Positions 1 through 64,000 of a stretch of 64,000 nt of DNA are shown piece after piece. The stretch lies in assembly GCF_000189635.1 (NCBI RefSeq), contig NW_002476326.1, forward strand, positions 248,001-312,000. Reading direction: 5' to 3'. Numbering within the stretch: position 1 is the first letter of the stretch; every line of letters starts with the position of its first letter. The translations under genes and the position numbers were made by a program. The notes beneath the pieces were generated by a model. That model searched no databases, was not told the DNA's origin, and worked only from the letters and a program-made list of their open reading frames with translations. Origin of the DNA: Tetrahymena thermophila SB210 (Eukaryota > Ciliophora > Oligohymenophorea > Hymenostomatida > Tetrahymenidae).

Positions 1-3000
1 AGATATAACATCTTTGGCATTTGATGATGCAGCAATCTCTGATCAAGAAGTTGCTTTCTTATTTGGAACAAAAAGCAAAGAATTTTTTTATGGTAGAATA
101 CAAAGGAGAAAGACAAATGACATAGAGTTTACTTGCTATTAAATTGATTCGCTAGTAACGAAGAGCCCTATTTAAAAGATTTTCATTTATCAGCTAGATT
201 ATTAAAAAACCAATTACACGTATAATATTTAATAAGCAACATTAGTTAGAATCTTATCTTTTTTAACAATAAAATCGCTTTTTAAGCTAATTCAATAAGA
301 AAGATACGTTTTTGTTATTGCTTAATTTAAAAAATATTATATTACAATATAATTGATAAATTTTTATATATTTTAAATAAAGATGTGTACTTGTATGTGA
401 TGATTAGACCTTTAATTACTTCTATGATGAGCAGCCTTTGCCAAATCTTTTTAAAAAGTATGAAAAAGGAAGTGAAAATCTTGATGAAATACCAATCAAT
501 CCTCCAGGAAATATAATTATACATATGGCTAAAAAAATTGGTTGTAATAGACCTCATTCTTTTGCTTATACCACAGGTTCTACTATAATATGTCTATAAT
601 TATCATCTGTTAATGAATTACCCAACGACTCTTTCTTGAAAAACTTTAAATTTCTTTAGTATGCTAAAACAGAAGAAGATTCTCGTAAAGATGTGAAAGA
701 TAGATTTTTAATTGAAGGTAAAATTTATTAAAACATTCAAAAAAACTTAATTTGCTTATCATGAAAAACTATTGAAATTCTTCAAAAAAATATTTGATTT
801 TAATAAATAGAAAGAATCCTCAAAATAGGATTAACAGAATTTCATTACTTTTTGCTTCATGAGGACTGTCTAACAGTAATGAGTAGATTAGATTAAAAGG
901 TAGTTACTACATTTGAACTGGGAAATATGTAGGGACCTGTGATTGATATGATCTACGATGATTCTTCCAGTTAAAGATCTTTTCTTATTTATTCTAGAAA
1001 GAGAATTTTAAAAATTGTGATTAACATGGAAGAAGAATTTGCATGCTATGATTTAATTAAGTAAAAAGATATAAAAGGTGCTTACGAGCTATGCAAGAGA
1101 ACAAATTTGGACTGTCTTCCTTATGTAATACAAAATATTTTAAGAGAATATTAATCTAAATTTGAGTAATTAATTAATTTATTATCATTAGGTTTCTGGT
1201 TTATATGGAGATTATTTGTATTAGGAAGGAAAGTATGTGACTGCTGCATAAGTTTATTCAACATCATAAAAAACATTCGAAGAAATTATGATTAAGTTCT
1301 TAAAAAACGAATCACTTGAATAGATTGAAGGCATAATAGGTAAATTAATATTCTTAAATACTTAACTTAAATAAGATTTTTTAATTTATCTTAAATAAAG
1401 AGTATCTGTAAATTTAAGCTGCAAGACTCAATAATTAGAAAAATTAGGTTTAATTTAAAATAATTTCAGGATTGAGCTTAGAATATTACAACTATAAAAT
1501 TAATGAATTAGAGAAGTATTTAGAAGTGCTTATTTAAGAGGAGGCATAAAAAGAATTAGAAAAGTAATCAGACTAACATCTTAAATTTAAAATAGAATAT
1601 AGAGGCAATTAGCTACAGGTAGTTTATTTAGATAATTTAAATGAAATGAGATTGAGAAAGCAAAGTGGTGAAGATCAAACACCAATGTCTTAGCCCTCAA
1701 ATAAATTGAGTAACGATGGTTAAGCTGATTAAAAAAGAAAAGCTTCTTAAAATTCTATCACAAGTAAAAGAATTGTCAGGATATAAAGCAAGCTTAAAAA
1801 AATAAAAGATAATTATAACTCATTTTTGAAAAATCTTAATTCTTAAATAGATCAAGAATTCGTTTATGAAATAACTCAAAGTCATGGAAGAATTGATGAC
1901 TGCTTACAGTATGCAAAGGAGTAAAATAATTATGAAAATGTTATAACACATTATGTAAACGAATAAAATTACAAAGAAGCTGTCAGCTATCTAAAAGTTT
2001 TAGCCAAAAAAGACAGCAAAAGAGCCATAGAAATCATATACAAATTTTCTTACATTTTACTCTAAAAAGTTCCTGAAGAATTCATTTCTTTGGTCTTAAA
2101 CTCTATCAGAGATTTCCAACCTTCTAAATTGATATCAGGATTAATGAATATTCCAGGCACCTTTAGAAAATTTGGAATCTAATTTTTAGAAAATTGTGTT
2201 TATAAATAAAAGAGCTCTGATAAAATCATTCACAATCTTTATCTTTTTTTCTTGGCAAACCAAATTCGTCCTGATGAAAACAGCCAAACTTAAAAAGTTG
2301 ATGAGGAAGCTTACTAATAACTTATGGATTACTTGAACAAAGCAGAAGAACAAGAAAACTAGTAAATTTATGGAAGTTTATAGAATGATGATTCTGAAAT
2401 AAGTTTGTATTCATAAAAATCATCAAGAAATTCTCAAAAGCAACAAAATTATATTCTGAAATTTGATTTAGATTTTGCACTTCATTTATTTGAATCAAAA
2501 ATGATTACAGATGCGATGGTCAAGACCTATGCTTTGATGAATTTTTATGATTTAGCAGTTAAATTAGCTTTAGATAAAAATAACATTAGCCTTGCTAAAG
2601 AATATGCTTCAAAGCACCATAATGATGATAAAAAACATAAATTGTGGCTCAAAATAGCAGTTCATTTAATTTAAACATAGTAATCCCAAAATGTTCTATA
2701 ATTAACAAATGACAGTAATGGTTATTTAAAAGTAGAGGATCTTCTTCCACATTTTGGAGAAGTTCATCAAATAGACCTACTCAAAGAATAAATTTGCAGT
2801 AATTTAGAAGACTATAACAATGAGATTGAAAATTTGAAGAAAGAAATGGATTAACTAAACGAAATGTCAGATTCACTTAAGCGTGAAATTAATACTTATT
2901 CTCATAAATCTCTATAGATTAAGGGAGAATAGGATTGCAGTATATGTCACAGAAACCTTCTTTCATAAGATCATTATTTCTTTGGCTGCTTCCATGGTTT

Positions 3001-3550
3001 TCATAGAAATTGCTACATTTAAAGAATGTAAAGTGATATAATAGCTGAATAAGAGAAAGAATAGATAAGCGATTAAGGCGAAAAATAACTAACTTCTTAT
3101 TCTCAAAAGAGAGTTTTTGATAAAATAATATCAATAAATTAGTACATCAATAAAATCTAATCGGATTTAAAAAATAAACAAGAAGAAGAAATTAAGTAAA
3201 TGAAATTAATGTTAATAGATGAAAATCAATAATAGTAATCCTCTTCAATTACTAAATTCTTTAAAGGACTTGGAGGTGCTTTAATAGGTGGAGCAGGTAA
3301 AAAAGAAGATGAATAATAAGCTACTATAGATATTAATGCTTTCAAAAAAAAACTAAGTTCTATGGCAAATCTCAAAGATATGTTATAATTATTTTTAAGT
3401 TAAGAAGAAAGGGATGAATATTATAAACAAGTATAAATTGTTGATGACTTTCTCTCAAAAGAGTGTTATTTTTGTGGACTTTCTTCTGTTGATCGTATTC
3501 ATACATTTTATCCTAAAAATACTAAGAGTTCTATTGATTGGGCGATTTGA
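1..3550 (+). CDS. VPS18: Vacuolar protein sorting 18 (Pep3/VPS18), 5' partial
   Basis: Core subunit of the HOPS/CORVET endolysosomal tethering complexes, acting at endosome and lysosome/vacuole membranes. The frame (TAA/TAG = Gln) is already open at base 1, so the N-terminus lies outside the window. Visible in order: the end of the beta-propeller (the block LTEFHYFLLHEDCLTVMSRL near 830-890 is diagnostic of VPS18), a long alpha-solenoid with family blocks (KTFEEIMIKFL, KKHKLWLKIAVHLI, KVEDLLPHFGEV), a short coiled coil, then a RING with the first ligands CSICHRN and FHGFHRNC at about 2935-3015. An insert of about 150 residues separates these from the last ligand pair CYFCG (about 3465), the split RING typical of VPS18. 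Likely introns lie at 220-382, 718-810 and near 1340-1400. Stop TGA is at 3548-3550. Family assignment is strong; exact exon ends are inferred. Confidence 0.9.
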
Positions 3551-4416
3551 TATTTTAAAACAATTTTTAAAAGTATTAAAAATAAAAACTATTTATATTT
3601 TTTGTAATTTTATTTCTAACTATTTTATCATTAAAATCAAATTATCAAAAAGCATACTTTTAATTTAATTTTTTCATATTTTTTATTTTAAAAAAAAAGA
3701 AAACAAATAAAAAAAAATTGCTCTTGCTTTTCTTTTTAGAATTTTAGAATAAAATAGAAAAGATAAAATAAAAAAATGATTAATTTAAAAAATAAAATGA
3801 GGGGTAAAGAATAAGTAAAATTTTAATTAAATTAGTAAAAAATATTTCTTAATAAATTTCATAAATTTTTATAAAATATTATTTAAAAAGTTAAAAAATG
3901 TTGGTTTTAAAAATATTTTTTTAAAAAAAAAGAAGGTTATATAAAAAACAATAGATCATTTTTATAAAATAGAACTTTATGATTATTTAAGATACCATTA
4001 TTTGATAAATTTAAACTAAATAGATTAAAAATAGTATTCAGATTTTACTTTGATTTATTAAGAGAAGTAGAAATTGTCAATTAATAAGAATAAATAAGCT
4101 TTTTAAATTAAAATATACCAGAAATTAATTTTTTGAAAGTCTATATATTACTTAGTAGTAATTTAAAAGAAGTCTACACTTATTTTACTATTCCAAAATA
4201 AGGAAATTTAAAAAATAATACTATCCATAATGTTTAAATATTTAAAAAAATAAGCAACTATAAAATCTTTTAAATTTATTTAATTTAAAATATTATGAAC
4301 TTATTTGTTAAAAGTAGAATTTTTTTTAATTTCGTAAGTAAAGTAAATGAATAGATAGGTATTTATATGCAAACAAACATATGAAACAATATTATTAAAT
4401 TTTATTACAGTTTTAA
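3551..4416. other. AT-rich spacer, no gene seen
   Basis: Intergenic DNA between two convergent genes (VPS18 and the minus-strand Cys-rich gene). It is almost entirely A/T with homopolymer runs. No open frame in the ciliate code shows coding character. Confidence 0.6.
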
Positions 4417-4914
4417 TCAATTTTTTGGAATAATTTTCACTTCTTTTTTAGAGTAATATACTTAAGTCCCTCTTATAACCATCATTAAGGTGGAAAGTAT
4501 TATCAAGCAAATGCTTGCAATTTATCCGGGATTCATTTTGAATTTATTAAAGTTGTTTTCGATATTGTATACTTCTGTTGCGCAATCCCATGAGCAACCC
4601 AAGAAAAATTTGAAGTAATCGTTTTCATAAGAGTCTTTTTAATAGCAATTATTGTAGCAATCTTGAGCTCTGCCTTAATCCTAAGCGTCAGAAACGTATT
4701 TAAATTTATTAATGTAGCAATTTTTATTATCTGCTTAACATTGATTAAATTTATCAGAATCAGAATAAAATCCAGGCATTACTTATGTTTCGTTGTAGCT
4801 AATTATATTAGAACATTTGTATTTGATACAATTTTATAGTTAAATGTAGCCTTAGCCATTGATTTAGGTAATTGTTACTACCAAAAGTACTATTTTTAAA
4901 GTTAAATTTATCAT
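4417..4914 (-). CDS. Small secreted Cys-rich single-pass membrane protein
   Basis: Uninterrupted 165-residue frame from ATG (4914-4912) to TGA (4419-4417), not recognised as a named family. The first 20 or so residues (MINLTLKIVLLVVTITQ...) look like a cleaved signal peptide. The ectodomain has eight cysteines in four regular pairs: CX4C, CX6C, CX3C and CX3C. Near the C-terminus there is a hydrophobic stretch (IASICLIILSTLMMVI) followed by a short basic tail (YYSKKEVKII), so a type I membrane topology is likely. The local base composition is much less AT-rich than the flanks, as expected for coding DNA here. The paired cysteines suggest disulfide-bonded helical hairpins, which is inference only. 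Confidence 0.72.
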
Positions 4915-6380
4915 TTTTATCAATTTATAGATATTTATTGATTATTTAGTTGATTGATCGATATATTTATTTATGTATTGTTTTTCTCAAAAATTAATTA
5001 TTCTTAAGTAAAAATTTTACTTTTAATATTTTACCATCAAATCTAAAAGAAACACTTAAAATAACTTTTCTCAAAGAATGAAGCTATATTGATAATCATT
5101 CAGTAAAAAAATAAACTTTTTCTATTACTCAAAATTAATTGGTTCAAGGGTTAAGAAAAAATTAAATATCAGGAATGAATGGAATGATTAATTAAATATT
5201 AAAATTTTCATAGTAATTGCTAAAAAATATGTTTGTTTATGTGTAATCAACATTTAATGAAATATTTCTAAGGAAGAAATTCTTAAAATTTTTAATTTAT
5301 TAGAACTGCTTTGATAAAAATAAAATAAGAAAAATTAAATTAATGAATACTTTATAATTTAAATAAAGCCTAAAAAAAAATTTAAGTTTTTAAATTAATT
5401 TTTTATTTTATTTTAGAAAATGAAAAATATTAAACTATTTGAAGCAAGCATAACTATTTAAATATATGTATTATTTTTTGATGAGCTTTTTAAAAACAAA
5501 TAAATTTAATAAAAATTATTGAAAATGAAATTTAAATATTAAAATATGTCTTTAATTCTAAGTATTAATATTTAGATTCTAAAAAATTAACAACATTAAA
5601 ATATTTATTTTAATTAAGTACATAGTCAAATCTTTATATTTTTGAAAATCTTAATTAAAAATTGATTTAAAAAGATAAGTAAATGATTACATAAATAAAT
5701 TAGATCTAAAAGTAATTAATATTCCTTTAAACTGAAGATTTTATATTTAACAACAGAGCTTAAAATATTTTATTTAATCTTTGTTATAATTTTGAATAAA
5801 AATAAACTTTTAAAGGAAAGTAAAAATTTTGGATATTTAAATATGAACTAAAAACAAAATAGTTGAAAATTTTATTTAAATTCTATAAAATTGGAAGGTT
5901 AAAAAATACTTCAAGCATTTATTATTTAAATTATTTATTTTTTTTTGAAAAGCTTCATTAAAAAAATAAATTTATAAATACAAACAAAAAGTTTGAAGAT
6001 TTAATTTAACCTAATCAATATCTAAAAATGAATATCAAATTAACTAATTTACTTTTTATTTATTTTGAATATCAAAAATCAATCAATAGTTTGAAATTTT
6101 AATTCGATTTTAACTCAGATCAAAACACAATTATTATTTATTTAATTATGTATTTGCTTGACTGATTAATTGTTTTATTAAGAGGTATTATTTATAGCTT
6201 GGGTTTCTGTCTATTTTTAAATATTATGATGAATATTAAAACAAATTAAAAATCTACCAAATAAATTTAAGTTATTGTTCTCAAAATAATGGTATTATTA
6301 TTTCTAATCAAAAAAAGATATGTATGTAGGTAGATAAATATAAAAACGATTTTAAATTTAATAAATAATTAATAGGGTAA
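4915..6380. other. AT-rich spacer, no gene seen
   Basis: About 1.5 kb of very AT-rich DNA between the start of the Cys-rich gene and the 3' end of the hydratase gene. It includes short simple runs (GTATGTAGGTAGATA near 6320). I see no supported gene, RNA or repeat family in it. Confidence 0.55.
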
Positions 6381-7504
<1,124 letters not shown>

Positions 7505-8316
7505 TTTAATAGCTTTTTGTTAGAGTTTTTATTGACGTTTAATAATATTAAAAATTAATAATTAAATTATAAATAGGTATGTAGGTAGGTGATACATTCT
7601 TTTTAAACGAATCTGATATCAAAAACACTGTCATCAATTCTTCTTTTTTAGAAAAAAAGAAATTTATGCTTAGTTGATTTTCAAAAGAATATCTTAGAAA
7701 TTAAAGAGCTTTTTCGACAATTGCACATCAAGAGTGTGATATAAGATTTTCATTACGTAATTCTTGTCATTCATCCTCTTCTACAATTTTTATAATTATA
7801 AAAATTAGAAAAATTATTATGTACTTACTTGCACTTAAGCCTTTTATTTACAGTCTAAATTCCATTATCAAATAGAATCTTAAAAATTTATTTACTAAAT
7901 GTCATCATTTAAATCTAGAATTCTTTTTATAGCATCAATTAATTTTTATTTTAAATTACAACAAAAGCATCAATCATTTTTTTTAAATTGTTCTAATTTA
8001 AAAAAAACACTTTCTTTCCACTTTACAAAATAAAAGACATACAATAACAGTTTATGTTTTATAATTGATTCATATTCAATGGCACATAAATTAATTTATT
8101 TATCTTTAAAATAAATATAAATTTTGATCAATTATATATCATCTCTTTATAATTTTCTAATGATTTTTCTTAAGAAAGCAATCGTGTTTGATAAAGCATA
8201 TCTTTATTTGTAAAATTCAAGTAAAATTTGCTGATTTACTTTAATAAAAGGGAAAGGAAAGTTAAATAATTGAAAATCAATTTAGCATTAAAAAAGCATA
8301 AATATAAATCATAATA
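7505..8316. other. Divergent intergenic spacer
   Basis: About 0.8 kb separating the divergently transcribed hydratase and ODR4-like genes, so promoters of both should lie here. It is AT-rich with poly-T/poly-A stretches. No recognisable element was found. Confidence 0.5.
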
Positions 8317-9930
8317 ATGGAAGTGAGCATCCTTAAAACAATAGTTAGCGAATTTAATCAATAAGATCATAAATATGGTCTTCTTTTTGGTTATGTAAAT
8401 AAATTTTTATCTAATTTATCAGTCAATAAATAATAATTTAAATTTGATATTTCTAATAGAATGCTGGAAATGAAAACTATTTGATAAGTTTTTTAGCACC
8501 TTCAACATTTTAATAACTTCCAAACGAGCTTAATGAAGATAAAAAAAACGACATCTTAAATATCGCAGAAGATGTAATTTTTTGATATTTATTTAAGAAA
8601 ATATAATAATAGTGTATTTTAATTAAATTTCAGCTTCATAACTCTGTTAATGGATACAGTTTATTAGGATTTATTGCAAAAGAAAATGAACAAATAACTT
8701 AGCAAGCATTAATTATGAAAGCTTAAGAATATTATGTAGCTCTTTAAAAAAGATTAAAAATTAAAGGTTCCTTTTATCTTTGCTATATTAACTCAGCCAG
8801 CTTTGAAATCTTAGAAAAAAAATAAGTATTAATTAATTTATTTATTTATAGCTTTAAAAAATAAAAAAAATATGAATTCAACTAACTTAACAGGGATAAG
8901 TTTTTACTAAAGTCAATCACAAAGAATTTGAAGAAAAAGAATTAACATAGGTTAACTCCTTAATACCTCTTAACATAGAGCAGGTTTTTAGTGAAAAAGA
9001 ATCATAAAGCAAAACAATTATTGATCAGATAACAGATGTATCTCAAAGTTACTTAGGTTCACTCACAAATAGCATTATTTTATTAAATAATTTATTGATA
9101 ACTAATGATACTAAGAGCTTGAGTGAACTTTGTAATACTGCTGAAGTAATTTATTTATATTTAGAGTAGCTAAATATTAATATAAAATATAAATATTTTG
9201 TAGGTTTAATTATAATTTATTGAAAGCAGCACAACATAAGCATAAGAATAATTTTACTAGAGACCATATTACTTCAGATTCAATGGTTTAATAGAAATTA
9301 GCTTTAAATCTTATAAAGATTTACCTATTCAAAATTTAAAGACTGTAATATTTATTTATTAAAATAATTATTAAGTATTTTATTATTTATTTTTAGATTA
9401 TTATAAATGCTGTGAGAAAAGAATTAGAAACCAGAATGTACCAAGTTTTCGGTGAATAGTTTGCCTAAAAAAGCTTAAGCGAAACTGAAGAAATATAATT
9501 ACCATCCAAATACTAATCAAATCAATTTAAAAATATTACATTAAGTATTTACACTTCTCACCCTTCTATATAAGACTATGGTAGCTGTATCTTTTCATCT
9601 TTATAAGTAAGCAAAATATAAAAAGCAAATTAATTAAAATTTATTAATTAATTTTACATAAAAAATTAGGAAGCAGAAAAAATGTTTAATTAGGAATTTA
9701 ATGGTAAAAAACTAGAATTTAAATAAGTAGATTAGTTACAAATATCTGTTTAAGGAAGCTAAACTTAATCTAAATAAGAAGCAACAAAAAATGTAGAAAG
9801 TAATAAGGAATAAAAACAAATAGACCCTTCTGTTTTATTAAAGCAATAAGAATAAAGAAAATAACAAATTAGCTACTTAGTCTTCTCCTTAGTTATTGCT
9901 CTTCTTGCCTATATTTACATGAAAATTTGA
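8317..9930 (+). CDS. ODR4-like protein with C-terminal membrane anchor
   Basis: Multi-exon gene of about 400 residues from ATG 8317 to TGA 9928-9930. Exon 1 is 8317-8394; five or six introns start GTAA or GTATTA and end CAG/TAG. The layout matches ODR4, the ER-membrane cofactor of the UFM1 protease UFSP2 and needed for receptor trafficking in worms. An N-terminal MPN-like region has KYGLLFGY, NYLISFLAP and SLLGFIAKE. A middle strand-rich block (YYFRFNGLIEISFKSYKDLP) is followed by a helix INAVRKELETRMYQVF, then a block ending in SCIFSSLQEAEKMF. A Gln-rich linker leads to one hydrophobic C-terminal helix (YLVFSLVIALLAYIYM). The match was made by eye to remembered human ODR4 features and similarity is moderate. 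An unrelated MPN-domain protein remains possible. Confidence 0.6.
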
Positions 9931-11202
9931 TTAAAATTTACTTTATAAAAAGTAGATTGATAATAATTTAATTTTGTATTTTATATAATATTTTTTAAAC
10001 ATAAATTAAATTAAATATTCAAATTCACTTAAAAAAGTTAAAACAAATAGAAAATAGATGATTAAAAGAATGATTAATACATTTTTAAAAATAGTAGGTA
10101 ACAAAAATATTGTAATTCAATAAAAAAAAACACACTATTATCATTTTTAAAATAATAAAATTTTAATTTGATTTTTATTTATTTTAAATTAATTATTTCT
10201 ACAATTTTAATTGTAATTATTAAAATAGAATTTATCACTTTTATTAATTTGTTATTTTTGAAAGATTATTTATTAATTATTTGTAAGACAATAATTTAAA
10301 AAGCAGATATTTTGTAATTAATTAAAAATAAATTATTCATACCTTATTTATTTTTTAAAACAGAAATTCTAATAAAAACAGTTTAAATCAATAAATTAAT
10401 CAAATATATAATTTTTTTATTTAATATGAAACAACCATTTTTCTATTTTCTTTATAATACAAGTTTGCAAAAAAGCAAGTAAGAATAAATGTTTTTATTC
10501 TAATTGATGTATTAAAAAATAAATAAGGTATTAATAATCTATTTTTAATTAATTACAAAATAGCAGCTTGCTAGTTTAAATCACTAAATGGATAACTTAT
10601 ACAATTTTTTATTTAATATAAAACAACGACTTCTATTTTCTTTATAATATAAGTTTGCAAAAAAGCAAGTAAGAATTAGCAAAATATTTACAATATCAGC
10701 TAATGTAAAAAAAATAAATAATCTTTAAACTGAAGTTTTAAGAGTCAAATCATTTGAAAAAACAATTATATTAAAATGAAAAGAATTTTCAATTATTTTT
10801 TCCATGAAATTTGTTTATTATTAAATTTTTATCATCCTCAAGTAAGTATTAGAGTTGAATAGATTAATAAATTCTACTTATTACAAATCAAATAATATTT
10901 ATATTTTTAATTTGTTGCTTTCACTAAAAACCTATCTGAATAGTTTATTAAAAATATATCTAGTCAAAAATTTTATAACATAACTTAATTTCATTAAAAA
11001 ATGGGATGCTAATAATCCTAAATGGCATAAACCAAGTATATAAATAGTTAAGTTGTTGATAAAAGTTTTAATGGAAAATTGAAAGTCATTTAAAAAGATT
11101 AAGAAATATTTATTTTGCATAATACGTAAAATTTGAGAGCTACTGATGTGCAATGCTTTTTGTAATAAATAACATTTTTTTATTTAAAAATAAAGATAAA
11201 CT
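9931..11202. other. AT-rich spacer with a direct repeat
   Basis: About 1.3 kb without a supported gene. It contains a duplicated block of about 100 bp, annotated separately. A short open frame on the minus strand near 10930-11150 looks like chance. Confidence 0.5.
10381..10676. repeat. Direct repeat, two copies of ~100 bp
   Basis: Copy 1 spans about 10381-10486 and copy 2 about 10572-10676. Both contain a stretch beginning near TTTTTATTTAATAT and ending GTTTGCAAAAAAGCAAGTAA, with few differences. The offset is about 190 bp. No coding content. Confidence 0.7.
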
Positions 11203-12902
11203 ATGGTAAAAAATAAAGATTTAATAGATTTTGTAGAAGTACTGCCAAAAATAGATAAATTATAAAAATTTACTATTGCGATTGAGTATGATTAATTTTA
11301 TTAGCATCTATAAATGTACTAAAAATAAATATTTGTAAATAAATAGAAACTAGGAAATAGAATCAGATGGCTTAATAAAATGTATTAAATGGCTTAAAAG
11401 TTATCCATAAATAAATAGTTTAACTTTGATGCTTAAGTATACATTACATACTGCTATTTAAAAATGGAATTTTTGTTATATAAATTATATTATATCAATA
11501 AATAGAAATAATGAAATTGAATCTTCATTTGCTTAGCCTTTTAGAAGTTTAATATAAAAATTGCCTTAACTTTAAAATCTTTACCTTGATTTAGAGTAAA
11601 TTTAATAAACGGATTTCAACAATAAATAAATGCAATTTTTATTATAAAAGATCAAACAGAATAAATAGTGATACCTTTTTAAAGCTTTTCAATGGCTAGT
11701 TTGCCTAAAATTTGAAATACCTCTACTTAAATTTTAGGTTTTTTTTTAATATTTTTGAATTTATATTAATGTTACTAAATATTAAAAAAGAGATAATGAT
11801 ATTGATGATGAAATAAACTATTCCATGTAGTTTCTCTCTAAGTCTCAAATAGAAGAAATCACAATAAATTTGGAGTATTTTTTCAACATATAAAATTTTA
11901 TTTTGTTAAATATTATTTGATTAAAATAAATAAAATATCAAATATATAGAGAAAACTAACTAGAAACCGAAACAATTTGTGAAATAATACAAAATTTCTC
12001 TTCATCGCTTAAGAAAATAAACTTGATCTTCACGTAAAAAAGTTATCTATGCATAAAATTTATTTTTATATAAATATTACTTAGTTGTGTGTATGAAGGT
12101 GAGAGAATATTTGAAGTTTTAGCAGAATAATTCAAAGTATTGATAAATTTGGAATAGTTGAATATAGAATCTAAGTATGTATTTTAATTCTATTTTATTA
12201 ACATTTATATATTCGATTTTTACAAATAAATTGGTATAAATATGTCTAACTTAAAATTTGTTAACAAAGTATTACTAGATTCGAGGATGTTGAGAAATTC
12301 ATTTTAAACATGAATGAGTGCAGAAGCCTATCTACAATTAGCTTAAAGTATAATTTATTCTAGTGGACCTTTCATTTACTTATTTTAATACTAACAGATT
12401 TAAATTAAATTTACCACACGAAATAGCTGTCAACCTTATAAAATAATCAATTTTAGCTATACCAAGCATCAATCTGGATTTATAAAATCAATAAGAGTAA
12501 AAAAATATTAATAAATTGACCTAAAAGAAAAATAAACTATTTTTAATAATAAGATTTGGATCAATAAATATAGATTAATTTTTAGGAGTACTTAAAAAAA
12601 AGAATTTAGAATAAATGATAGATATCTATAGATGTTTACTTCTAAAAAAAATTTTTTAAAAATATAATATACAACTAATAGATTGGTAAAGTATATTTAT
12701 ATGAATTATTGATTTAAAAAAATTTATCTTATGTAATCTAAATTTACCTAAACAAACATTATTTAGATAATTAGTAAATTTACTTTTTAGGCAAGCTAAT
12801 AATAATAGTCTAGGATTTTCTTAATAAAATAAAACAAACATTAATTATTTTTTTATGTTAACTATTTCAAAAATTTGTTAAAAAGTAAAAATAAAAGTAT
12901 GA
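11203..12902 (+). CDS. LRR protein, one repeat per exon (352 aa)
   Basis: Eleven exons: 11203-11315, 11347-11436, 11506-11595, 11651-11737, 11791-11874, 11950-12033, 12085-12174, 12270-12347, 12398-12496, 12554-12685 and 12791-12902. All internal introns sit in the same phase (two bases before, one after) and the total length is an exact codon multiple. Each middle exon encodes one degenerate ribonuclease-inhibitor-type leucine-rich repeat, for example SDGLIKCIKWLKSYP followed by INSLTLML, and LPQLQNLYLDLE. The first intron is only 31 nt. No signal peptide or membrane helix is visible, so it is probably a cytosolic interaction protein. The partner is unknown. It is convergent with the next LRR gene. 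Confidence 0.72.
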
Positions 12903-13313
12903 ATAAGATTCTTATATAATAGATAGATAGTCAGACAATACAATCAAGCTCATTTAATTTATAAATAATAATTTTTTTTATTTAAATTTTATTTATTTTT
13001 CTATAATCCTCCTTCATTTTCATTTTTTGATAAAATTATATTAGTCATTTAAATAAATTTGTTTAAATATTAAAAATATACTTTAAAATAGTAGATTAAT
13101 TGTACACCCGTTTTAATTTTTAAAAAGTATTAAACTAGTCATTTATTTATAAATAAAACGTAGCCAACACACACATTACTAAAAAAAAAAAATATCAAAT
13201 AAAGTAAATTGTTTAAAAAATGCCTCATCTATCATTTAGTAAATTTAATATTATGAGATGAATTTAATAATTGTATATTAAAACGATAAATGAGTGGTTA
13301 ATATTTTTTCATT
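12903..13313. other. Convergent intergenic spacer
   Basis: About 0.4 kb between the 3' ends of two convergent LRR genes. AT-rich, nothing recognisable. Confidence 0.5.
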
Positions 13314-16015
13314 TCAATCATCATTATTAACCCTTAAGTCATCTTCACCAGAAATATCACTATCATATTCATTAGAGTTATTTTCACTTCCTGAAACATA
13401 GCTATTACTTTCAATCTTATTATCTTCTTCATTAGAATCTTCTTCTTTTTCACTTTCTCCTTACGAAGAATATTGATAATCATCTAATAGCAACAGATAT
13501 ATTACTAGTTAATTTATTTTATTTATTTTCTAGTATAAAGAGCTGTTATGTTTAGATTTAATCTTATTTTGCCTTAAAATAAATTAGATTAAAATAATAA
13601 TAAATATCTTTATTATTTTGTAAAAATTAGTACACATTAATTTAATCGTATGAAAAAAAATAAATCAAAATATTAAATAAACTAAATTTACTCTAAACCG
13701 ATTTATAAAAATGAAAGATTGCTGCAATTTTTCAAAGAAGAAAATAAACTTAAAACTCCTTCACTTTAAATAGAATTGAAGCTTTTTATAAAATTAAAAA
13801 AGTGAATTTCATTTAAAAAAGAAAGAAAATAAAAAATATTAAATTTTGAAAAATAAAATTTTATTGGTTAAAATTTATCAAAATAAAAAGTATTATTGAA
13901 ATAGAATAATAAGAACTTGCTTTTTTTTTCTTAAAAAGCTTATTTAAAAATTATTCAAAAGTAACAAGGAATTTTTACACTAATTTTAGTTATAAAGCTG
14001 TCAAATTAGAATAATTTGCTAAAGCACAGCCTAAAGATATTATACCCTAGGTATGAATGGAATTGTAGCTTTTAAAGTTAAATTAATGAATGAATTAAAA
14101 AATTTCAAAAAATTAAATATAAACTGAAAAAAATATTATATCAAAATTAAATAAATTATAGTTTTATACGAAAGATCTAATATCAAAGTTGAGAGTTTAT
14201 TGCATTTTTCTAATGAAGTAACTAAGTATGACAAACCTTCATCACTAATTTTGTTTTATACTTCAGACCTATAATAAAAATATGAAATAGAATAGGAAAT
14301 TTAGAAAGCTATGATTTGTATTTCTTTCAGAAACAAAAGTTATTACAAATTGTTGTAGAGCATATTCACAATATTTGAAAACCTTTAAAATTTTAAAATA
14401 TAATTAAATTTAATAGTAAGCAAAAAAAAATTGTAAAAAAAGTTAAAAGCAAATCAATCTATTTATCAAGGTATTTATAGAGATGCAAAAATGTAATAGA
14501 TTCTTTTTTCTTTTTGCATATTAAAAATTAGGCATTTTTCAAAAAAAAAAACTATTTTACCCAAAACAAAGTTATAAAGTTGAGAGATTAGATAAATTTG
14601 CTAAAGCAGTCCCTAAACTTATTGCTCCTTTTGCTTTAATTCTATTCTCACTTTTAAAATATAATAATTCAATAAAAAATAGTTAAATTTCTTTAATTTT
14701 TTCAATCAAGTGTTGAATTATAAAATATCTCTAAGAACCATTTATTTTTTACGCTAAAAAATACTTACTATTATAAAATAAATCAATGACTTTTTACCCA
14801 ACATCAAGTATTAATTTTGTGATATTTGTGCAATTTGCCAGACCTGAACTAAGATTTGAGAGTCCTTTACTACCCAATTTATTCTTACTTTATATTTTAC
14901 AATTTACATTTAAAACAAGATGATTACCATTTAAAAAATTGAATATTTATCAGTAAAAAAATATAAAAATGTAAATAATTAGAAAAAATCAGCCAAATAG
15001 TATGAACTCTTTTTAATTAAATTAATATAAAAAACAATTTATTATTACCGAAGGCCAAGCACTAAACTTGAGAGTTATTTACAATTAGCCAAAGAAATAC
15101 CTAAATATGATGCACCACGATGACCAATTTAATTGTAGCTTTAAAAATATTGATTAGTTTTTAGTCAATAGAAAATATGGTAGCTAGCATATGTAAAAAA
15201 AAGCTTTATGTAAATAGAAAACAAAAATAAAATAAAAAATTTTTGATATTCAATTTCTAAATTTTTTGAATAAATAACCAGAATCAAACAAAATTAATAA
15301 ATATTTTTACCCAACATCTAGAGTTAAATTAAAGAGATGAATGCATTTTTCCAAAGCTAAACCTAGGGTTGTTATTCCCTTATTGCCAATTCCATTTTCC
15401 CTTTTATATTTTTGAATTAGTAAAAATAATTATTTGATAAAATTAATTTATTTTTAATCAATAAATTTTTAGATTTTTATCTATTAAGGAAGGAAATTAA
15501 ATAGATTTAATAAATAAGAAGAATAAGTATATTATTCTTACATTAAATTAAGATTTAAAGTTAATAGATTAGCGCACTTTGCCAAATCAGGAGATAAAGC
15601 GGAAACTTTCTCACCATAATTTTACCTACCCATTCAAACATTTATATTATGATAAATTTATTGTTAATCGAAAAAGTTGAAAAGAAAAATAAATATTTGA
15701 ATTTAAAATTAAAATATAAGATAATTTAGAATTTGGTTAAAATCAAAGAAAACTTTTTAATTTTTAGCACAATTTTTAATTTTAATTTTAAAAAAAAGAC
15801 ATAATATTAAATAAAATTTGGGTAATATAAGTAAATATCAAAATGTATTGATTAATATGTTTACCTAAGTTCAATTTAAAGATTTTTGTGTGACAAAAGA
15901 CATGAGTTTTAAAACTTTTTGAAGAAATTAATTTAAATATATATTATTAGAAATATTAAATTATTAAATGATTTACTTCAGATAAGCTATAAAAGGAGCT
16001 GTCTTGATCAATCAT
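13314..16015 (-). CDS. LRR protein with acidic tail, one repeat per exon (350 aa)
   Basis: Eleven exons on the minus strand: 15977-16015, 15865-15914, 15542-15625, 15311-15400, 15049-15138, 14798-14887, 14561-14650, 14170-14268, 13979-14068, 13692-13763 and 13314-13572. All are phase-consistent; the total is 1053 nt. After a 39-nt first exon (MIDQDSSFYSLSE), eight exons each encode one repeat of the type KGLSNLSSGLANCTNI then KLILDV, close to the ribonuclease-inhibitor LRR consensus. The last exon encodes a hydrophobic patch (LVIYLLLL) and then a strongly acidic Ser/Glu/Asp tail to TGA (13316-13314). No enzyme domain is seen. The 5' flank is triplicated (see repeat at 15995-17005). The function is probably protein binding, which is inference. 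Confidence 0.78.
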
Positions 16016-17005
16016 TTTTTTATGAAAACAATTAAATTTCAATTTTTTAGGAAATTAAATAATTATAGATATAATTTGGTATAAAAATTAATTTAATAAC
16101 AAATGCATTTAAATTTAAAAAAATGTATTTTGAGATCAAATAAATATTTAATTAATCAATATTAATCATGATCAGATATTGAATTGAAATAGACTTATAA
16201 GTAAATAAAAGGAAGGTCCTTTCTACTTAAAAAAAACCTAAAAATAAATCATAATAGTACTTGAGATTAAATATTTTATTCCTTAGCTACCAAATATATA
16301 AGTAAATCAATTATTAGGAAAATAAAAGCTATTTTATCTTCAAAATAAGCTTTATTGATCAATCATTTTTTTATGAAACAATTAAATTGCCATTTTTTGT
16401 AAAATTTTATTATTAAAAATATAATTTGATATTATAATTAATTAAATAAAAAATGTATTTAAATTTAAAAAATGTATTTTGAGATCCAATAAATATTTAA
16501 TTTATCTATATTAAATTATGATCAGAAATTGAATTAAAATATAATAATAAACAAATAAAAGAAAGGTTATTTATACTTAAAAAAAACCTAAAATAGATCA
16601 TAATAATATTTGAGATTAAATATTTTATTCCTTAGCTACCAAATAGATAAATAAATCAATTATTAGGAAAATGAAAGCTTTCTTGATCAATAATTTTTTT
16701 ATCAAATCTTTATAAAATTACATTTTTTTGATGTAATTAGATATTAAAAATTAATTCAATAAAAAACTCATTTAAATTTAAAAAATTTATTTTGAGATCC
16801 AATAAATATTTAATTTATCTATATTAAATCATGATCAGAAATTGAATTGAAATAGAATAATTAACAAATAAAAGAAAGGTTATTTATATTTAAAAAAAAC
16901 CTAAAAATAGATCATAATAATATTTGGGATTAAATATTTTATTCCTTAGCTACCACTTAGCTACCAGATAAATAAATAAATCAATTATTAGGAAAATAAA
17001 AATTA
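15995..17005. repeat. Three tandem copies of a ~330-350-bp unit in the LRR gene's 5' flank
   Basis: Units start near 15995, 16345 and 16676 at TTGATCAAT(C/A)ATTTTTTTAT. They share internal blocks such as AATTTAAAAAATGTATTTTG, AATTGAATTGAAATAGA and ATTCCTTAGCTACCA, ending near 17005 at TTATTAGGAAAATAAAA. The first unit overlaps exon 1 (start codon included) of the minus-strand LRR gene. In unit 2 the ATG is preserved but soon meets TGA, and in unit 3 it is lost. Confidence 0.8.
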
Positions 17006-17778
17006 TTTAAATAAATAAAAATGAATAGAGATTAGTTTTTATATTTCAGAAATTACAATAGATTGATTTTAATATACTACCTTGTCTCATATTCTAATTG
17101 TAAATATTTAACTACAATTTGTTTGCTTAATATTTTATAATATTCGAATAGTAAAATTTTCTAATTTGCACATCACTACTATTTTGCTACCATTTTCAAG
17201 GTAAGTTTGGTTGAAAATCAACCCCTTAAATTGATCAGTATGTATAAAATGTTAAATAACAAAAGATGCAAATTTTATTCTCATAATAAAATTCTCATAA
17301 AAAGTAACCCAAATTATAATGAGGCAAGCTCAAGTTACTGGCTGGCTGGCTGACATACTGACTAATTTAATTGATAAATTGATTATATGAGATAAATAAT
17401 AATTAAAGAAAGTAAATCAAAATATTATTTACAAAATATATTTTTTATTTGTGCATTAAATTACATAAGATTTATATATATAATTTATCAATTGTTTTAA
17501 TATATTATTTATAACTTATAATTGTTAAGTTAGTTTACTTATTTTTACTTCTCATTTTTATTCATTTCTGTATTCTTTTTTTTTGAGTTTTGTAAAAATT
17601 CTGTAAAATAGGAAAAATAAATAGCAAGAAGTGTTGCATATAAAGTACTTAAATTCATATTTAGAATTTTTAATTAAGTATTTAGTAAAAACATAAGTTT
17701 TTAGGGATTTCAGACTAGACAAGTCAAATAAATAATATTTTCTTGCTTTGAATAATTTGAACAACTGCTTTTGCTTTC
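17006..17778. other. AT-rich spacer with simple repeats
   Basis: Contains a short tetranucleotide run (GGCTGGCTGGCTGACATACTG near 17340) and otherwise AT-rich DNA. No supported gene. Confidence 0.5.
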
Positions 17779-19581
17779 TCAAACTTTGTTTTATCTTTTA
17801 AGATCAAGCAGAAGTGATTTGACTTAATTGTTTACCATCACTTAGACTTAATCTAAAATTTATCCCACATAGGGATCTTTAGCTCCGAGTATGTACGGGT
17901 GCTTTCCAAGCTATATTTCGCCTGATTCAATGTTACCATAAGGATTGTATTCATTGTTAGTGACAATATCGTTGATATTTTCATTGCCTACTTTTTAATT
18001 ATTAGAAAGGGCTCTATCAATCGGACTCAATCCTTTCTTTGGTGACTTCATTGGAGTATTTGTAAATTAGCTTGTTGTAGTTTTCATATTGTGAATGTCA
18101 GGTGAGTTTTCAAAAGGATTATAAGAATTTAATTTTTAGTTTGAACTTGATCCTAAATTAGGTGTTGGAGTTGAAGATTATTTATACATACTTACTATGC
18201 TACCTAACCCATTTTGATTGAAACCTGATGCTATATTAAAATTTTATTCTTTAGGAGTAGAAACTTCTTTGTCATCTAACTAAAACTAGGCTGAATTTAA
18301 CTATTAATTCATTTAAATTCCTAAATTATTGCCACCAAAACCTAATTATGCTTGTTGAAGACCATTTATGGTCAACTAATCCTTTGACTTTTAGTTAGGA
18401 TTTAAAAATCCAGCAGCTGAATTTGCTAGATTTTGGCTTAATTGAAGAGGATTTCCATTATCTGAGATTTAACTTCCTCTACTATTTAATCTAATATCTC
18501 CTGTCATTTTTGGATCGGTTTACAAATTAACTTATGGTTTAAATGTTAACTCATTTGTCTTGCCATTTAGTCCATTTGTTTTGTCAATTAATGCACCATT
18601 CAAGCCATTTGTTTGATCATAACACTGACCATTCAACCCATTTTATCTATCATTGAATCCCTAACCTAAAGGATTTTTATTTAAACCATCCATATTCTAT
18701 TGTACAAATTTCTGAGTATTTTTTATTTCATTATTCTTTTAAGCTAACTCTAATTGTTATTATTACTATTAAGTGTTAATTTATGGAGGGTTAGGTGGAG
18801 GAGGGGCTGTTTTAAGTCTGTATAATATATACTGTGAGCCTACTAGAAATAGCATAGGAATTAATGAAACAGGAATTACCATTTATTGGTAAGCCTTAAA
18901 AGCATTTAAAAATTAGCATGCTTTATCACTTGTACTACAAGAAGTAAGAGTTGAACCAATTTACACGTAGTTTACAGTACCGAAAACGAAAGCAATTACT
19001 GAAAAGAAGAGAGTGGCCATTTAAGAGTAATTTATATTCTTTCCATAGTATTTATAGGATAAATACATCAAATAAATGCTTATAAAAAATACAAGCCCAC
19101 TAAAAGGGTTGTAGATGATAATAAAATTAAGGTCAGATTATAATTATGGACTAAATTTGAAGAATTAAGAAATATCTGCAACATCACCTGCAAGTATCAT
19201 TGTAATCATAGAAGATAAAAACCCTGCTAATGATAATAAGCAAGTTAGTAAATATATTATAAATAATGACCAATTAGTTTAATTAGGCAGGTTACTTTCA
19301 GGATTGTTATTCTAATTATTTTATACATTTTGTGTATTTTATGTATTCTTTATAATTTGATTAGCAACATTATTAACTTGAGCCTATGCAGGTATCTTTG
19401 GCAAAGTGGGTGTACCATTTAAGTTTCCATTAATTGCTCCAGATACTGGCTTAGGGGTATTTTAAAAATTGTTATCTGAATTAGGTTTTTAACCTCCTAA
19501 ACTAAAATCTATGCCTGAAATAGAGTTAGAAGGGTTGTTGTTAACACCATTTAGAGGCTACCTAAGCTATGAATTATTCAT
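17779..19581 (-). CDS. Four-helix membrane protein with Asn/Gln-rich tail (600 aa)
   Basis: Single uninterrupted frame of 601 codons (ciliate code), ATG 19581-19579 to TGA 17781-17779; family not recognised. Residues 1-115 or so are a soluble Asn/Pro/Gln-rich head. Four hydrophobic segments follow: LFIIYLLTCLLSLAGFLSSM, IIIYNPFSGLVFFISIYLMY, MATLFFSVIAFVFGTVNY and MVIPVSLIPMLFLVGSQYIL. The loop between segments 3 and 4 carries two cysteines (SCSTSDKAC). This is reminiscent of MARVEL/tetraspan topology, but no diagnostic motif is present. The remaining 300-odd residues are low-complexity, with a PPPP stretch, a Gln run and three NGLNG repeats spaced by about 12 residues, then Ser/Thr-Pro sites (SSTPTPNLG, NTPMKSPKKG). 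The long cytosolic tail could be regulatory, which is inference. Confidence 0.75.
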
Positions 19582-20510
19582 AACTAGCTACTGGCTTATT
19601 GAAATTTATTTTATTCTTTAATCTTTATAATTGTGTATTTCCTTTTTTATTGCGAGAACTATGAAATTAATAAAATTAATTACAGTATTTTGTTTACAAA
19701 TTATACTTTCGCAAAAAAAGGTAAGGAGAAAATTTAACCAAACAACCAATATATTAATTAATTAGAAAGGATTATTTAATCTTATAAATATGATCCAAAT
19801 GAAACCATTTAAAAATTTTGTTTGCACACATAAAATAAATAAAACTAATCAATATTTTTTTAGAATAAAATTTGTTAATTTTTATTTTCTGTTGTGTTCT
19901 TCGAAATACTCGCTATTATCCACACAAACTTTTATTATTGCTAATATTATATTTAATTCCTACATATAACCATCTAAATTTACTTACGATATTTATTTAA
20001 TCATAGTTGGCTTTATTTAAAATTTTATCATTTATTTTATTTTACATTTTTTTACAAGCTAAAGTTTCTCTTACTTTTTCAGATAATATTTTTTAAATCA
20101 ATCAGGTTTAATAAAATAATTAATTTTTCATTAATCTTGAATTTTCCTTTTCCCTCTACTTGCTTTAGGTATTAGTGAATTGATATATTTGCTTTAAGAT
20201 ATTTGCAATAGAAGCATCAATATAAGCTTATTTTGAAAAAAATTAATATATTTCGAATTTGCAGAATTTTAATCTTAAGATTTGTTTAAAAAAAACAAAC
20301 AATGCTCGGATAAATTTAAAAAATACAAGACAAAATGAATTTTATATCATAAATGACGCCACAAAAAACAATCCAAAACAAATAAATAAATTTTTTTATA
20401 TATATTATAAAACTGGTATGATAAATGTTAGCGTTGAATGCTTTCTATTTATTTTTTAATAGGATATTTTAAAAAAATATTACTAATTTAATTAAGACAA
20501 ATAATTTTAG
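19582..20510. other. AT-rich spacer
   Basis: About 0.9 kb upstream of the four-helix gene and downstream of the next minus-strand gene. No coding or RNA feature is supported. Confidence 0.5.
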
Positions 20511-23367
20511 TCATTAAATTATTCCAGCCAACTATCTCTAGATTAAGATATCACGTTTTTCTTTAATTAATAATAAGAAATCGACTGCATTACCTCTCAA
20601 ATCTAATCTTACAGCCTCTTTCACTAGATAGTCAAGAAGATAGTTTACTTTTGTTTCGTCTTATTAATCGAAATTCAAAAATTTTTCAATCTATTTCTAA
20701 ATATTTTCTCTTCTCTAAATTACATTTGTAATGTCATTTTACACATACTTATAATTTTAATAAATTTCCTCTCCATTCTGCTCTGTATTTGGAGTATTTT
20801 ATTCTTCACTGTTCATTTAATGTATTGTCTAATTAATTCTATAAAAATAATCTTAGAAAAGTTAAACCTCTAACCCAATATAGTAACAGCACTCAATTAA
20901 TATGCTAATAGAGTAGTGATCTCTAATTAATATAGCCTTATTAGTTAATATAAAATTTTATTTTTATAATATCACTTAAAGATAATTACTTCATTAAGCT
21001 TATCCCAAATGATAGCCTAAAGTGGTTCTAGTTTTTAAAGTGGAAATTCAAATTCTAACTCATATATAGACTAGCAGAATACTTTATACTCTTCAACTTT
21101 TAAATTGTATGACTCTATTTTTCTAATTTCTTAACTGATATCCTTTATTTTTTAAACATACTTCCTCTTGTTTGGAAGATCTTTATTCTTTTAATAGCGT
21201 TTTCTCACTATTTAAATAGTTAAAGCCTACTTCCTTTAGTATTAAATATCTTAGTCTTAAACGTTTTATATACTTTATAATTCTTATTATTCACTAATAA
21301 GATTAATATGTTGTATGTTTTCATATTTAACTTTTTTGTAATCTATTTAAAAAATTTTTAATTTGAAAAAAATAATTTTATTTTAAAAACAAATTTTACG
21401 TTCATATTTTTTTTTAGACACATATAATTAGTAAAAATATTCTACACAACTTTCTATAAGACTAGGGTTAAATGGAAGAGGAAACATATTGATGACAACT
21501 TTACTAGCTGATTAATTATTTAATACTTAATATTTATTTGCCTCAATATCTTTAAACAGTCTCCATAGAGCATAGCAAGAAAGTTTATTATGTGATATAT
21601 CGATATAAAAGAATTAATGATATTTTGCAAACAGTATAAATTACTCTAAGCCTTTTAAAACTGAATCTTTTAGTTAGTTATGACTCATATACAATTTAAA
21701 CCCATCATAAACTGTTTGTGGGTTATCAATCAATTCAAGTAGATTAATTGTATGAATAAATTCTGCAAATTTCCTTTCCTCTCCCTCAAATAGATTATGA
21801 GATAGATTCAGTACTTCTAGTGTTTATATTTTAGGGATATATAATATTAAAAAATCAAGAGATGCATCAGTCAATAGATTGTAACTCAGGTCTAAATGAG
21901 ATAATAAATTAAAGCTTTTATACAAATATGGAAACATTGTATTCAATATGCCATCATGCAATGTGCATCTAATTATTTTTAAATTTTATTATCATTTAAA
22001 GATTTTATTTTTTTTTAATTATAAAAAATTATTCATTATTAAAATAAATTTTTATTTGGCAAATAAAGTCAATTTTCTTTTTATTATTTTATAATGAAAT
22101 GTAGTTTTTTAAGTATTTTAATTTTATATACTTTGAGAGAGATAGTCTTGTTAAATTTTAAGAGTTAAACATACTTTCAAGAGGTTCAAAGTAATAGTTC
22201 TGTAATTGAATATCAACTTAAGTAGTAAACTATAATCCGTATATATATTTGAAACCATTTGTAAATACTTGTAGAGATTACAGTTGTTATAAGGAAGTAT
22301 TTTTTTCGAAGTACTATAATTCAACCATAAAAGGCTTTTGTATATATCCTTCTCCATTTGAGTTATCTACAATCCAATTAAGAAAATCATAATCTGGTTA
22401 CATATAATTTTCAACACAAAAATAATAATAATCTCTCCACTATTTGCCAATTTTAACAGCACTATAAATTATATTCATGTCCTTTTCAGTCTCAAAATAC
22501 ATTATGTAAGTTCTATTAAATATTTTTTTCTACATAAAAAATTTAATTTAATCCAATTTTCAACAAAAAAGTCTTTTTTTTAATAAACTAATTTGCTACA
22601 AAATATTAAAATTGATTTTTTTTTTTCATAAAAAGATGTGTGAATCTTTTAAAACAATTTTAATTCTTTAAAATTTAAAAATAAGTTGAATGCTATTAAA
22701 AAAATTATTTAAAGAAAATTAATTTTTACTTAGCCTTATACTATCTCCTCTGTTGGTTTTACCTAATAGATAGCTGCTCCTATTAAGTTTGGCTATTTTT
22801 GTTTCTTATTCTCTTTTTCTTGCTGATTATCTAATTGTAACTTATTCTAAAGTTATTTTTTTCTCTACTCAATAACTTTTTCCATTAAATTTTAATGGTT
22901 TGGATATGCTGAATCTTAGCTAAATTAAGAGTGTTTGAGGATTTAAGTAATAGTGTCTTTATCTTTGTTAATGATAATGTCAATTTCGCAAAGTTTTAAA
23001 GTTACTAAATTTATAAATGGTAATTTTAAATTTATGGCATTCTTCAAAATAGAATAATGGATTAATTAATAAATAAATACATTCAGGGATAAGAGTAACA
23101 TCTGTTTTATATATGATTTCTTCATTTTATTTGACTTCATTTTCTTTAAAGGAGTGAAGATGAGGAAAAAAGTGAACACATTCCTCTGTAACATGCATAT
23201 TCATCTATCTCCATGTTGGCGCTCTTAAATTTTAACTGCTTTCTATGTATTCAATAAAATAAAAAAGGATACTTACGCTTAATATCAAGAAATCTTCGTA
23301 ATATTTACAATTTACCTTAAAAAAATAAATAAACTTTTTTAGTGGCTAGAACTCTTTATAGATACAT
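20511..23367 (-). CDS. LRR protein with helical C-terminal region
   Basis: Multi-exon gene, ATG 23367-23365 (MYLQRVLATKKVYLFF), TGA 20513-20511. Exon 1 is 23277-23367, followed by a 34-nt intron and exon 2 at 22730-23242. An intron at 22530-22729 precedes the exon that contains VKIGKQWRDYYYF. The N-terminal part has HVTEECVHFFPHL and a region resembling the flanks of ciliate LRR proteins. Classical repeats follow (LTRLSLSKC, LLSHLDLSYNLLTD, TLEVLNLSHNLF, FFYIDISHNKLS). After splicing, the C-terminal half is charged and helical (KIKDISQEIRKIESYN, YELEFEFPLQKLEPLQ) and ends LIQRQLAGIIQ. Overall roughly 800 residues. Exon 2 has one frame change near 22980, explained by either a 43-nt intron or a true frameshift. 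The C-terminal helical part might be a separate gene, but a phase-consistent splice joins it. Function unknown. Confidence 0.6.
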
Positions 23368-24378
23368 TTATTTATATTTAGCACTTTAAACTTAAGATAG
23401 AATATAGTAAGTATTAAAGAATATGCAAATAAAAAGATCTAATTTTTTATAATTTTATAATTTATTTTAACTAAGATACAGTAAATTTGCTTACTGCTAA
23501 ATTCTAAAAAAAAACAAATAAAAAATGTTCGTTTTATTTAAAATATTTTTGCAAAAAAACATATTAAAGTTTAGACTTACTTACTTAATAAATTCTATTT
23601 GAATTTTCAAATAATGTTTCAGTTTATTTTTATTTCGAAATTATTGAAAGCTTAAGAAGTCAGTAGAATTTTAATTTGTTTTTCTTGGAAAGTAAATCGC
23701 CTACTAAAAAGATTGAATATTTTTGAAAATAATTTAATGAACATATTTTGAAGAAGTACTTATTAATTGATAGTATTATTTTATAATTTATTTAGATACA
23801 TTTGATAACATTTATTAATTTTTATATTTATTTATTTACAATCAAATTATTGTTTGTTTTTTGTACAGTTTTTATTGAAATTATTCAAATCTTAAGAAGC
23901 CAGTAAAATTTTAATTTGCTTTTCTTGGAAAGTAAATCGCCTACTAAAAAGATTGAATATTTTTGAAAATAATTTAATGAACATATTTTGAAGAAGTACT
24001 TATTAATTGATAGTAATATTTTATAATTTATTTAGATACATTTTATAACATTAATTAATTAATTTTTATATTTATTTATTTATTTACAATTTCAATTTTC
24101 AATCAAATTATTGTTTGTTTTTTGTACATTTTTTATTTTAGGTTGTAATGTATTCTTTTTTAAAACCACCAACCAACCAACCCCTTTTTAAGATTTCTGC
24201 TTTCTCTCATAACAAAAAATTTATTTTTTAGGATTTTTCATTATGAAAATACTTTCTAGAAATAGCAAATAAAATTAATATTATTGCTGGCGTGATTGAT
24301 TGATTGTTTGTTTGTTTGATATTTTAACAGAGATTAAAATTATTATTTTTATTTTTAAAATAAGATGGAAGTAATTAA
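23368..24378. other. Spacer containing a 241-bp tandem duplication
   Basis: No gene seen. It holds the direct repeat annotated at 23637-24125 and a CAACCAACCAACC run near 24168. Confidence 0.55.
23637..24125. repeat. Tandem direct repeat, two ~241-bp copies
   Basis: Copy 1 is about 23637-23877 and copy 2 about 23878-24125. Long blocks are identical, including AGTAAATCGCCTACTAAAAA and GAACATATTTTGAAGAAGTA. The copies differ by a handful of substitutions and a short AATT/ATTT expansion in copy 2, so the duplication is recent. Confidence 0.85.
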
Positions 24379-25755
24379 TCAGAGATTTTATAACTTTCTT
24401 ATGACATAGCCCATACCTGCTTCTACTGATTTAAATTTATATTTTTGAGGAGAGTAGTTCAGAGATGGTTAAATCTATTAAGCTGCCACTCCTATTGATT
24501 CAGAGGGATTATTTTATTTTATATTATTTTCAATTTGATTTATAGATTATTCTTTGAAATTATTGGATTAGTTTAAAGTGTAATCTTAAGTACTATGCTA
24601 ATCTTCCTCAGATTAAATTTATTACTATTTTTATTACTAGGCTTTGATAACTTCATTTTAGATATCAATAGAAAGGTTTTTTAAAATCTCATTAAGTTAT
24701 TCTATTTCATGTTTTTTTTTATGCTAATCATACGAATCATCTCTTTTCTTAACAGAGTCTTTTTTCGTAAATAAATTTTCCTTATCTTTATAGCTACTTT
24801 AAATATTCAAATCTTAATCTTCCTCTTCTTCACTCTTTTCTTCTAAGTTGTTGAGATAGAATATTACCTTACGACTCTTTCTCTTCTATTCATCATCGTA
24901 AAGTTAGCTTCTCCTTCTTAACTTTGGGGAATATTCGCTTTTAAAGTTCATTTTTTCTAGCTTACTATTTAAAATTTGCTCATCATCTTCGATAGTATTG
25001 TGACGAGTAATCAAAGGAGAGTTGCTATCACTGCTACTAGTGATATAAATATTTTCTTTATCAAAATCTTATCCAGAATAACATGCAGTATTTCTTTATG
25101 AGTCGTTATTGGACTCATCTTCTATTTTATGTTTGAAGATATTTCCACTGTATTTAATGCTATTACTGCTACCATATATTTTTTTTTAGCTTCTATGTGA
25201 AGGAGAATAGCAGAAAGTGGATTAAACTTTAGATTATCTCTTTTTGTCTTTTGATCTACTTCTTGATCTGGACTTAGAAGATTATCTTGCTACTTTATAA
25301 ATATTAAACCTTGCATTTGAATTTATTGGTTTATTCTCAGATTTACGAAGAGATTTATTTCTCAGAACTAGGTTTTCTAGCTCTTAATGAAGTTTTCTTA
25401 GCAATTTTTGGCTTTCAATCAAGACTGATATTTTATCTATTTGAGAAATAACTTTCTAAGTGTCCTAAAAAAGGTTTGTCAATTTATTCTTTCCTTCATT
25501 TTAAATTTAGTCCTCTCTACTAATATTCTTTTTCACTTAACTCTATTCTGTTAAGCTAGAATTAGATTTATTATCTCCTGCTTAACTGGCTTGCAGATCT
25601 CGGATATTATCATAGCTATTGCTTCTCTAAATAGGATTTGGTTGTAAGGTGGCTATTTATTGGGTTTGAAAGTCTGAATTTGAAGCTTATTATATTGATC
25701 TATCAAGACTGTTTCTCCTAATTTTTTAGACACTTTCTTCAATTTCCAAATTCAT
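24379..25755 (-). CDS. RS- and Gln-rich coiled protein (458 aa), unknown
   Basis: Single-exon frame of 459 codons, ATG 25755-25753 to TGA 24381-24379; family not recognised. Residues about 95-140 form a Leu-heptad-like helix (ISVLIESQKLLRKLHQELEN). Residues about 158-173 are an SR-dipeptide and basic block (SSKSRSRSRSKDKKR), a plausible nuclear-localisation or splicing-factor-like segment. A Ser-rich middle follows, then a second basic stretch (KLRRRSQLYDDEQKRKSRK), an acidic patch (EEKSEEEEDQD), a second coiled segment and a Gln-rich tail. No catalytic domain or membrane segment. Nuclear localisation is inference from the basic/RS content only. Confidence 0.7.
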
Positions 25756-27372
25756 ATCTATTTTGATAAAAGTTAGTTGTTTGATTTTTTTTTTTTTTTG
25801 ATAGCAAATAATTAAAATATATGTGATCTATAAATTTTCAATTTAATAATTTAACAAGTAAGTTTATATTCCTGTATTATTATGATTTTTTTCTTATCAT
25901 AAGCAAACCCATTTATTTGCTTCTAAAAGCAGATCAATTCCAAATATAGTGCAGAGCACTTTTATAATTTCAATATTCAATTATTTTCAAAATTTGTATC
26001 ATAATTTTAAGTCTTTATTTTTAGGATTCATTCATTTATAAGACTAATTGATTGATGTCTCATTCATTTTTAATAATTCTAATTGATGAAAACTTATTTG
26101 AATCTAATTAAGTGACTTTATATTTAATTCTAAGAATTCGCAAAATAAAAACAGTTGAAACATTTAAAATATCAAAATTTACAAAATAATTTAAAGTAAT
26201 CAATATTATTAAATATTTAATATGAGAAATCTAATTATTTATTAGTTCGAAATTTATTCTAATTTATAACATAAATTGATTAAAGTAAACATAAAATAAA
26301 ATTTGAGGAAGCTTTTTTTTCTTTTTCACAAAGTATTGTTTGTTGTTTTCAAATAAAATAAAAGTTACTTTTACAGCTTAATGTAAATATATATTTAGGA
26401 AAAAATAATTAGATTAAAATAGATTAAGGTTATATAATATTAATGAGTTATTATTAATTATAATTTTATACATAAATTAACATTTATTATTGATTAAGGA
26501 CGTTCGTTTCGTTAGTTATAGTTTTTTAATTCATTCATTTATGAGAAATTTATACAGTAAATGCTAATTTTAGAAGAACTCTTTCTTATTTGATCAAAGT
26601 GATAAGATAGATTATTAAAATACTGATATTAATTTCTAATTAGTATTTTTTATTATTTTTATTAATAAGATTTTTTCGTCGTTTTTTATTTAGCTGGAAA
26701 GCTAATTAATATTCTAACTATATATATAATTTTAGTATTTAAGCAAAATTTATTCTAATTAATAACAACTTATTTAATTCATTATTGGAAAAATTTGAAT
26801 TTATTTTTAGCTCTCTTTGATTAAAATTTTATCTTTAAATCTTTAATAAATATTTTTTAAGTTCATCAAACTGAATTTATTTAGTATTTTATTAAATTTC
26901 TATTTATCATTTTGCTTACTTGCTGGTTATTTAGTTATAAAAGCCCTTTCCAAATAGTTGCTTCAGAAGTTATTGATTGGATTAGATTGATTCACTTTGT
27001 AAGAATTCAGTAAATTATTTTACAATTTAAAAAAAGTGAATTATGAATTTGTAATATAAGTTAAGGATATTATCTTAACTTACTTTTATTATTTTATCAG
27101 ATAAATGATGTAATTTTAAGATTTATTGAGTCACTTATTTATTTATTGTTTTTTTTTATTTTTATTGCTTTTCGATTAAGGTTTAAATTTATAACTTATG
27201 TAGAAGAGATTTTAAGCTATTAGTTTTTAAAATAGTTTTATTATACGCTCTAAGGTGCTAAAATTCCTGATTCAAGAGAAAAAAAGATATTTTTAATTAA
27301 TTTTATCTAAAATATTATCAAAAGAGTAGCTTGAATGAATGAATGAGTGATGTATTTTATACTCAGAATAAT
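25756..27372. other. AT-rich spacer
   Basis: About 1.6 kb upstream of the RS-rich gene with no supported coding frame. It has homopolymer T runs and scattered short direct words only. Confidence 0.5.
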
Positions 27373-27525
27373 TCAAATCTTTCCCATGTTATATAATTCA
27401 AGAACTGTAAATGGTTTTCCACGAGAGTTATAAAAATGAACATCGAGAGTTGTCTCTTCTGCTTTTTTTTTCTCTCTTTCTTATTGTAATAAAGCTTCAG
27501 CTGCATTCTTGTTAACATGTTCCAT
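27373..27525 (-). CDS. Short hypothetical ORF (50 aa)
   Basis: ATG 27525-27523 (MEHVNKNAAEALLQQEREKK) to TGA 27375-27373, in a patch of higher G/C than its surroundings. It has an N-terminal charged helix followed by LDVHFYNSRGKPFTVLELYN. It may be a genuine microprotein or one exon of a longer gene. No family recognised. Confidence 0.4.
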
Positions 27526-27730
27526 GTAAATTTTTAATATAATAGATAGTACAATCTAAACTATAGGAAAAGGTATCAAGCAGTTTATATAATTTTTTTA
27601 TATACCTAGAAAATCGCAACCTTGGTTGTTAGAGGATGAATCGCATTAAGTTTAAAGAGCTTTAGTTTAAGTGCTATCAGTATATTAGCCTTGCTAATTG
27701 TAACTGAGTATAACCAGGATAAGACTAGTG

Positions 27731-28039
27731 ATGAGAATGATTAAATAAGAATACTGCAAACAATTATTTACTGATTACTTTCTCACTTATAATAAAATTA
27801 TAGTACTCATGAATACTATTATGGCATCTAGGATAGATACTGCAATTATATAATTAAATCCTTATTCCTTAAAAAGATGGCTAGATAAGTCTGAGGAGCA
27901 GCCAGAACTTGAACCCGTTGAGGAAGATTATGAACAACTATCAGATTTTTTTGCATAATAGAGAATTTCAATAATCAATCGAGAAAACGAAAGAGAGGAG
28001 TTTACAAACATTACGAAAACTCCCACTAAAACAATATGA
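27731..28039 (+). CDS. Hypothetical protein (102 aa)
   Basis: Frame from ATG 27731 (MRMIKQEYCKQLFTDYFLTY) to TGA 28037-28039; the same frame is open about 40 codons further upstream, so the true start could be earlier or follow an intron. The central part is NPYSLKRWLDKSEEQPELEP, followed by an acidic and then Arg/Glu-rich tail. The local G/C rise supports coding. Family unknown. Confidence 0.45.
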
Positions 28040-30643
28040 TTAGAACTTTATTTACTTCGCTGCATTAATGAATTAAGCTAAATGAATGGTTATTGAAAAG
28101 GCTTTTGTTATTTTATGGTTAGTAAAGTATAGATAGATAGTTAGTTAGTTAGTTATTTAGTAAGTAAGTATATTTGTTTAAATTTTAGTAGTTTATTTGC
28201 TTTGTTTTTTAAGTTTTTATTATTAATATTAATATTTAGCCGTTCATATCTATAATAAAAGAAAAAAAATAGACTTTATCTATTTGTACATTAAAAAGAA
28301 AAATAAAGGTATTTAATTATTTATTTAATTTTTCTTATTCATTTTTTATTAGATATAAAAATATCGACAAACAATTTTTACACTAATTGCAAGCATTACT
28401 CCCATAAATTCTACACAAACCATTATTTAATTAACTAACTAAATAATCAATCAATCAATAACTTTATCTGATTGCCCTTTATTTTATTATTTTGATTTTC
28501 AATCATTTCTCTTTGTATTTTATTCTCTTCACTCAATATTTTATTGACTTTGTTCTTCCTATTCTTGCTTTTACTCATCCACCTTTTTTATTTTGAAATT
28601 TATCATCTCAACTTACTAAATATCTATCTATTAGATGCGATCCTTTAATTTTCGCGTTGTAATTTAAACATTATTAATTACTAATTTGAAGCAAGGAAAT
28701 TTTATCATTGAAAATACATTACATTATTTTCAATTAATAAACTCAGCATTACCTAGTATTTATCCTGAATTTTATAAGTATTCCACCACATATCAATTGA
28801 GTAAACCCATTTTTTAAAATTCAGATACTTATTTTTAAATTTAAAATAAAATAGCTAAAGATTAAGCAATCATTTTTTAAAACCAATTTCATATTTTTAA
28901 TTCATTCTAACTTTTCTTTCCATTAAAAAAATAAATTTTAGGAAATATGCAGCTATTCTTACATAATTTTTAATGGATTCTACAATTTTGTAAATTTTCA
29001 AATATAAAGATATCTTATGATTAATTTTTAAGAATCAATAATTTAACTAATTTACACTTAAAGAGTAAGATAAAAATTTAATTTACTTATTTGTTTTGCA
29101 CATACTAAATAGTATTAAGATTTTTGCACATTTGTTTTGATTTATTGTGTGTGTTCTTTAAAAGCAAATAAATAAATAAATTAATTTCTATCATCGTTTT
29201 AAAACTAAATATTTATCTAAATAAATATTTGCCAATAAACAGTTTTGAATTGCTATTTTTTTGGTTGGTATTAAATAAATTTGTAAAGTTTTTTTCATAA
29301 AAATAAAATTAATGGCTAAAAAACTTAAATAACAGAGCTTTTAACAAATAAATAGATACATACATCATTAATATAAAATTAACATCATCAAATTCTAATC
29401 AACTTAATTAAAATACATTCTATGGTAAATATATCGTTATATAATTTATTACGTAATTATTCATCATAATTATAGTTCATCCAAATAAAAGGCAAAATAG
29501 TAAGTTTAGCGAATTTCGAAATCCCAAAAAAATATTAAAATTTAATTATTTTTTCAACTTTTTGCAAGTTATGTGATAAATAAAACTATTTTTTATAAAT
29601 GAATAATTAATTTCTTTGTACACTTAGATATATTTTATTTATTTATTTATTTAATTACTATCTCTTTCCTTAAAATATCTAATTTTTAGTTTTTATCAAA
29701 CATTATCAAACAAAAAAACACTCTAATATCCTGAATTATCCAGAATTATGAGTTAAAACATGTTTTAAATAAAATATTATGTTAATTAGACATTTTAATT
29801 ACTAAAATAAAAACAATTTTATTGTAAATAATAAAATATAGTTTATTATTTAAGCAATATTTTGTTTTTTATACTTTACTGTGCTATTAATATTAGAAGA
29901 TTAAAACTAAATTTTTTAGGGTTGAATATTTAAAAGATACAAATTTTGTAAAGATATAATGTCAAATTGAATTGGTTTTAATAAAATTTGATAGATTTTT
30001 TTAATGATCAATTGCTTTGCAGATAAAAATATAATGAAATATAAATTTATATTTTTAATATTTTAGTAGAAATGTAATATCTAAAATAAAAAATAATTAA
30101 AGATTTTAAATTAAGTTATTTTCTTATTATGCAGTATTTATTCTAAAAATCTTCAATATCAATTTTCGAATAAGTTAAAAAAACTATTAATTTATTAAAT
30201 AACTGATCTATAGGAATATCAAGGAAAATATTATTAAATTAAATATTCTATTTTTATCTGCTGATTACTCAATTACTAAAATTAAATATTTTCTTAATAT
30301 ATTTTAAGAAAAGTTATATTTTAAAATTCTACTTTGAAAATTATATGAAAGTAAATATAATATATATTTGCTTATTTGAATCTTTAAAAGTAAATATGGC
30401 TGGCCATCTTTAAAAAATAAATATTTTGATTTGATCAGATAAAATATTTTTTCTTACTGTAAATTAAATATATTTTATATATTTTTTTTTGCTTTTATTA
30501 GAAATATAATAATATAAATAACTTAACTATTTTGATGTAATAAATAAATAAATTAATATAATTTAATATCTTTTTCAGATATTTCTAGATAATTGCTAAA
30601 TTCTAATTAAATAAGCTAAGTTTTTTACTAAAATTTGTTTAAG
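28040..30643. other. Long AT-rich spacer
   Basis: About 2.6 kb with no supported gene. It contains simple runs such as TAGTTAGTTAGTTATTTAG near 28140 and ATTTATTTATTTATTTAA near 29640. This is the longest apparently empty stretch apart from that inside the duplicated segments. Confidence 0.5.
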
Positions 30644-31042
30644 ATGATTGGAGAAGCATATAATATAATAGAAAAGAAGGTAGAGGAGATGGATTAAAAG
30701 ATCTATAATTAATATTAGCCATAGATTACCGAATTTTACTAAAAAAAATATGAGAAATTGTATGAATGTTTACAACCTTTAAAGCATGATTAGTAAAAAT
30801 AATATTTAGATTGTTTGAAAAAGTATGAAAAAGTTGATTTGAATATTTCTCACGCACTTGAGAATGGAAAAAATTAGTTATATAACTGCATAAATTTATA
30901 ATATTAGATCACTTAAAAACCTCCTTCTTATCAACCTAAGAATTTCTCTTTTAATCAACAAGTATAAATGTGTGCTGATGAATTTGAAAAGGATACAATT
31001 AAAGTTATTGAGAATTAGTTAAAAACTATTAAAATTGATTGA
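30644..31042 (+). CDS. Small helical Cys-containing protein (132 aa)
   Basis: Single-exon frame of 133 codons, ATG 30644 to TGA 31040-31042. The sequence is rich in Lys/Glu/Gln/Tyr and predicted helical. Cysteines lie in CLQPLKHDQQKQYLDC, LYNCINLQYQ and QMCADEFEKD; the spacing is not a canonical twin CX9C or CX3C. There is no signal peptide or membrane segment. Not recognised; the coding call rests on frame length and on amino-acid composition that stands out from the flanks. Confidence 0.6.
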
Positions 31043-31889
31043 TATTTTATCATAGCATTTTAGTATTTAAATTTAATCTATAGCAGATGATTTATTATCA
31101 GATTGCATTTTTGAACCGATGAATTAAATGTTTTCAAAATTATCTAATAATATCTCAAAATATTTGTTCAAAAAATTAAAATAATACAATTCAATTACTT
31201 GATTTCTATTTTAGAAAAGAGATTTTACTCAGAAATTTCCACAAATTATATAATATAATATAAAATAATTATAGATAAGGGAAAATGTAAACAACAAATA
31301 AATTTAACTGTAAGAAAGCACATTTCAAATTTATATAAACATTTTTGTAACATTAAACGATATATTTATTTTAACCAATATGTATATTTTTTTTATACCA
31401 ATTTTCAAACTTTAAAATAAATAGATTCCTTCAAAAATAAATAGAAAATATTGTGATTATCAAAAATATGGAAACCCATTTTATTTCTTTGAATTATTTA
31501 ATTTTAACATTCATATTATTGTATAAATGATAATTTTTTATTAGATTATGTGTTTAAAATTATTTATTTTATTCAAATAATAAAAACATTTATAAATCTT
31601 ACTTTTAAAATTAAGCTTTTAAGTTGTGATTTGTATGTATGTATGCTTAACTTTTAGATTCAGAAAGTAGAATTTGCATAGATAATATTTAATAAAGTAA
31701 TCATACGCCCACCACCTTTTTGAGCAACTTAATTAGAATAAAAATCTTTAAATCTATATGTAGTATAAAAATTAATAAGCAATTCAACTAAATAAAAAAT
31801 CATAAAAAAGCAAGTAACAAACTATACAACTTGAAATTTTTTAAACTCTTAAAAAATAATTTTAAAAAGAAATAATTAATTAATATCGC
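31043..31889. other. Spacer holding the left edge of the segmental duplication
   Basis: AT-rich, no gene. Similarity to the second copy becomes clear from about 31550 onward (for example CCCACCACCTTTTTGAGCAA at about 31708 and 42725). Confidence 0.6.
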
Positions 31890-33587
31890 ATGGAAATAGA
31901 GCAAGATAATATAATTAATTCTGTTATTAAATTGATAAAGTAAAGCGAGATTAAAGAAGCTATAAAATATCTATTATAAATAGAATAGGTCAACTAAAAC
32001 GATTTAGAAAGCTTCTTAGATAGCCAAATATTAATCCCAATTTTTTCGTATTATATATAAAAGGATGATATCTTAGATAAACATGATAGAGAAGATCAAA
32101 TATAATAGTATTACAGTCTTCTCTCTTTAATAGATAGATTAATATTGATAGATGATTAGAGAATAAACCGCATAATTATGAAATGCAATATCAAAGAGTT
32201 AATGAGCAAACTAGTTGCAATAAAGGATCCTAATTTTAGTGTTAGTGTATTTTCTTCATTATCATAATTAGCTAAATAAACGCCTGAGCTATTTTCTACA
32301 TAATTTATCTATTAACTTTAGCGCTCTTTACTTGAAAAATGTTCAAACTCTTCCTAAAGACTAGAATACTTCTTTTATATCTTTTATAATTTAAAAGATC
32401 AATCTCCTAAGTACAAAATAGATGCTTATTTCTATACTAATTTCTTAAAAATGTAATTTCAAAGCATCAAGTTGACTAAACAAAGTATAAAGTATGTATT
32501 GTCAACGTTATAGCACTTACTCAAAGAATAAGAAAATTCTGAAAGTAATACATTTAAAAATATTTTTGAAGTTGTTGCAGGATTTATGTTTCCCAGATTA
32601 TCACTTGACTATAATATTTGCAATGCTAATTTTGAAGAATGCGACTAAAACATTTAATTTGAATTCTTTTAGTTAATAAAATTATTTATGATTTACTGTC
32701 AAAACTCTGCTACTCTATTTATCTCTAAAAACATTTCTGAAATCCGAAATGTAATTACTGATATAAAAATTAAAAATTAATCAATCGCTAACGTTTGCCT
32801 AGTGTTAGAATTAATAAATGAAGCAATTAGCAGTCAAAATGAATACTCTCTTCTGATTATTGATAACTTACTGAGTTGGGAAAAATTCTAAAATGTTTTA
32901 GACGACTTAACATTTTAGAATAAGAAGGATTAAAAAGATGAATTTATAATAAGAAAAATAAAATAAGTTATTTGTGACATTTTAGTAAATATGCTAAATA
33001 AAAGTTAGGAACATATCATAGATTATTTTATAAATGAATTTCTAATCGGATAGCTTGTTGATTTGTCTACTTATCTAGATAGCAAACGTAGACAAACAGG
33101 TATAGAGGCATTAGTAAAAGTACTCACTTACTTAATGCATCAATAACCAGAAAAATTTATAATTGATTTAAATAATTAAGAAAAAAATTAAGATAAAAGC
33201 GATTTAGATTACTTATTTCCTCAGTACAAAAGTGGCAAAATTATTTTAAATTCATTGGCAGATTTGTTTGAAATGACATAATTGCCTTACGATGCAAATA
33301 AAGTTATCCCATCATATTATTTCGAAATGCAGAAATTGTCAAACAAAGTAAAAAATAAACTTTATAAGAAATTTGGAGATAAATTACCTAAATCCCTAAG
33401 AGGATAAGTAAATTAATATAATTAAAGTAACAATTAAAAACTTAAGAAAGTTAATATTTAAGAAAACTAAGACGAATGGGAGGATGTTTCAGAAGATAGC
33501 TAAGAAGCAATTAACAATCTTCATGCAATTATAGTTGATTAGTTTAATTTACAAACAAAGTAATCAGATGAAAGTTATGAAGAGTGA
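31890..33587 (+). CDS. Alpha-solenoid (ARM/HEAT-like) protein, intact copy (565 aa)
   Basis: Uninterrupted 566-codon frame, ATG 31890 (MEIEQDNIINSVIKLIKQ) to TGA 33585-33587. Almost wholly helical with regularly spaced Leu/Ile, for example VFSSLSQLAKQTPELFSTQF and IANVCLVLELINEAISSQNE, consistent with an ARM/HEAT-type superhelix. No specific family was recognised. The C-terminus is acidic (DEWEDVSEDSQEA, DESYEE). No signal peptide or membrane helix, so probably a cytosolic scaffold. A degenerate, truncated copy lies at 42908-43892. This copy has no frame break and is taken as the functional one. Confidence 0.75.
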
Positions 33588-36176
33588 CCAAAAAATATTT
33601 TAGAAAAAAAAAACAACAATTTTTGTTTCTAAATATGAAATTTTCTAGCAATAATAATATTTAAATACTTTAATTTTAAACATAAAATTATTAGATGAAA
33701 ATTCTAAGAGTAAAAAATTTTAAACATATTATTTTTGTAAGAAATTCTTCAATATAATTTAGAATTTGAATTAAAGTTTTAATTATTTATGATAGAAATA
33801 TGAAATTTTTATATATTTGATTGTTTGTTTTTAATTTATTTATTTATTTATTATTTATATTTTTATCTGTAAACAATTTATTTTCAAAAAATTTTAATTG
33901 ATATTTTTTCATAATTAATGTAAAAACAAACATAATATTTTAAATATTTTATTTGTATATTTCAATAACACTTTTTATCGATTAATTAAAAAGTAATTCT
34001 CTTTATAAATATCATCTATTATTTTACTATCCTTAGAAAATAATTATGTTATTTATTGTTTTAATTTATTCTTAAATGTTAGTTTAGCTTTAAATTGTAA
34101 AATAATCCAATCAATCTTTTATTTTTAGTTTTCTCACCTTTTTCCGCAATATCATTAGTTATTTTTTATCATAATAATTTAATTGAGGTTATTTTACTTA
34201 TTTATTCTATTTTAAAAAGTATATTAGAATGTATTTTTGCTTATTAAAATTCTATTTTATTAACTATTTTAAATTTTCAAAATATATTTATGGAAAAGCA
34301 AATTTAAAGAACAAACATTTAAGCTTTTTTAGTAATCCAATCTATCCTCAAAGTTTTAATTTAATATTAAAAACAAGCTAATTTTTTTCTTAATTTTGTA
34401 TTTTTAAAAATATTTTCAAAATTATTTTTTTTAAGTTGGATAAATAAGAATAAAATAAATTATTAAAAATTGCTTTAATTTTAATGAAACATCTAAAATC
34501 ACATTTTTAAAACACAAGGAGATTTAATTTCGGCAGATAATTAAATAAAAAATATATATAATGATGTAATTATATTTTTTTAATTGTATCAAAATTAAAA
34601 TTTATGATTTATTTTTGCATTTGTTAGATAGGAAATGTCATCAGTAAAAATTAAGTTAAGTGTTTGGTTGTAATGTAAACTCTTAAGACAAGTATTTTTA
34701 GTCAAGAAAAATATTGATTTATATTAGAATAGAGAGTTTTATCTTTGTTATTATTTAAATATTTAACTAATTATTCGCCACAAGAAAAAATCCAAATTAT
34801 ATTAATAATCTTTACATTAAGAAAAATGTTAATTAACCTTATAAAAAGTTATTACTAATTATCGTAAATGGAAGATATTGAATTTTGCAAAAAATAAACC
34901 TTGCCACAATAGTACAATTGAAAGTATTATTTTGTTAAAATATATATTTCAGTTATGCTTTAGCTAAAAAATTTTATTTAGAGAAAACTTAAAGTTATCT
35001 AAAATCAGAATAAAAATATTACACAGTTAGTACTTATTTAGTATTTGAGTGCACGAGTGTTCTGGGAATCTGGGAATGTGGGAATTTTGAAAAATAGTTT
35101 TTCTTATAATGATAAAATTTCAAAAACTATCTGATAATTATGATTTCAAAATGAATGGAATATGATTTAATTCAAATAATCCAAAAGTCTGTATTTTTTT
35201 TATTTAGTTTAAAATAAGAAACATCTTAGCCTTTTTGCTTAGTTATAGCCTTATTTGAAACTAATCAATTAAATATGAGCTAATAGTTTAATCTTTATAA
35301 AATTTAATGATTTGTTATTTGAAACCAATAAATTAGTTTGATATAATTTTAAATAATAACATCCTTTCAATTTATATAAAAGGGTATTCTTATCATATTA
35401 TTTATCAAAACTTATTTCGTTTCAATTTTGTTGTAAAATAATAAATTTTTTATTAAAAATCAGTAGTATTTTTAAATTATTTACTTTCAATAAATGTTTT
35501 TGAATTCTATTTATAGTAGTTTTTCTTTATCGAATAAATTATAATTTTTTTAGTTAATAAGAAGAAATAAAAAATATCAGTCAACAATTTTTCTGGTAAG
35601 AGTTAGATATTTATTTATGGCTAAATAATAAAAAGCTACTTTTTTATTAAAAAAATAGATTCCTTTAAATTCCTCTATAAAATGTGCTAAGTATACAAAG
35701 TTCCTTCAAAATCCTTAGTCAACGCATTACATTTTAATAAAAGTCTTACAAAATAGACATTATCTATTAAATGCACACATGAAATTCATTACTTGAAAAA
35801 TTTTTTTATAGTACCCTAGGTTACTGACTTTTTCAAGGCTACATACACGAATAATAATAATTATAATAATATATTATATTTTTTACTTTTTTTTATAAAA
35901 AAAAAAAGGTTTGCTGTTTAGAGCAAAACTTGTTTTATGTGTTTATATAATTATTTTTTCAACATTTTGCTTGATAAATAATTGAGATAAGATTGATAAA
36001 TATAAAATTCAAACTTATTTTTACTGAAGATTAATATTTCTGTGTAATATGCTATATTAAAAACTTTACTTCCAAGCGAATCTTTACTCTTTATTTGGTT
36101 ATTTAGTTCCTTTAAAATCTAAATGTTGTTTTTAAAATTTTTTATGAATAAATTAATTAACAAAATATTTAATTTA
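33588..36176. other. Spacer inside duplicated segment A
   Basis: About 2.6 kb of AT-rich DNA that aligns patchily with 43893-46208. It includes a short GGGAAT-type minisatellite at about 35060-35085 and a stretch of about 130 bp at about 35812-35945, neither found in copy B. No gene is supported. Confidence 0.5.
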
Positions 36177-39100
36177 ATGTTTGCTTAAAAAATACTAAGT
36201 TTCTTTTTTTTCTCACATATAATATGTTTTTCTAATTAAGAATAAAGCTAAAAGAGCTTTTCTTATTGGAGATAAACTTAAGGTCTTAAAAGTTATTCAC
36301 TTTGTGGTGGTGTCTAAAATTGTGAAATATGTGAGTTTTAATTCTGTTTGAAATGTACTGATATTAGGGTTCTTCCTTCTTGAGGTTGCCCTTAAGGATT
36401 TATAGAAATAAGTGGAAATTGCACAAAATGCCCAGATAGTTGTTAAAATTGTTCAGACAGCAATACATGCATCATTTCTAACTAATAATATACATTAAAT
36501 AACGGGCAATGCACTTGTAACAATGCCTTAAGTGGATGTAAATTTATTTATTTTGTCAAACTCTCTTTGAAAATTATTTTTTAAAATAATAGCTGTATGT
36601 AGTGATCCGTTAATTCTTACTTATTATAAATTTATAAGAAGTGATTTATAATCTGTACAAATCAATTTTAGTGATAATATTAGAATATCTGGAATTGATG
36701 AATCTAAGTAATTTTAAATGCTATTAAGTAATTGCATTATTTTAGGTAAAACAACGATTGCTATTTATAGATTAGCATCTAATTCTTAACAAAATGCTGG
36801 ATGTTATATAAATTAAAGTCATTAAAATTAGTTTATAATTGCTATTGGTAAATATTTATTTTAATAAAATTATTTTAACATTATATTTGTTAATTAACTA
36901 TAAAAATCAGGTTAACAATATGATAAAGTTGGTATCTTACAACCTCCTTAGATAATTCAAAATTTAATAATAAGCTACAGAAATGGATAAATTAACCAAG
37001 TAAATTCTGTGTTATCAAATTAAGCTGGAGTTTTAAACTAATTAAATTAAATAAGTAAATCTTGCTATTTTTAGAATAATAAAATTGAAATAGGCGTACC
37101 TTTTACTCCATCAAGTATTAAAATTGTTACTATAGTTAACTAAAATAATGTAGATGTTTAATGTAATTTGGTGTCTAACTCACAATAAGACAGATAATTA
37201 CCTTTTTCCTGTACTAAATCTTAGTTATAGTTTGATTTGAAAAATTTTTTAAAAGGAACAAAAATAATAATCCAAGTAGTTTGTATAAATATTTTTTAAA
37301 TGGTAACAAGTGACCAAATTTAAATATCTCTTACTGATGAAGATAATCAAATAAATATAAATAATCTCAAATCAATACTCCAAAATTACAATTTTAATAC
37401 TAAAATTCCTTTAGCTTTTTCAATATGATGTACTCATCATCTTCTTAATAGTAAGAGTTTATTGTTAATATAAATTCTTATCCTTAATTATTTACTCCTA
37501 TTTCTGTTAAAACTGAAAATCTGGGATATTAATTTGATATTCCACCAAACTCAGTAACATAAGATACTTATGTTTAATTATAGGTATTTAATTAATTAAT
37601 CATTTTATAATATTTTTTGCAATACTTCAATTTGTTTTTAAGTAATAATATGGCAAATTAAAATCTAAATAAATTTCAAAGCTGAATAGAAAAGAATAAA
37701 AAAGATTCAAATAAATATCTTAAAAATATAATTTTATTAATTTATTAATTTTAATAAACAAAATATTCAGAAAATTATTTTTTTTTCCATTTAATTAATA
37801 ATTTAAAAATTTTTTTAGTGAAGAAAAAATGATGACATTTTGCTTAAAAGTGAAAATAATAAAAATTTAAATTAAAAATATAATTTTAAAGTATTAAATA
37901 AAAAATCTTCATTAAATTTTTAAATTTAATTATTTTATTAAATAGGTTTCTGTAAGTAACACTCAATAAACTGTATAAACTGTTGAATACTTTTAGTTTT
38001 ACTATCAAAGCTAATTTTAATTATCTATTCTTTAAAAAGGTCCAATCATAAATTTTAATCCATCTTAAAGTTTAACTTTAAATGCTTAACTTATTGATTC
38101 AAATTATGCAACAACAGATGCAAATTAATTTTTAATCCAGTGAGTCTGCATGGATACAAATAATCTACCATGCCAGTAAAGTAATGGAGCTCTAATTGTT
38201 TTAAATTCTGGTTACTAGTTGGATTTTCCTAAAAATCTATTAAGTTTGAATAATAACTACAATATTTATGCTATTGCTACAAGAAATTCTGATTTTACAA
38301 ATACTTAAAAGGCTGGCATAAGCATATAAACTATATCTGCTCAGTTACTTTATACTATTTAAAATCAGTAATATCCCAGCTCTATAACTGTTTCTTATCA
38401 AGATATAATTTCAGTGTATCTAGGTTATACTTTGAATAATACACTTATTAACTATACAGTCAGAATATTTAAAGATAAATACACAATGAGGAGTATATAT
38501 TCCAATTCAAGTGCTATTTCATTTAGTATCTAAGATTACTTTCCCAATCTAAGCTTTTCAATTAATTCAATAACTGACTTAACTGTGCAATTCTAAGCTA
38601 CGGATACATACTATTAGTCTACAATTGCTTCTACTACTCAACTAGATGTTAAATACGTAATCCACCCTAGTAATGCAGTCTGGGATTCAGTAATTCTTTT
38701 AAATTTTATTAAATTATTAATTTTTTTGAAATTGGAAAATCTTTTTTTTTAAATACTTCTAATTAATTAAACAAATTAATTATGACGAATTAAAAAATAA
38801 TAAATTTTTATTTTGTTAATTTTATTTAGGTGGTTCAAATAGTTTTAATGGATTCAAATACTTAATTACAGTTTTTACTATTAACTGCTAATTTGATTCT
38901 TAATATTAACCATACACATACCAATACTTCTATTACTAAAATAATACTCAACTATAATAAGAGATTTAAAATCCTTAAATAATAAATAGACAAGAATTAA
39001 GCTTAGTTTAAAGTAATTCTTAAATCATAACATATTTCCTCCAGGTAATATTACAATAATGGTGGTTGTGCAAGGCTAATACTCAGTTCAAGCAAATTTT

Positions 39101-41826
39101 ACTTAATATGTATAAGTTAATGATAGTGGCTTTGGTCAATCTGAATATGAAAATTTTATATAAGACCAATATTCTAAGGCTCTATAATATCAAGATTAAA
39201 GTTAAGAACTGATTAATTATCAAATGATTTCGATTGCTATTCAGTATTATGAAATTAAATAACCCTAGTATTAACAGCCATAGAGTGTTAATACATTAAA
39301 AAATAACATTATTTAAAGATTATAAGATGCCTCTTGGTCTATACTGAGTCAAGACGTACTTTTACTTTCATAAAAAACTACTTCACAAATTTCTTAATCT
39401 AAAATTCAAATGAGCCCTGCTTTATCTTAAACTTTAAAGGCTTAAAATTAAAAAATTATAAATGATGTATCATAAGAAATATCAATTGCAGATTAATCTA
39501 CTTTAACAAGCTCTCAAAAAAATTATTACTAATAAATTTTAATCAATACTTTTTTGAATTTTGTGAAAAATGTTAACTCTATAAACAGTTGGACAGCTTG
39601 AGATTGCTAAAATATGATTGATCAAACATCTAAATCTTTAGATGGAATTTCTCAAACTATGGCAGTAAATTAAGCTCCTATCATCTTATAAACTATGGAA
39701 TCTGTGATAACTGTTGAAAAATTAGATTACACGAATTTACTCAATAAATATTATAAAGGCAGTAGTGCTTCAGGTCAACCATCTGATAATAAAGTAAATG
39801 CTAATTATTATGTTTAAATGCAAACATACCCTACTTCTAGTCATGTCTATAGAGATGAACTTTCATAAATTAATCAATAATATAAAAATCAAACCTCCTC
39901 ACAATAAATATTAAATTTGCTTAATAAGACATATCCTGTAAAAATTCCATCCATAAAAACTGATGTAAAACCATCAAGAAGAAGAAGATTCTTAACTTTA
40001 TACCCTACTCAATCAGATGTTCCTATAGAGATCTAATTTGGGTAAATTACTGCTGAAGAAAAGTTAACATGTATTTAGCGTTCTGCGAGTGGTAAATGGG
40101 TATCAAACAGTTGCAGTGCATCAGTTTAAGTAATAGATAATCAAAGACATATAAGTTGCTCATGCAAAACACCTGATGTAACTTCATTGATAGCAGATAT
40201 TGAATAGCTTTTTGATAATGAAAATCTTAAAGATCTTTTCGATGGGGATGGAATAGAAAGACTTATACACTTAACTGATTGGTACAAGTATGCACCAATT
40301 TGGACTATTATAGGTTTAAATATATTGTTGATTGTTTTAGTAATTGTTGGGTGTAAACTTGATAAAAGAGATACATTAAATATTGCAAATAAAAAATACC
40401 AATTAACAAAGCTTGAAGAAATTTAATAAATAAAAAAATTAAAAATTTACCTTAAAAAAAACATCAAAAAAAGCTAAAAATTTTTTTATTATGGTAAAAA
40501 ATAATGAAAAAATAATAGATAAGTTATCTTAATTAGAAATGATAAAACAAAACATTTACTAAGAGGCTAAGTAAAATGAAAAATAAGAAAATTAGTTGGT
40601 TAAAGAAAATAGCAATCAAATGATTCTAACTTTAAAAAAATTTTCAAATTTTCAACTTGAAAAGAAATAAATCATAAATGCATCAAGCTTTGAAAATAAA
40701 GATTGCGAGATGTAGAATTTCAATGAATTAGAAAAAATTAAAAATTTTGGTAGTAAATAGTAAGATAGAAACACTAAATCATTGAACTCTAAAACCAGCT
40801 ATGAAACAAAATAAATGACTCCAATGAGTTAACAATATATTTAAAACCCATAGCCAGCAGATGACAAATAATCTCACTTATATTTGGATATTTATTCAAT
40901 TAAATATGATGGTTAATAAGAAAATAACGGCGAAGTTGAGGTACATTCAAAATAAGTGAGCTTAAAAAATTTATTTAATAACAAAACTCCTTTAAATAAT
41001 CAAAAAATTCTTATTGAAAGTTAAAAAGAATAACATTTGAATTCGAAATAAACACTTTTAATATAAAAATAGCTTGATAATTATCAAAATTAGCAATAAT
41101 CTAATAAAGTTTGTAAATCATAGTAACAATAATTATAAAGTACCATTTAAAATAAATTAGAGGATTCAACTCAATAAAATATCTTACTAAATGATGAAAA
41201 TATGTTATAAAAAAATAAGAGCAAATAGGATTAAAAAAAACAATAAAAAGAAGAAGAAGAAAAGCTCAAATTGTAAAAAGCAAAAGAAAAGCTAGATGAA
41301 TATTTAAAATTAGAAAGTTCGGTGAAAGGAATCATTGCTTTTCACATATTTCTCTCAACTTTCATTATTTATGACCAAAAATTTTCTCGTGCAATAAGAT
41401 TTATAATTTACTATAATAAAATGGTATGGCTTTTGGCATTAAATTCAGTCTATAGAGTAAATATTAGCTTAGTTTAAATAATTATTCTGAGTATTACATC
41501 AACTATTGTCCTGCTTATTGTAACTACAATACTTATAGCTTTGCTTTCAAAAAAAAAGTTAAAAATCATCGGCTTAGTAATTACTTTTCTATTTTTACTA
41601 TTTTGTTATTATAGTATTTTTATTTATTTCAGAATTGAATCCTAAGTAAGCTAATATTTGGATAGGCTCTTATTTTTTAACTCTATTTATTAATGAGTAT
41701 CTAATAGGGATCCCTATTTGCTGCTTAATGTATTAGGCAGCTAAAAAAATAGTTAGCAAAGTTTAGAATCCAATTATTTTTTAAATTATCGGAGCAGGAC
41801 TACTTATAGAAGCATTTAAAAATTGA
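36177..41826 (+). pseudogene. Decayed Cys-rich/REJ/GPS receptor (copy A)
   Basis: Close homologue of the intact gene at 46209-52024, with the same exon order and an identical first-exon length (36177-36537). It is broken in several places. In-frame TGA occurs at 36381-36383 (TGT Cys in copy B), 38141-38143 (TGG Trp in B) and 39599-39601 (TAA Gln in B). There is a scrambled, frameshifted stretch with TGA near 37426. One-base indels lie near 38651 (AAA versus AAAA), near 40480 (extra T in the juxtamembrane region) and near 41620 (within the C-terminal membrane helices). The Cys-rich region, GPS-like motif and membrane segments remain recognisable. The number of independent lesions argues for a pseudogene rather than sequencing error, but reads would be needed to prove it. 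Confidence 0.82.
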
Positions 41827-42907
41827 TTTTTTAAATAAAAATAAATTCTTTAATATTTTTTGATATATTTTTTGGTGAAATTATTATTACTTGTTAGTTG
41901 TTTAAACATTAATTTATTCTTTGACTTTATATCATTTATAACTATCATCTGTTAATTATTTTGTGAGAAAGGACTATATATTTAGTTGAATAATAGATCT
42001 TATTTAATAAAATAAAAAAAAAAATTATTTTTAAATAAATAAAAGATTTTGAAGCAAGTTTACAAACTGATAGAAGATAAAATAATGAAAAAATTTTTAA
42101 TCTAAGATTTTATTTTAGATTTCTTTGTTTATTTAGGTCAGAAACCTATCTCAATAAATTTTTTTATAATTTAAAAATTTTATTTAATATATAAAATACT
42201 ATTTATTCCTTAGTTAGTCATTGATGTTATTAATAAATTACAATAATAAAAGTAGATCGTAAATTTTTAATAAAATTTTCCATTCATTTTTGTAAACAAT
42301 TACTTTTTAAAAAATATATATGAATAACTCCCTTAATTTTCGAATGCATAACTCAAACTATGATTTATATATTAATTTATATAAGAAAATAGATAGGTTT
42401 CCATAATTTTGAAATCCACTATAAATATCTGATAGAAATTATTTGCTAAAGTGTATCTAAAATTATTTATTTTTTTCAAATTAATAAAAACTTTTTGTCA
42501 ATCTTACTTTTAAAAATATTCCTTCTAAAATTAAACTTTTAAGTTATGATTTGTATTCTTTAAATTTAAATAAGCTTCATGGTAACCGACCCTTTAAAAT
42601 ATTTTCATTTAGCTAAAATAAAAGTAAAGTTAAAAAGTTGCTTTAGTAATTTACACTTATTCAATTTAAATATTACTTTTGAAAGTAGAATTTGAATAGG
42701 TAATATTTAATAAAGTCAGCATACTCCCACCACCTTTTTGAGCAACTTAATTAGAATAAAAATCTTTAAATCTATATATAGTATAACAATTAATAAGCAA
42801 TTCTTCTAACTAAATAAAATCATAAAAAAATAAAAAAGTAAATAAATAACTTGACATTTTTTAAACTCTTTAAAAAAATAATTTTAAAAAGAAATAATTA
42901 AGATAGT
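41827..42907. other. Junction between duplication copies
   Basis: Holds the 3' flank of copy A (to about 42205), a short unique stretch, and the 5' flank of copy B (from about 42450). AT-rich, no gene. Confidence 0.55.
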
Positions 42908-43892
42908 ATGGAAATAGAGCAAGATATAATTAATTCTGTAATAAAATTGATAAAGTAAAGCGAGATTAAAGAAGCTATTAAATATCTATTATAAATAGAG
43001 TAGGTCAACTAAAACGATTTAGAAAGCTTCTTAGATTGCCAAATATTAATCCCAACTTTTTCATATTTCATATAATAGGTGATAGCTTAGATTAAAGTGA
43101 TAGAGAAAAACAAATATAATAGTATACAGTCTTCTCTCTTTAATAGAAAGATTAATGGTGATAGATGATTTTATGAAATGCAATATCAAAGATTAATGAG
43201 CAAACTAATTGTGATAAAGGATCCTACTTTTAGTGGTAGTATATTTTCATCATTATCATAATTAGCTAAATCAACCCCTGAACTATTTCTACGTAATTTA
43301 TCTATTAACTTTAGCGCTATTTACTTGAAAAATGTTCAAACTCTTCCTAAAGATTAGAATACTTCTTTTATATCTTTTATAATTTAAAAGATTAAGCTCC
43401 TAAGTACAAAATAGATGCTTATTTCTATACTAATTTCTTAAAAATGTAATTTCAAAGAATCAAGTTGACTAAACAAAGTATAAAGTATGTAGTGTCAACT
43501 AAAGATTAAGAAAATTCTTAAAGTAATACATTTAAAAATATTTTTTAAGTTGATGCAGGATTTATGTTTCCCAGATTATCACTTAACTATAATATTTGCA
43601 AAGCTAATTTTGAAGAAAGTGACTAACATATTTAATTTGAATTCTTTTAGTTAATAAAATTAATTATGATTTACTGTCAAAATTCTGCTACTTAATTTAT
43701 CTCCAAAAACATTTCTGAAATCCGAAATGTAATTACTGATATAAAAATTAAAAATTAATCTATAGCTAATGTTTATCTAGTGTTAGAATTAATAAATGAA
43801 GCAAATAGCAGTCAAAGCGAATACTCTCTTCTGATTATTGATAACTTATTGAGTTGGGAAAAATTCTAAAATGTTTTAGATGACTTAAGATT
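42908..43892 (+). pseudogene. Truncated, frameshifted copy of the alpha-solenoid gene
   Basis: Begins with the same start (MEIEQD) as the gene at 31890 and stays similar for about 980 bp. Frame is lost early, around 43075-43130, where several small deletions occur relative to copy A (for example TAATAGGTGATAG against AAAAGGATGATATC). Other one-base differences follow. Similarity jumps at about 43892 from a position equal to 32910 in copy A to one equal to about 33750, so the 3' half and stop are deleted. A functional product is very unlikely. Confidence 0.85.
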
Positions 43893-46208
43893 TCTCCAAT
43901 TTAGTTTAAAATTTGAATTAAAGTGTTTTATATATATATAAATATGTAATTTTTATTTATTTATTTGATTATTTGTTTTAAATTTATTTATTATTAATAT
44001 ATATTTTTAGTTGAAAATAATTTCCTTTCAAAAATATTATTTTTTTTTAAATAATTTTTTATTAATCATGTTAAAATTTAAGTATTTTAAATATTCTATT
44101 TGTATATTTCAATATCATTTTTATTTATTATCTAAGGTCTGATGGGTAATGCTTTTCATAGTAGCAATATCATTTATTATTTTAGTATCCTAAGAAAATA
44201 ATTTTGTTATTGAGATATTACCTTTAATTTATACTTCAGCGCGTTGGTTTAGCTTTAAAATGTAAAATTATTTAATCAAGCTATTTTTAATTTTCTCACA
44301 TTACTCTAAAATATCATCAATTATTTTTTTAACACAGTAATTTAATTTAGAGTATTTATTTATTTGTTCTATTTCAAATAGTATTTTAGAATGCATTTTT
44401 ACTATTAAAATTGTATTTTATTTGCTATTTTAAATTTTCAAAATACTTTAAAAATATTTTCATAACTATTATAATTAATTTAAGTTGGGTCAAAAAGTAT
44501 AAAATATATTATTTATAATAGCTTTAATTTTAAAGAATAAATAAATACAATTACATTTAGAAAGCAACATAATATATTTTATATTAAATATTTAATTTCT
44601 ACATATTATATTAATAGGCAAATTTTAGATTAAGAAATATAATGAAATAATTGTTTGTTTAATTGAATTAAAATTAAAATTATTTATTCATTTTTTAGAT
44701 AGAAAATTTGTTACAGTGAAAATTAAGTTATGTATTTGGAGACAATATAAATTGTATCAAAATTAAAATTTTTTATTAACTTTTGCATTTTTTAAAAAGG
44801 GAAATTTCTTCCCAGTAAAAATTAAGCTAAATATTTAGTGGTAATGTAAAATCTTAAGACACATATTTTAAGTCAAGAGATTTATTAATTTATATTAAAA
44901 ATAGAAAGTTTGTGTTTTTGTTATTTTTTACTCATTTAATTAATTTTTCGTCACAAGAAAAAATCAAAAATTTAATTGTAATCTACATTCAAAAGAATGT
45001 TAATTAGCCTTTTACACCTAATTACTTACTAATTATCGTAAATGGTAAATAGAAACTTTTTGAATTTTGCAAAATAATAACCTGATCACAAAAATGTTAT
45101 TGAAAATATTTCTTAATATACATATTTTAGTATGCAATGCTTAAAAAAATATTTAAATAAAATAAAACTATCGTACTTTACCAAAGTAAAAGTTTTACCC
45201 AGTTCGTACTAATTTAGTAGTATATTTTTAATGCTTTTAGATTATAAAAATACCATTGTTTTTCATATAAATATTAAATTTCAAATATCCAATAAATATA
45301 ATTTAAAAGTGGAATATGTTTTAATTCAATAATTTTAAAGATCAGCATACTTTTTTAACTTAGCTATAAATATAAAAATAAGAAATTTCTTAGCATTTTA
45401 ACTTAATTATGACCTTATTTGAAACTAATTAATTAAATATTATCTAGTAATTGTATCTTTATAAAATTTAATGATTTTTTATTTGTATCCAAAAAATTAG
45501 GTTGATATTCTTTTATATAAAAACACACTCTGAATAGTCAGAAATGGATATTGTTATCATATTATTTATCAAAACAAACTTATTTAGTTTTAATTTTATT
45601 GTAAAATAATAAAATATTTCTTGAAAATTAGTAGCTATTTCTAAATTATTTACTTCAATAAATGTTTTTGAATTCTATTATTAATTACTAATCATTTTTC
45701 TCTATCAAATGAATCATCCTTATTTTAGATTTATAAGAATTAAAAAAATATGAGTCAACACTTTCTATGATAAGTGTTAGATATTTATTTGTGGCTAAAT
45801 AATAAAAAGCTTATTTATTATTAAAAAAATCGATTCCTTTAAATTCCTCTATAAAATGTGTTAAGTATGCAAAGTTGTTAAAAATGCATTAATATTCACA
45901 TTGCATTTTTATAAAGTCTTGCAAAATGCGCTTATTATCAATTAAATACACACATGAAATTCTTTATTTGAAAAATTGAAAAATAAATTTGAATATTTTG
46001 CTTGATTTATAATTGAAATACGATTAATAAATACGCATCGAACTTATTTTTACTGAAGATTAGAATCTATGTAATGTGAAATATTAAAAACTAAATTTAA
46101 GTTCGAGCAAATTTTTACACTTTATTTGCTTATTTAGTTGATTTAAAATCTTAATGTTGATTTTCAAAAATTTTAGGTAATAAATTAATTAAAAAAATAT
46201 TTAATTTA
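43893..46208. other. Spacer inside duplicated segment B
   Basis: AT-rich DNA aligning with 33745-36176 of copy A. It contains no gene; the upstream promoter of the intact receptor should lie near its right end. Confidence 0.5.
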
Positions 46209-49200
46209 ATGTTTGCTTAAAAAATACTAATTTTCTTCTTTTTCTCACAAATAATCTGTTTTTCTAAATAAGAATAGAGCCAAAAGGGCTTTTCTTATTT
46301 AAGATAAACTTAATCTTTGAAAACTTATTCACCTTGCGCTGGTATCTAAAATTGTGAAATATGCGAGTTTTCGGTCTGCTTGAAATGTGCTGATGGAAGG
46401 GTTCTCCCTAATTGTAATTGCTCTTAAGGATTTATAGAAGTCAATGGAGTTTGCACTAAATGCCCTGATAATTGTTAAACTTGTTCAAGCAGCTCTACAT
46501 GTACAACTTGTAACTAATAATATACATTAAATAATGGGTAATGCACTTGCAACGATGCCTTAAGTGGAAGTAGATTTATTTATTTTGTCTAACGCTCTTT
46601 CAAAACTATTTTTTTAAATAATAGCTATATGCAGTGATCCATTAAATCTTACTTTTAATACATTTATAGGAAGAGATTTAATATCAGTACAAATCAATTT
46701 TAGTGATAATATTAGAATATCTGGAATTGATGAATCTAAGCAATTTTAAATGCTCTAAAGTAATTGCATTATTTTACATTAAACAACTCTTGCTAATTAT
46801 GGATTAGCATTTAATTAATAAAACGCTGGTTGCTATATAAATTAAAACCATTAAAATTAGTTTATAATTGTAGTAGGTAAATATTTATTTTCATAAAAAT
46901 TATTTTAATCATATATTTGTTAATTATAATTATCAGGTTAACAATATGATAAAGTTGGTATCTTACAAACTCCTAAGTTAGTTACAAATTAAATACTAAA
47001 TTACAGAAATGGATAAGTCAAACAAATATATTCTGCATTAACAAATTAAGTAGGGATTCTAAACTAATTAAATTAAATAAGTAAATCTTGCTATTTTCAA
47101 AATAATTAAATTGAAATAGGCGTACCATTTACTCCATCAAGCAGTAAAACTGCTACCATAGTTAACTAAAGTAATTTAAATGTTTAATGTAGTTTGATTT
47201 CTAACACGCAAGCAAACCCAACATTACCTTTTTCCTGTACTTAAACTTAGTTAAAATTTGACTTGAAAAATTTCTTTAAAGGGACAGTAATAACAATCTA
47301 AGCAGTTTGTACAAATATTTTTTAAATAGTAACAAACGACCAAATTTAAATATCTCTTACTGATAAAGATAATCAAATAAATATTCTTAATATTAGTAAA
47401 TTACTTTCAAATTATAATTTTAATTCTAAAATTCCTTTCGAACTTTCATTAACTCACACACCATCTTCTTCAATGTTAGATTTTGCTGTTAATATAAATT
47501 CTTATCCTTAAATATTTACTCCTATTTCTGTTAAACCTGAAATCATTCTATATGAATTTGATATTCCTCCAAATTCAGTTACATAAGACACTTATGTTGA
47601 ATTAAAGGTATTTATTTAAATTCATAATTTTTTTTTTTTTTTGCAATATTACTTACAACTTGTTTTTAAGTAAAAATATGAAGAAAAAAAAAAGAAATTA
47701 AAAACTGAATAAATTTTTGTGCTGAATAAAATAGAATAAAAAACGCTTTAAAATCTCAAAAATCTATTCTTCAATTTTCCATAATAGCTATTTTCTAAAT
47801 AAATTCATTCAACAAACAAAATATTCAGAAAATTATTTTTTTATTTATTTTTAAATAAAAATTAATCTTTAAATTTTTTTTTTGAAGAAAAATAAGCTTG
47901 CATTTGCTTGTTGCTTAAAAAGTGAAAAATAATAAATAATAATTTACATAAAAAAAATAATTTTAAAATTTTTAATAAAAAAGCTATATAAAATTTTTAA
48001 TTGAATTATTTAATTAAATAGGTTTCTGTAAGCAACACTCAATAAACAGTATAAACTGTTTAATACTTTTGGTTTAACTATCAAAGTTATTTTCAATTAT
48101 CTCTCCTTTAAAAAACTCCAATCATAAATTTTGATCCATCTTAAAGTTTAACTTTAAATGCTTAAGTTATTGATTCAAATTATGCGACAACAGACACAAA
48201 TTTGTTTTCAATTTAGTGGGTCTGCTTCGATACAAATAATCTACCATGCCAGTCAAGTAATGGAGCTCTTATTGATTTAAATTCTGGTTATGAATTGGAT
48301 ATGCCAAAAAATATATTAAGTTTGAATAGTAATTACAATATTTATGCTATCGCTTCAAGAAATTCTGATTTTACAAATACTTAAAAGGCTATCATAAGCA
48401 TATATACTATACCTGCTCAGTTATCTTATACTATTTAAAATCAGTTATCTCCCAGCTCAATAACTGTTTCTTATCAAGATATAATTTCAGTGTATCTAGA
48501 TTATACTTTGAATAATACACTTATTAACTATACAGTCAGAATATTTAAAGATAAATACACAATGAAGAGTATGTATTCCAACTCAAGTGCTATTTCATTT
48601 AGTATCTAAGATTACTTTCCCAATCTAAGCTTTTCAATTAATTCACTAACTGAATTAACTTTGCAATTCTAAGCTATGGATACATACTATTAGTCTACAG
48701 TTGCTTCTCCTACTCAACTAGATGTTAAAATACGTAATCCACCCTAACAATGTGGCTTCGGATTCAGTAATTCTTTTATAATTTATTTCTTAAAAAACAT
48801 TTAAATTTACTAAATTATTAAATTTTTTGAAATTGAAAAATGTTTATAAAAAAATATTTATCCAAATAAATACTTCTAAAATTAATTAAATTTTTTATTT
48901 AATAATAAAATTAAACAAATCAATTATTATGGTGAATTAAAAAATAATTAATTTTTATTTTTGTTAAATTTATTTAGGTGGTTCAAATAATTATAAGGGA
49001 TTCAAAGATTAAATTACAGTTTTTGTTAATAGCTGCTAATTTGATTCTTAATATTAACCATACACATACCAATACTTCTATTACTAAAATAAGACTCAAC
49101 TATAATAAGAAATTGAAAATCCTTAAATAATAAATAGACAAGAATTAAGCTTAGTTTAAAGTAGCTCTCAGATCATCACATATTTCCCTCCAGGTAATTT

Positions 49201-52024
49201 AACATTAATGGTGGTTGTACAAGGCTAATACTCAGTTCAAGCAAATTTTACCTCAATTTTAGAAGTTAAAGATATTAACTTTGATCAATCTGAATATGAA
49301 AATTTTATATAAGACCAATATTCTAAGGCTCAGTAATAGCAAGATTAAAATTAAGAACTAATAAATTATCGAATGATTTCAATTGCTATTCAGTATTATG
49401 AAAATAAATAACCATAGTATTAATAGCCAGAGAATATTAATACATTAAAAAATAACATTATATAAAGATTATAAGATGCCTCTTGGTCTAAACTAAGTTA
49501 AGACGTATTATTGCTTTCCTAAAAAATTACTTCACAAATTTCTCAATCTAAAATTCAAATGAGTCCTGCTTTAGCTTAAATTATAAAGGCTTAAAATGAA
49601 AAAACTATTAATGATGTATCATAAGAAATATCAAATGCAGATTAATCTACTTTAACTAGCTCTCAAAAAAATAATTATTAATAAATTTTAAGCAATACAT
49701 TATAGAGTTTCGTGAAAAGTGTTAATTCTATAAACAGTTGGACAGCTTAAGATTGCTAAAATATGATTGATCAAACATCTAAATCTTTAGATGGGATTTC
49801 TCAAACTATGGCAGTCAATTAAGCTCCTATCATCATATAAACTATAGAATCTGTGTTAACAGTTGAAAAGTTAAATTACTAGAATTTACTCAATAAATAT
49901 TATAAAGGTAGCAGTATTTCAGGTCAAACATCTGGTAATAAAGTAACAGCCAATTATCATGTTTAAATGCAAACATACCCTACTTCTAGTCATGTCTATA
50001 GAAATGAACTTTCATAAATTAATGAATAATATTAAAATAAGACCTCCTCTTAATAAATATTAAATTTGCTTAATAAAACATATCCTGTAATAATTCCATC
50101 CATAAAAACCGATGTAAAACCTTCAAGAAGAAGAAGATTCTTAACTTTATACCCAGCTTAATTAGATGTTCCTATGGAGATCTAATTTGGGTAAATTACT
50201 GCTGAAGAAAAGTTAACATGTATTTAACGTTCAACAAGTGGAAAATGGGTAGCAAACAGTTGTAAAGCTTCAGTTTAAGTCATAGATAATCAAAGATAAA
50301 TAAGTTGCTCATGCAAAAAACCTGACGTAACTTCATTGATAGCAGATGTTGAATAGCTTTTTGATAATGAAAATCTTAAAGATATTTTCGATGGGGATGG
50401 AATAGAAAGACTTATACACTTAACTGATTGGTACAAGTATGCACCAATTTGGACTATTATAGGTTTAAATATATTTTTGATTGTTTTAGTAATTGTTGGA
50501 TGTAAACTTGACAAAAGAGATAAATTAAATATTGCAAATAAAAAATACCAATTAACAAAGCTTGAAGAAATTTAATAAATAAAAAAATCAAAAAGTTACC
50601 TTAAGGACGATATCAAAAAAAGCTAAAATCTTTTTATTATAGTAAAGAATAATGAAAAAATAGTAGAAAAATTATCTTAATTAGAAACGATAAAGCAAAG
50701 TGTTTACTAAGAGACTAAGGAAAATGAAAAATAAGAAAATTAGTTGGTTAAAGAAAATGGCAATTAAATGATTCAAACTTAATAACAATTTTCAAATTTT
50801 CAACTTGATAACGAATAAATCATACATGCAGCAAGTTTAGAAAATCAAGATTGTGAGATTTAGAATTTAAATGAATTAGAAAAAATTAACAATTTCGATA
50901 GTAAATAGTAAGATAGAAACACTAAATCATAGAACTCTAAAACCAGCTAAGCTAATATAGAAACGTAGCAGCAGTGTGAAACAAATCAAATAACTCCAAC
51001 TAGTTAACAATATATTTAAAACCCCTAACCAGCAGATGACAAATAACCACACTAGCACTTGGATATTGATTCAATTAAATTTGATTGTTAGTAAGAAAAT
51101 AGCGGTGAAGGTGAAGTACGTTCAAAGTAAGTGAGCTTAAAAAATTTAGTTAGTAACGAAACTCCTTAAAATAATCAAATACTTATTGAAAGTTAAAAAG
51201 AATTAAAAATAGGTTCAAAATCAGATTAAAATTTGAATTCAAAATAAGCATTTTCAATATAAGAATAGCTTGATAATGATCAAAATTAGTAATAATCAAA
51301 TAATTGTTGTAAATCAGAATAACACCAATTATAAAGTACCATTTAAAATCAATTAGATGGCTAAACTCAATAAAATATCTCACTAAAGGATGACAACATG
51401 CAATAAAAAAATATGAGCAAAAAGGATTTAAAAAAATAATAAAAAGAAGAAGAAGAAAAGCTCAAATTATAAAAAGCAAAAGAAAAGCTAGATGACTACT
51501 TAAAATTAGAAAGCTTGGTGAAAGGAATCTTTGCTTTTCACATATTTCTCTCAACTTTCATAATTTACGACTAAAAATTCTCTCGTGCGATAAGATTTAT
51601 AATTTACTATAATAAAATGATATGGCTTTTGGCGTTAAATTCAGTCTTTGGAGTAAATATTAGTGTAGTTTAGATAATTATTCTGAGTATTACATCAACT
51701 ATAGTCCTGCTTATCGTAACTACAATACTTACAGCTTTGCTTTCAAAAAAAAAGTTAAAAATCATCGGCTTAATAATTACTTTTCTATTCTTACTATTTT
51801 GCTATTATAGCATATTAGTAGTTATTTCAGGATAGAATCCTTAGTAAGCTAATATTTGGATAGGCTCTTATTTTTTAACTCTATTTATTAACGAGTATCT
51901 CATAGGGATACCTATTTGCTGCTTAATGTATTACACAGCTAAAAAACTAGTTAGCAAAGTTGAGAATCCAATTATTTTATAAATTATCGGAACAGGGCTA
52001 CTTATAGAAGCATTTAAAAATTGA
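46209..52024 (+). CDS. Cys-rich/REJ/GPS multi-pass receptor, polycystin-1-like, intact (1691 aa)
   Basis: Five phase-consistent exons: 46209-46569, 46625-46876, 46937-47607, 48022-48766 and 48978-52024, 1692 codons in all. Residues 1-20 or so form a signal peptide (MFAQKILIFFFFSQIICF). Residues about 40-125 are a furin/IGFBP-like Cys-rich module (CEICEFSVCLKC, CTKCPDNCQTC). A long Asn/Ser/Gln-rich ectodomain follows, with a REJ-type Trp-Cys near residue 490 (WVCFDTNNLPC). At about residues 1090-1115 there is a GPS-like motif (CIQRSTSGKWVANSCKAS, then CSCKKPDVTSL). One membrane helix lies at about 1160 (IWTIIGLNIFLIVLVIVG). A cytosolic Gln/Asn/Lys-rich region of about 330 residues leads to several C-terminal helices (LKIIGLIITFLFLLFCYYS). 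PLAT and the channel pore of animal polycystin-1 were not seen. The GPS cle­avage His-Leu/Thr is not conserved (Asp-Val-Thr), so self-cleavage is doubtful. Likely a surface adhesion or sensory receptor; ligand unknown. Confidence 0.8.
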
Positions 52025-52594
52025 ATTTGATAAATAAAAATAAACTCTTAAATATTTTATTATATTTTTTTGGTGAAATTATTTTTACCTGTGAGTTTTG
52101 AAACATTAATTTATTATTTGACTTTATATCATTTATAATTATTCTATGTTAATTATTTTGTGAGTAAGGAATATATATATAGTTGAATAACAAATGTTAT
52201 TTAATATAATAAAAAAAAATTTTAAAGAAATAAAAAAAGGTTTTGAAGCAGGTTTCGAACCTGATAGAAGAAAAAAATAAGTAAAAAATGTGTAATCTAA
52301 GATTTTATTTTTTACTTTTTTTATTTATTAGGTTTGAAACCTATTTGATTACATTTTTTTATAATTTTTAAACTTTATTTAATTTATAAAATAACGGTTA
52401 TTTATTATTCTACTAAATATTTATTTCCTTCGTGAAATAATTATTTGGGAATAATTATAATGTTTCTATAACTTTATTTTTCCTAATGAGAAAAAAATTT
52501 ATTGAGTTAATTTAAAAAGCTTTTTACTTAAAAATATAATTTATTGATTGTAGCTGATATTATCAATCCATTTAAAAAAAAAAATTACTTAAAA
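52025..52594. other. Spacer with an imperfect palindrome
   Basis: End of the duplicated segment and 5' flank of the next LRR gene. It includes the inverted repeat at 52240-52370 annotated separately. Confidence 0.5.
52240..52370. repeat. Imperfect inverted repeat (hairpin) at duplication edge
   Basis: Left arm holds AGGTTTCGAACCT (about 52244) and AAAAATAAGTAAAAAAT. Right arm holds ATTTTTTACTTTTTTTATTT and AGGTTTGAAACCT (about 52351). The arms pair over most of their length around TCTAAGATT. In copy A (about 42045-42160) the same region is mutated (AAGTTTACAAACT and AGGTCAGAAACCT). Confidence 0.6.
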
Positions 52595-53606
52595 ATGCAG
52601 GATTTAAATAAATAAGACGAAACACATATTTACAGTGTTAAAGAAGTATTTTAACTTTCAATATTTATAATTTAAAATTTATTAGCTTTAATAATAAATA
52701 GATTTATTCAAATAAATAGCATATAAGATGCTTAAAAATTGCGTAATTTATTTAGTTCAGACCAATATAAACTTTAATTGTTAACAAATAGCCCTACTGA
52801 TTTTTTTAGTTATGGAATAAAAGAATTAACATACTAATTAGATTAATGCATAGATTTGATTACTTTAAAGATAGATTTAAAGTAAACATGAATTTAAAAT
52901 AAAAACAAATAACAAATAACTTATTAATAAAAATAAACAGTGCAGTCCAACTTGATGATAGTGGATTAATTTCTATATCAAGGGTAATTGATAAATTCTA
53001 TAAAAATATTCAAACACTAACTTTAGAAATAGAGTAATTTAATTAAAGTGTAAATAAAATTAAAAAATTATATATACTTATGTAGAAGGAATGGTATAGG
53101 TAATGAAGGTATGAACATTTTATGCGAGACCTTAAAAAAGTGTGATAGTATAAAATTTCTAAAATTAAATTTGAGGTAAATTTATTTTATGACAAACACA
53201 GCAATATTTATTTTTTATTAAAGAATAAATAAGATTAACGATAATTCATTCAGGAATTTAACTAACGCACTAATGTAAAAAAAAAGTTTATCCTACATTA
53301 TCTTTGATTTTAGGTAAAAGATTATTATTGATATTTTGTATTGATTTTTATGATTAAATATTGAAGAGCAAACAATATTGGAATTGGAGGCCTTAAATTT
53401 TTTATAGAAAGTACATACTTAAATAAGAATATTCGAGTTTTCTAAATAAATACATGGTAATTTTTATAATAAATTTATAACTTTTATCAAATTTAGTAAA
53501 ATATAATAGGATTAAGGAAACCTTTAAAAATACATTAATCAAGAACATAACTAAAAAGCAAAAAAGAATTTACAAAAGACTTGTATCAACAGAAATAATT
53601 ATTTGA
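52595..53606 (+). CDS. LRR protein, one repeat per exon (248 aa)
   Basis: Six exons: 52595-52881, 52941-53033, 53086-53175, 53224-53313, 53367-53456 and 53510-53606. The total is 249 codons and every intron is in the same phase. The four internal exons (93, 90, 90, 90 nt) each encode one repeat, for example GNEGMNILCETLKKC then LKLNL. The first exon encodes a non-repeat N-terminus (MQDLNKQDETHIYSVKE) and one partial repeat (DLITLKIDL). The last exon is short and very basic (NITKKQKRIYKRL). Introns are 47-59 nt. No membrane or catalytic motif. It shares its exon design with the LRR genes at 11203, 13314 and 61909. Confidence 0.72.
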
Positions 53607-54215
53607 CTAGCTTTTTCAAATTTTGATTAACTTTAAAAATTAACTCATTTGTGAATATTTATCTAAGAAAATAGTCTTAGTGAATTAATTTAATTATTTT
53701 TATATTTTTGTAAAACTAAACAAAATAAATTATTAATTTTATATCATTTTATTTATATACAGGACTTTCTAATATATTTTTACACAAATTAATTAACACT
53801 CATTTTTTTAAGGCTCAAAAAATAACTTTTATTTTTGTGTTAAAATTTGTGAAATACTCAAAATTTTATTGTAATGTTTTTATTTTATATAAAATAATTT
53901 TATAATTTATTCTTTATATTATTTTTAAATGATAGTTTGATAATAACATTTTAATTTAATTTTGTGTATAATAATTTTGTAATTAAATTCTATGGGTCAA
54001 TTTTCTACTGATAAATAGTGGGATAAATTTACTTCCTAAATATATTTTAAATAAAATAATATAACTATGAATAAATAAAGATATAATAAAATCTAAAAAA
54101 GTAAAATTAAAAATATTTTTATATTCAAAAAAATTACAAAATTCAAAAATATTCATTTAATACATGCAGTTACATTATAATTATTTATATATATAATCTA
54201 AGAATCTAATTATTT
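53607..54215. other. Spacer; left flank of the surface-protein cluster
   Basis: No gene. From about 53815 it is directly repeated at about 57370-57777 (for example TTTTATTGTAATGTTTTTAT), marking the left end of the tandem unit that carries the surface-protein genes. Confidence 0.55.
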
Positions 54216-54818
54216 TCAATATAGAATTGCGAAAACAATCAAACCAAGAGAGTAGACTAAATATACAGAGCTCAAGCTTGAGATAGAAGCAGAATTAGTC
54301 TTGTCTTCTCTTAAATTACCATTTGGTTTATTCTCAGTTTATGGCTTGTTATCAGGTTGAGTTTCTGGCTTATTTTCAGGATTAGATACAGGCTTATTTT
54401 CTGGTTTAGTTTCAGGCTTATTTTCAGGTTAAGTATCTGGCTTATTTTCAGGTTTAACATCAGGCTTTGGTGGTTAAGGTGTAACCTCAGGCTTGGTATT
54501 AGGTTCAGAACCCATAGCTTCTTTATGACATTTAATCTCAATATCAATCTTATCTTAGAGGATTTCACGTTTGGATTTGCATTTAGATTTAAAGCATGAA
54601 ATTCTATTTGCAAAAGAATCATTATCATCCTTACAATCGCTAATGCAATCATTAATTTTGTCTTATTCTTCACTGCATTCTTCATAAGTTTCATCATCAA
54701 ATTTACAGGTTTTAGGCTTATTATCAGTGCGGCATTTGATATATTTATCAGTGTCGTCTTTAGTCTTTACATAAGAAAGAGCTAATAAAACTAGTAGAGC
54801 AAAGGTTATAATCCTCAT
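54216..54818 (-). CDS. GPI-type Cys-rich surface protein, copy 1 (200 aa)
   Basis: Single exon, ATG 54818-54816 to TGA 54218-54216. Signal peptide MRIITFALLVLLALSYV. A domain of about 90 residues has eight cysteines, including DCISDC (CX3C) and CFKSKC (CX4C). It is followed by a Pro/Lys/Glu/Asn stalk of repeats like KPENKPETQPDN. The C-terminus has a small-residue site (SASISSLSS) and a hydrophobic tail (VYLVYSLGLIVFAILY) that ends at the stop, the pattern of a GPI-attachment signal. Expected at the cell surface. One of four near-identical genes, head-to-head with copy 2; copies differ mainly in stalk length. Distantly reminiscent of ciliate immobilisation-type surface antigens, but much smaller and without proven relationship. 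Confidence 0.8.
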
Positions 54819-56110
54819 TTTTTTTTTAATTTATTTTATTTTTAATAGTTTTATTTTGTTTTTTATTAATAATTTATAAAAATGTTATGATACCAACTGC
54901 ACTTATTTAAAGTATTGTTAATTAAAAATGAAGCTATAAGTTAAATCATATATTGTAAGATATACAAATATTATTTTAATAAATAGTTATATAATTAAAA
55001 TAAGCAACTAAAAACTATTACTAAATATAAATTAATTAACTATTACTTAGACTTTATAAGTTAACTGGTAAGTAATTAATTAATTTTGAGTTATACTAAG
55101 TTAATATAAAATGAAAAAGATAATTTAGTTATATAAATTACTAGGAATGGTAATTGTAAATTTTAAAATTAAAATGAATATTTTTCATCATCTCTAGATA
55201 TAACTACTTTGGCTTTTAAACATAAATATATTTTATTGCCTCTATATTGAATACGTAAAATAAAAAGATTAGGTAATTTTATTTAAAATTTAGTAACATA
55301 AATCATCAAATAATAAACAGTTATATTTGAACTTCGATTAATGAAGATTGGTAGTACATTAATTAATTAATCTTTAAAAAACTCTACTGATCTAATTAAT
55401 TTTGTGCCAAAAATATTCTTATTAATTTTTTTAATATAATCTAAATCAGTTATCCTCAGTAATATAAATAAAGATAAGAAATTTTCGATCTCATTAATTT
55501 TACAATAGAATCAGAAATTTTATTTATTTAATAGTAATTTTTTAATGACTTATTATTTTTTGATTTCATTATTTTTTTAATCATATTAAATTCTTTAAAT
55601 ATTTTTATTAATTTGCTTTATAAAATTTTTTATTTCTAATTTTGCTAATCTATGAAATTTAAATTAATTTTACTCCAAAAAATTAAATCTTAGATAAAAT
55701 GATATTAATTAATTTTTAAAAAGCAAAAAAATATTTTTTACAAATAGAAAAATATTCATTTTGATCTTTATTTTGGATAATACCACGACTAGTAATTTAT
55801 ATAACTAAGTTATCTATTGAATTTTATATATGCTTAACAGCTAAAATTAATTAAATGTTTGACAGTTATTTTATAAATCTAAGTAATAGTTAATTAATTT
55901 ATATTTAGTACTAGCAAAAATTGCTCATTTTAACTATACAGATAAATATATTTATTTTAGTATGTCTTATAATCAATATATAATTTGATTTATAGCATTA
56001 TTTTCCATGGACAATACTTTAAATAAGCACAGTTGGTATCATAACATTTTTATAAATTATTCATAAAAAACAAAATAAAACTATTAAAAATAAAATAAAT
56101 TAAAAAAAAA
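54819..56110. promoter_or_regulatory. Divergent, inverted-repeat promoter region between copies 1 and 2
   Basis: Head-to-head intergenic region of about 1.3 kb whose two halves are inverted copies of each other. For example, AACATTTTTATAAATTATT precedes each start, and AAATTAATTAACTATTACTT occurs about 240 bp upstream of both. Both genes therefore have essentially the same upstream DNA and are probably co-regulated (inference). The centre, about 55250-55700, is unpaired. Confidence 0.6.
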
Positions 56111-56695
56111 ATGAGGATTATAACCTTTGCTCTACTAGTTTTATTAGCTCTTTCTTATGTAAAGACTAAAGACGACACTGATAAATATATCAAATGCCGC
56201 ACTGATAATAAGCCTAAAACCTGTAAATTTGATGATGAAACTTATGAAGAATGCAGTGAAGAATAAGACAAAATTAATGATTGCATTAGCGATTGTAAGG
56301 ATGATAATGATTCTTTTGCAAATAGAATTTCATGCTTTAAATCTAAATGCAAATCCAAACGTGAAATCCTCTAAGAAAAGATTGATATTGAGATTAAATG
56401 TCATAAAGAAGCTATGGGTTCTGAACCTAATACCAAGCCTGAGGTTACACCTTAACCACCCAAGCCTGATGTTAAACCTGAAAATAAGCCAGATACTTAA
56501 CCTGATAATCAACCTGAAGCTAAACCTGATAATCAACCTGAAAATAAGCCAGAAACTCAACCTGATAACAAGCCATAAACTGAGAATAAGCCAAATGGTA
56601 ATTTAAGAGAAGACAAGGCTAGTTCTACTTCTAGCTTAAGCTCTGCATATTTAGTTTACTCTCTTGGCTTGATTGTTTTAGCAATGTTATTTTGA
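56111..56695 (+). CDS. GPI-type Cys-rich surface protein, copy 2 (194 aa)
   Basis: Single exon, ATG 56111 to TGA 56693-56695. Same architecture as copy 1: signal peptide, eight-Cys domain identical or nearly so, Pro-rich stalk, Ser-rich site and hydrophobic tail (AYLVYSLGLIVLAMLF). The stalk differs: it has KPDNQPEAKPDNQPENKP units in place of the copy 1 pattern. There is one Asp-to-Glu change before the stalk (LQEKID against LQDKID). Confidence 0.8.
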
Positions 56696-57777
56696 AAATA
56701 ATTATAATCTTAAAAGCTTAAAATAAGATGTTTAAAAAGATTGATTTTTTTAGTTTTAATATCTTTATCTTCTTATATAAAATATTTGTTATCATTTTAG
56801 TAGTTTTTTTGAATATAAAAATATTTTTTTATTTTACTTTTAGATTTTATTATTGATTTGTATATAAATTATTATTTTTTATTAAATTTACAATTTTTCA
56901 AATGTATAATTTCATGATTATATCAATTAAATATATTTGATGTATATATCAAAAAAATCAATACTAGATAAATTAATCTATCATAATAATAAAATTAATA
57001 TTAAAGAACCTTGCAATACTAAAAAATAATTATCACATAAACATAATCAAATTATGAATATTGTATTAATAAAATATTTATTTTCTGATAAATTTTGGTA
57101 TATTAAATGAAAAATAGTACATCATTAAAATACTGTAAGAACTGTAATTTCCGCGTACCCTCATGCATTCATTTTATTTTCGTGCACCAAAATCATTAAT
57201 TCATTTATTTCCGCACACTCCTGCCCGAAAATTTTGATGCGCAGAAATTACGGTTCTTACAATATTAGGTTTGGGCTAAATAAGTTTATAGAAAAGCATT
57301 ATACCAGGAATTTAATTAGATTTAATGTTATAATTTTAATTTAGGGAAGTTTTATATGGTGGAATTATCAAGAAATAACTTTGATTTTAGTGTTAAAATT
57401 TGTATTTGTGACTAACTCAAAATTTTATTGTAATGTTTTTATTTTATTTGAAATAATTTTATAATCTAATCTTTACATTATTTTTAAACTGATAATTTGA
57501 TAATAACATTTTAATTTAATTTTGTGTAAAATAATTTTGTAATTAATTCTATGTGTCAAGGATAAATCTATTTCCTAAATATCTTTTAAATTAAACAATA
57601 TTACTATAAATAAATAAATAAAGAAATAATAAAATCTTAAAAAGTAAAACTAAAAATATTTTTATATTCAAAAATATTAAAAAATACAAAAATATTCAAT
57701 TTAGTACATGCAATTACATTATAATTATTTATATATTTGCTTATAAATACTTTTTGTAATTAAGATGATAATTATTT
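56696..57777. other. Tail-to-tail spacer and tandem-unit junction
   Basis: Between the 3' ends of copies 2 and 3. The left part resembles 60861-61140 (3' flank of copy 4) and the right part resembles 53815-54215 (3' flank of copy 1), so the tandem junction lies within it. It contains the inverted-repeat element at 57129-57266. Confidence 0.6.
57129..57266. mobile_element. MITE-like inverted-repeat element (~138 bp)
   Basis: Terminal inverted repeats of about 27 bp: left AATACTGTAAGAACTGTAAT continuing TTCCGCG, right (read inverted) AATATTGTAAGAACCGTAAT continuing TTCTGCG. Only three mismatches are seen. The interior has an unusual G/C content for this window (CATGCATTC, CGTGCACC, CCGCACACTCCTGCCCG) and no ORF. 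The equivalent position of the second tandem unit, right of copy 4, lacks it, which fits insertion after duplication. No transposase is present in the window and no clear target-site duplication could be fixed. Confidence 0.6.
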
Positions 57778-58356
57778 TCAATACAGAATTGCGAAAACAA
57801 TCAAACCAAGAGAGTAAACTAAATATACAGAGCTCAAGCTTGAGATAGAAGCAGAATTAGTCTTGTCTTCTCTTAAATTACTATTTGGTTTATTCTCAGT
57901 TTATGGCTTGTTATCAGGTTGAGTTTCTGGCTTATTTTCAGGATTAGATATAGGCTTATTTTCTGGTTTAGTATTTGGCTTATTTTCAGGTTTAACATCA
58001 GGCTTGGGTGGTTAAGGTGTAACCTCAGGCTTGGTATTAGGTTCAGAACCCATAGCTTCTTTATGACATTTAATCTCAATATCAATCTTATCTTAGAGGA
58101 TTTCACGTTTGGATTTGCATTTAGATTTAAAGCATGAAATTCTATTTGCAAAAGAATCATTATCATCCTTACAATCGCTAATGCAATCATTAATTTTGTC
58201 TTATTCTTCACTGCATTCTTCATAAGTTTCATCATCAAATTTACAGGTTTTAGGCTTATTATCAGTGCGGCATTTGATATATTTATCAGTGTCGTCTTTA
58301 GTCTTTACATAAGAAAGAGCTAATAAAACTAGTAGAGCAAAGGTTATAATCCTCAT
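57778..58356 (-). CDS. GPI-type Cys-rich surface protein, copy 3 (192 aa)
   Basis: Single exon, ATG 58356-58354 to TGA 57780-57778. The Cys domain matches copy 1. The stalk is the shortest of the four, lacking one KPENKPET-type unit. Tail as in copy 1 (GLIVFAILY). Head-to-head with copy 4; it corresponds to copy 1 in the tandem unit. Confidence 0.8.
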
Positions 58357-60254
58357 TTTTTTCTTATTTCTTTTTTTTGTTGAATAATGTGATTTTGTTT
58401 TTTATGAATAATTTATGTAAATATTACAATTTTAAAAGCTCTTATTTAAAGCATGTTCGTTGAAAATGAAGCTATAAGTTAAATCATAGGTTGGATTGTA
58501 ATATATAAAAATATCAGTATACAGAGTAATATAATTAAAATAAGCAACTAAATACTAGTACTAAATACAAATTAATTAACTATTACTTAGATTATAAGAT
58601 AACTGACAAGTAATTAATTAATATTTAGTTATACTAAGTTAATATAAATTGAAAAAGATAATTTAGTTATATAAACTACTAGGTATGATAATTGTAAATT
58701 TTAAAATTAAAATGAATATTTTTCATCATCTCTAGATATAACTGCATTTGGCTTTTAAATATATACATATTCTATTACCTCTATATGGATTACATAAAAT
58801 ACAAAGGTTAGTTCATTTTATTTAACATATGTAAATAAAATATCAAATAAAAAACTGTCATATTTAAATCTTAATTAATGAAGATTGGTAGTACATTAGT
58901 TAATCTTTAAAAAATTCCACTAATTTAATTAACTTAATACTAAAAATATTCTGTTTAATTTGTTAAATACACTCTAAATCAGTGATTCTTAGTAATATAA
59001 ATAAAGATAATAAATCAAATATAATTTTAATTTAAATTTGATAAATATATCAAAAAAAATATAGTTTTGATTAATGTTTCATATTCATGTTTTAATTAAA
59101 TATTATTTTTTCATTTGTCTTGTAATATTTTTTATGACAATTATGTCAAAATCTATGAATTTTTTATCAGCGGTGTACTTTTATTTTATATTGAATTAGA
59201 TATTTAAATATTTTTTGATTCAAACTTCCTTTAAAAAAGAAGGCTTATGATTAATTTTAAAAAAATTAAATATTATTTTGTTCCTTTTTTAAAAGAAGAT
59301 ATGATATAAAAATATTATCCAAACTAAGTACTGTAAGGTATTTAGTATTACTTAATATAATATGATCTTTACTTTATAGGAAATAATTATTTTTGCTATT
59401 TATTTAATTATCGTAATACCTCGATAGTGACGATAGTGTTGACAGGCATCACATATATTAAAAAATATTCTTTTAATAATATAAACCATTAATATGAAAC
59501 TATTAAATTTGTATCCTTATTAATGAAGATTGGTAGTACATTAATTAATTAATTTTTAAAAAACTCTACTAACTTAATTAACGTAGTTCCAAAAATGTTA
59601 TTTTTCTTATTAATTTTTTAATACACTCGAAATCAGTGAGCGATTCTTAGTAATATAAAAAAAGATAAGAAATTGACGATTTCATTAATTTAACTAAATG
59701 TCAGAATGATTTTTTTATTTAATAGAAATTTTTTTAATTACTTTTATTTTTTGATTTCATTATTAAATTTTTTATTTCTAATTTTACTAATCTATCAACT
59801 TAAAACTAATTAATTTTACTCTTATAAATTCAATCTAAGATATGCATTTAAAAAAAGCAAAAATGCATTTATTTTAAATAGAAAAATATTCATTTTCCTT
59901 TTACATTTACAACATACCAATACTAGTAATTTATATCACTAAATTATCTATATTATTTTATATTTACTTAATATGGATAAAATTAATTAATTGTTTGGCA
60001 GTTATCTTATAAATCTTAGTAATAGTTAAATAATTTCTATTAGGTACTAGTTATAAGTTACTCAATTTAATTATATAGATTAATATACTAATTTTTGTAT
60101 CTATTACTATCAAATGTATGATTAAACTTATAGTAACATTTCAATTAAGAATTCTTTAAATAAGCGCAGTTGGTCGGTATCATAACATTTTTATAAATTA
60201 TTCATAAAAAACTAAATCACATTATTCAACAAAAAAAAAGAAATAAGAAAAAAA
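58357..60254. promoter_or_regulatory. Divergent region between copies 3 and 4, longer version
   Basis: Homologous to 54819-56110, with the same inverted arms next to each gene, but about 600 bp longer. The block beginning AATGAAGATTGGTAGTACATT occurs twice here (about 58877 and 59522) and once in the first unit (about 55341), so part of the centre was duplicated or an insertion split it. Confidence 0.55.
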
Positions 60255-60860
60255 ATGAGGATTATAACCTTTGCTCTACTAGTTTTATTAGCTCTTTCTT
60301 ATGTAAAGACTAAAGACGACACTGATAAATATATCAAATGCCGCTCTGATAATAAGCCTGAAACCTGTAAATTTGATGATGAAACTTATGAAGAATGCAG
60401 TGAAGAATAAGACAAAATTAATGATTGTATTAGCGATTGTAAGGATGATAATGATTCTTTTGCAAATAGAATTTCATGCTTTAAATCTAAATGCAAATCT
60501 AAACGTGAAATCCTCTAAGATAAGATTGATATTGAGATTAAATGTCATAAAGAAGCTATGGGTTCTGAACCTAATACCAAGCCTGAGGTTACACCTTAAC
60601 CACCTAAGCCTGAGGTTACACCTTTACCACCCAAGCCTGATGTTTAGCCTGAAAATAAGCCAGATACTTAACCTGAAAATAAGCCTGAAACTAAACCAGA
60701 AAATAAGCCAGAAACTCAACCTGATAACAAGCCATAAACTGAAAACAAACCAAATGGTAATTTAAGAGAAGAAAAGGCTAATCCTGCTTCTACTTCAAGC
60801 TTAAGCTCTGTATATTTAGTTTCCTCTCTTGGTTTGATTGTCTTCGCTATGCTATTTTGA
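60255..60860 (+). CDS. GPI-type Cys-rich surface protein, copy 4 (201 aa)
   Basis: Single exon, ATG 60255 to TGA 60858-60860. Same signal peptide and eight-Cys domain, with two substitutions near the start (CRSDNKPETC). The stalk is the longest, with an extra PKPEVTPLPPKPDV unit before the KPE repeats. C-terminal site and tail are SASS-like then VYLVSSLGLIVFAMLF. It corresponds to copy 2 in the tandem unit. Confidence 0.8.
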
Positions 60861-61908
60861 AAATAATTTTTATCTTAATTACATGAAAGTTTTAGAAGCT
60901 TAAAATAAAGATACCGAAATAGATTGATTTTTTTAATTTTGATAGCCTTATCTTAAAAAATATTAATAAATATTCATAATTAAATATATATTTTTATACT
61001 TTGTAGTTTTAGAATATAAAAATATTTTTTAATTTTATTTTAGATTTTATTATTGATTTATTTGTAAATAAATTAATATTTTTTAAATTTATAAATTTCT
61101 ATGATTTATAATTTCATCATTATGTCAATCAAATATATTTTTACTTAAAATATGTTATATTCTGTAAATATTCTATTATAAGAGATCTCCTAATTGAAGA
61201 GATAGTTCTAATCAAGAGAAAATAACTTTTGAAATAATTTTTATATTTTGTATAGGTGTAGAATAATAAATAAACATGATAAAACAGTATCAAAATAAAA
61301 TACATGTAAGAAAATATAACATCCATCAAATTTTTTCATGAGGATATCATTTATTGCACATTAATCATATCACTCATTAAAAATTAATTTTATAATACTT
61401 ACCTTCATAATTCTTCACATGTATAATCTATTTATTAAAAATTTATTTAAATAGGTTAAAAAGCACGAATTTTATGCATTCAACTTATATACCTAAATTA
61501 CATGTTCTCGTAAAAAAAACTAATAGGATTTGAGAATAATTAGAGATATTATAAATATTATATTCTTTTAAATATGTTTTAAATGTTTTATGAAAACTCA
61601 CCTTACTAAACTAAGCTGAAATAAAAAAAAAGAATATTTTAAAACTATCTTCTCAAAATTTAATTAAATAATAAAAGTTTTTATCAAAATATGACTAGCA
61701 TCTTTGCTTGCTATTTTAATAAGTACAAGCTTTTAAAAGAAATATTAAAATTTAATAATTAAAGTTACACAAACTTTTTGTGATTTCTCTTCCTAAAAGT
61801 AAATTTATAAAATTCTATTTGATAATTAAATTATATTTGTTCTTTATTAAGGCTTATAATTAATTAAATTAAATTTAATTGATATTCAATATTTTTAAAT
61901 AAAAAAAA
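60861..61908. other. AT-rich spacer
   Basis: The left part (to about 61140) repeats the 3' flank of copy 2. The rest is unique AT-rich DNA leading to the next LRR gene. No gene supported. Confidence 0.5.
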
Positions 61909-64000
61909 ATGATATAACAGAAAACATATTTTTGCAATCTAGAAGAGGTGAATATTTAATTTATTTTTTATAAATATTATTTAAATTATTTTTATTAAAA
62001 AAATAAGTTTCTAAGCTCTTCACCTTAATCATTTTAGTTTATCCATATTAATCTGGAGAATCAGTAAATTTGATTTAAAATTATTATTTTCATCTAGTTT
62101 ACAATATTATTTTTTAAATTGAAATTAATTAGCTTCTATATAAATTAACTTTATTCATGCGTATATTTTTTAATTATTTTATTTTAATTAAATTTTTATT
62201 TTGATTACTAATAATTTATTCTTTTATATTTTATAATTTTTTTTCATTTTTCCCTTCTAAATAACAATTTAATTATATATTTTTTATTCAATATTTAAAA
62301 AGATCTAATTAAGCTGGTGCAATTAATTCATCAGACTTAAGTTCTGGTTTAGGAAAGTGCACCAATCTTTCAAATTTGACACTTTATCTTGGGTAAAAAC
62401 ACTTGTTATTTTTATTTTATTGTGCTTGTGTTTTTTTTAATTTATTTATTTGTTTGCTTGTTAATTTAACTTATTTTTTCATATACAACTTTTATTTTTA
62501 TTTTAAATTAATTTCTTTTTACTTCATATTTTTTCTTCATTTTTTCCTTCTAACTAACTAATTAACGATATATTTTTTATTCAATATTAAAAAAGTTCTA
62601 AATAAATTGGTGATAAAGGTGCTTAAGGCATAGGTTTTGGTTTAGGAAAGTGCACTAATCTCTAAAATTTGACACTTTATCTTGGGTAAAAACAGTTTAT
62701 TTGTTTTGTATTGCACTATTTTTTAATTTAAAAGTGAATTTAAAACAAAATAAATAACTCTTTTAATTTATTTATTTATTTGATTTATTTTTGGCTTATT
62801 TTTATTATATTTGTGTTTTTCTAATATTTATATGTTTGCTTTTTTGCTAATTTAACTCAATTTTTCATTTTCAACTTTTGCTTTTATTATCAATTAATTC
62901 AATTCTTATTATTTCATATTTTTTCTTTATTTTTTTGTTTTAACTCATTAAATGATAATATATTTTTCTTTAATATTTAAAAAGATCTAATTAAATTGGC
63001 GCTATTGGTGCTTCAGATTTAGGTTCTCATTTAGGAAAATGTACTAATCTCTCAAATTTGACACTTAATCTAATGTAAAAACAGTCTATTTGTTTTGGAT
63101 TGTGCTATTTTTATTAAAAATTAATTTAAAAAAAATATTAATAACTCTTTTAAAAATAATTAACAGCTTTTTCTATGATTTATTTTTTCTTTTATTTGTT
63201 GTGCTTGCTTATGTTTTTTTTTCTTTTTTATTTGTAAATTTAACTCATTTTTTCATTTTCAGCTTACTCTTTAATTATTAATTAGTTCATTTTTTATTAT
63301 TTCATACTTTTTCTACATTTTTTTCTTTTATTATATAATTTTTCTTCAATATTTAAAAAGAGGGAATTAAATTGGTGATTAAGGTGTATCAGGCTTAAGT
63401 TTTTGCTTAGGAAAGTTATTTAACCTATAAAATTTGACACTTGATCTTGGGTATAAACAGTTATTGTTTTGAATAGGTTATTTTTGAATATCAAAATGAA
63501 TTTAAAACAATTAAAATAATTCTTTTAATTAATTTATTAGCTTTTTATTTGATTTATTTTTCTTTCTTTTAAAGTATTAGCTTATTTTTATTTATTTATT
63601 TATTTATATGTTTGCTAAATTAACTCATTTTTTAATTTTAAACTTCTGCTTAATATGTTCATTATTTATTATTTCATATACTGACTTTCTTTATTTTTAC
63701 TTCTAACTAACAAATTAATTATATATTTTTCTTTAAAGGTGTAATCAAATTGGTGATGAAGGTATATTAGGCTTAAGTTCTGGTATTGGAAAATGTACTT
63801 ATCTCTCAAATTTAACACTTTATCTTGGGTAAAACAGTTTATTTGTTTTGGATTGTGATATTTTTTGGATTTAAAAATTAATTTAAAGCAATATAACTAA
63901 TTATTTTAATTTATTTTTTCACCTTTATTTGATATATTTTTCTTTTTTATTATTTTGTTTATTTGTTTATTTGTTTTTTTTTTTTTCTTCTTTATTTGTT
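61909..64000 (+). CDS. LRR protein, one repeat per exon, 3' partial
   Basis: Runs off the right edge. Exons seen: 61909-61947, 62008-62063, 62303-62392, 62596-62685, 62985-63074, 63361-63450 and 63739-63828. From the third on, each is exactly 90 nt with the same phase and encodes one 30-residue repeat such as NQIGDEGILGLSSGIGKC then YLSNLTLYL, a good ribonuclease-inhibitor-type LRR. The 39-nt first exon (MIQQKTYFCNLEE) has the same length and layout as that of the LRR gene starting at 16015. Repeat introns are 203-299 nt and themselves similar to each other, consistent with exon-plus-intron tandem duplication. No other domain yet visible. Confidence 0.8.

Follow-up and report, generated by a model that had tools for sequence, protein, structure and literature searches.

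Reciprocal gene loss, also called divergent resolution of duplicates, is reportedly the subject of work by Scannell et al. 2006 and by Lynch and Force. At the Tetrahymena locus presented here, likewise, opposite copies have been lost and the working genes have changed their relative position. In reciprocal gene loss, the same gene is lost in different lineages, whereas here two genes of one tandem block in one genome are concerned. A related process is the fractionation of duplicated multi-gene blocks, which is usually discussed after whole-genome duplication and between chromosomes. There, too, each gene returns to one copy and the genes are split across two blocks; unlike the usual cases of fractionation, the present locus lies within 21 kb and its relics are still readable. 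Concerning single genes, DPY19L2 in human low copy repeats has an ancestral copy which is silenced and a descendant which is active (PMC1475853). A functional gene likewise moves via the silencing of one duplicate, but that case comprises one gene and repeats on two chromosomes, in contrast to the two genes, one tandem duplication and complementary losses found here (PMC1475853). In Tetrahymena, tandem duplicates are found at high frequency and under relaxed selection, as stated in PMC6564038. Section 8 of that paper treats tandem-gene frequencies and not, as here, the decay of a block, and a term search of its main text gave 0 occurrences of 'pseudogene' and 'gene loss'.

The locus is a well-preserved complementary loss in a tandem block, which is a known kind of event and an ordinary outcome of duplication. 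The case is compact and readable: two neighbours within a single tandem block show opposite losses, and the relics can be roughly dated. It also illustrates that synteny can loosen without any rearrangement beyond the duplication itself. For annotation it is a warning, as the 12.6 kb between the working genes are mostly relic or intergenic DNA with long meaningless open frames. A search of titles and abstract openings found no published account of the locus, which is not proof of its absence from print.

The duplicated unit and its junction

The window, i.e. the whole stretch of DNA that was analysed, comprises 64,000 bases (248001-312000 of the 597-kb contig C206) with 0 N; the genome searched has 101.0 Mb in 445 contigs. 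GC content is 17-28% in 2-kb windows, and TGA has to be the sole stop (code 6) for the genes of the window to read open. Together with a telomerase RNA on C67 that by eye agrees with the one of T. thermophila, these features indicate Tetrahymena thermophila. The window contains no tRNA and no structured RNA at Rfam gathering scores.

Comparison of the window with itself (self-blastn) gave collinear direct matches between two head-to-tail copies of a unit (Table 1). Three of the six matches have an E-value of 0 and the others 6e-111, 7e-28 and 8e-15, so that chance is ruled out for the series as a whole. The homology extends over introns and intergenic DNA, and the copies, being adjacent and collinear, constitute a tandem segmental duplication. 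The tandem two-gene duplication claimed in the initial annotation is borne out by both this series and the global alignment; the bounds of the copies had been well placed, with the starts now corrected to 31549 and 42452 and the spacer to 42199-42451.

Table 1. Features of the duplicated unit and of the window (window coordinates)
Feature	Position	Strand	Remarks
Left copy of unit	31549..42198	+	self-blastn, global alignment
Right copy of unit	42452..52393	+	self-blastn, global alignment
Self-match, weak edge	31549-31636 v 42452-42556		76% identity
Self-match	31663-32915 v 42681-43893		89.5% identity, gaps counted
Self-match	33745-34284 v 43892-44445		77%
Self-match	34403-34667 v 44447-44739		70%
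Self-match	34582-35802 v 44750-45977		76%
Self-match	35957-42198 v 45988-52393		85.6%
Junction spacer	42199..42451	.	253 bp; matches neither unit edge
Insertion in 5' flank of dead helical copy	42557..42680	.	124 bp; sequence comparison
Helical gene, working copy	31890..33587	+	one open frame, code 6, 565 aa
Helical gene, dead right copy	42908..43891 (start about)	+	frameshifted at four 1-bp deletions; 3' end lost
Receptor-like gene, dead left copy	36177..41825	+	three in-frame TGAs, seven frameshifting indels
Receptor-like gene, working copy, exon 1	46209..46569	+	hydrophobic start, Cys-rich (15 Cys in residues 40-121)
Exon 2	46625..47607	+	splice reading of right copy
Exon 3	48022..48766	+	splice reading of right copy
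Exon 4	48978..52024	+	juxtamembrane block with Cys, a single TM-like segment, Gln-rich stretch, further TM-like segments in a C-terminal block
Small-gene copy	54216-54818	-	open
Small-gene copy	56111-56695	+	open
Small-gene copy	57778-58356	-	open
Small-gene copy	3' part of 59706-60860	+	open

At aligned bases, coding DNA of the two copies is 89-94% identical, and introns and most intergenic DNA 79-81%. By part, the differences amount to 6.4% in the helical coding part, 10.8% in the receptor coding part, 18.8% in the introns, 15.8% in the receptor 3' flank, 10.3% in the helical 5' flank and 20.8% in intergenic DNA, the last with a 318-bp patch of the right copy (44422-44739) set aside. In the global alignment this patch is 48% different from the left copy; a gapped local match reaches 70%, and the DNA surrounding it is collinear.

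Two short sequences at the junction match loci elsewhere. Within the spacer, 42263-42386 is 85% identical to C399:2539-2671, which we take to be the flank of a gene reading like catalase; a weaker match (78%) is found on C193. Within the insertion, 104 bp (42572-42675) are 93% identical to C13:166799-166906 on the opposite strand, the sole other match found and presumably the start of a gene reading like porin. Both sequences, whose matches are at unlinked loci, look like captured filler DNA. The DNA 5' of the left edge (30400-31548) gave its self match and 5 further matches (best 74%, on C17), which are weak and AT-rich and give no indication of the mechanism of duplication.

The two genes and their relics

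The first gene of the unit carries 'helical-repeat' as a putative label only, as it has neither a Pfam match above cut-off nor a PDB sequence match. Its left copy is intact, in agreement with the initial annotation (31890-33587, 565 aa, stop-free in code 6), and a protein search of the 101-Mb genome (E up to 1) found no second complete copy. All three matches of this search lie in the window; one is the full gene, and the other two are parts of the right copy that overlap each other. The right copy had been described as frameshifted and 3'-deleted, and this is what we find: there are four frameshifting 1-bp deletions, three in-frame deletions (3, 18 and 15 bp) and a gap at 43891, where 831 bp equivalent to 32914-33744 are missing. 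The gap comprises 674 bp of helical coding sequence and 157 bp past its end. The deleted part was not found elsewhere, the DNA of 33000-33500 giving 1 match in the genome.

Concerning the receptor-like gene, the initial annotation called 46209-52024 intact; this region does read as 1711 aa, but only once three introns are removed. The four exons sum to 5136 nt with 0 internal stops, and the introns (55, 414 and 211 bp) follow GT-AG. For the first intron, the candidate 46587-46624 broke the frame and 46570-46624 was adopted instead. Its position agrees with a break between matches in the paralogues L026 and L027, where the protein match is also interrupted at residue 117 and the next piece begins 52-64 bases on. 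The predicted protein has a TM-like segment at residues 1187-1205, the Gln-rich stretch and further C-terminal TM-like segments.

The left receptor copy is broken by TGAs and frameshifts, as had been read before. The in-frame TGAs are at 36381, 38141 and 39599, and the frameshifting indels at about 36865, 36895, 37426, 38650, 39037, 40476 and 41620; four in-frame indels are also present. One more candidate frameshift, which falls on the final base of the stop codon, was rejected as an alignment ambiguity, the left copy still having TGA there. The left copy retains its start codon and each of the six dinucleotides at the splice sites. Protein search recovers this copy in pieces only, and two of the three pieces have TGAs inside them. 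Disabling lesions thus number 10 in the left and 0 in the right receptor, and 5 in the right and 0 in the left helical gene, counts that are partly circular because an open copy is defined by having none. Based on several independent lesions in each, the left receptor and the right helical copy are predicted to be pseudogenes.

The receptor-like gene belongs to a large family. Genome-wide, at least 54 stretches match, often several per gene, and the window accounts for 4 of these; the count is a lower bound, as 46 of 229 candidates were scored. The stretches are clustered on contigs C91, C140, C327 and C148, and one tandem array of three paralogues (L025-L027) is located at C91:786000-808500, with last-exon open frames of 961-1168 aa. 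Given so large and clustered a family, the retention of a copy at the present locus is not self-evident. Based on alignments of 8 and 10 members and on TM-like windows, the receptor and its paralogues share an N-terminal Cys-rich part, a juxtamembrane Cys block, a TM segment and a C-terminal TM block. N-terminal matches to the receptor are found in 8 of 9 paralogue loci. Over the aligned parts of the family alignments, mean column identity is 60% in the C-terminal TM block and 51% in the juxtamembrane part.

'Receptor' is accordingly a putative name for this predicted layout and not for a function. Neither Pfam, at its cut-off, nor the PDB sequences gave a match to the gene; Furin-like_2 appears in exon 1 below cut-off only. 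Among the 8 and 10 family members scanned, each Pfam model matched at most one member (best E 0.0026), and no PDB chain matched either of the two family profiles. The Cys block before the first TM-like segment may resemble a GPS motif. A GPS/GAIN-type (polycystin or adhesion) receptor was considered and is not supported, the curated models of GPS, REJ and polycystin domains matching neither the exons nor the 8 and 10 family members.

Selection on the gene pairs and similarity between the copies

The following history is proposed. A unit of about 10 kb, in which the receptor-like gene lay 2.6 kb downstream of the helical gene, was duplicated head to tail; the ancestral order is most simply read as helical gene first, receptor second. 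Purifying selection would have continued to act on the two receptor copies, and probably on the two helical ones, through much of the period that followed. The right helical and the left receptor copy would then have become pseudogenes by ordinary stops, small indels and the one 831-bp deletion, leaving one working copy of each gene, the helical gene on the left and the receptor on the right, with the relics between them. We regard as highly probable a duplication followed by late loss of the receptor copy and pseudogenization on opposite sides, with no special cause for the choice of copies. As the initial annotation had stated, genes that would have been adjacent are now separated with relics between them: the working genes are 12.6 kb apart (33587 to 46209), compared with about 2.6 kb before. 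It had also spoken of reciprocal decay. Opposite copies are indeed lost, but the word implies too much: random loss of one copy per gene gives a reciprocal result half the time, and in one quarter of cases it removes both inner copies. The pattern itself can therefore be explained without selection.

Selection was assessed with a pairwise codon model under the ciliate code. If one copy had been neutral since the duplication, a pairwise dN/dS of at least 0.5 would be expected. For the receptor pair dN/dS is 0.359 (dS 0.26, dN 0.093; 1685 of 1712 codons, stop included); values of 1 (2dlnL 90.2) and 0.5 (2dlnL 10.07, p = 0.0015) are both rejected, and the bootstrap range is 0.296-0.438, with 0 of 300 replicates at or above 0.5. 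For the helical pair dN/dS is 0.301 (dS 0.16, dN 0.049; 322 of 566 codons). Here a value of 1 is rejected (2dlnL 15.2) and 0.5 is rejected weakly (2dlnL 2.84, p = 0.09); the bootstrap range is 0.162-0.565, with 11 of 300 replicates at or above 0.5. Each pair is thus constrained (0.36 and 0.30), although these pairwise values are not branch-specific.

The paralogues are too distant as an outgroup for branch-specific dS, and were used to polarise the amino acid differences. At 90 scorable receptor differences, the consensus of up to nine paralogues has the residue of the right copy in 33, that of the left copy in 24 and neither in 33. Stricter thresholds gave right-to-left ratios of 14:8, 12:7, 8:4 and 7:3, and the excess is non-significant at all five thresholds (p 0.29-0.39). 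By region, the ratio is 6:11, i.e. reversed, in the first 700 codons, 18:10 in the middle and 9:3 in the C-terminal region. Family-invariant columns are retained in 139 of 155 cases by the right receptor and in 131 of 152 by the left. The polarisation thus leans towards a slight excess of change in the dead left receptor, as expected if it died late. The open copies are probably expressed and functional. It had been proposed that selection kept one working copy of each gene; the asymmetry of lesions and the dN/dS below 1 suggest indirectly that selection kept the open copies open, but the pattern of losses does not need it.

Gene conversion could have kept parts of the copies similar, in which case the age would be underestimated from divergence and the timing blurred. 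We consider this possible but unproven, and on balance doubtful, as the hints are marginal. The helical dS of 0.16 (0.095-0.247) is lower than the receptor dS of 0.26 (0.219-0.307), and third-position differences number 27 of 322 in the helical gene and 216 of 1684 in the receptor (p = 0.025); the dS difference is itself marginal, however, as it vanishes or changes sign in 9 of 300 replicates. The helical 5' flank is little diverged and the longest run of identity is 91 bp. Non-coding differences are uneven along the unit (CUSUM p = 0.0002), much of this being driven by the patch at 44422-44739, but third-position differences are not significantly clustered in either gene (CUSUM p = 0.31 and 0.27).

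Position of the dead copies and timing of loss

The two dead copies are neighbours and both lie at the junction, which raises a positional cause, namely that the inner copies died as each adjoins the new junction. The unit begins 341 bp upstream of the start codon of the helical gene and extends about 370 bp past the stop of the receptor. Upstream of the right helical copy, only about 340 bp of DNA were native, and a 124-bp insertion later interrupted these about 230 bp before the start, and the left receptor lacks its native downstream neighbourhood; the outer copies retain their native outer flank. Also, the two sequences matching other contigs lie here, one at the junction and one in the 5' flank of the right helical copy. 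Against this, loss of both inner copies is expected by chance in the quarter of outcomes given above, and the whole upstream region of the left receptor is retained. Moreover, the dead helical copy has a well conserved proximal 5' flank, with 23 differences in 223 bp compared with 401 in 1929 bp of intergenic DNA, patch excluded (p = 1e-4), or 548 in 2236 with the patch included (p = 3e-7). The promoter of this copy would thus probably have worked for a long time, unless the flank was homogenised by conversion. We therefore judge a positional cause unlikely, and the place of both dead copies, in a single case, is at best a hint of positional bias. A general form, in which the inner copies of multi-gene tandem duplications die systematically because the junction (truncated flanks, captured fragments) weakens their regulation, is something we would not expect to hold; if true, complementary loss would be a structural default of tandem blocks and would drive neighbouring genes apart.

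For the preferred history of ordinary loss on opposite sides, the timing was estimated with an indel clock based on 2849 aligned non-coding bases of the unit (the patch at 44422-44739 and the helical 5' flank left out). The copies differ there by 53 indels, and those of a length not divisible by three amount to 14.0 per kb over both branches. The left receptor has 7 frameshifting indels in 5079 bp, which corresponds to a neutral share of its branch of about 0.20 (0.08-0.40), assuming equal indel rates in coding and non-coding DNA; a lower coding rate would make the true share larger. For the right helical copy the share is 0.58 (0.16-1.48) and rests on 4 events. According to PMC6564038, Tetrahymena genes present in one or two species have median Ka/Ks values of 0.25 and 0.30, and more widely shared genes have 0.03-0.07. 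Based on dN/dS, the neutral share of the receptor would be 0.29 if the functional value is 0.25, and 0.65 if it is 0.05.

Immediate decay, with one copy of each gene dispensable and drifting since the duplication, would be in line with the several disabling lesions in each dead gene and is hardly excluded by the helical data. For the left receptor, the dN/dS of 0.36, below the floor of 0.5, and the neutral share of 0.08-0.40 from frameshift density both disfavour immediate death, and we hold such a history to be very improbable. Since dN/dS is below the floor and the density of frameshifts is low, the data fit a loss of the receptor copy well after the duplication, not at once. The late-loss signal of the helical gene is weak. 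By the point estimates the receptor would have been lost after the helical copy, with overlapping intervals. Decay after duplication, as first described, stands in that both broken copies are confirmed, but the decay of the receptor was probably not immediate.

It is hardly credible that one locus was assembled twice, as split alleles, or that base-calling errors make working copies look broken: some single-base indels do lie in or beside short homopolymers, but the window is free of N, introns and intergenic DNA are 19-21% divergent, the non-coding DNA holds the indels counted above, and homopolymers do not typically produce errors such as the three TGAs, the 2- and 4-bp indels or the 831-bp deletion.

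Elsewhere in the window, two sets of degenerate direct repeats are found, one at 15991-17008 and one at the right end (62169-63999), where the repeats are several hundred bases each. An open frame of 634 aa is located at 1646-3550; it has paired Cys/His motifs in its C-terminal part, which presumably reads like a Vps18-type RING protein. Just downstream of the duplicated unit, 54216-60860 contains four copies of a small gene in mixed orientation. Counted from a signal-peptide-like start that they have in common, they encode 192-201 aa; at least the first 17 residues are the same in all of them, and the flanks differ. In contrast to the two genes of the unit, this gene is open in all four of its copies.
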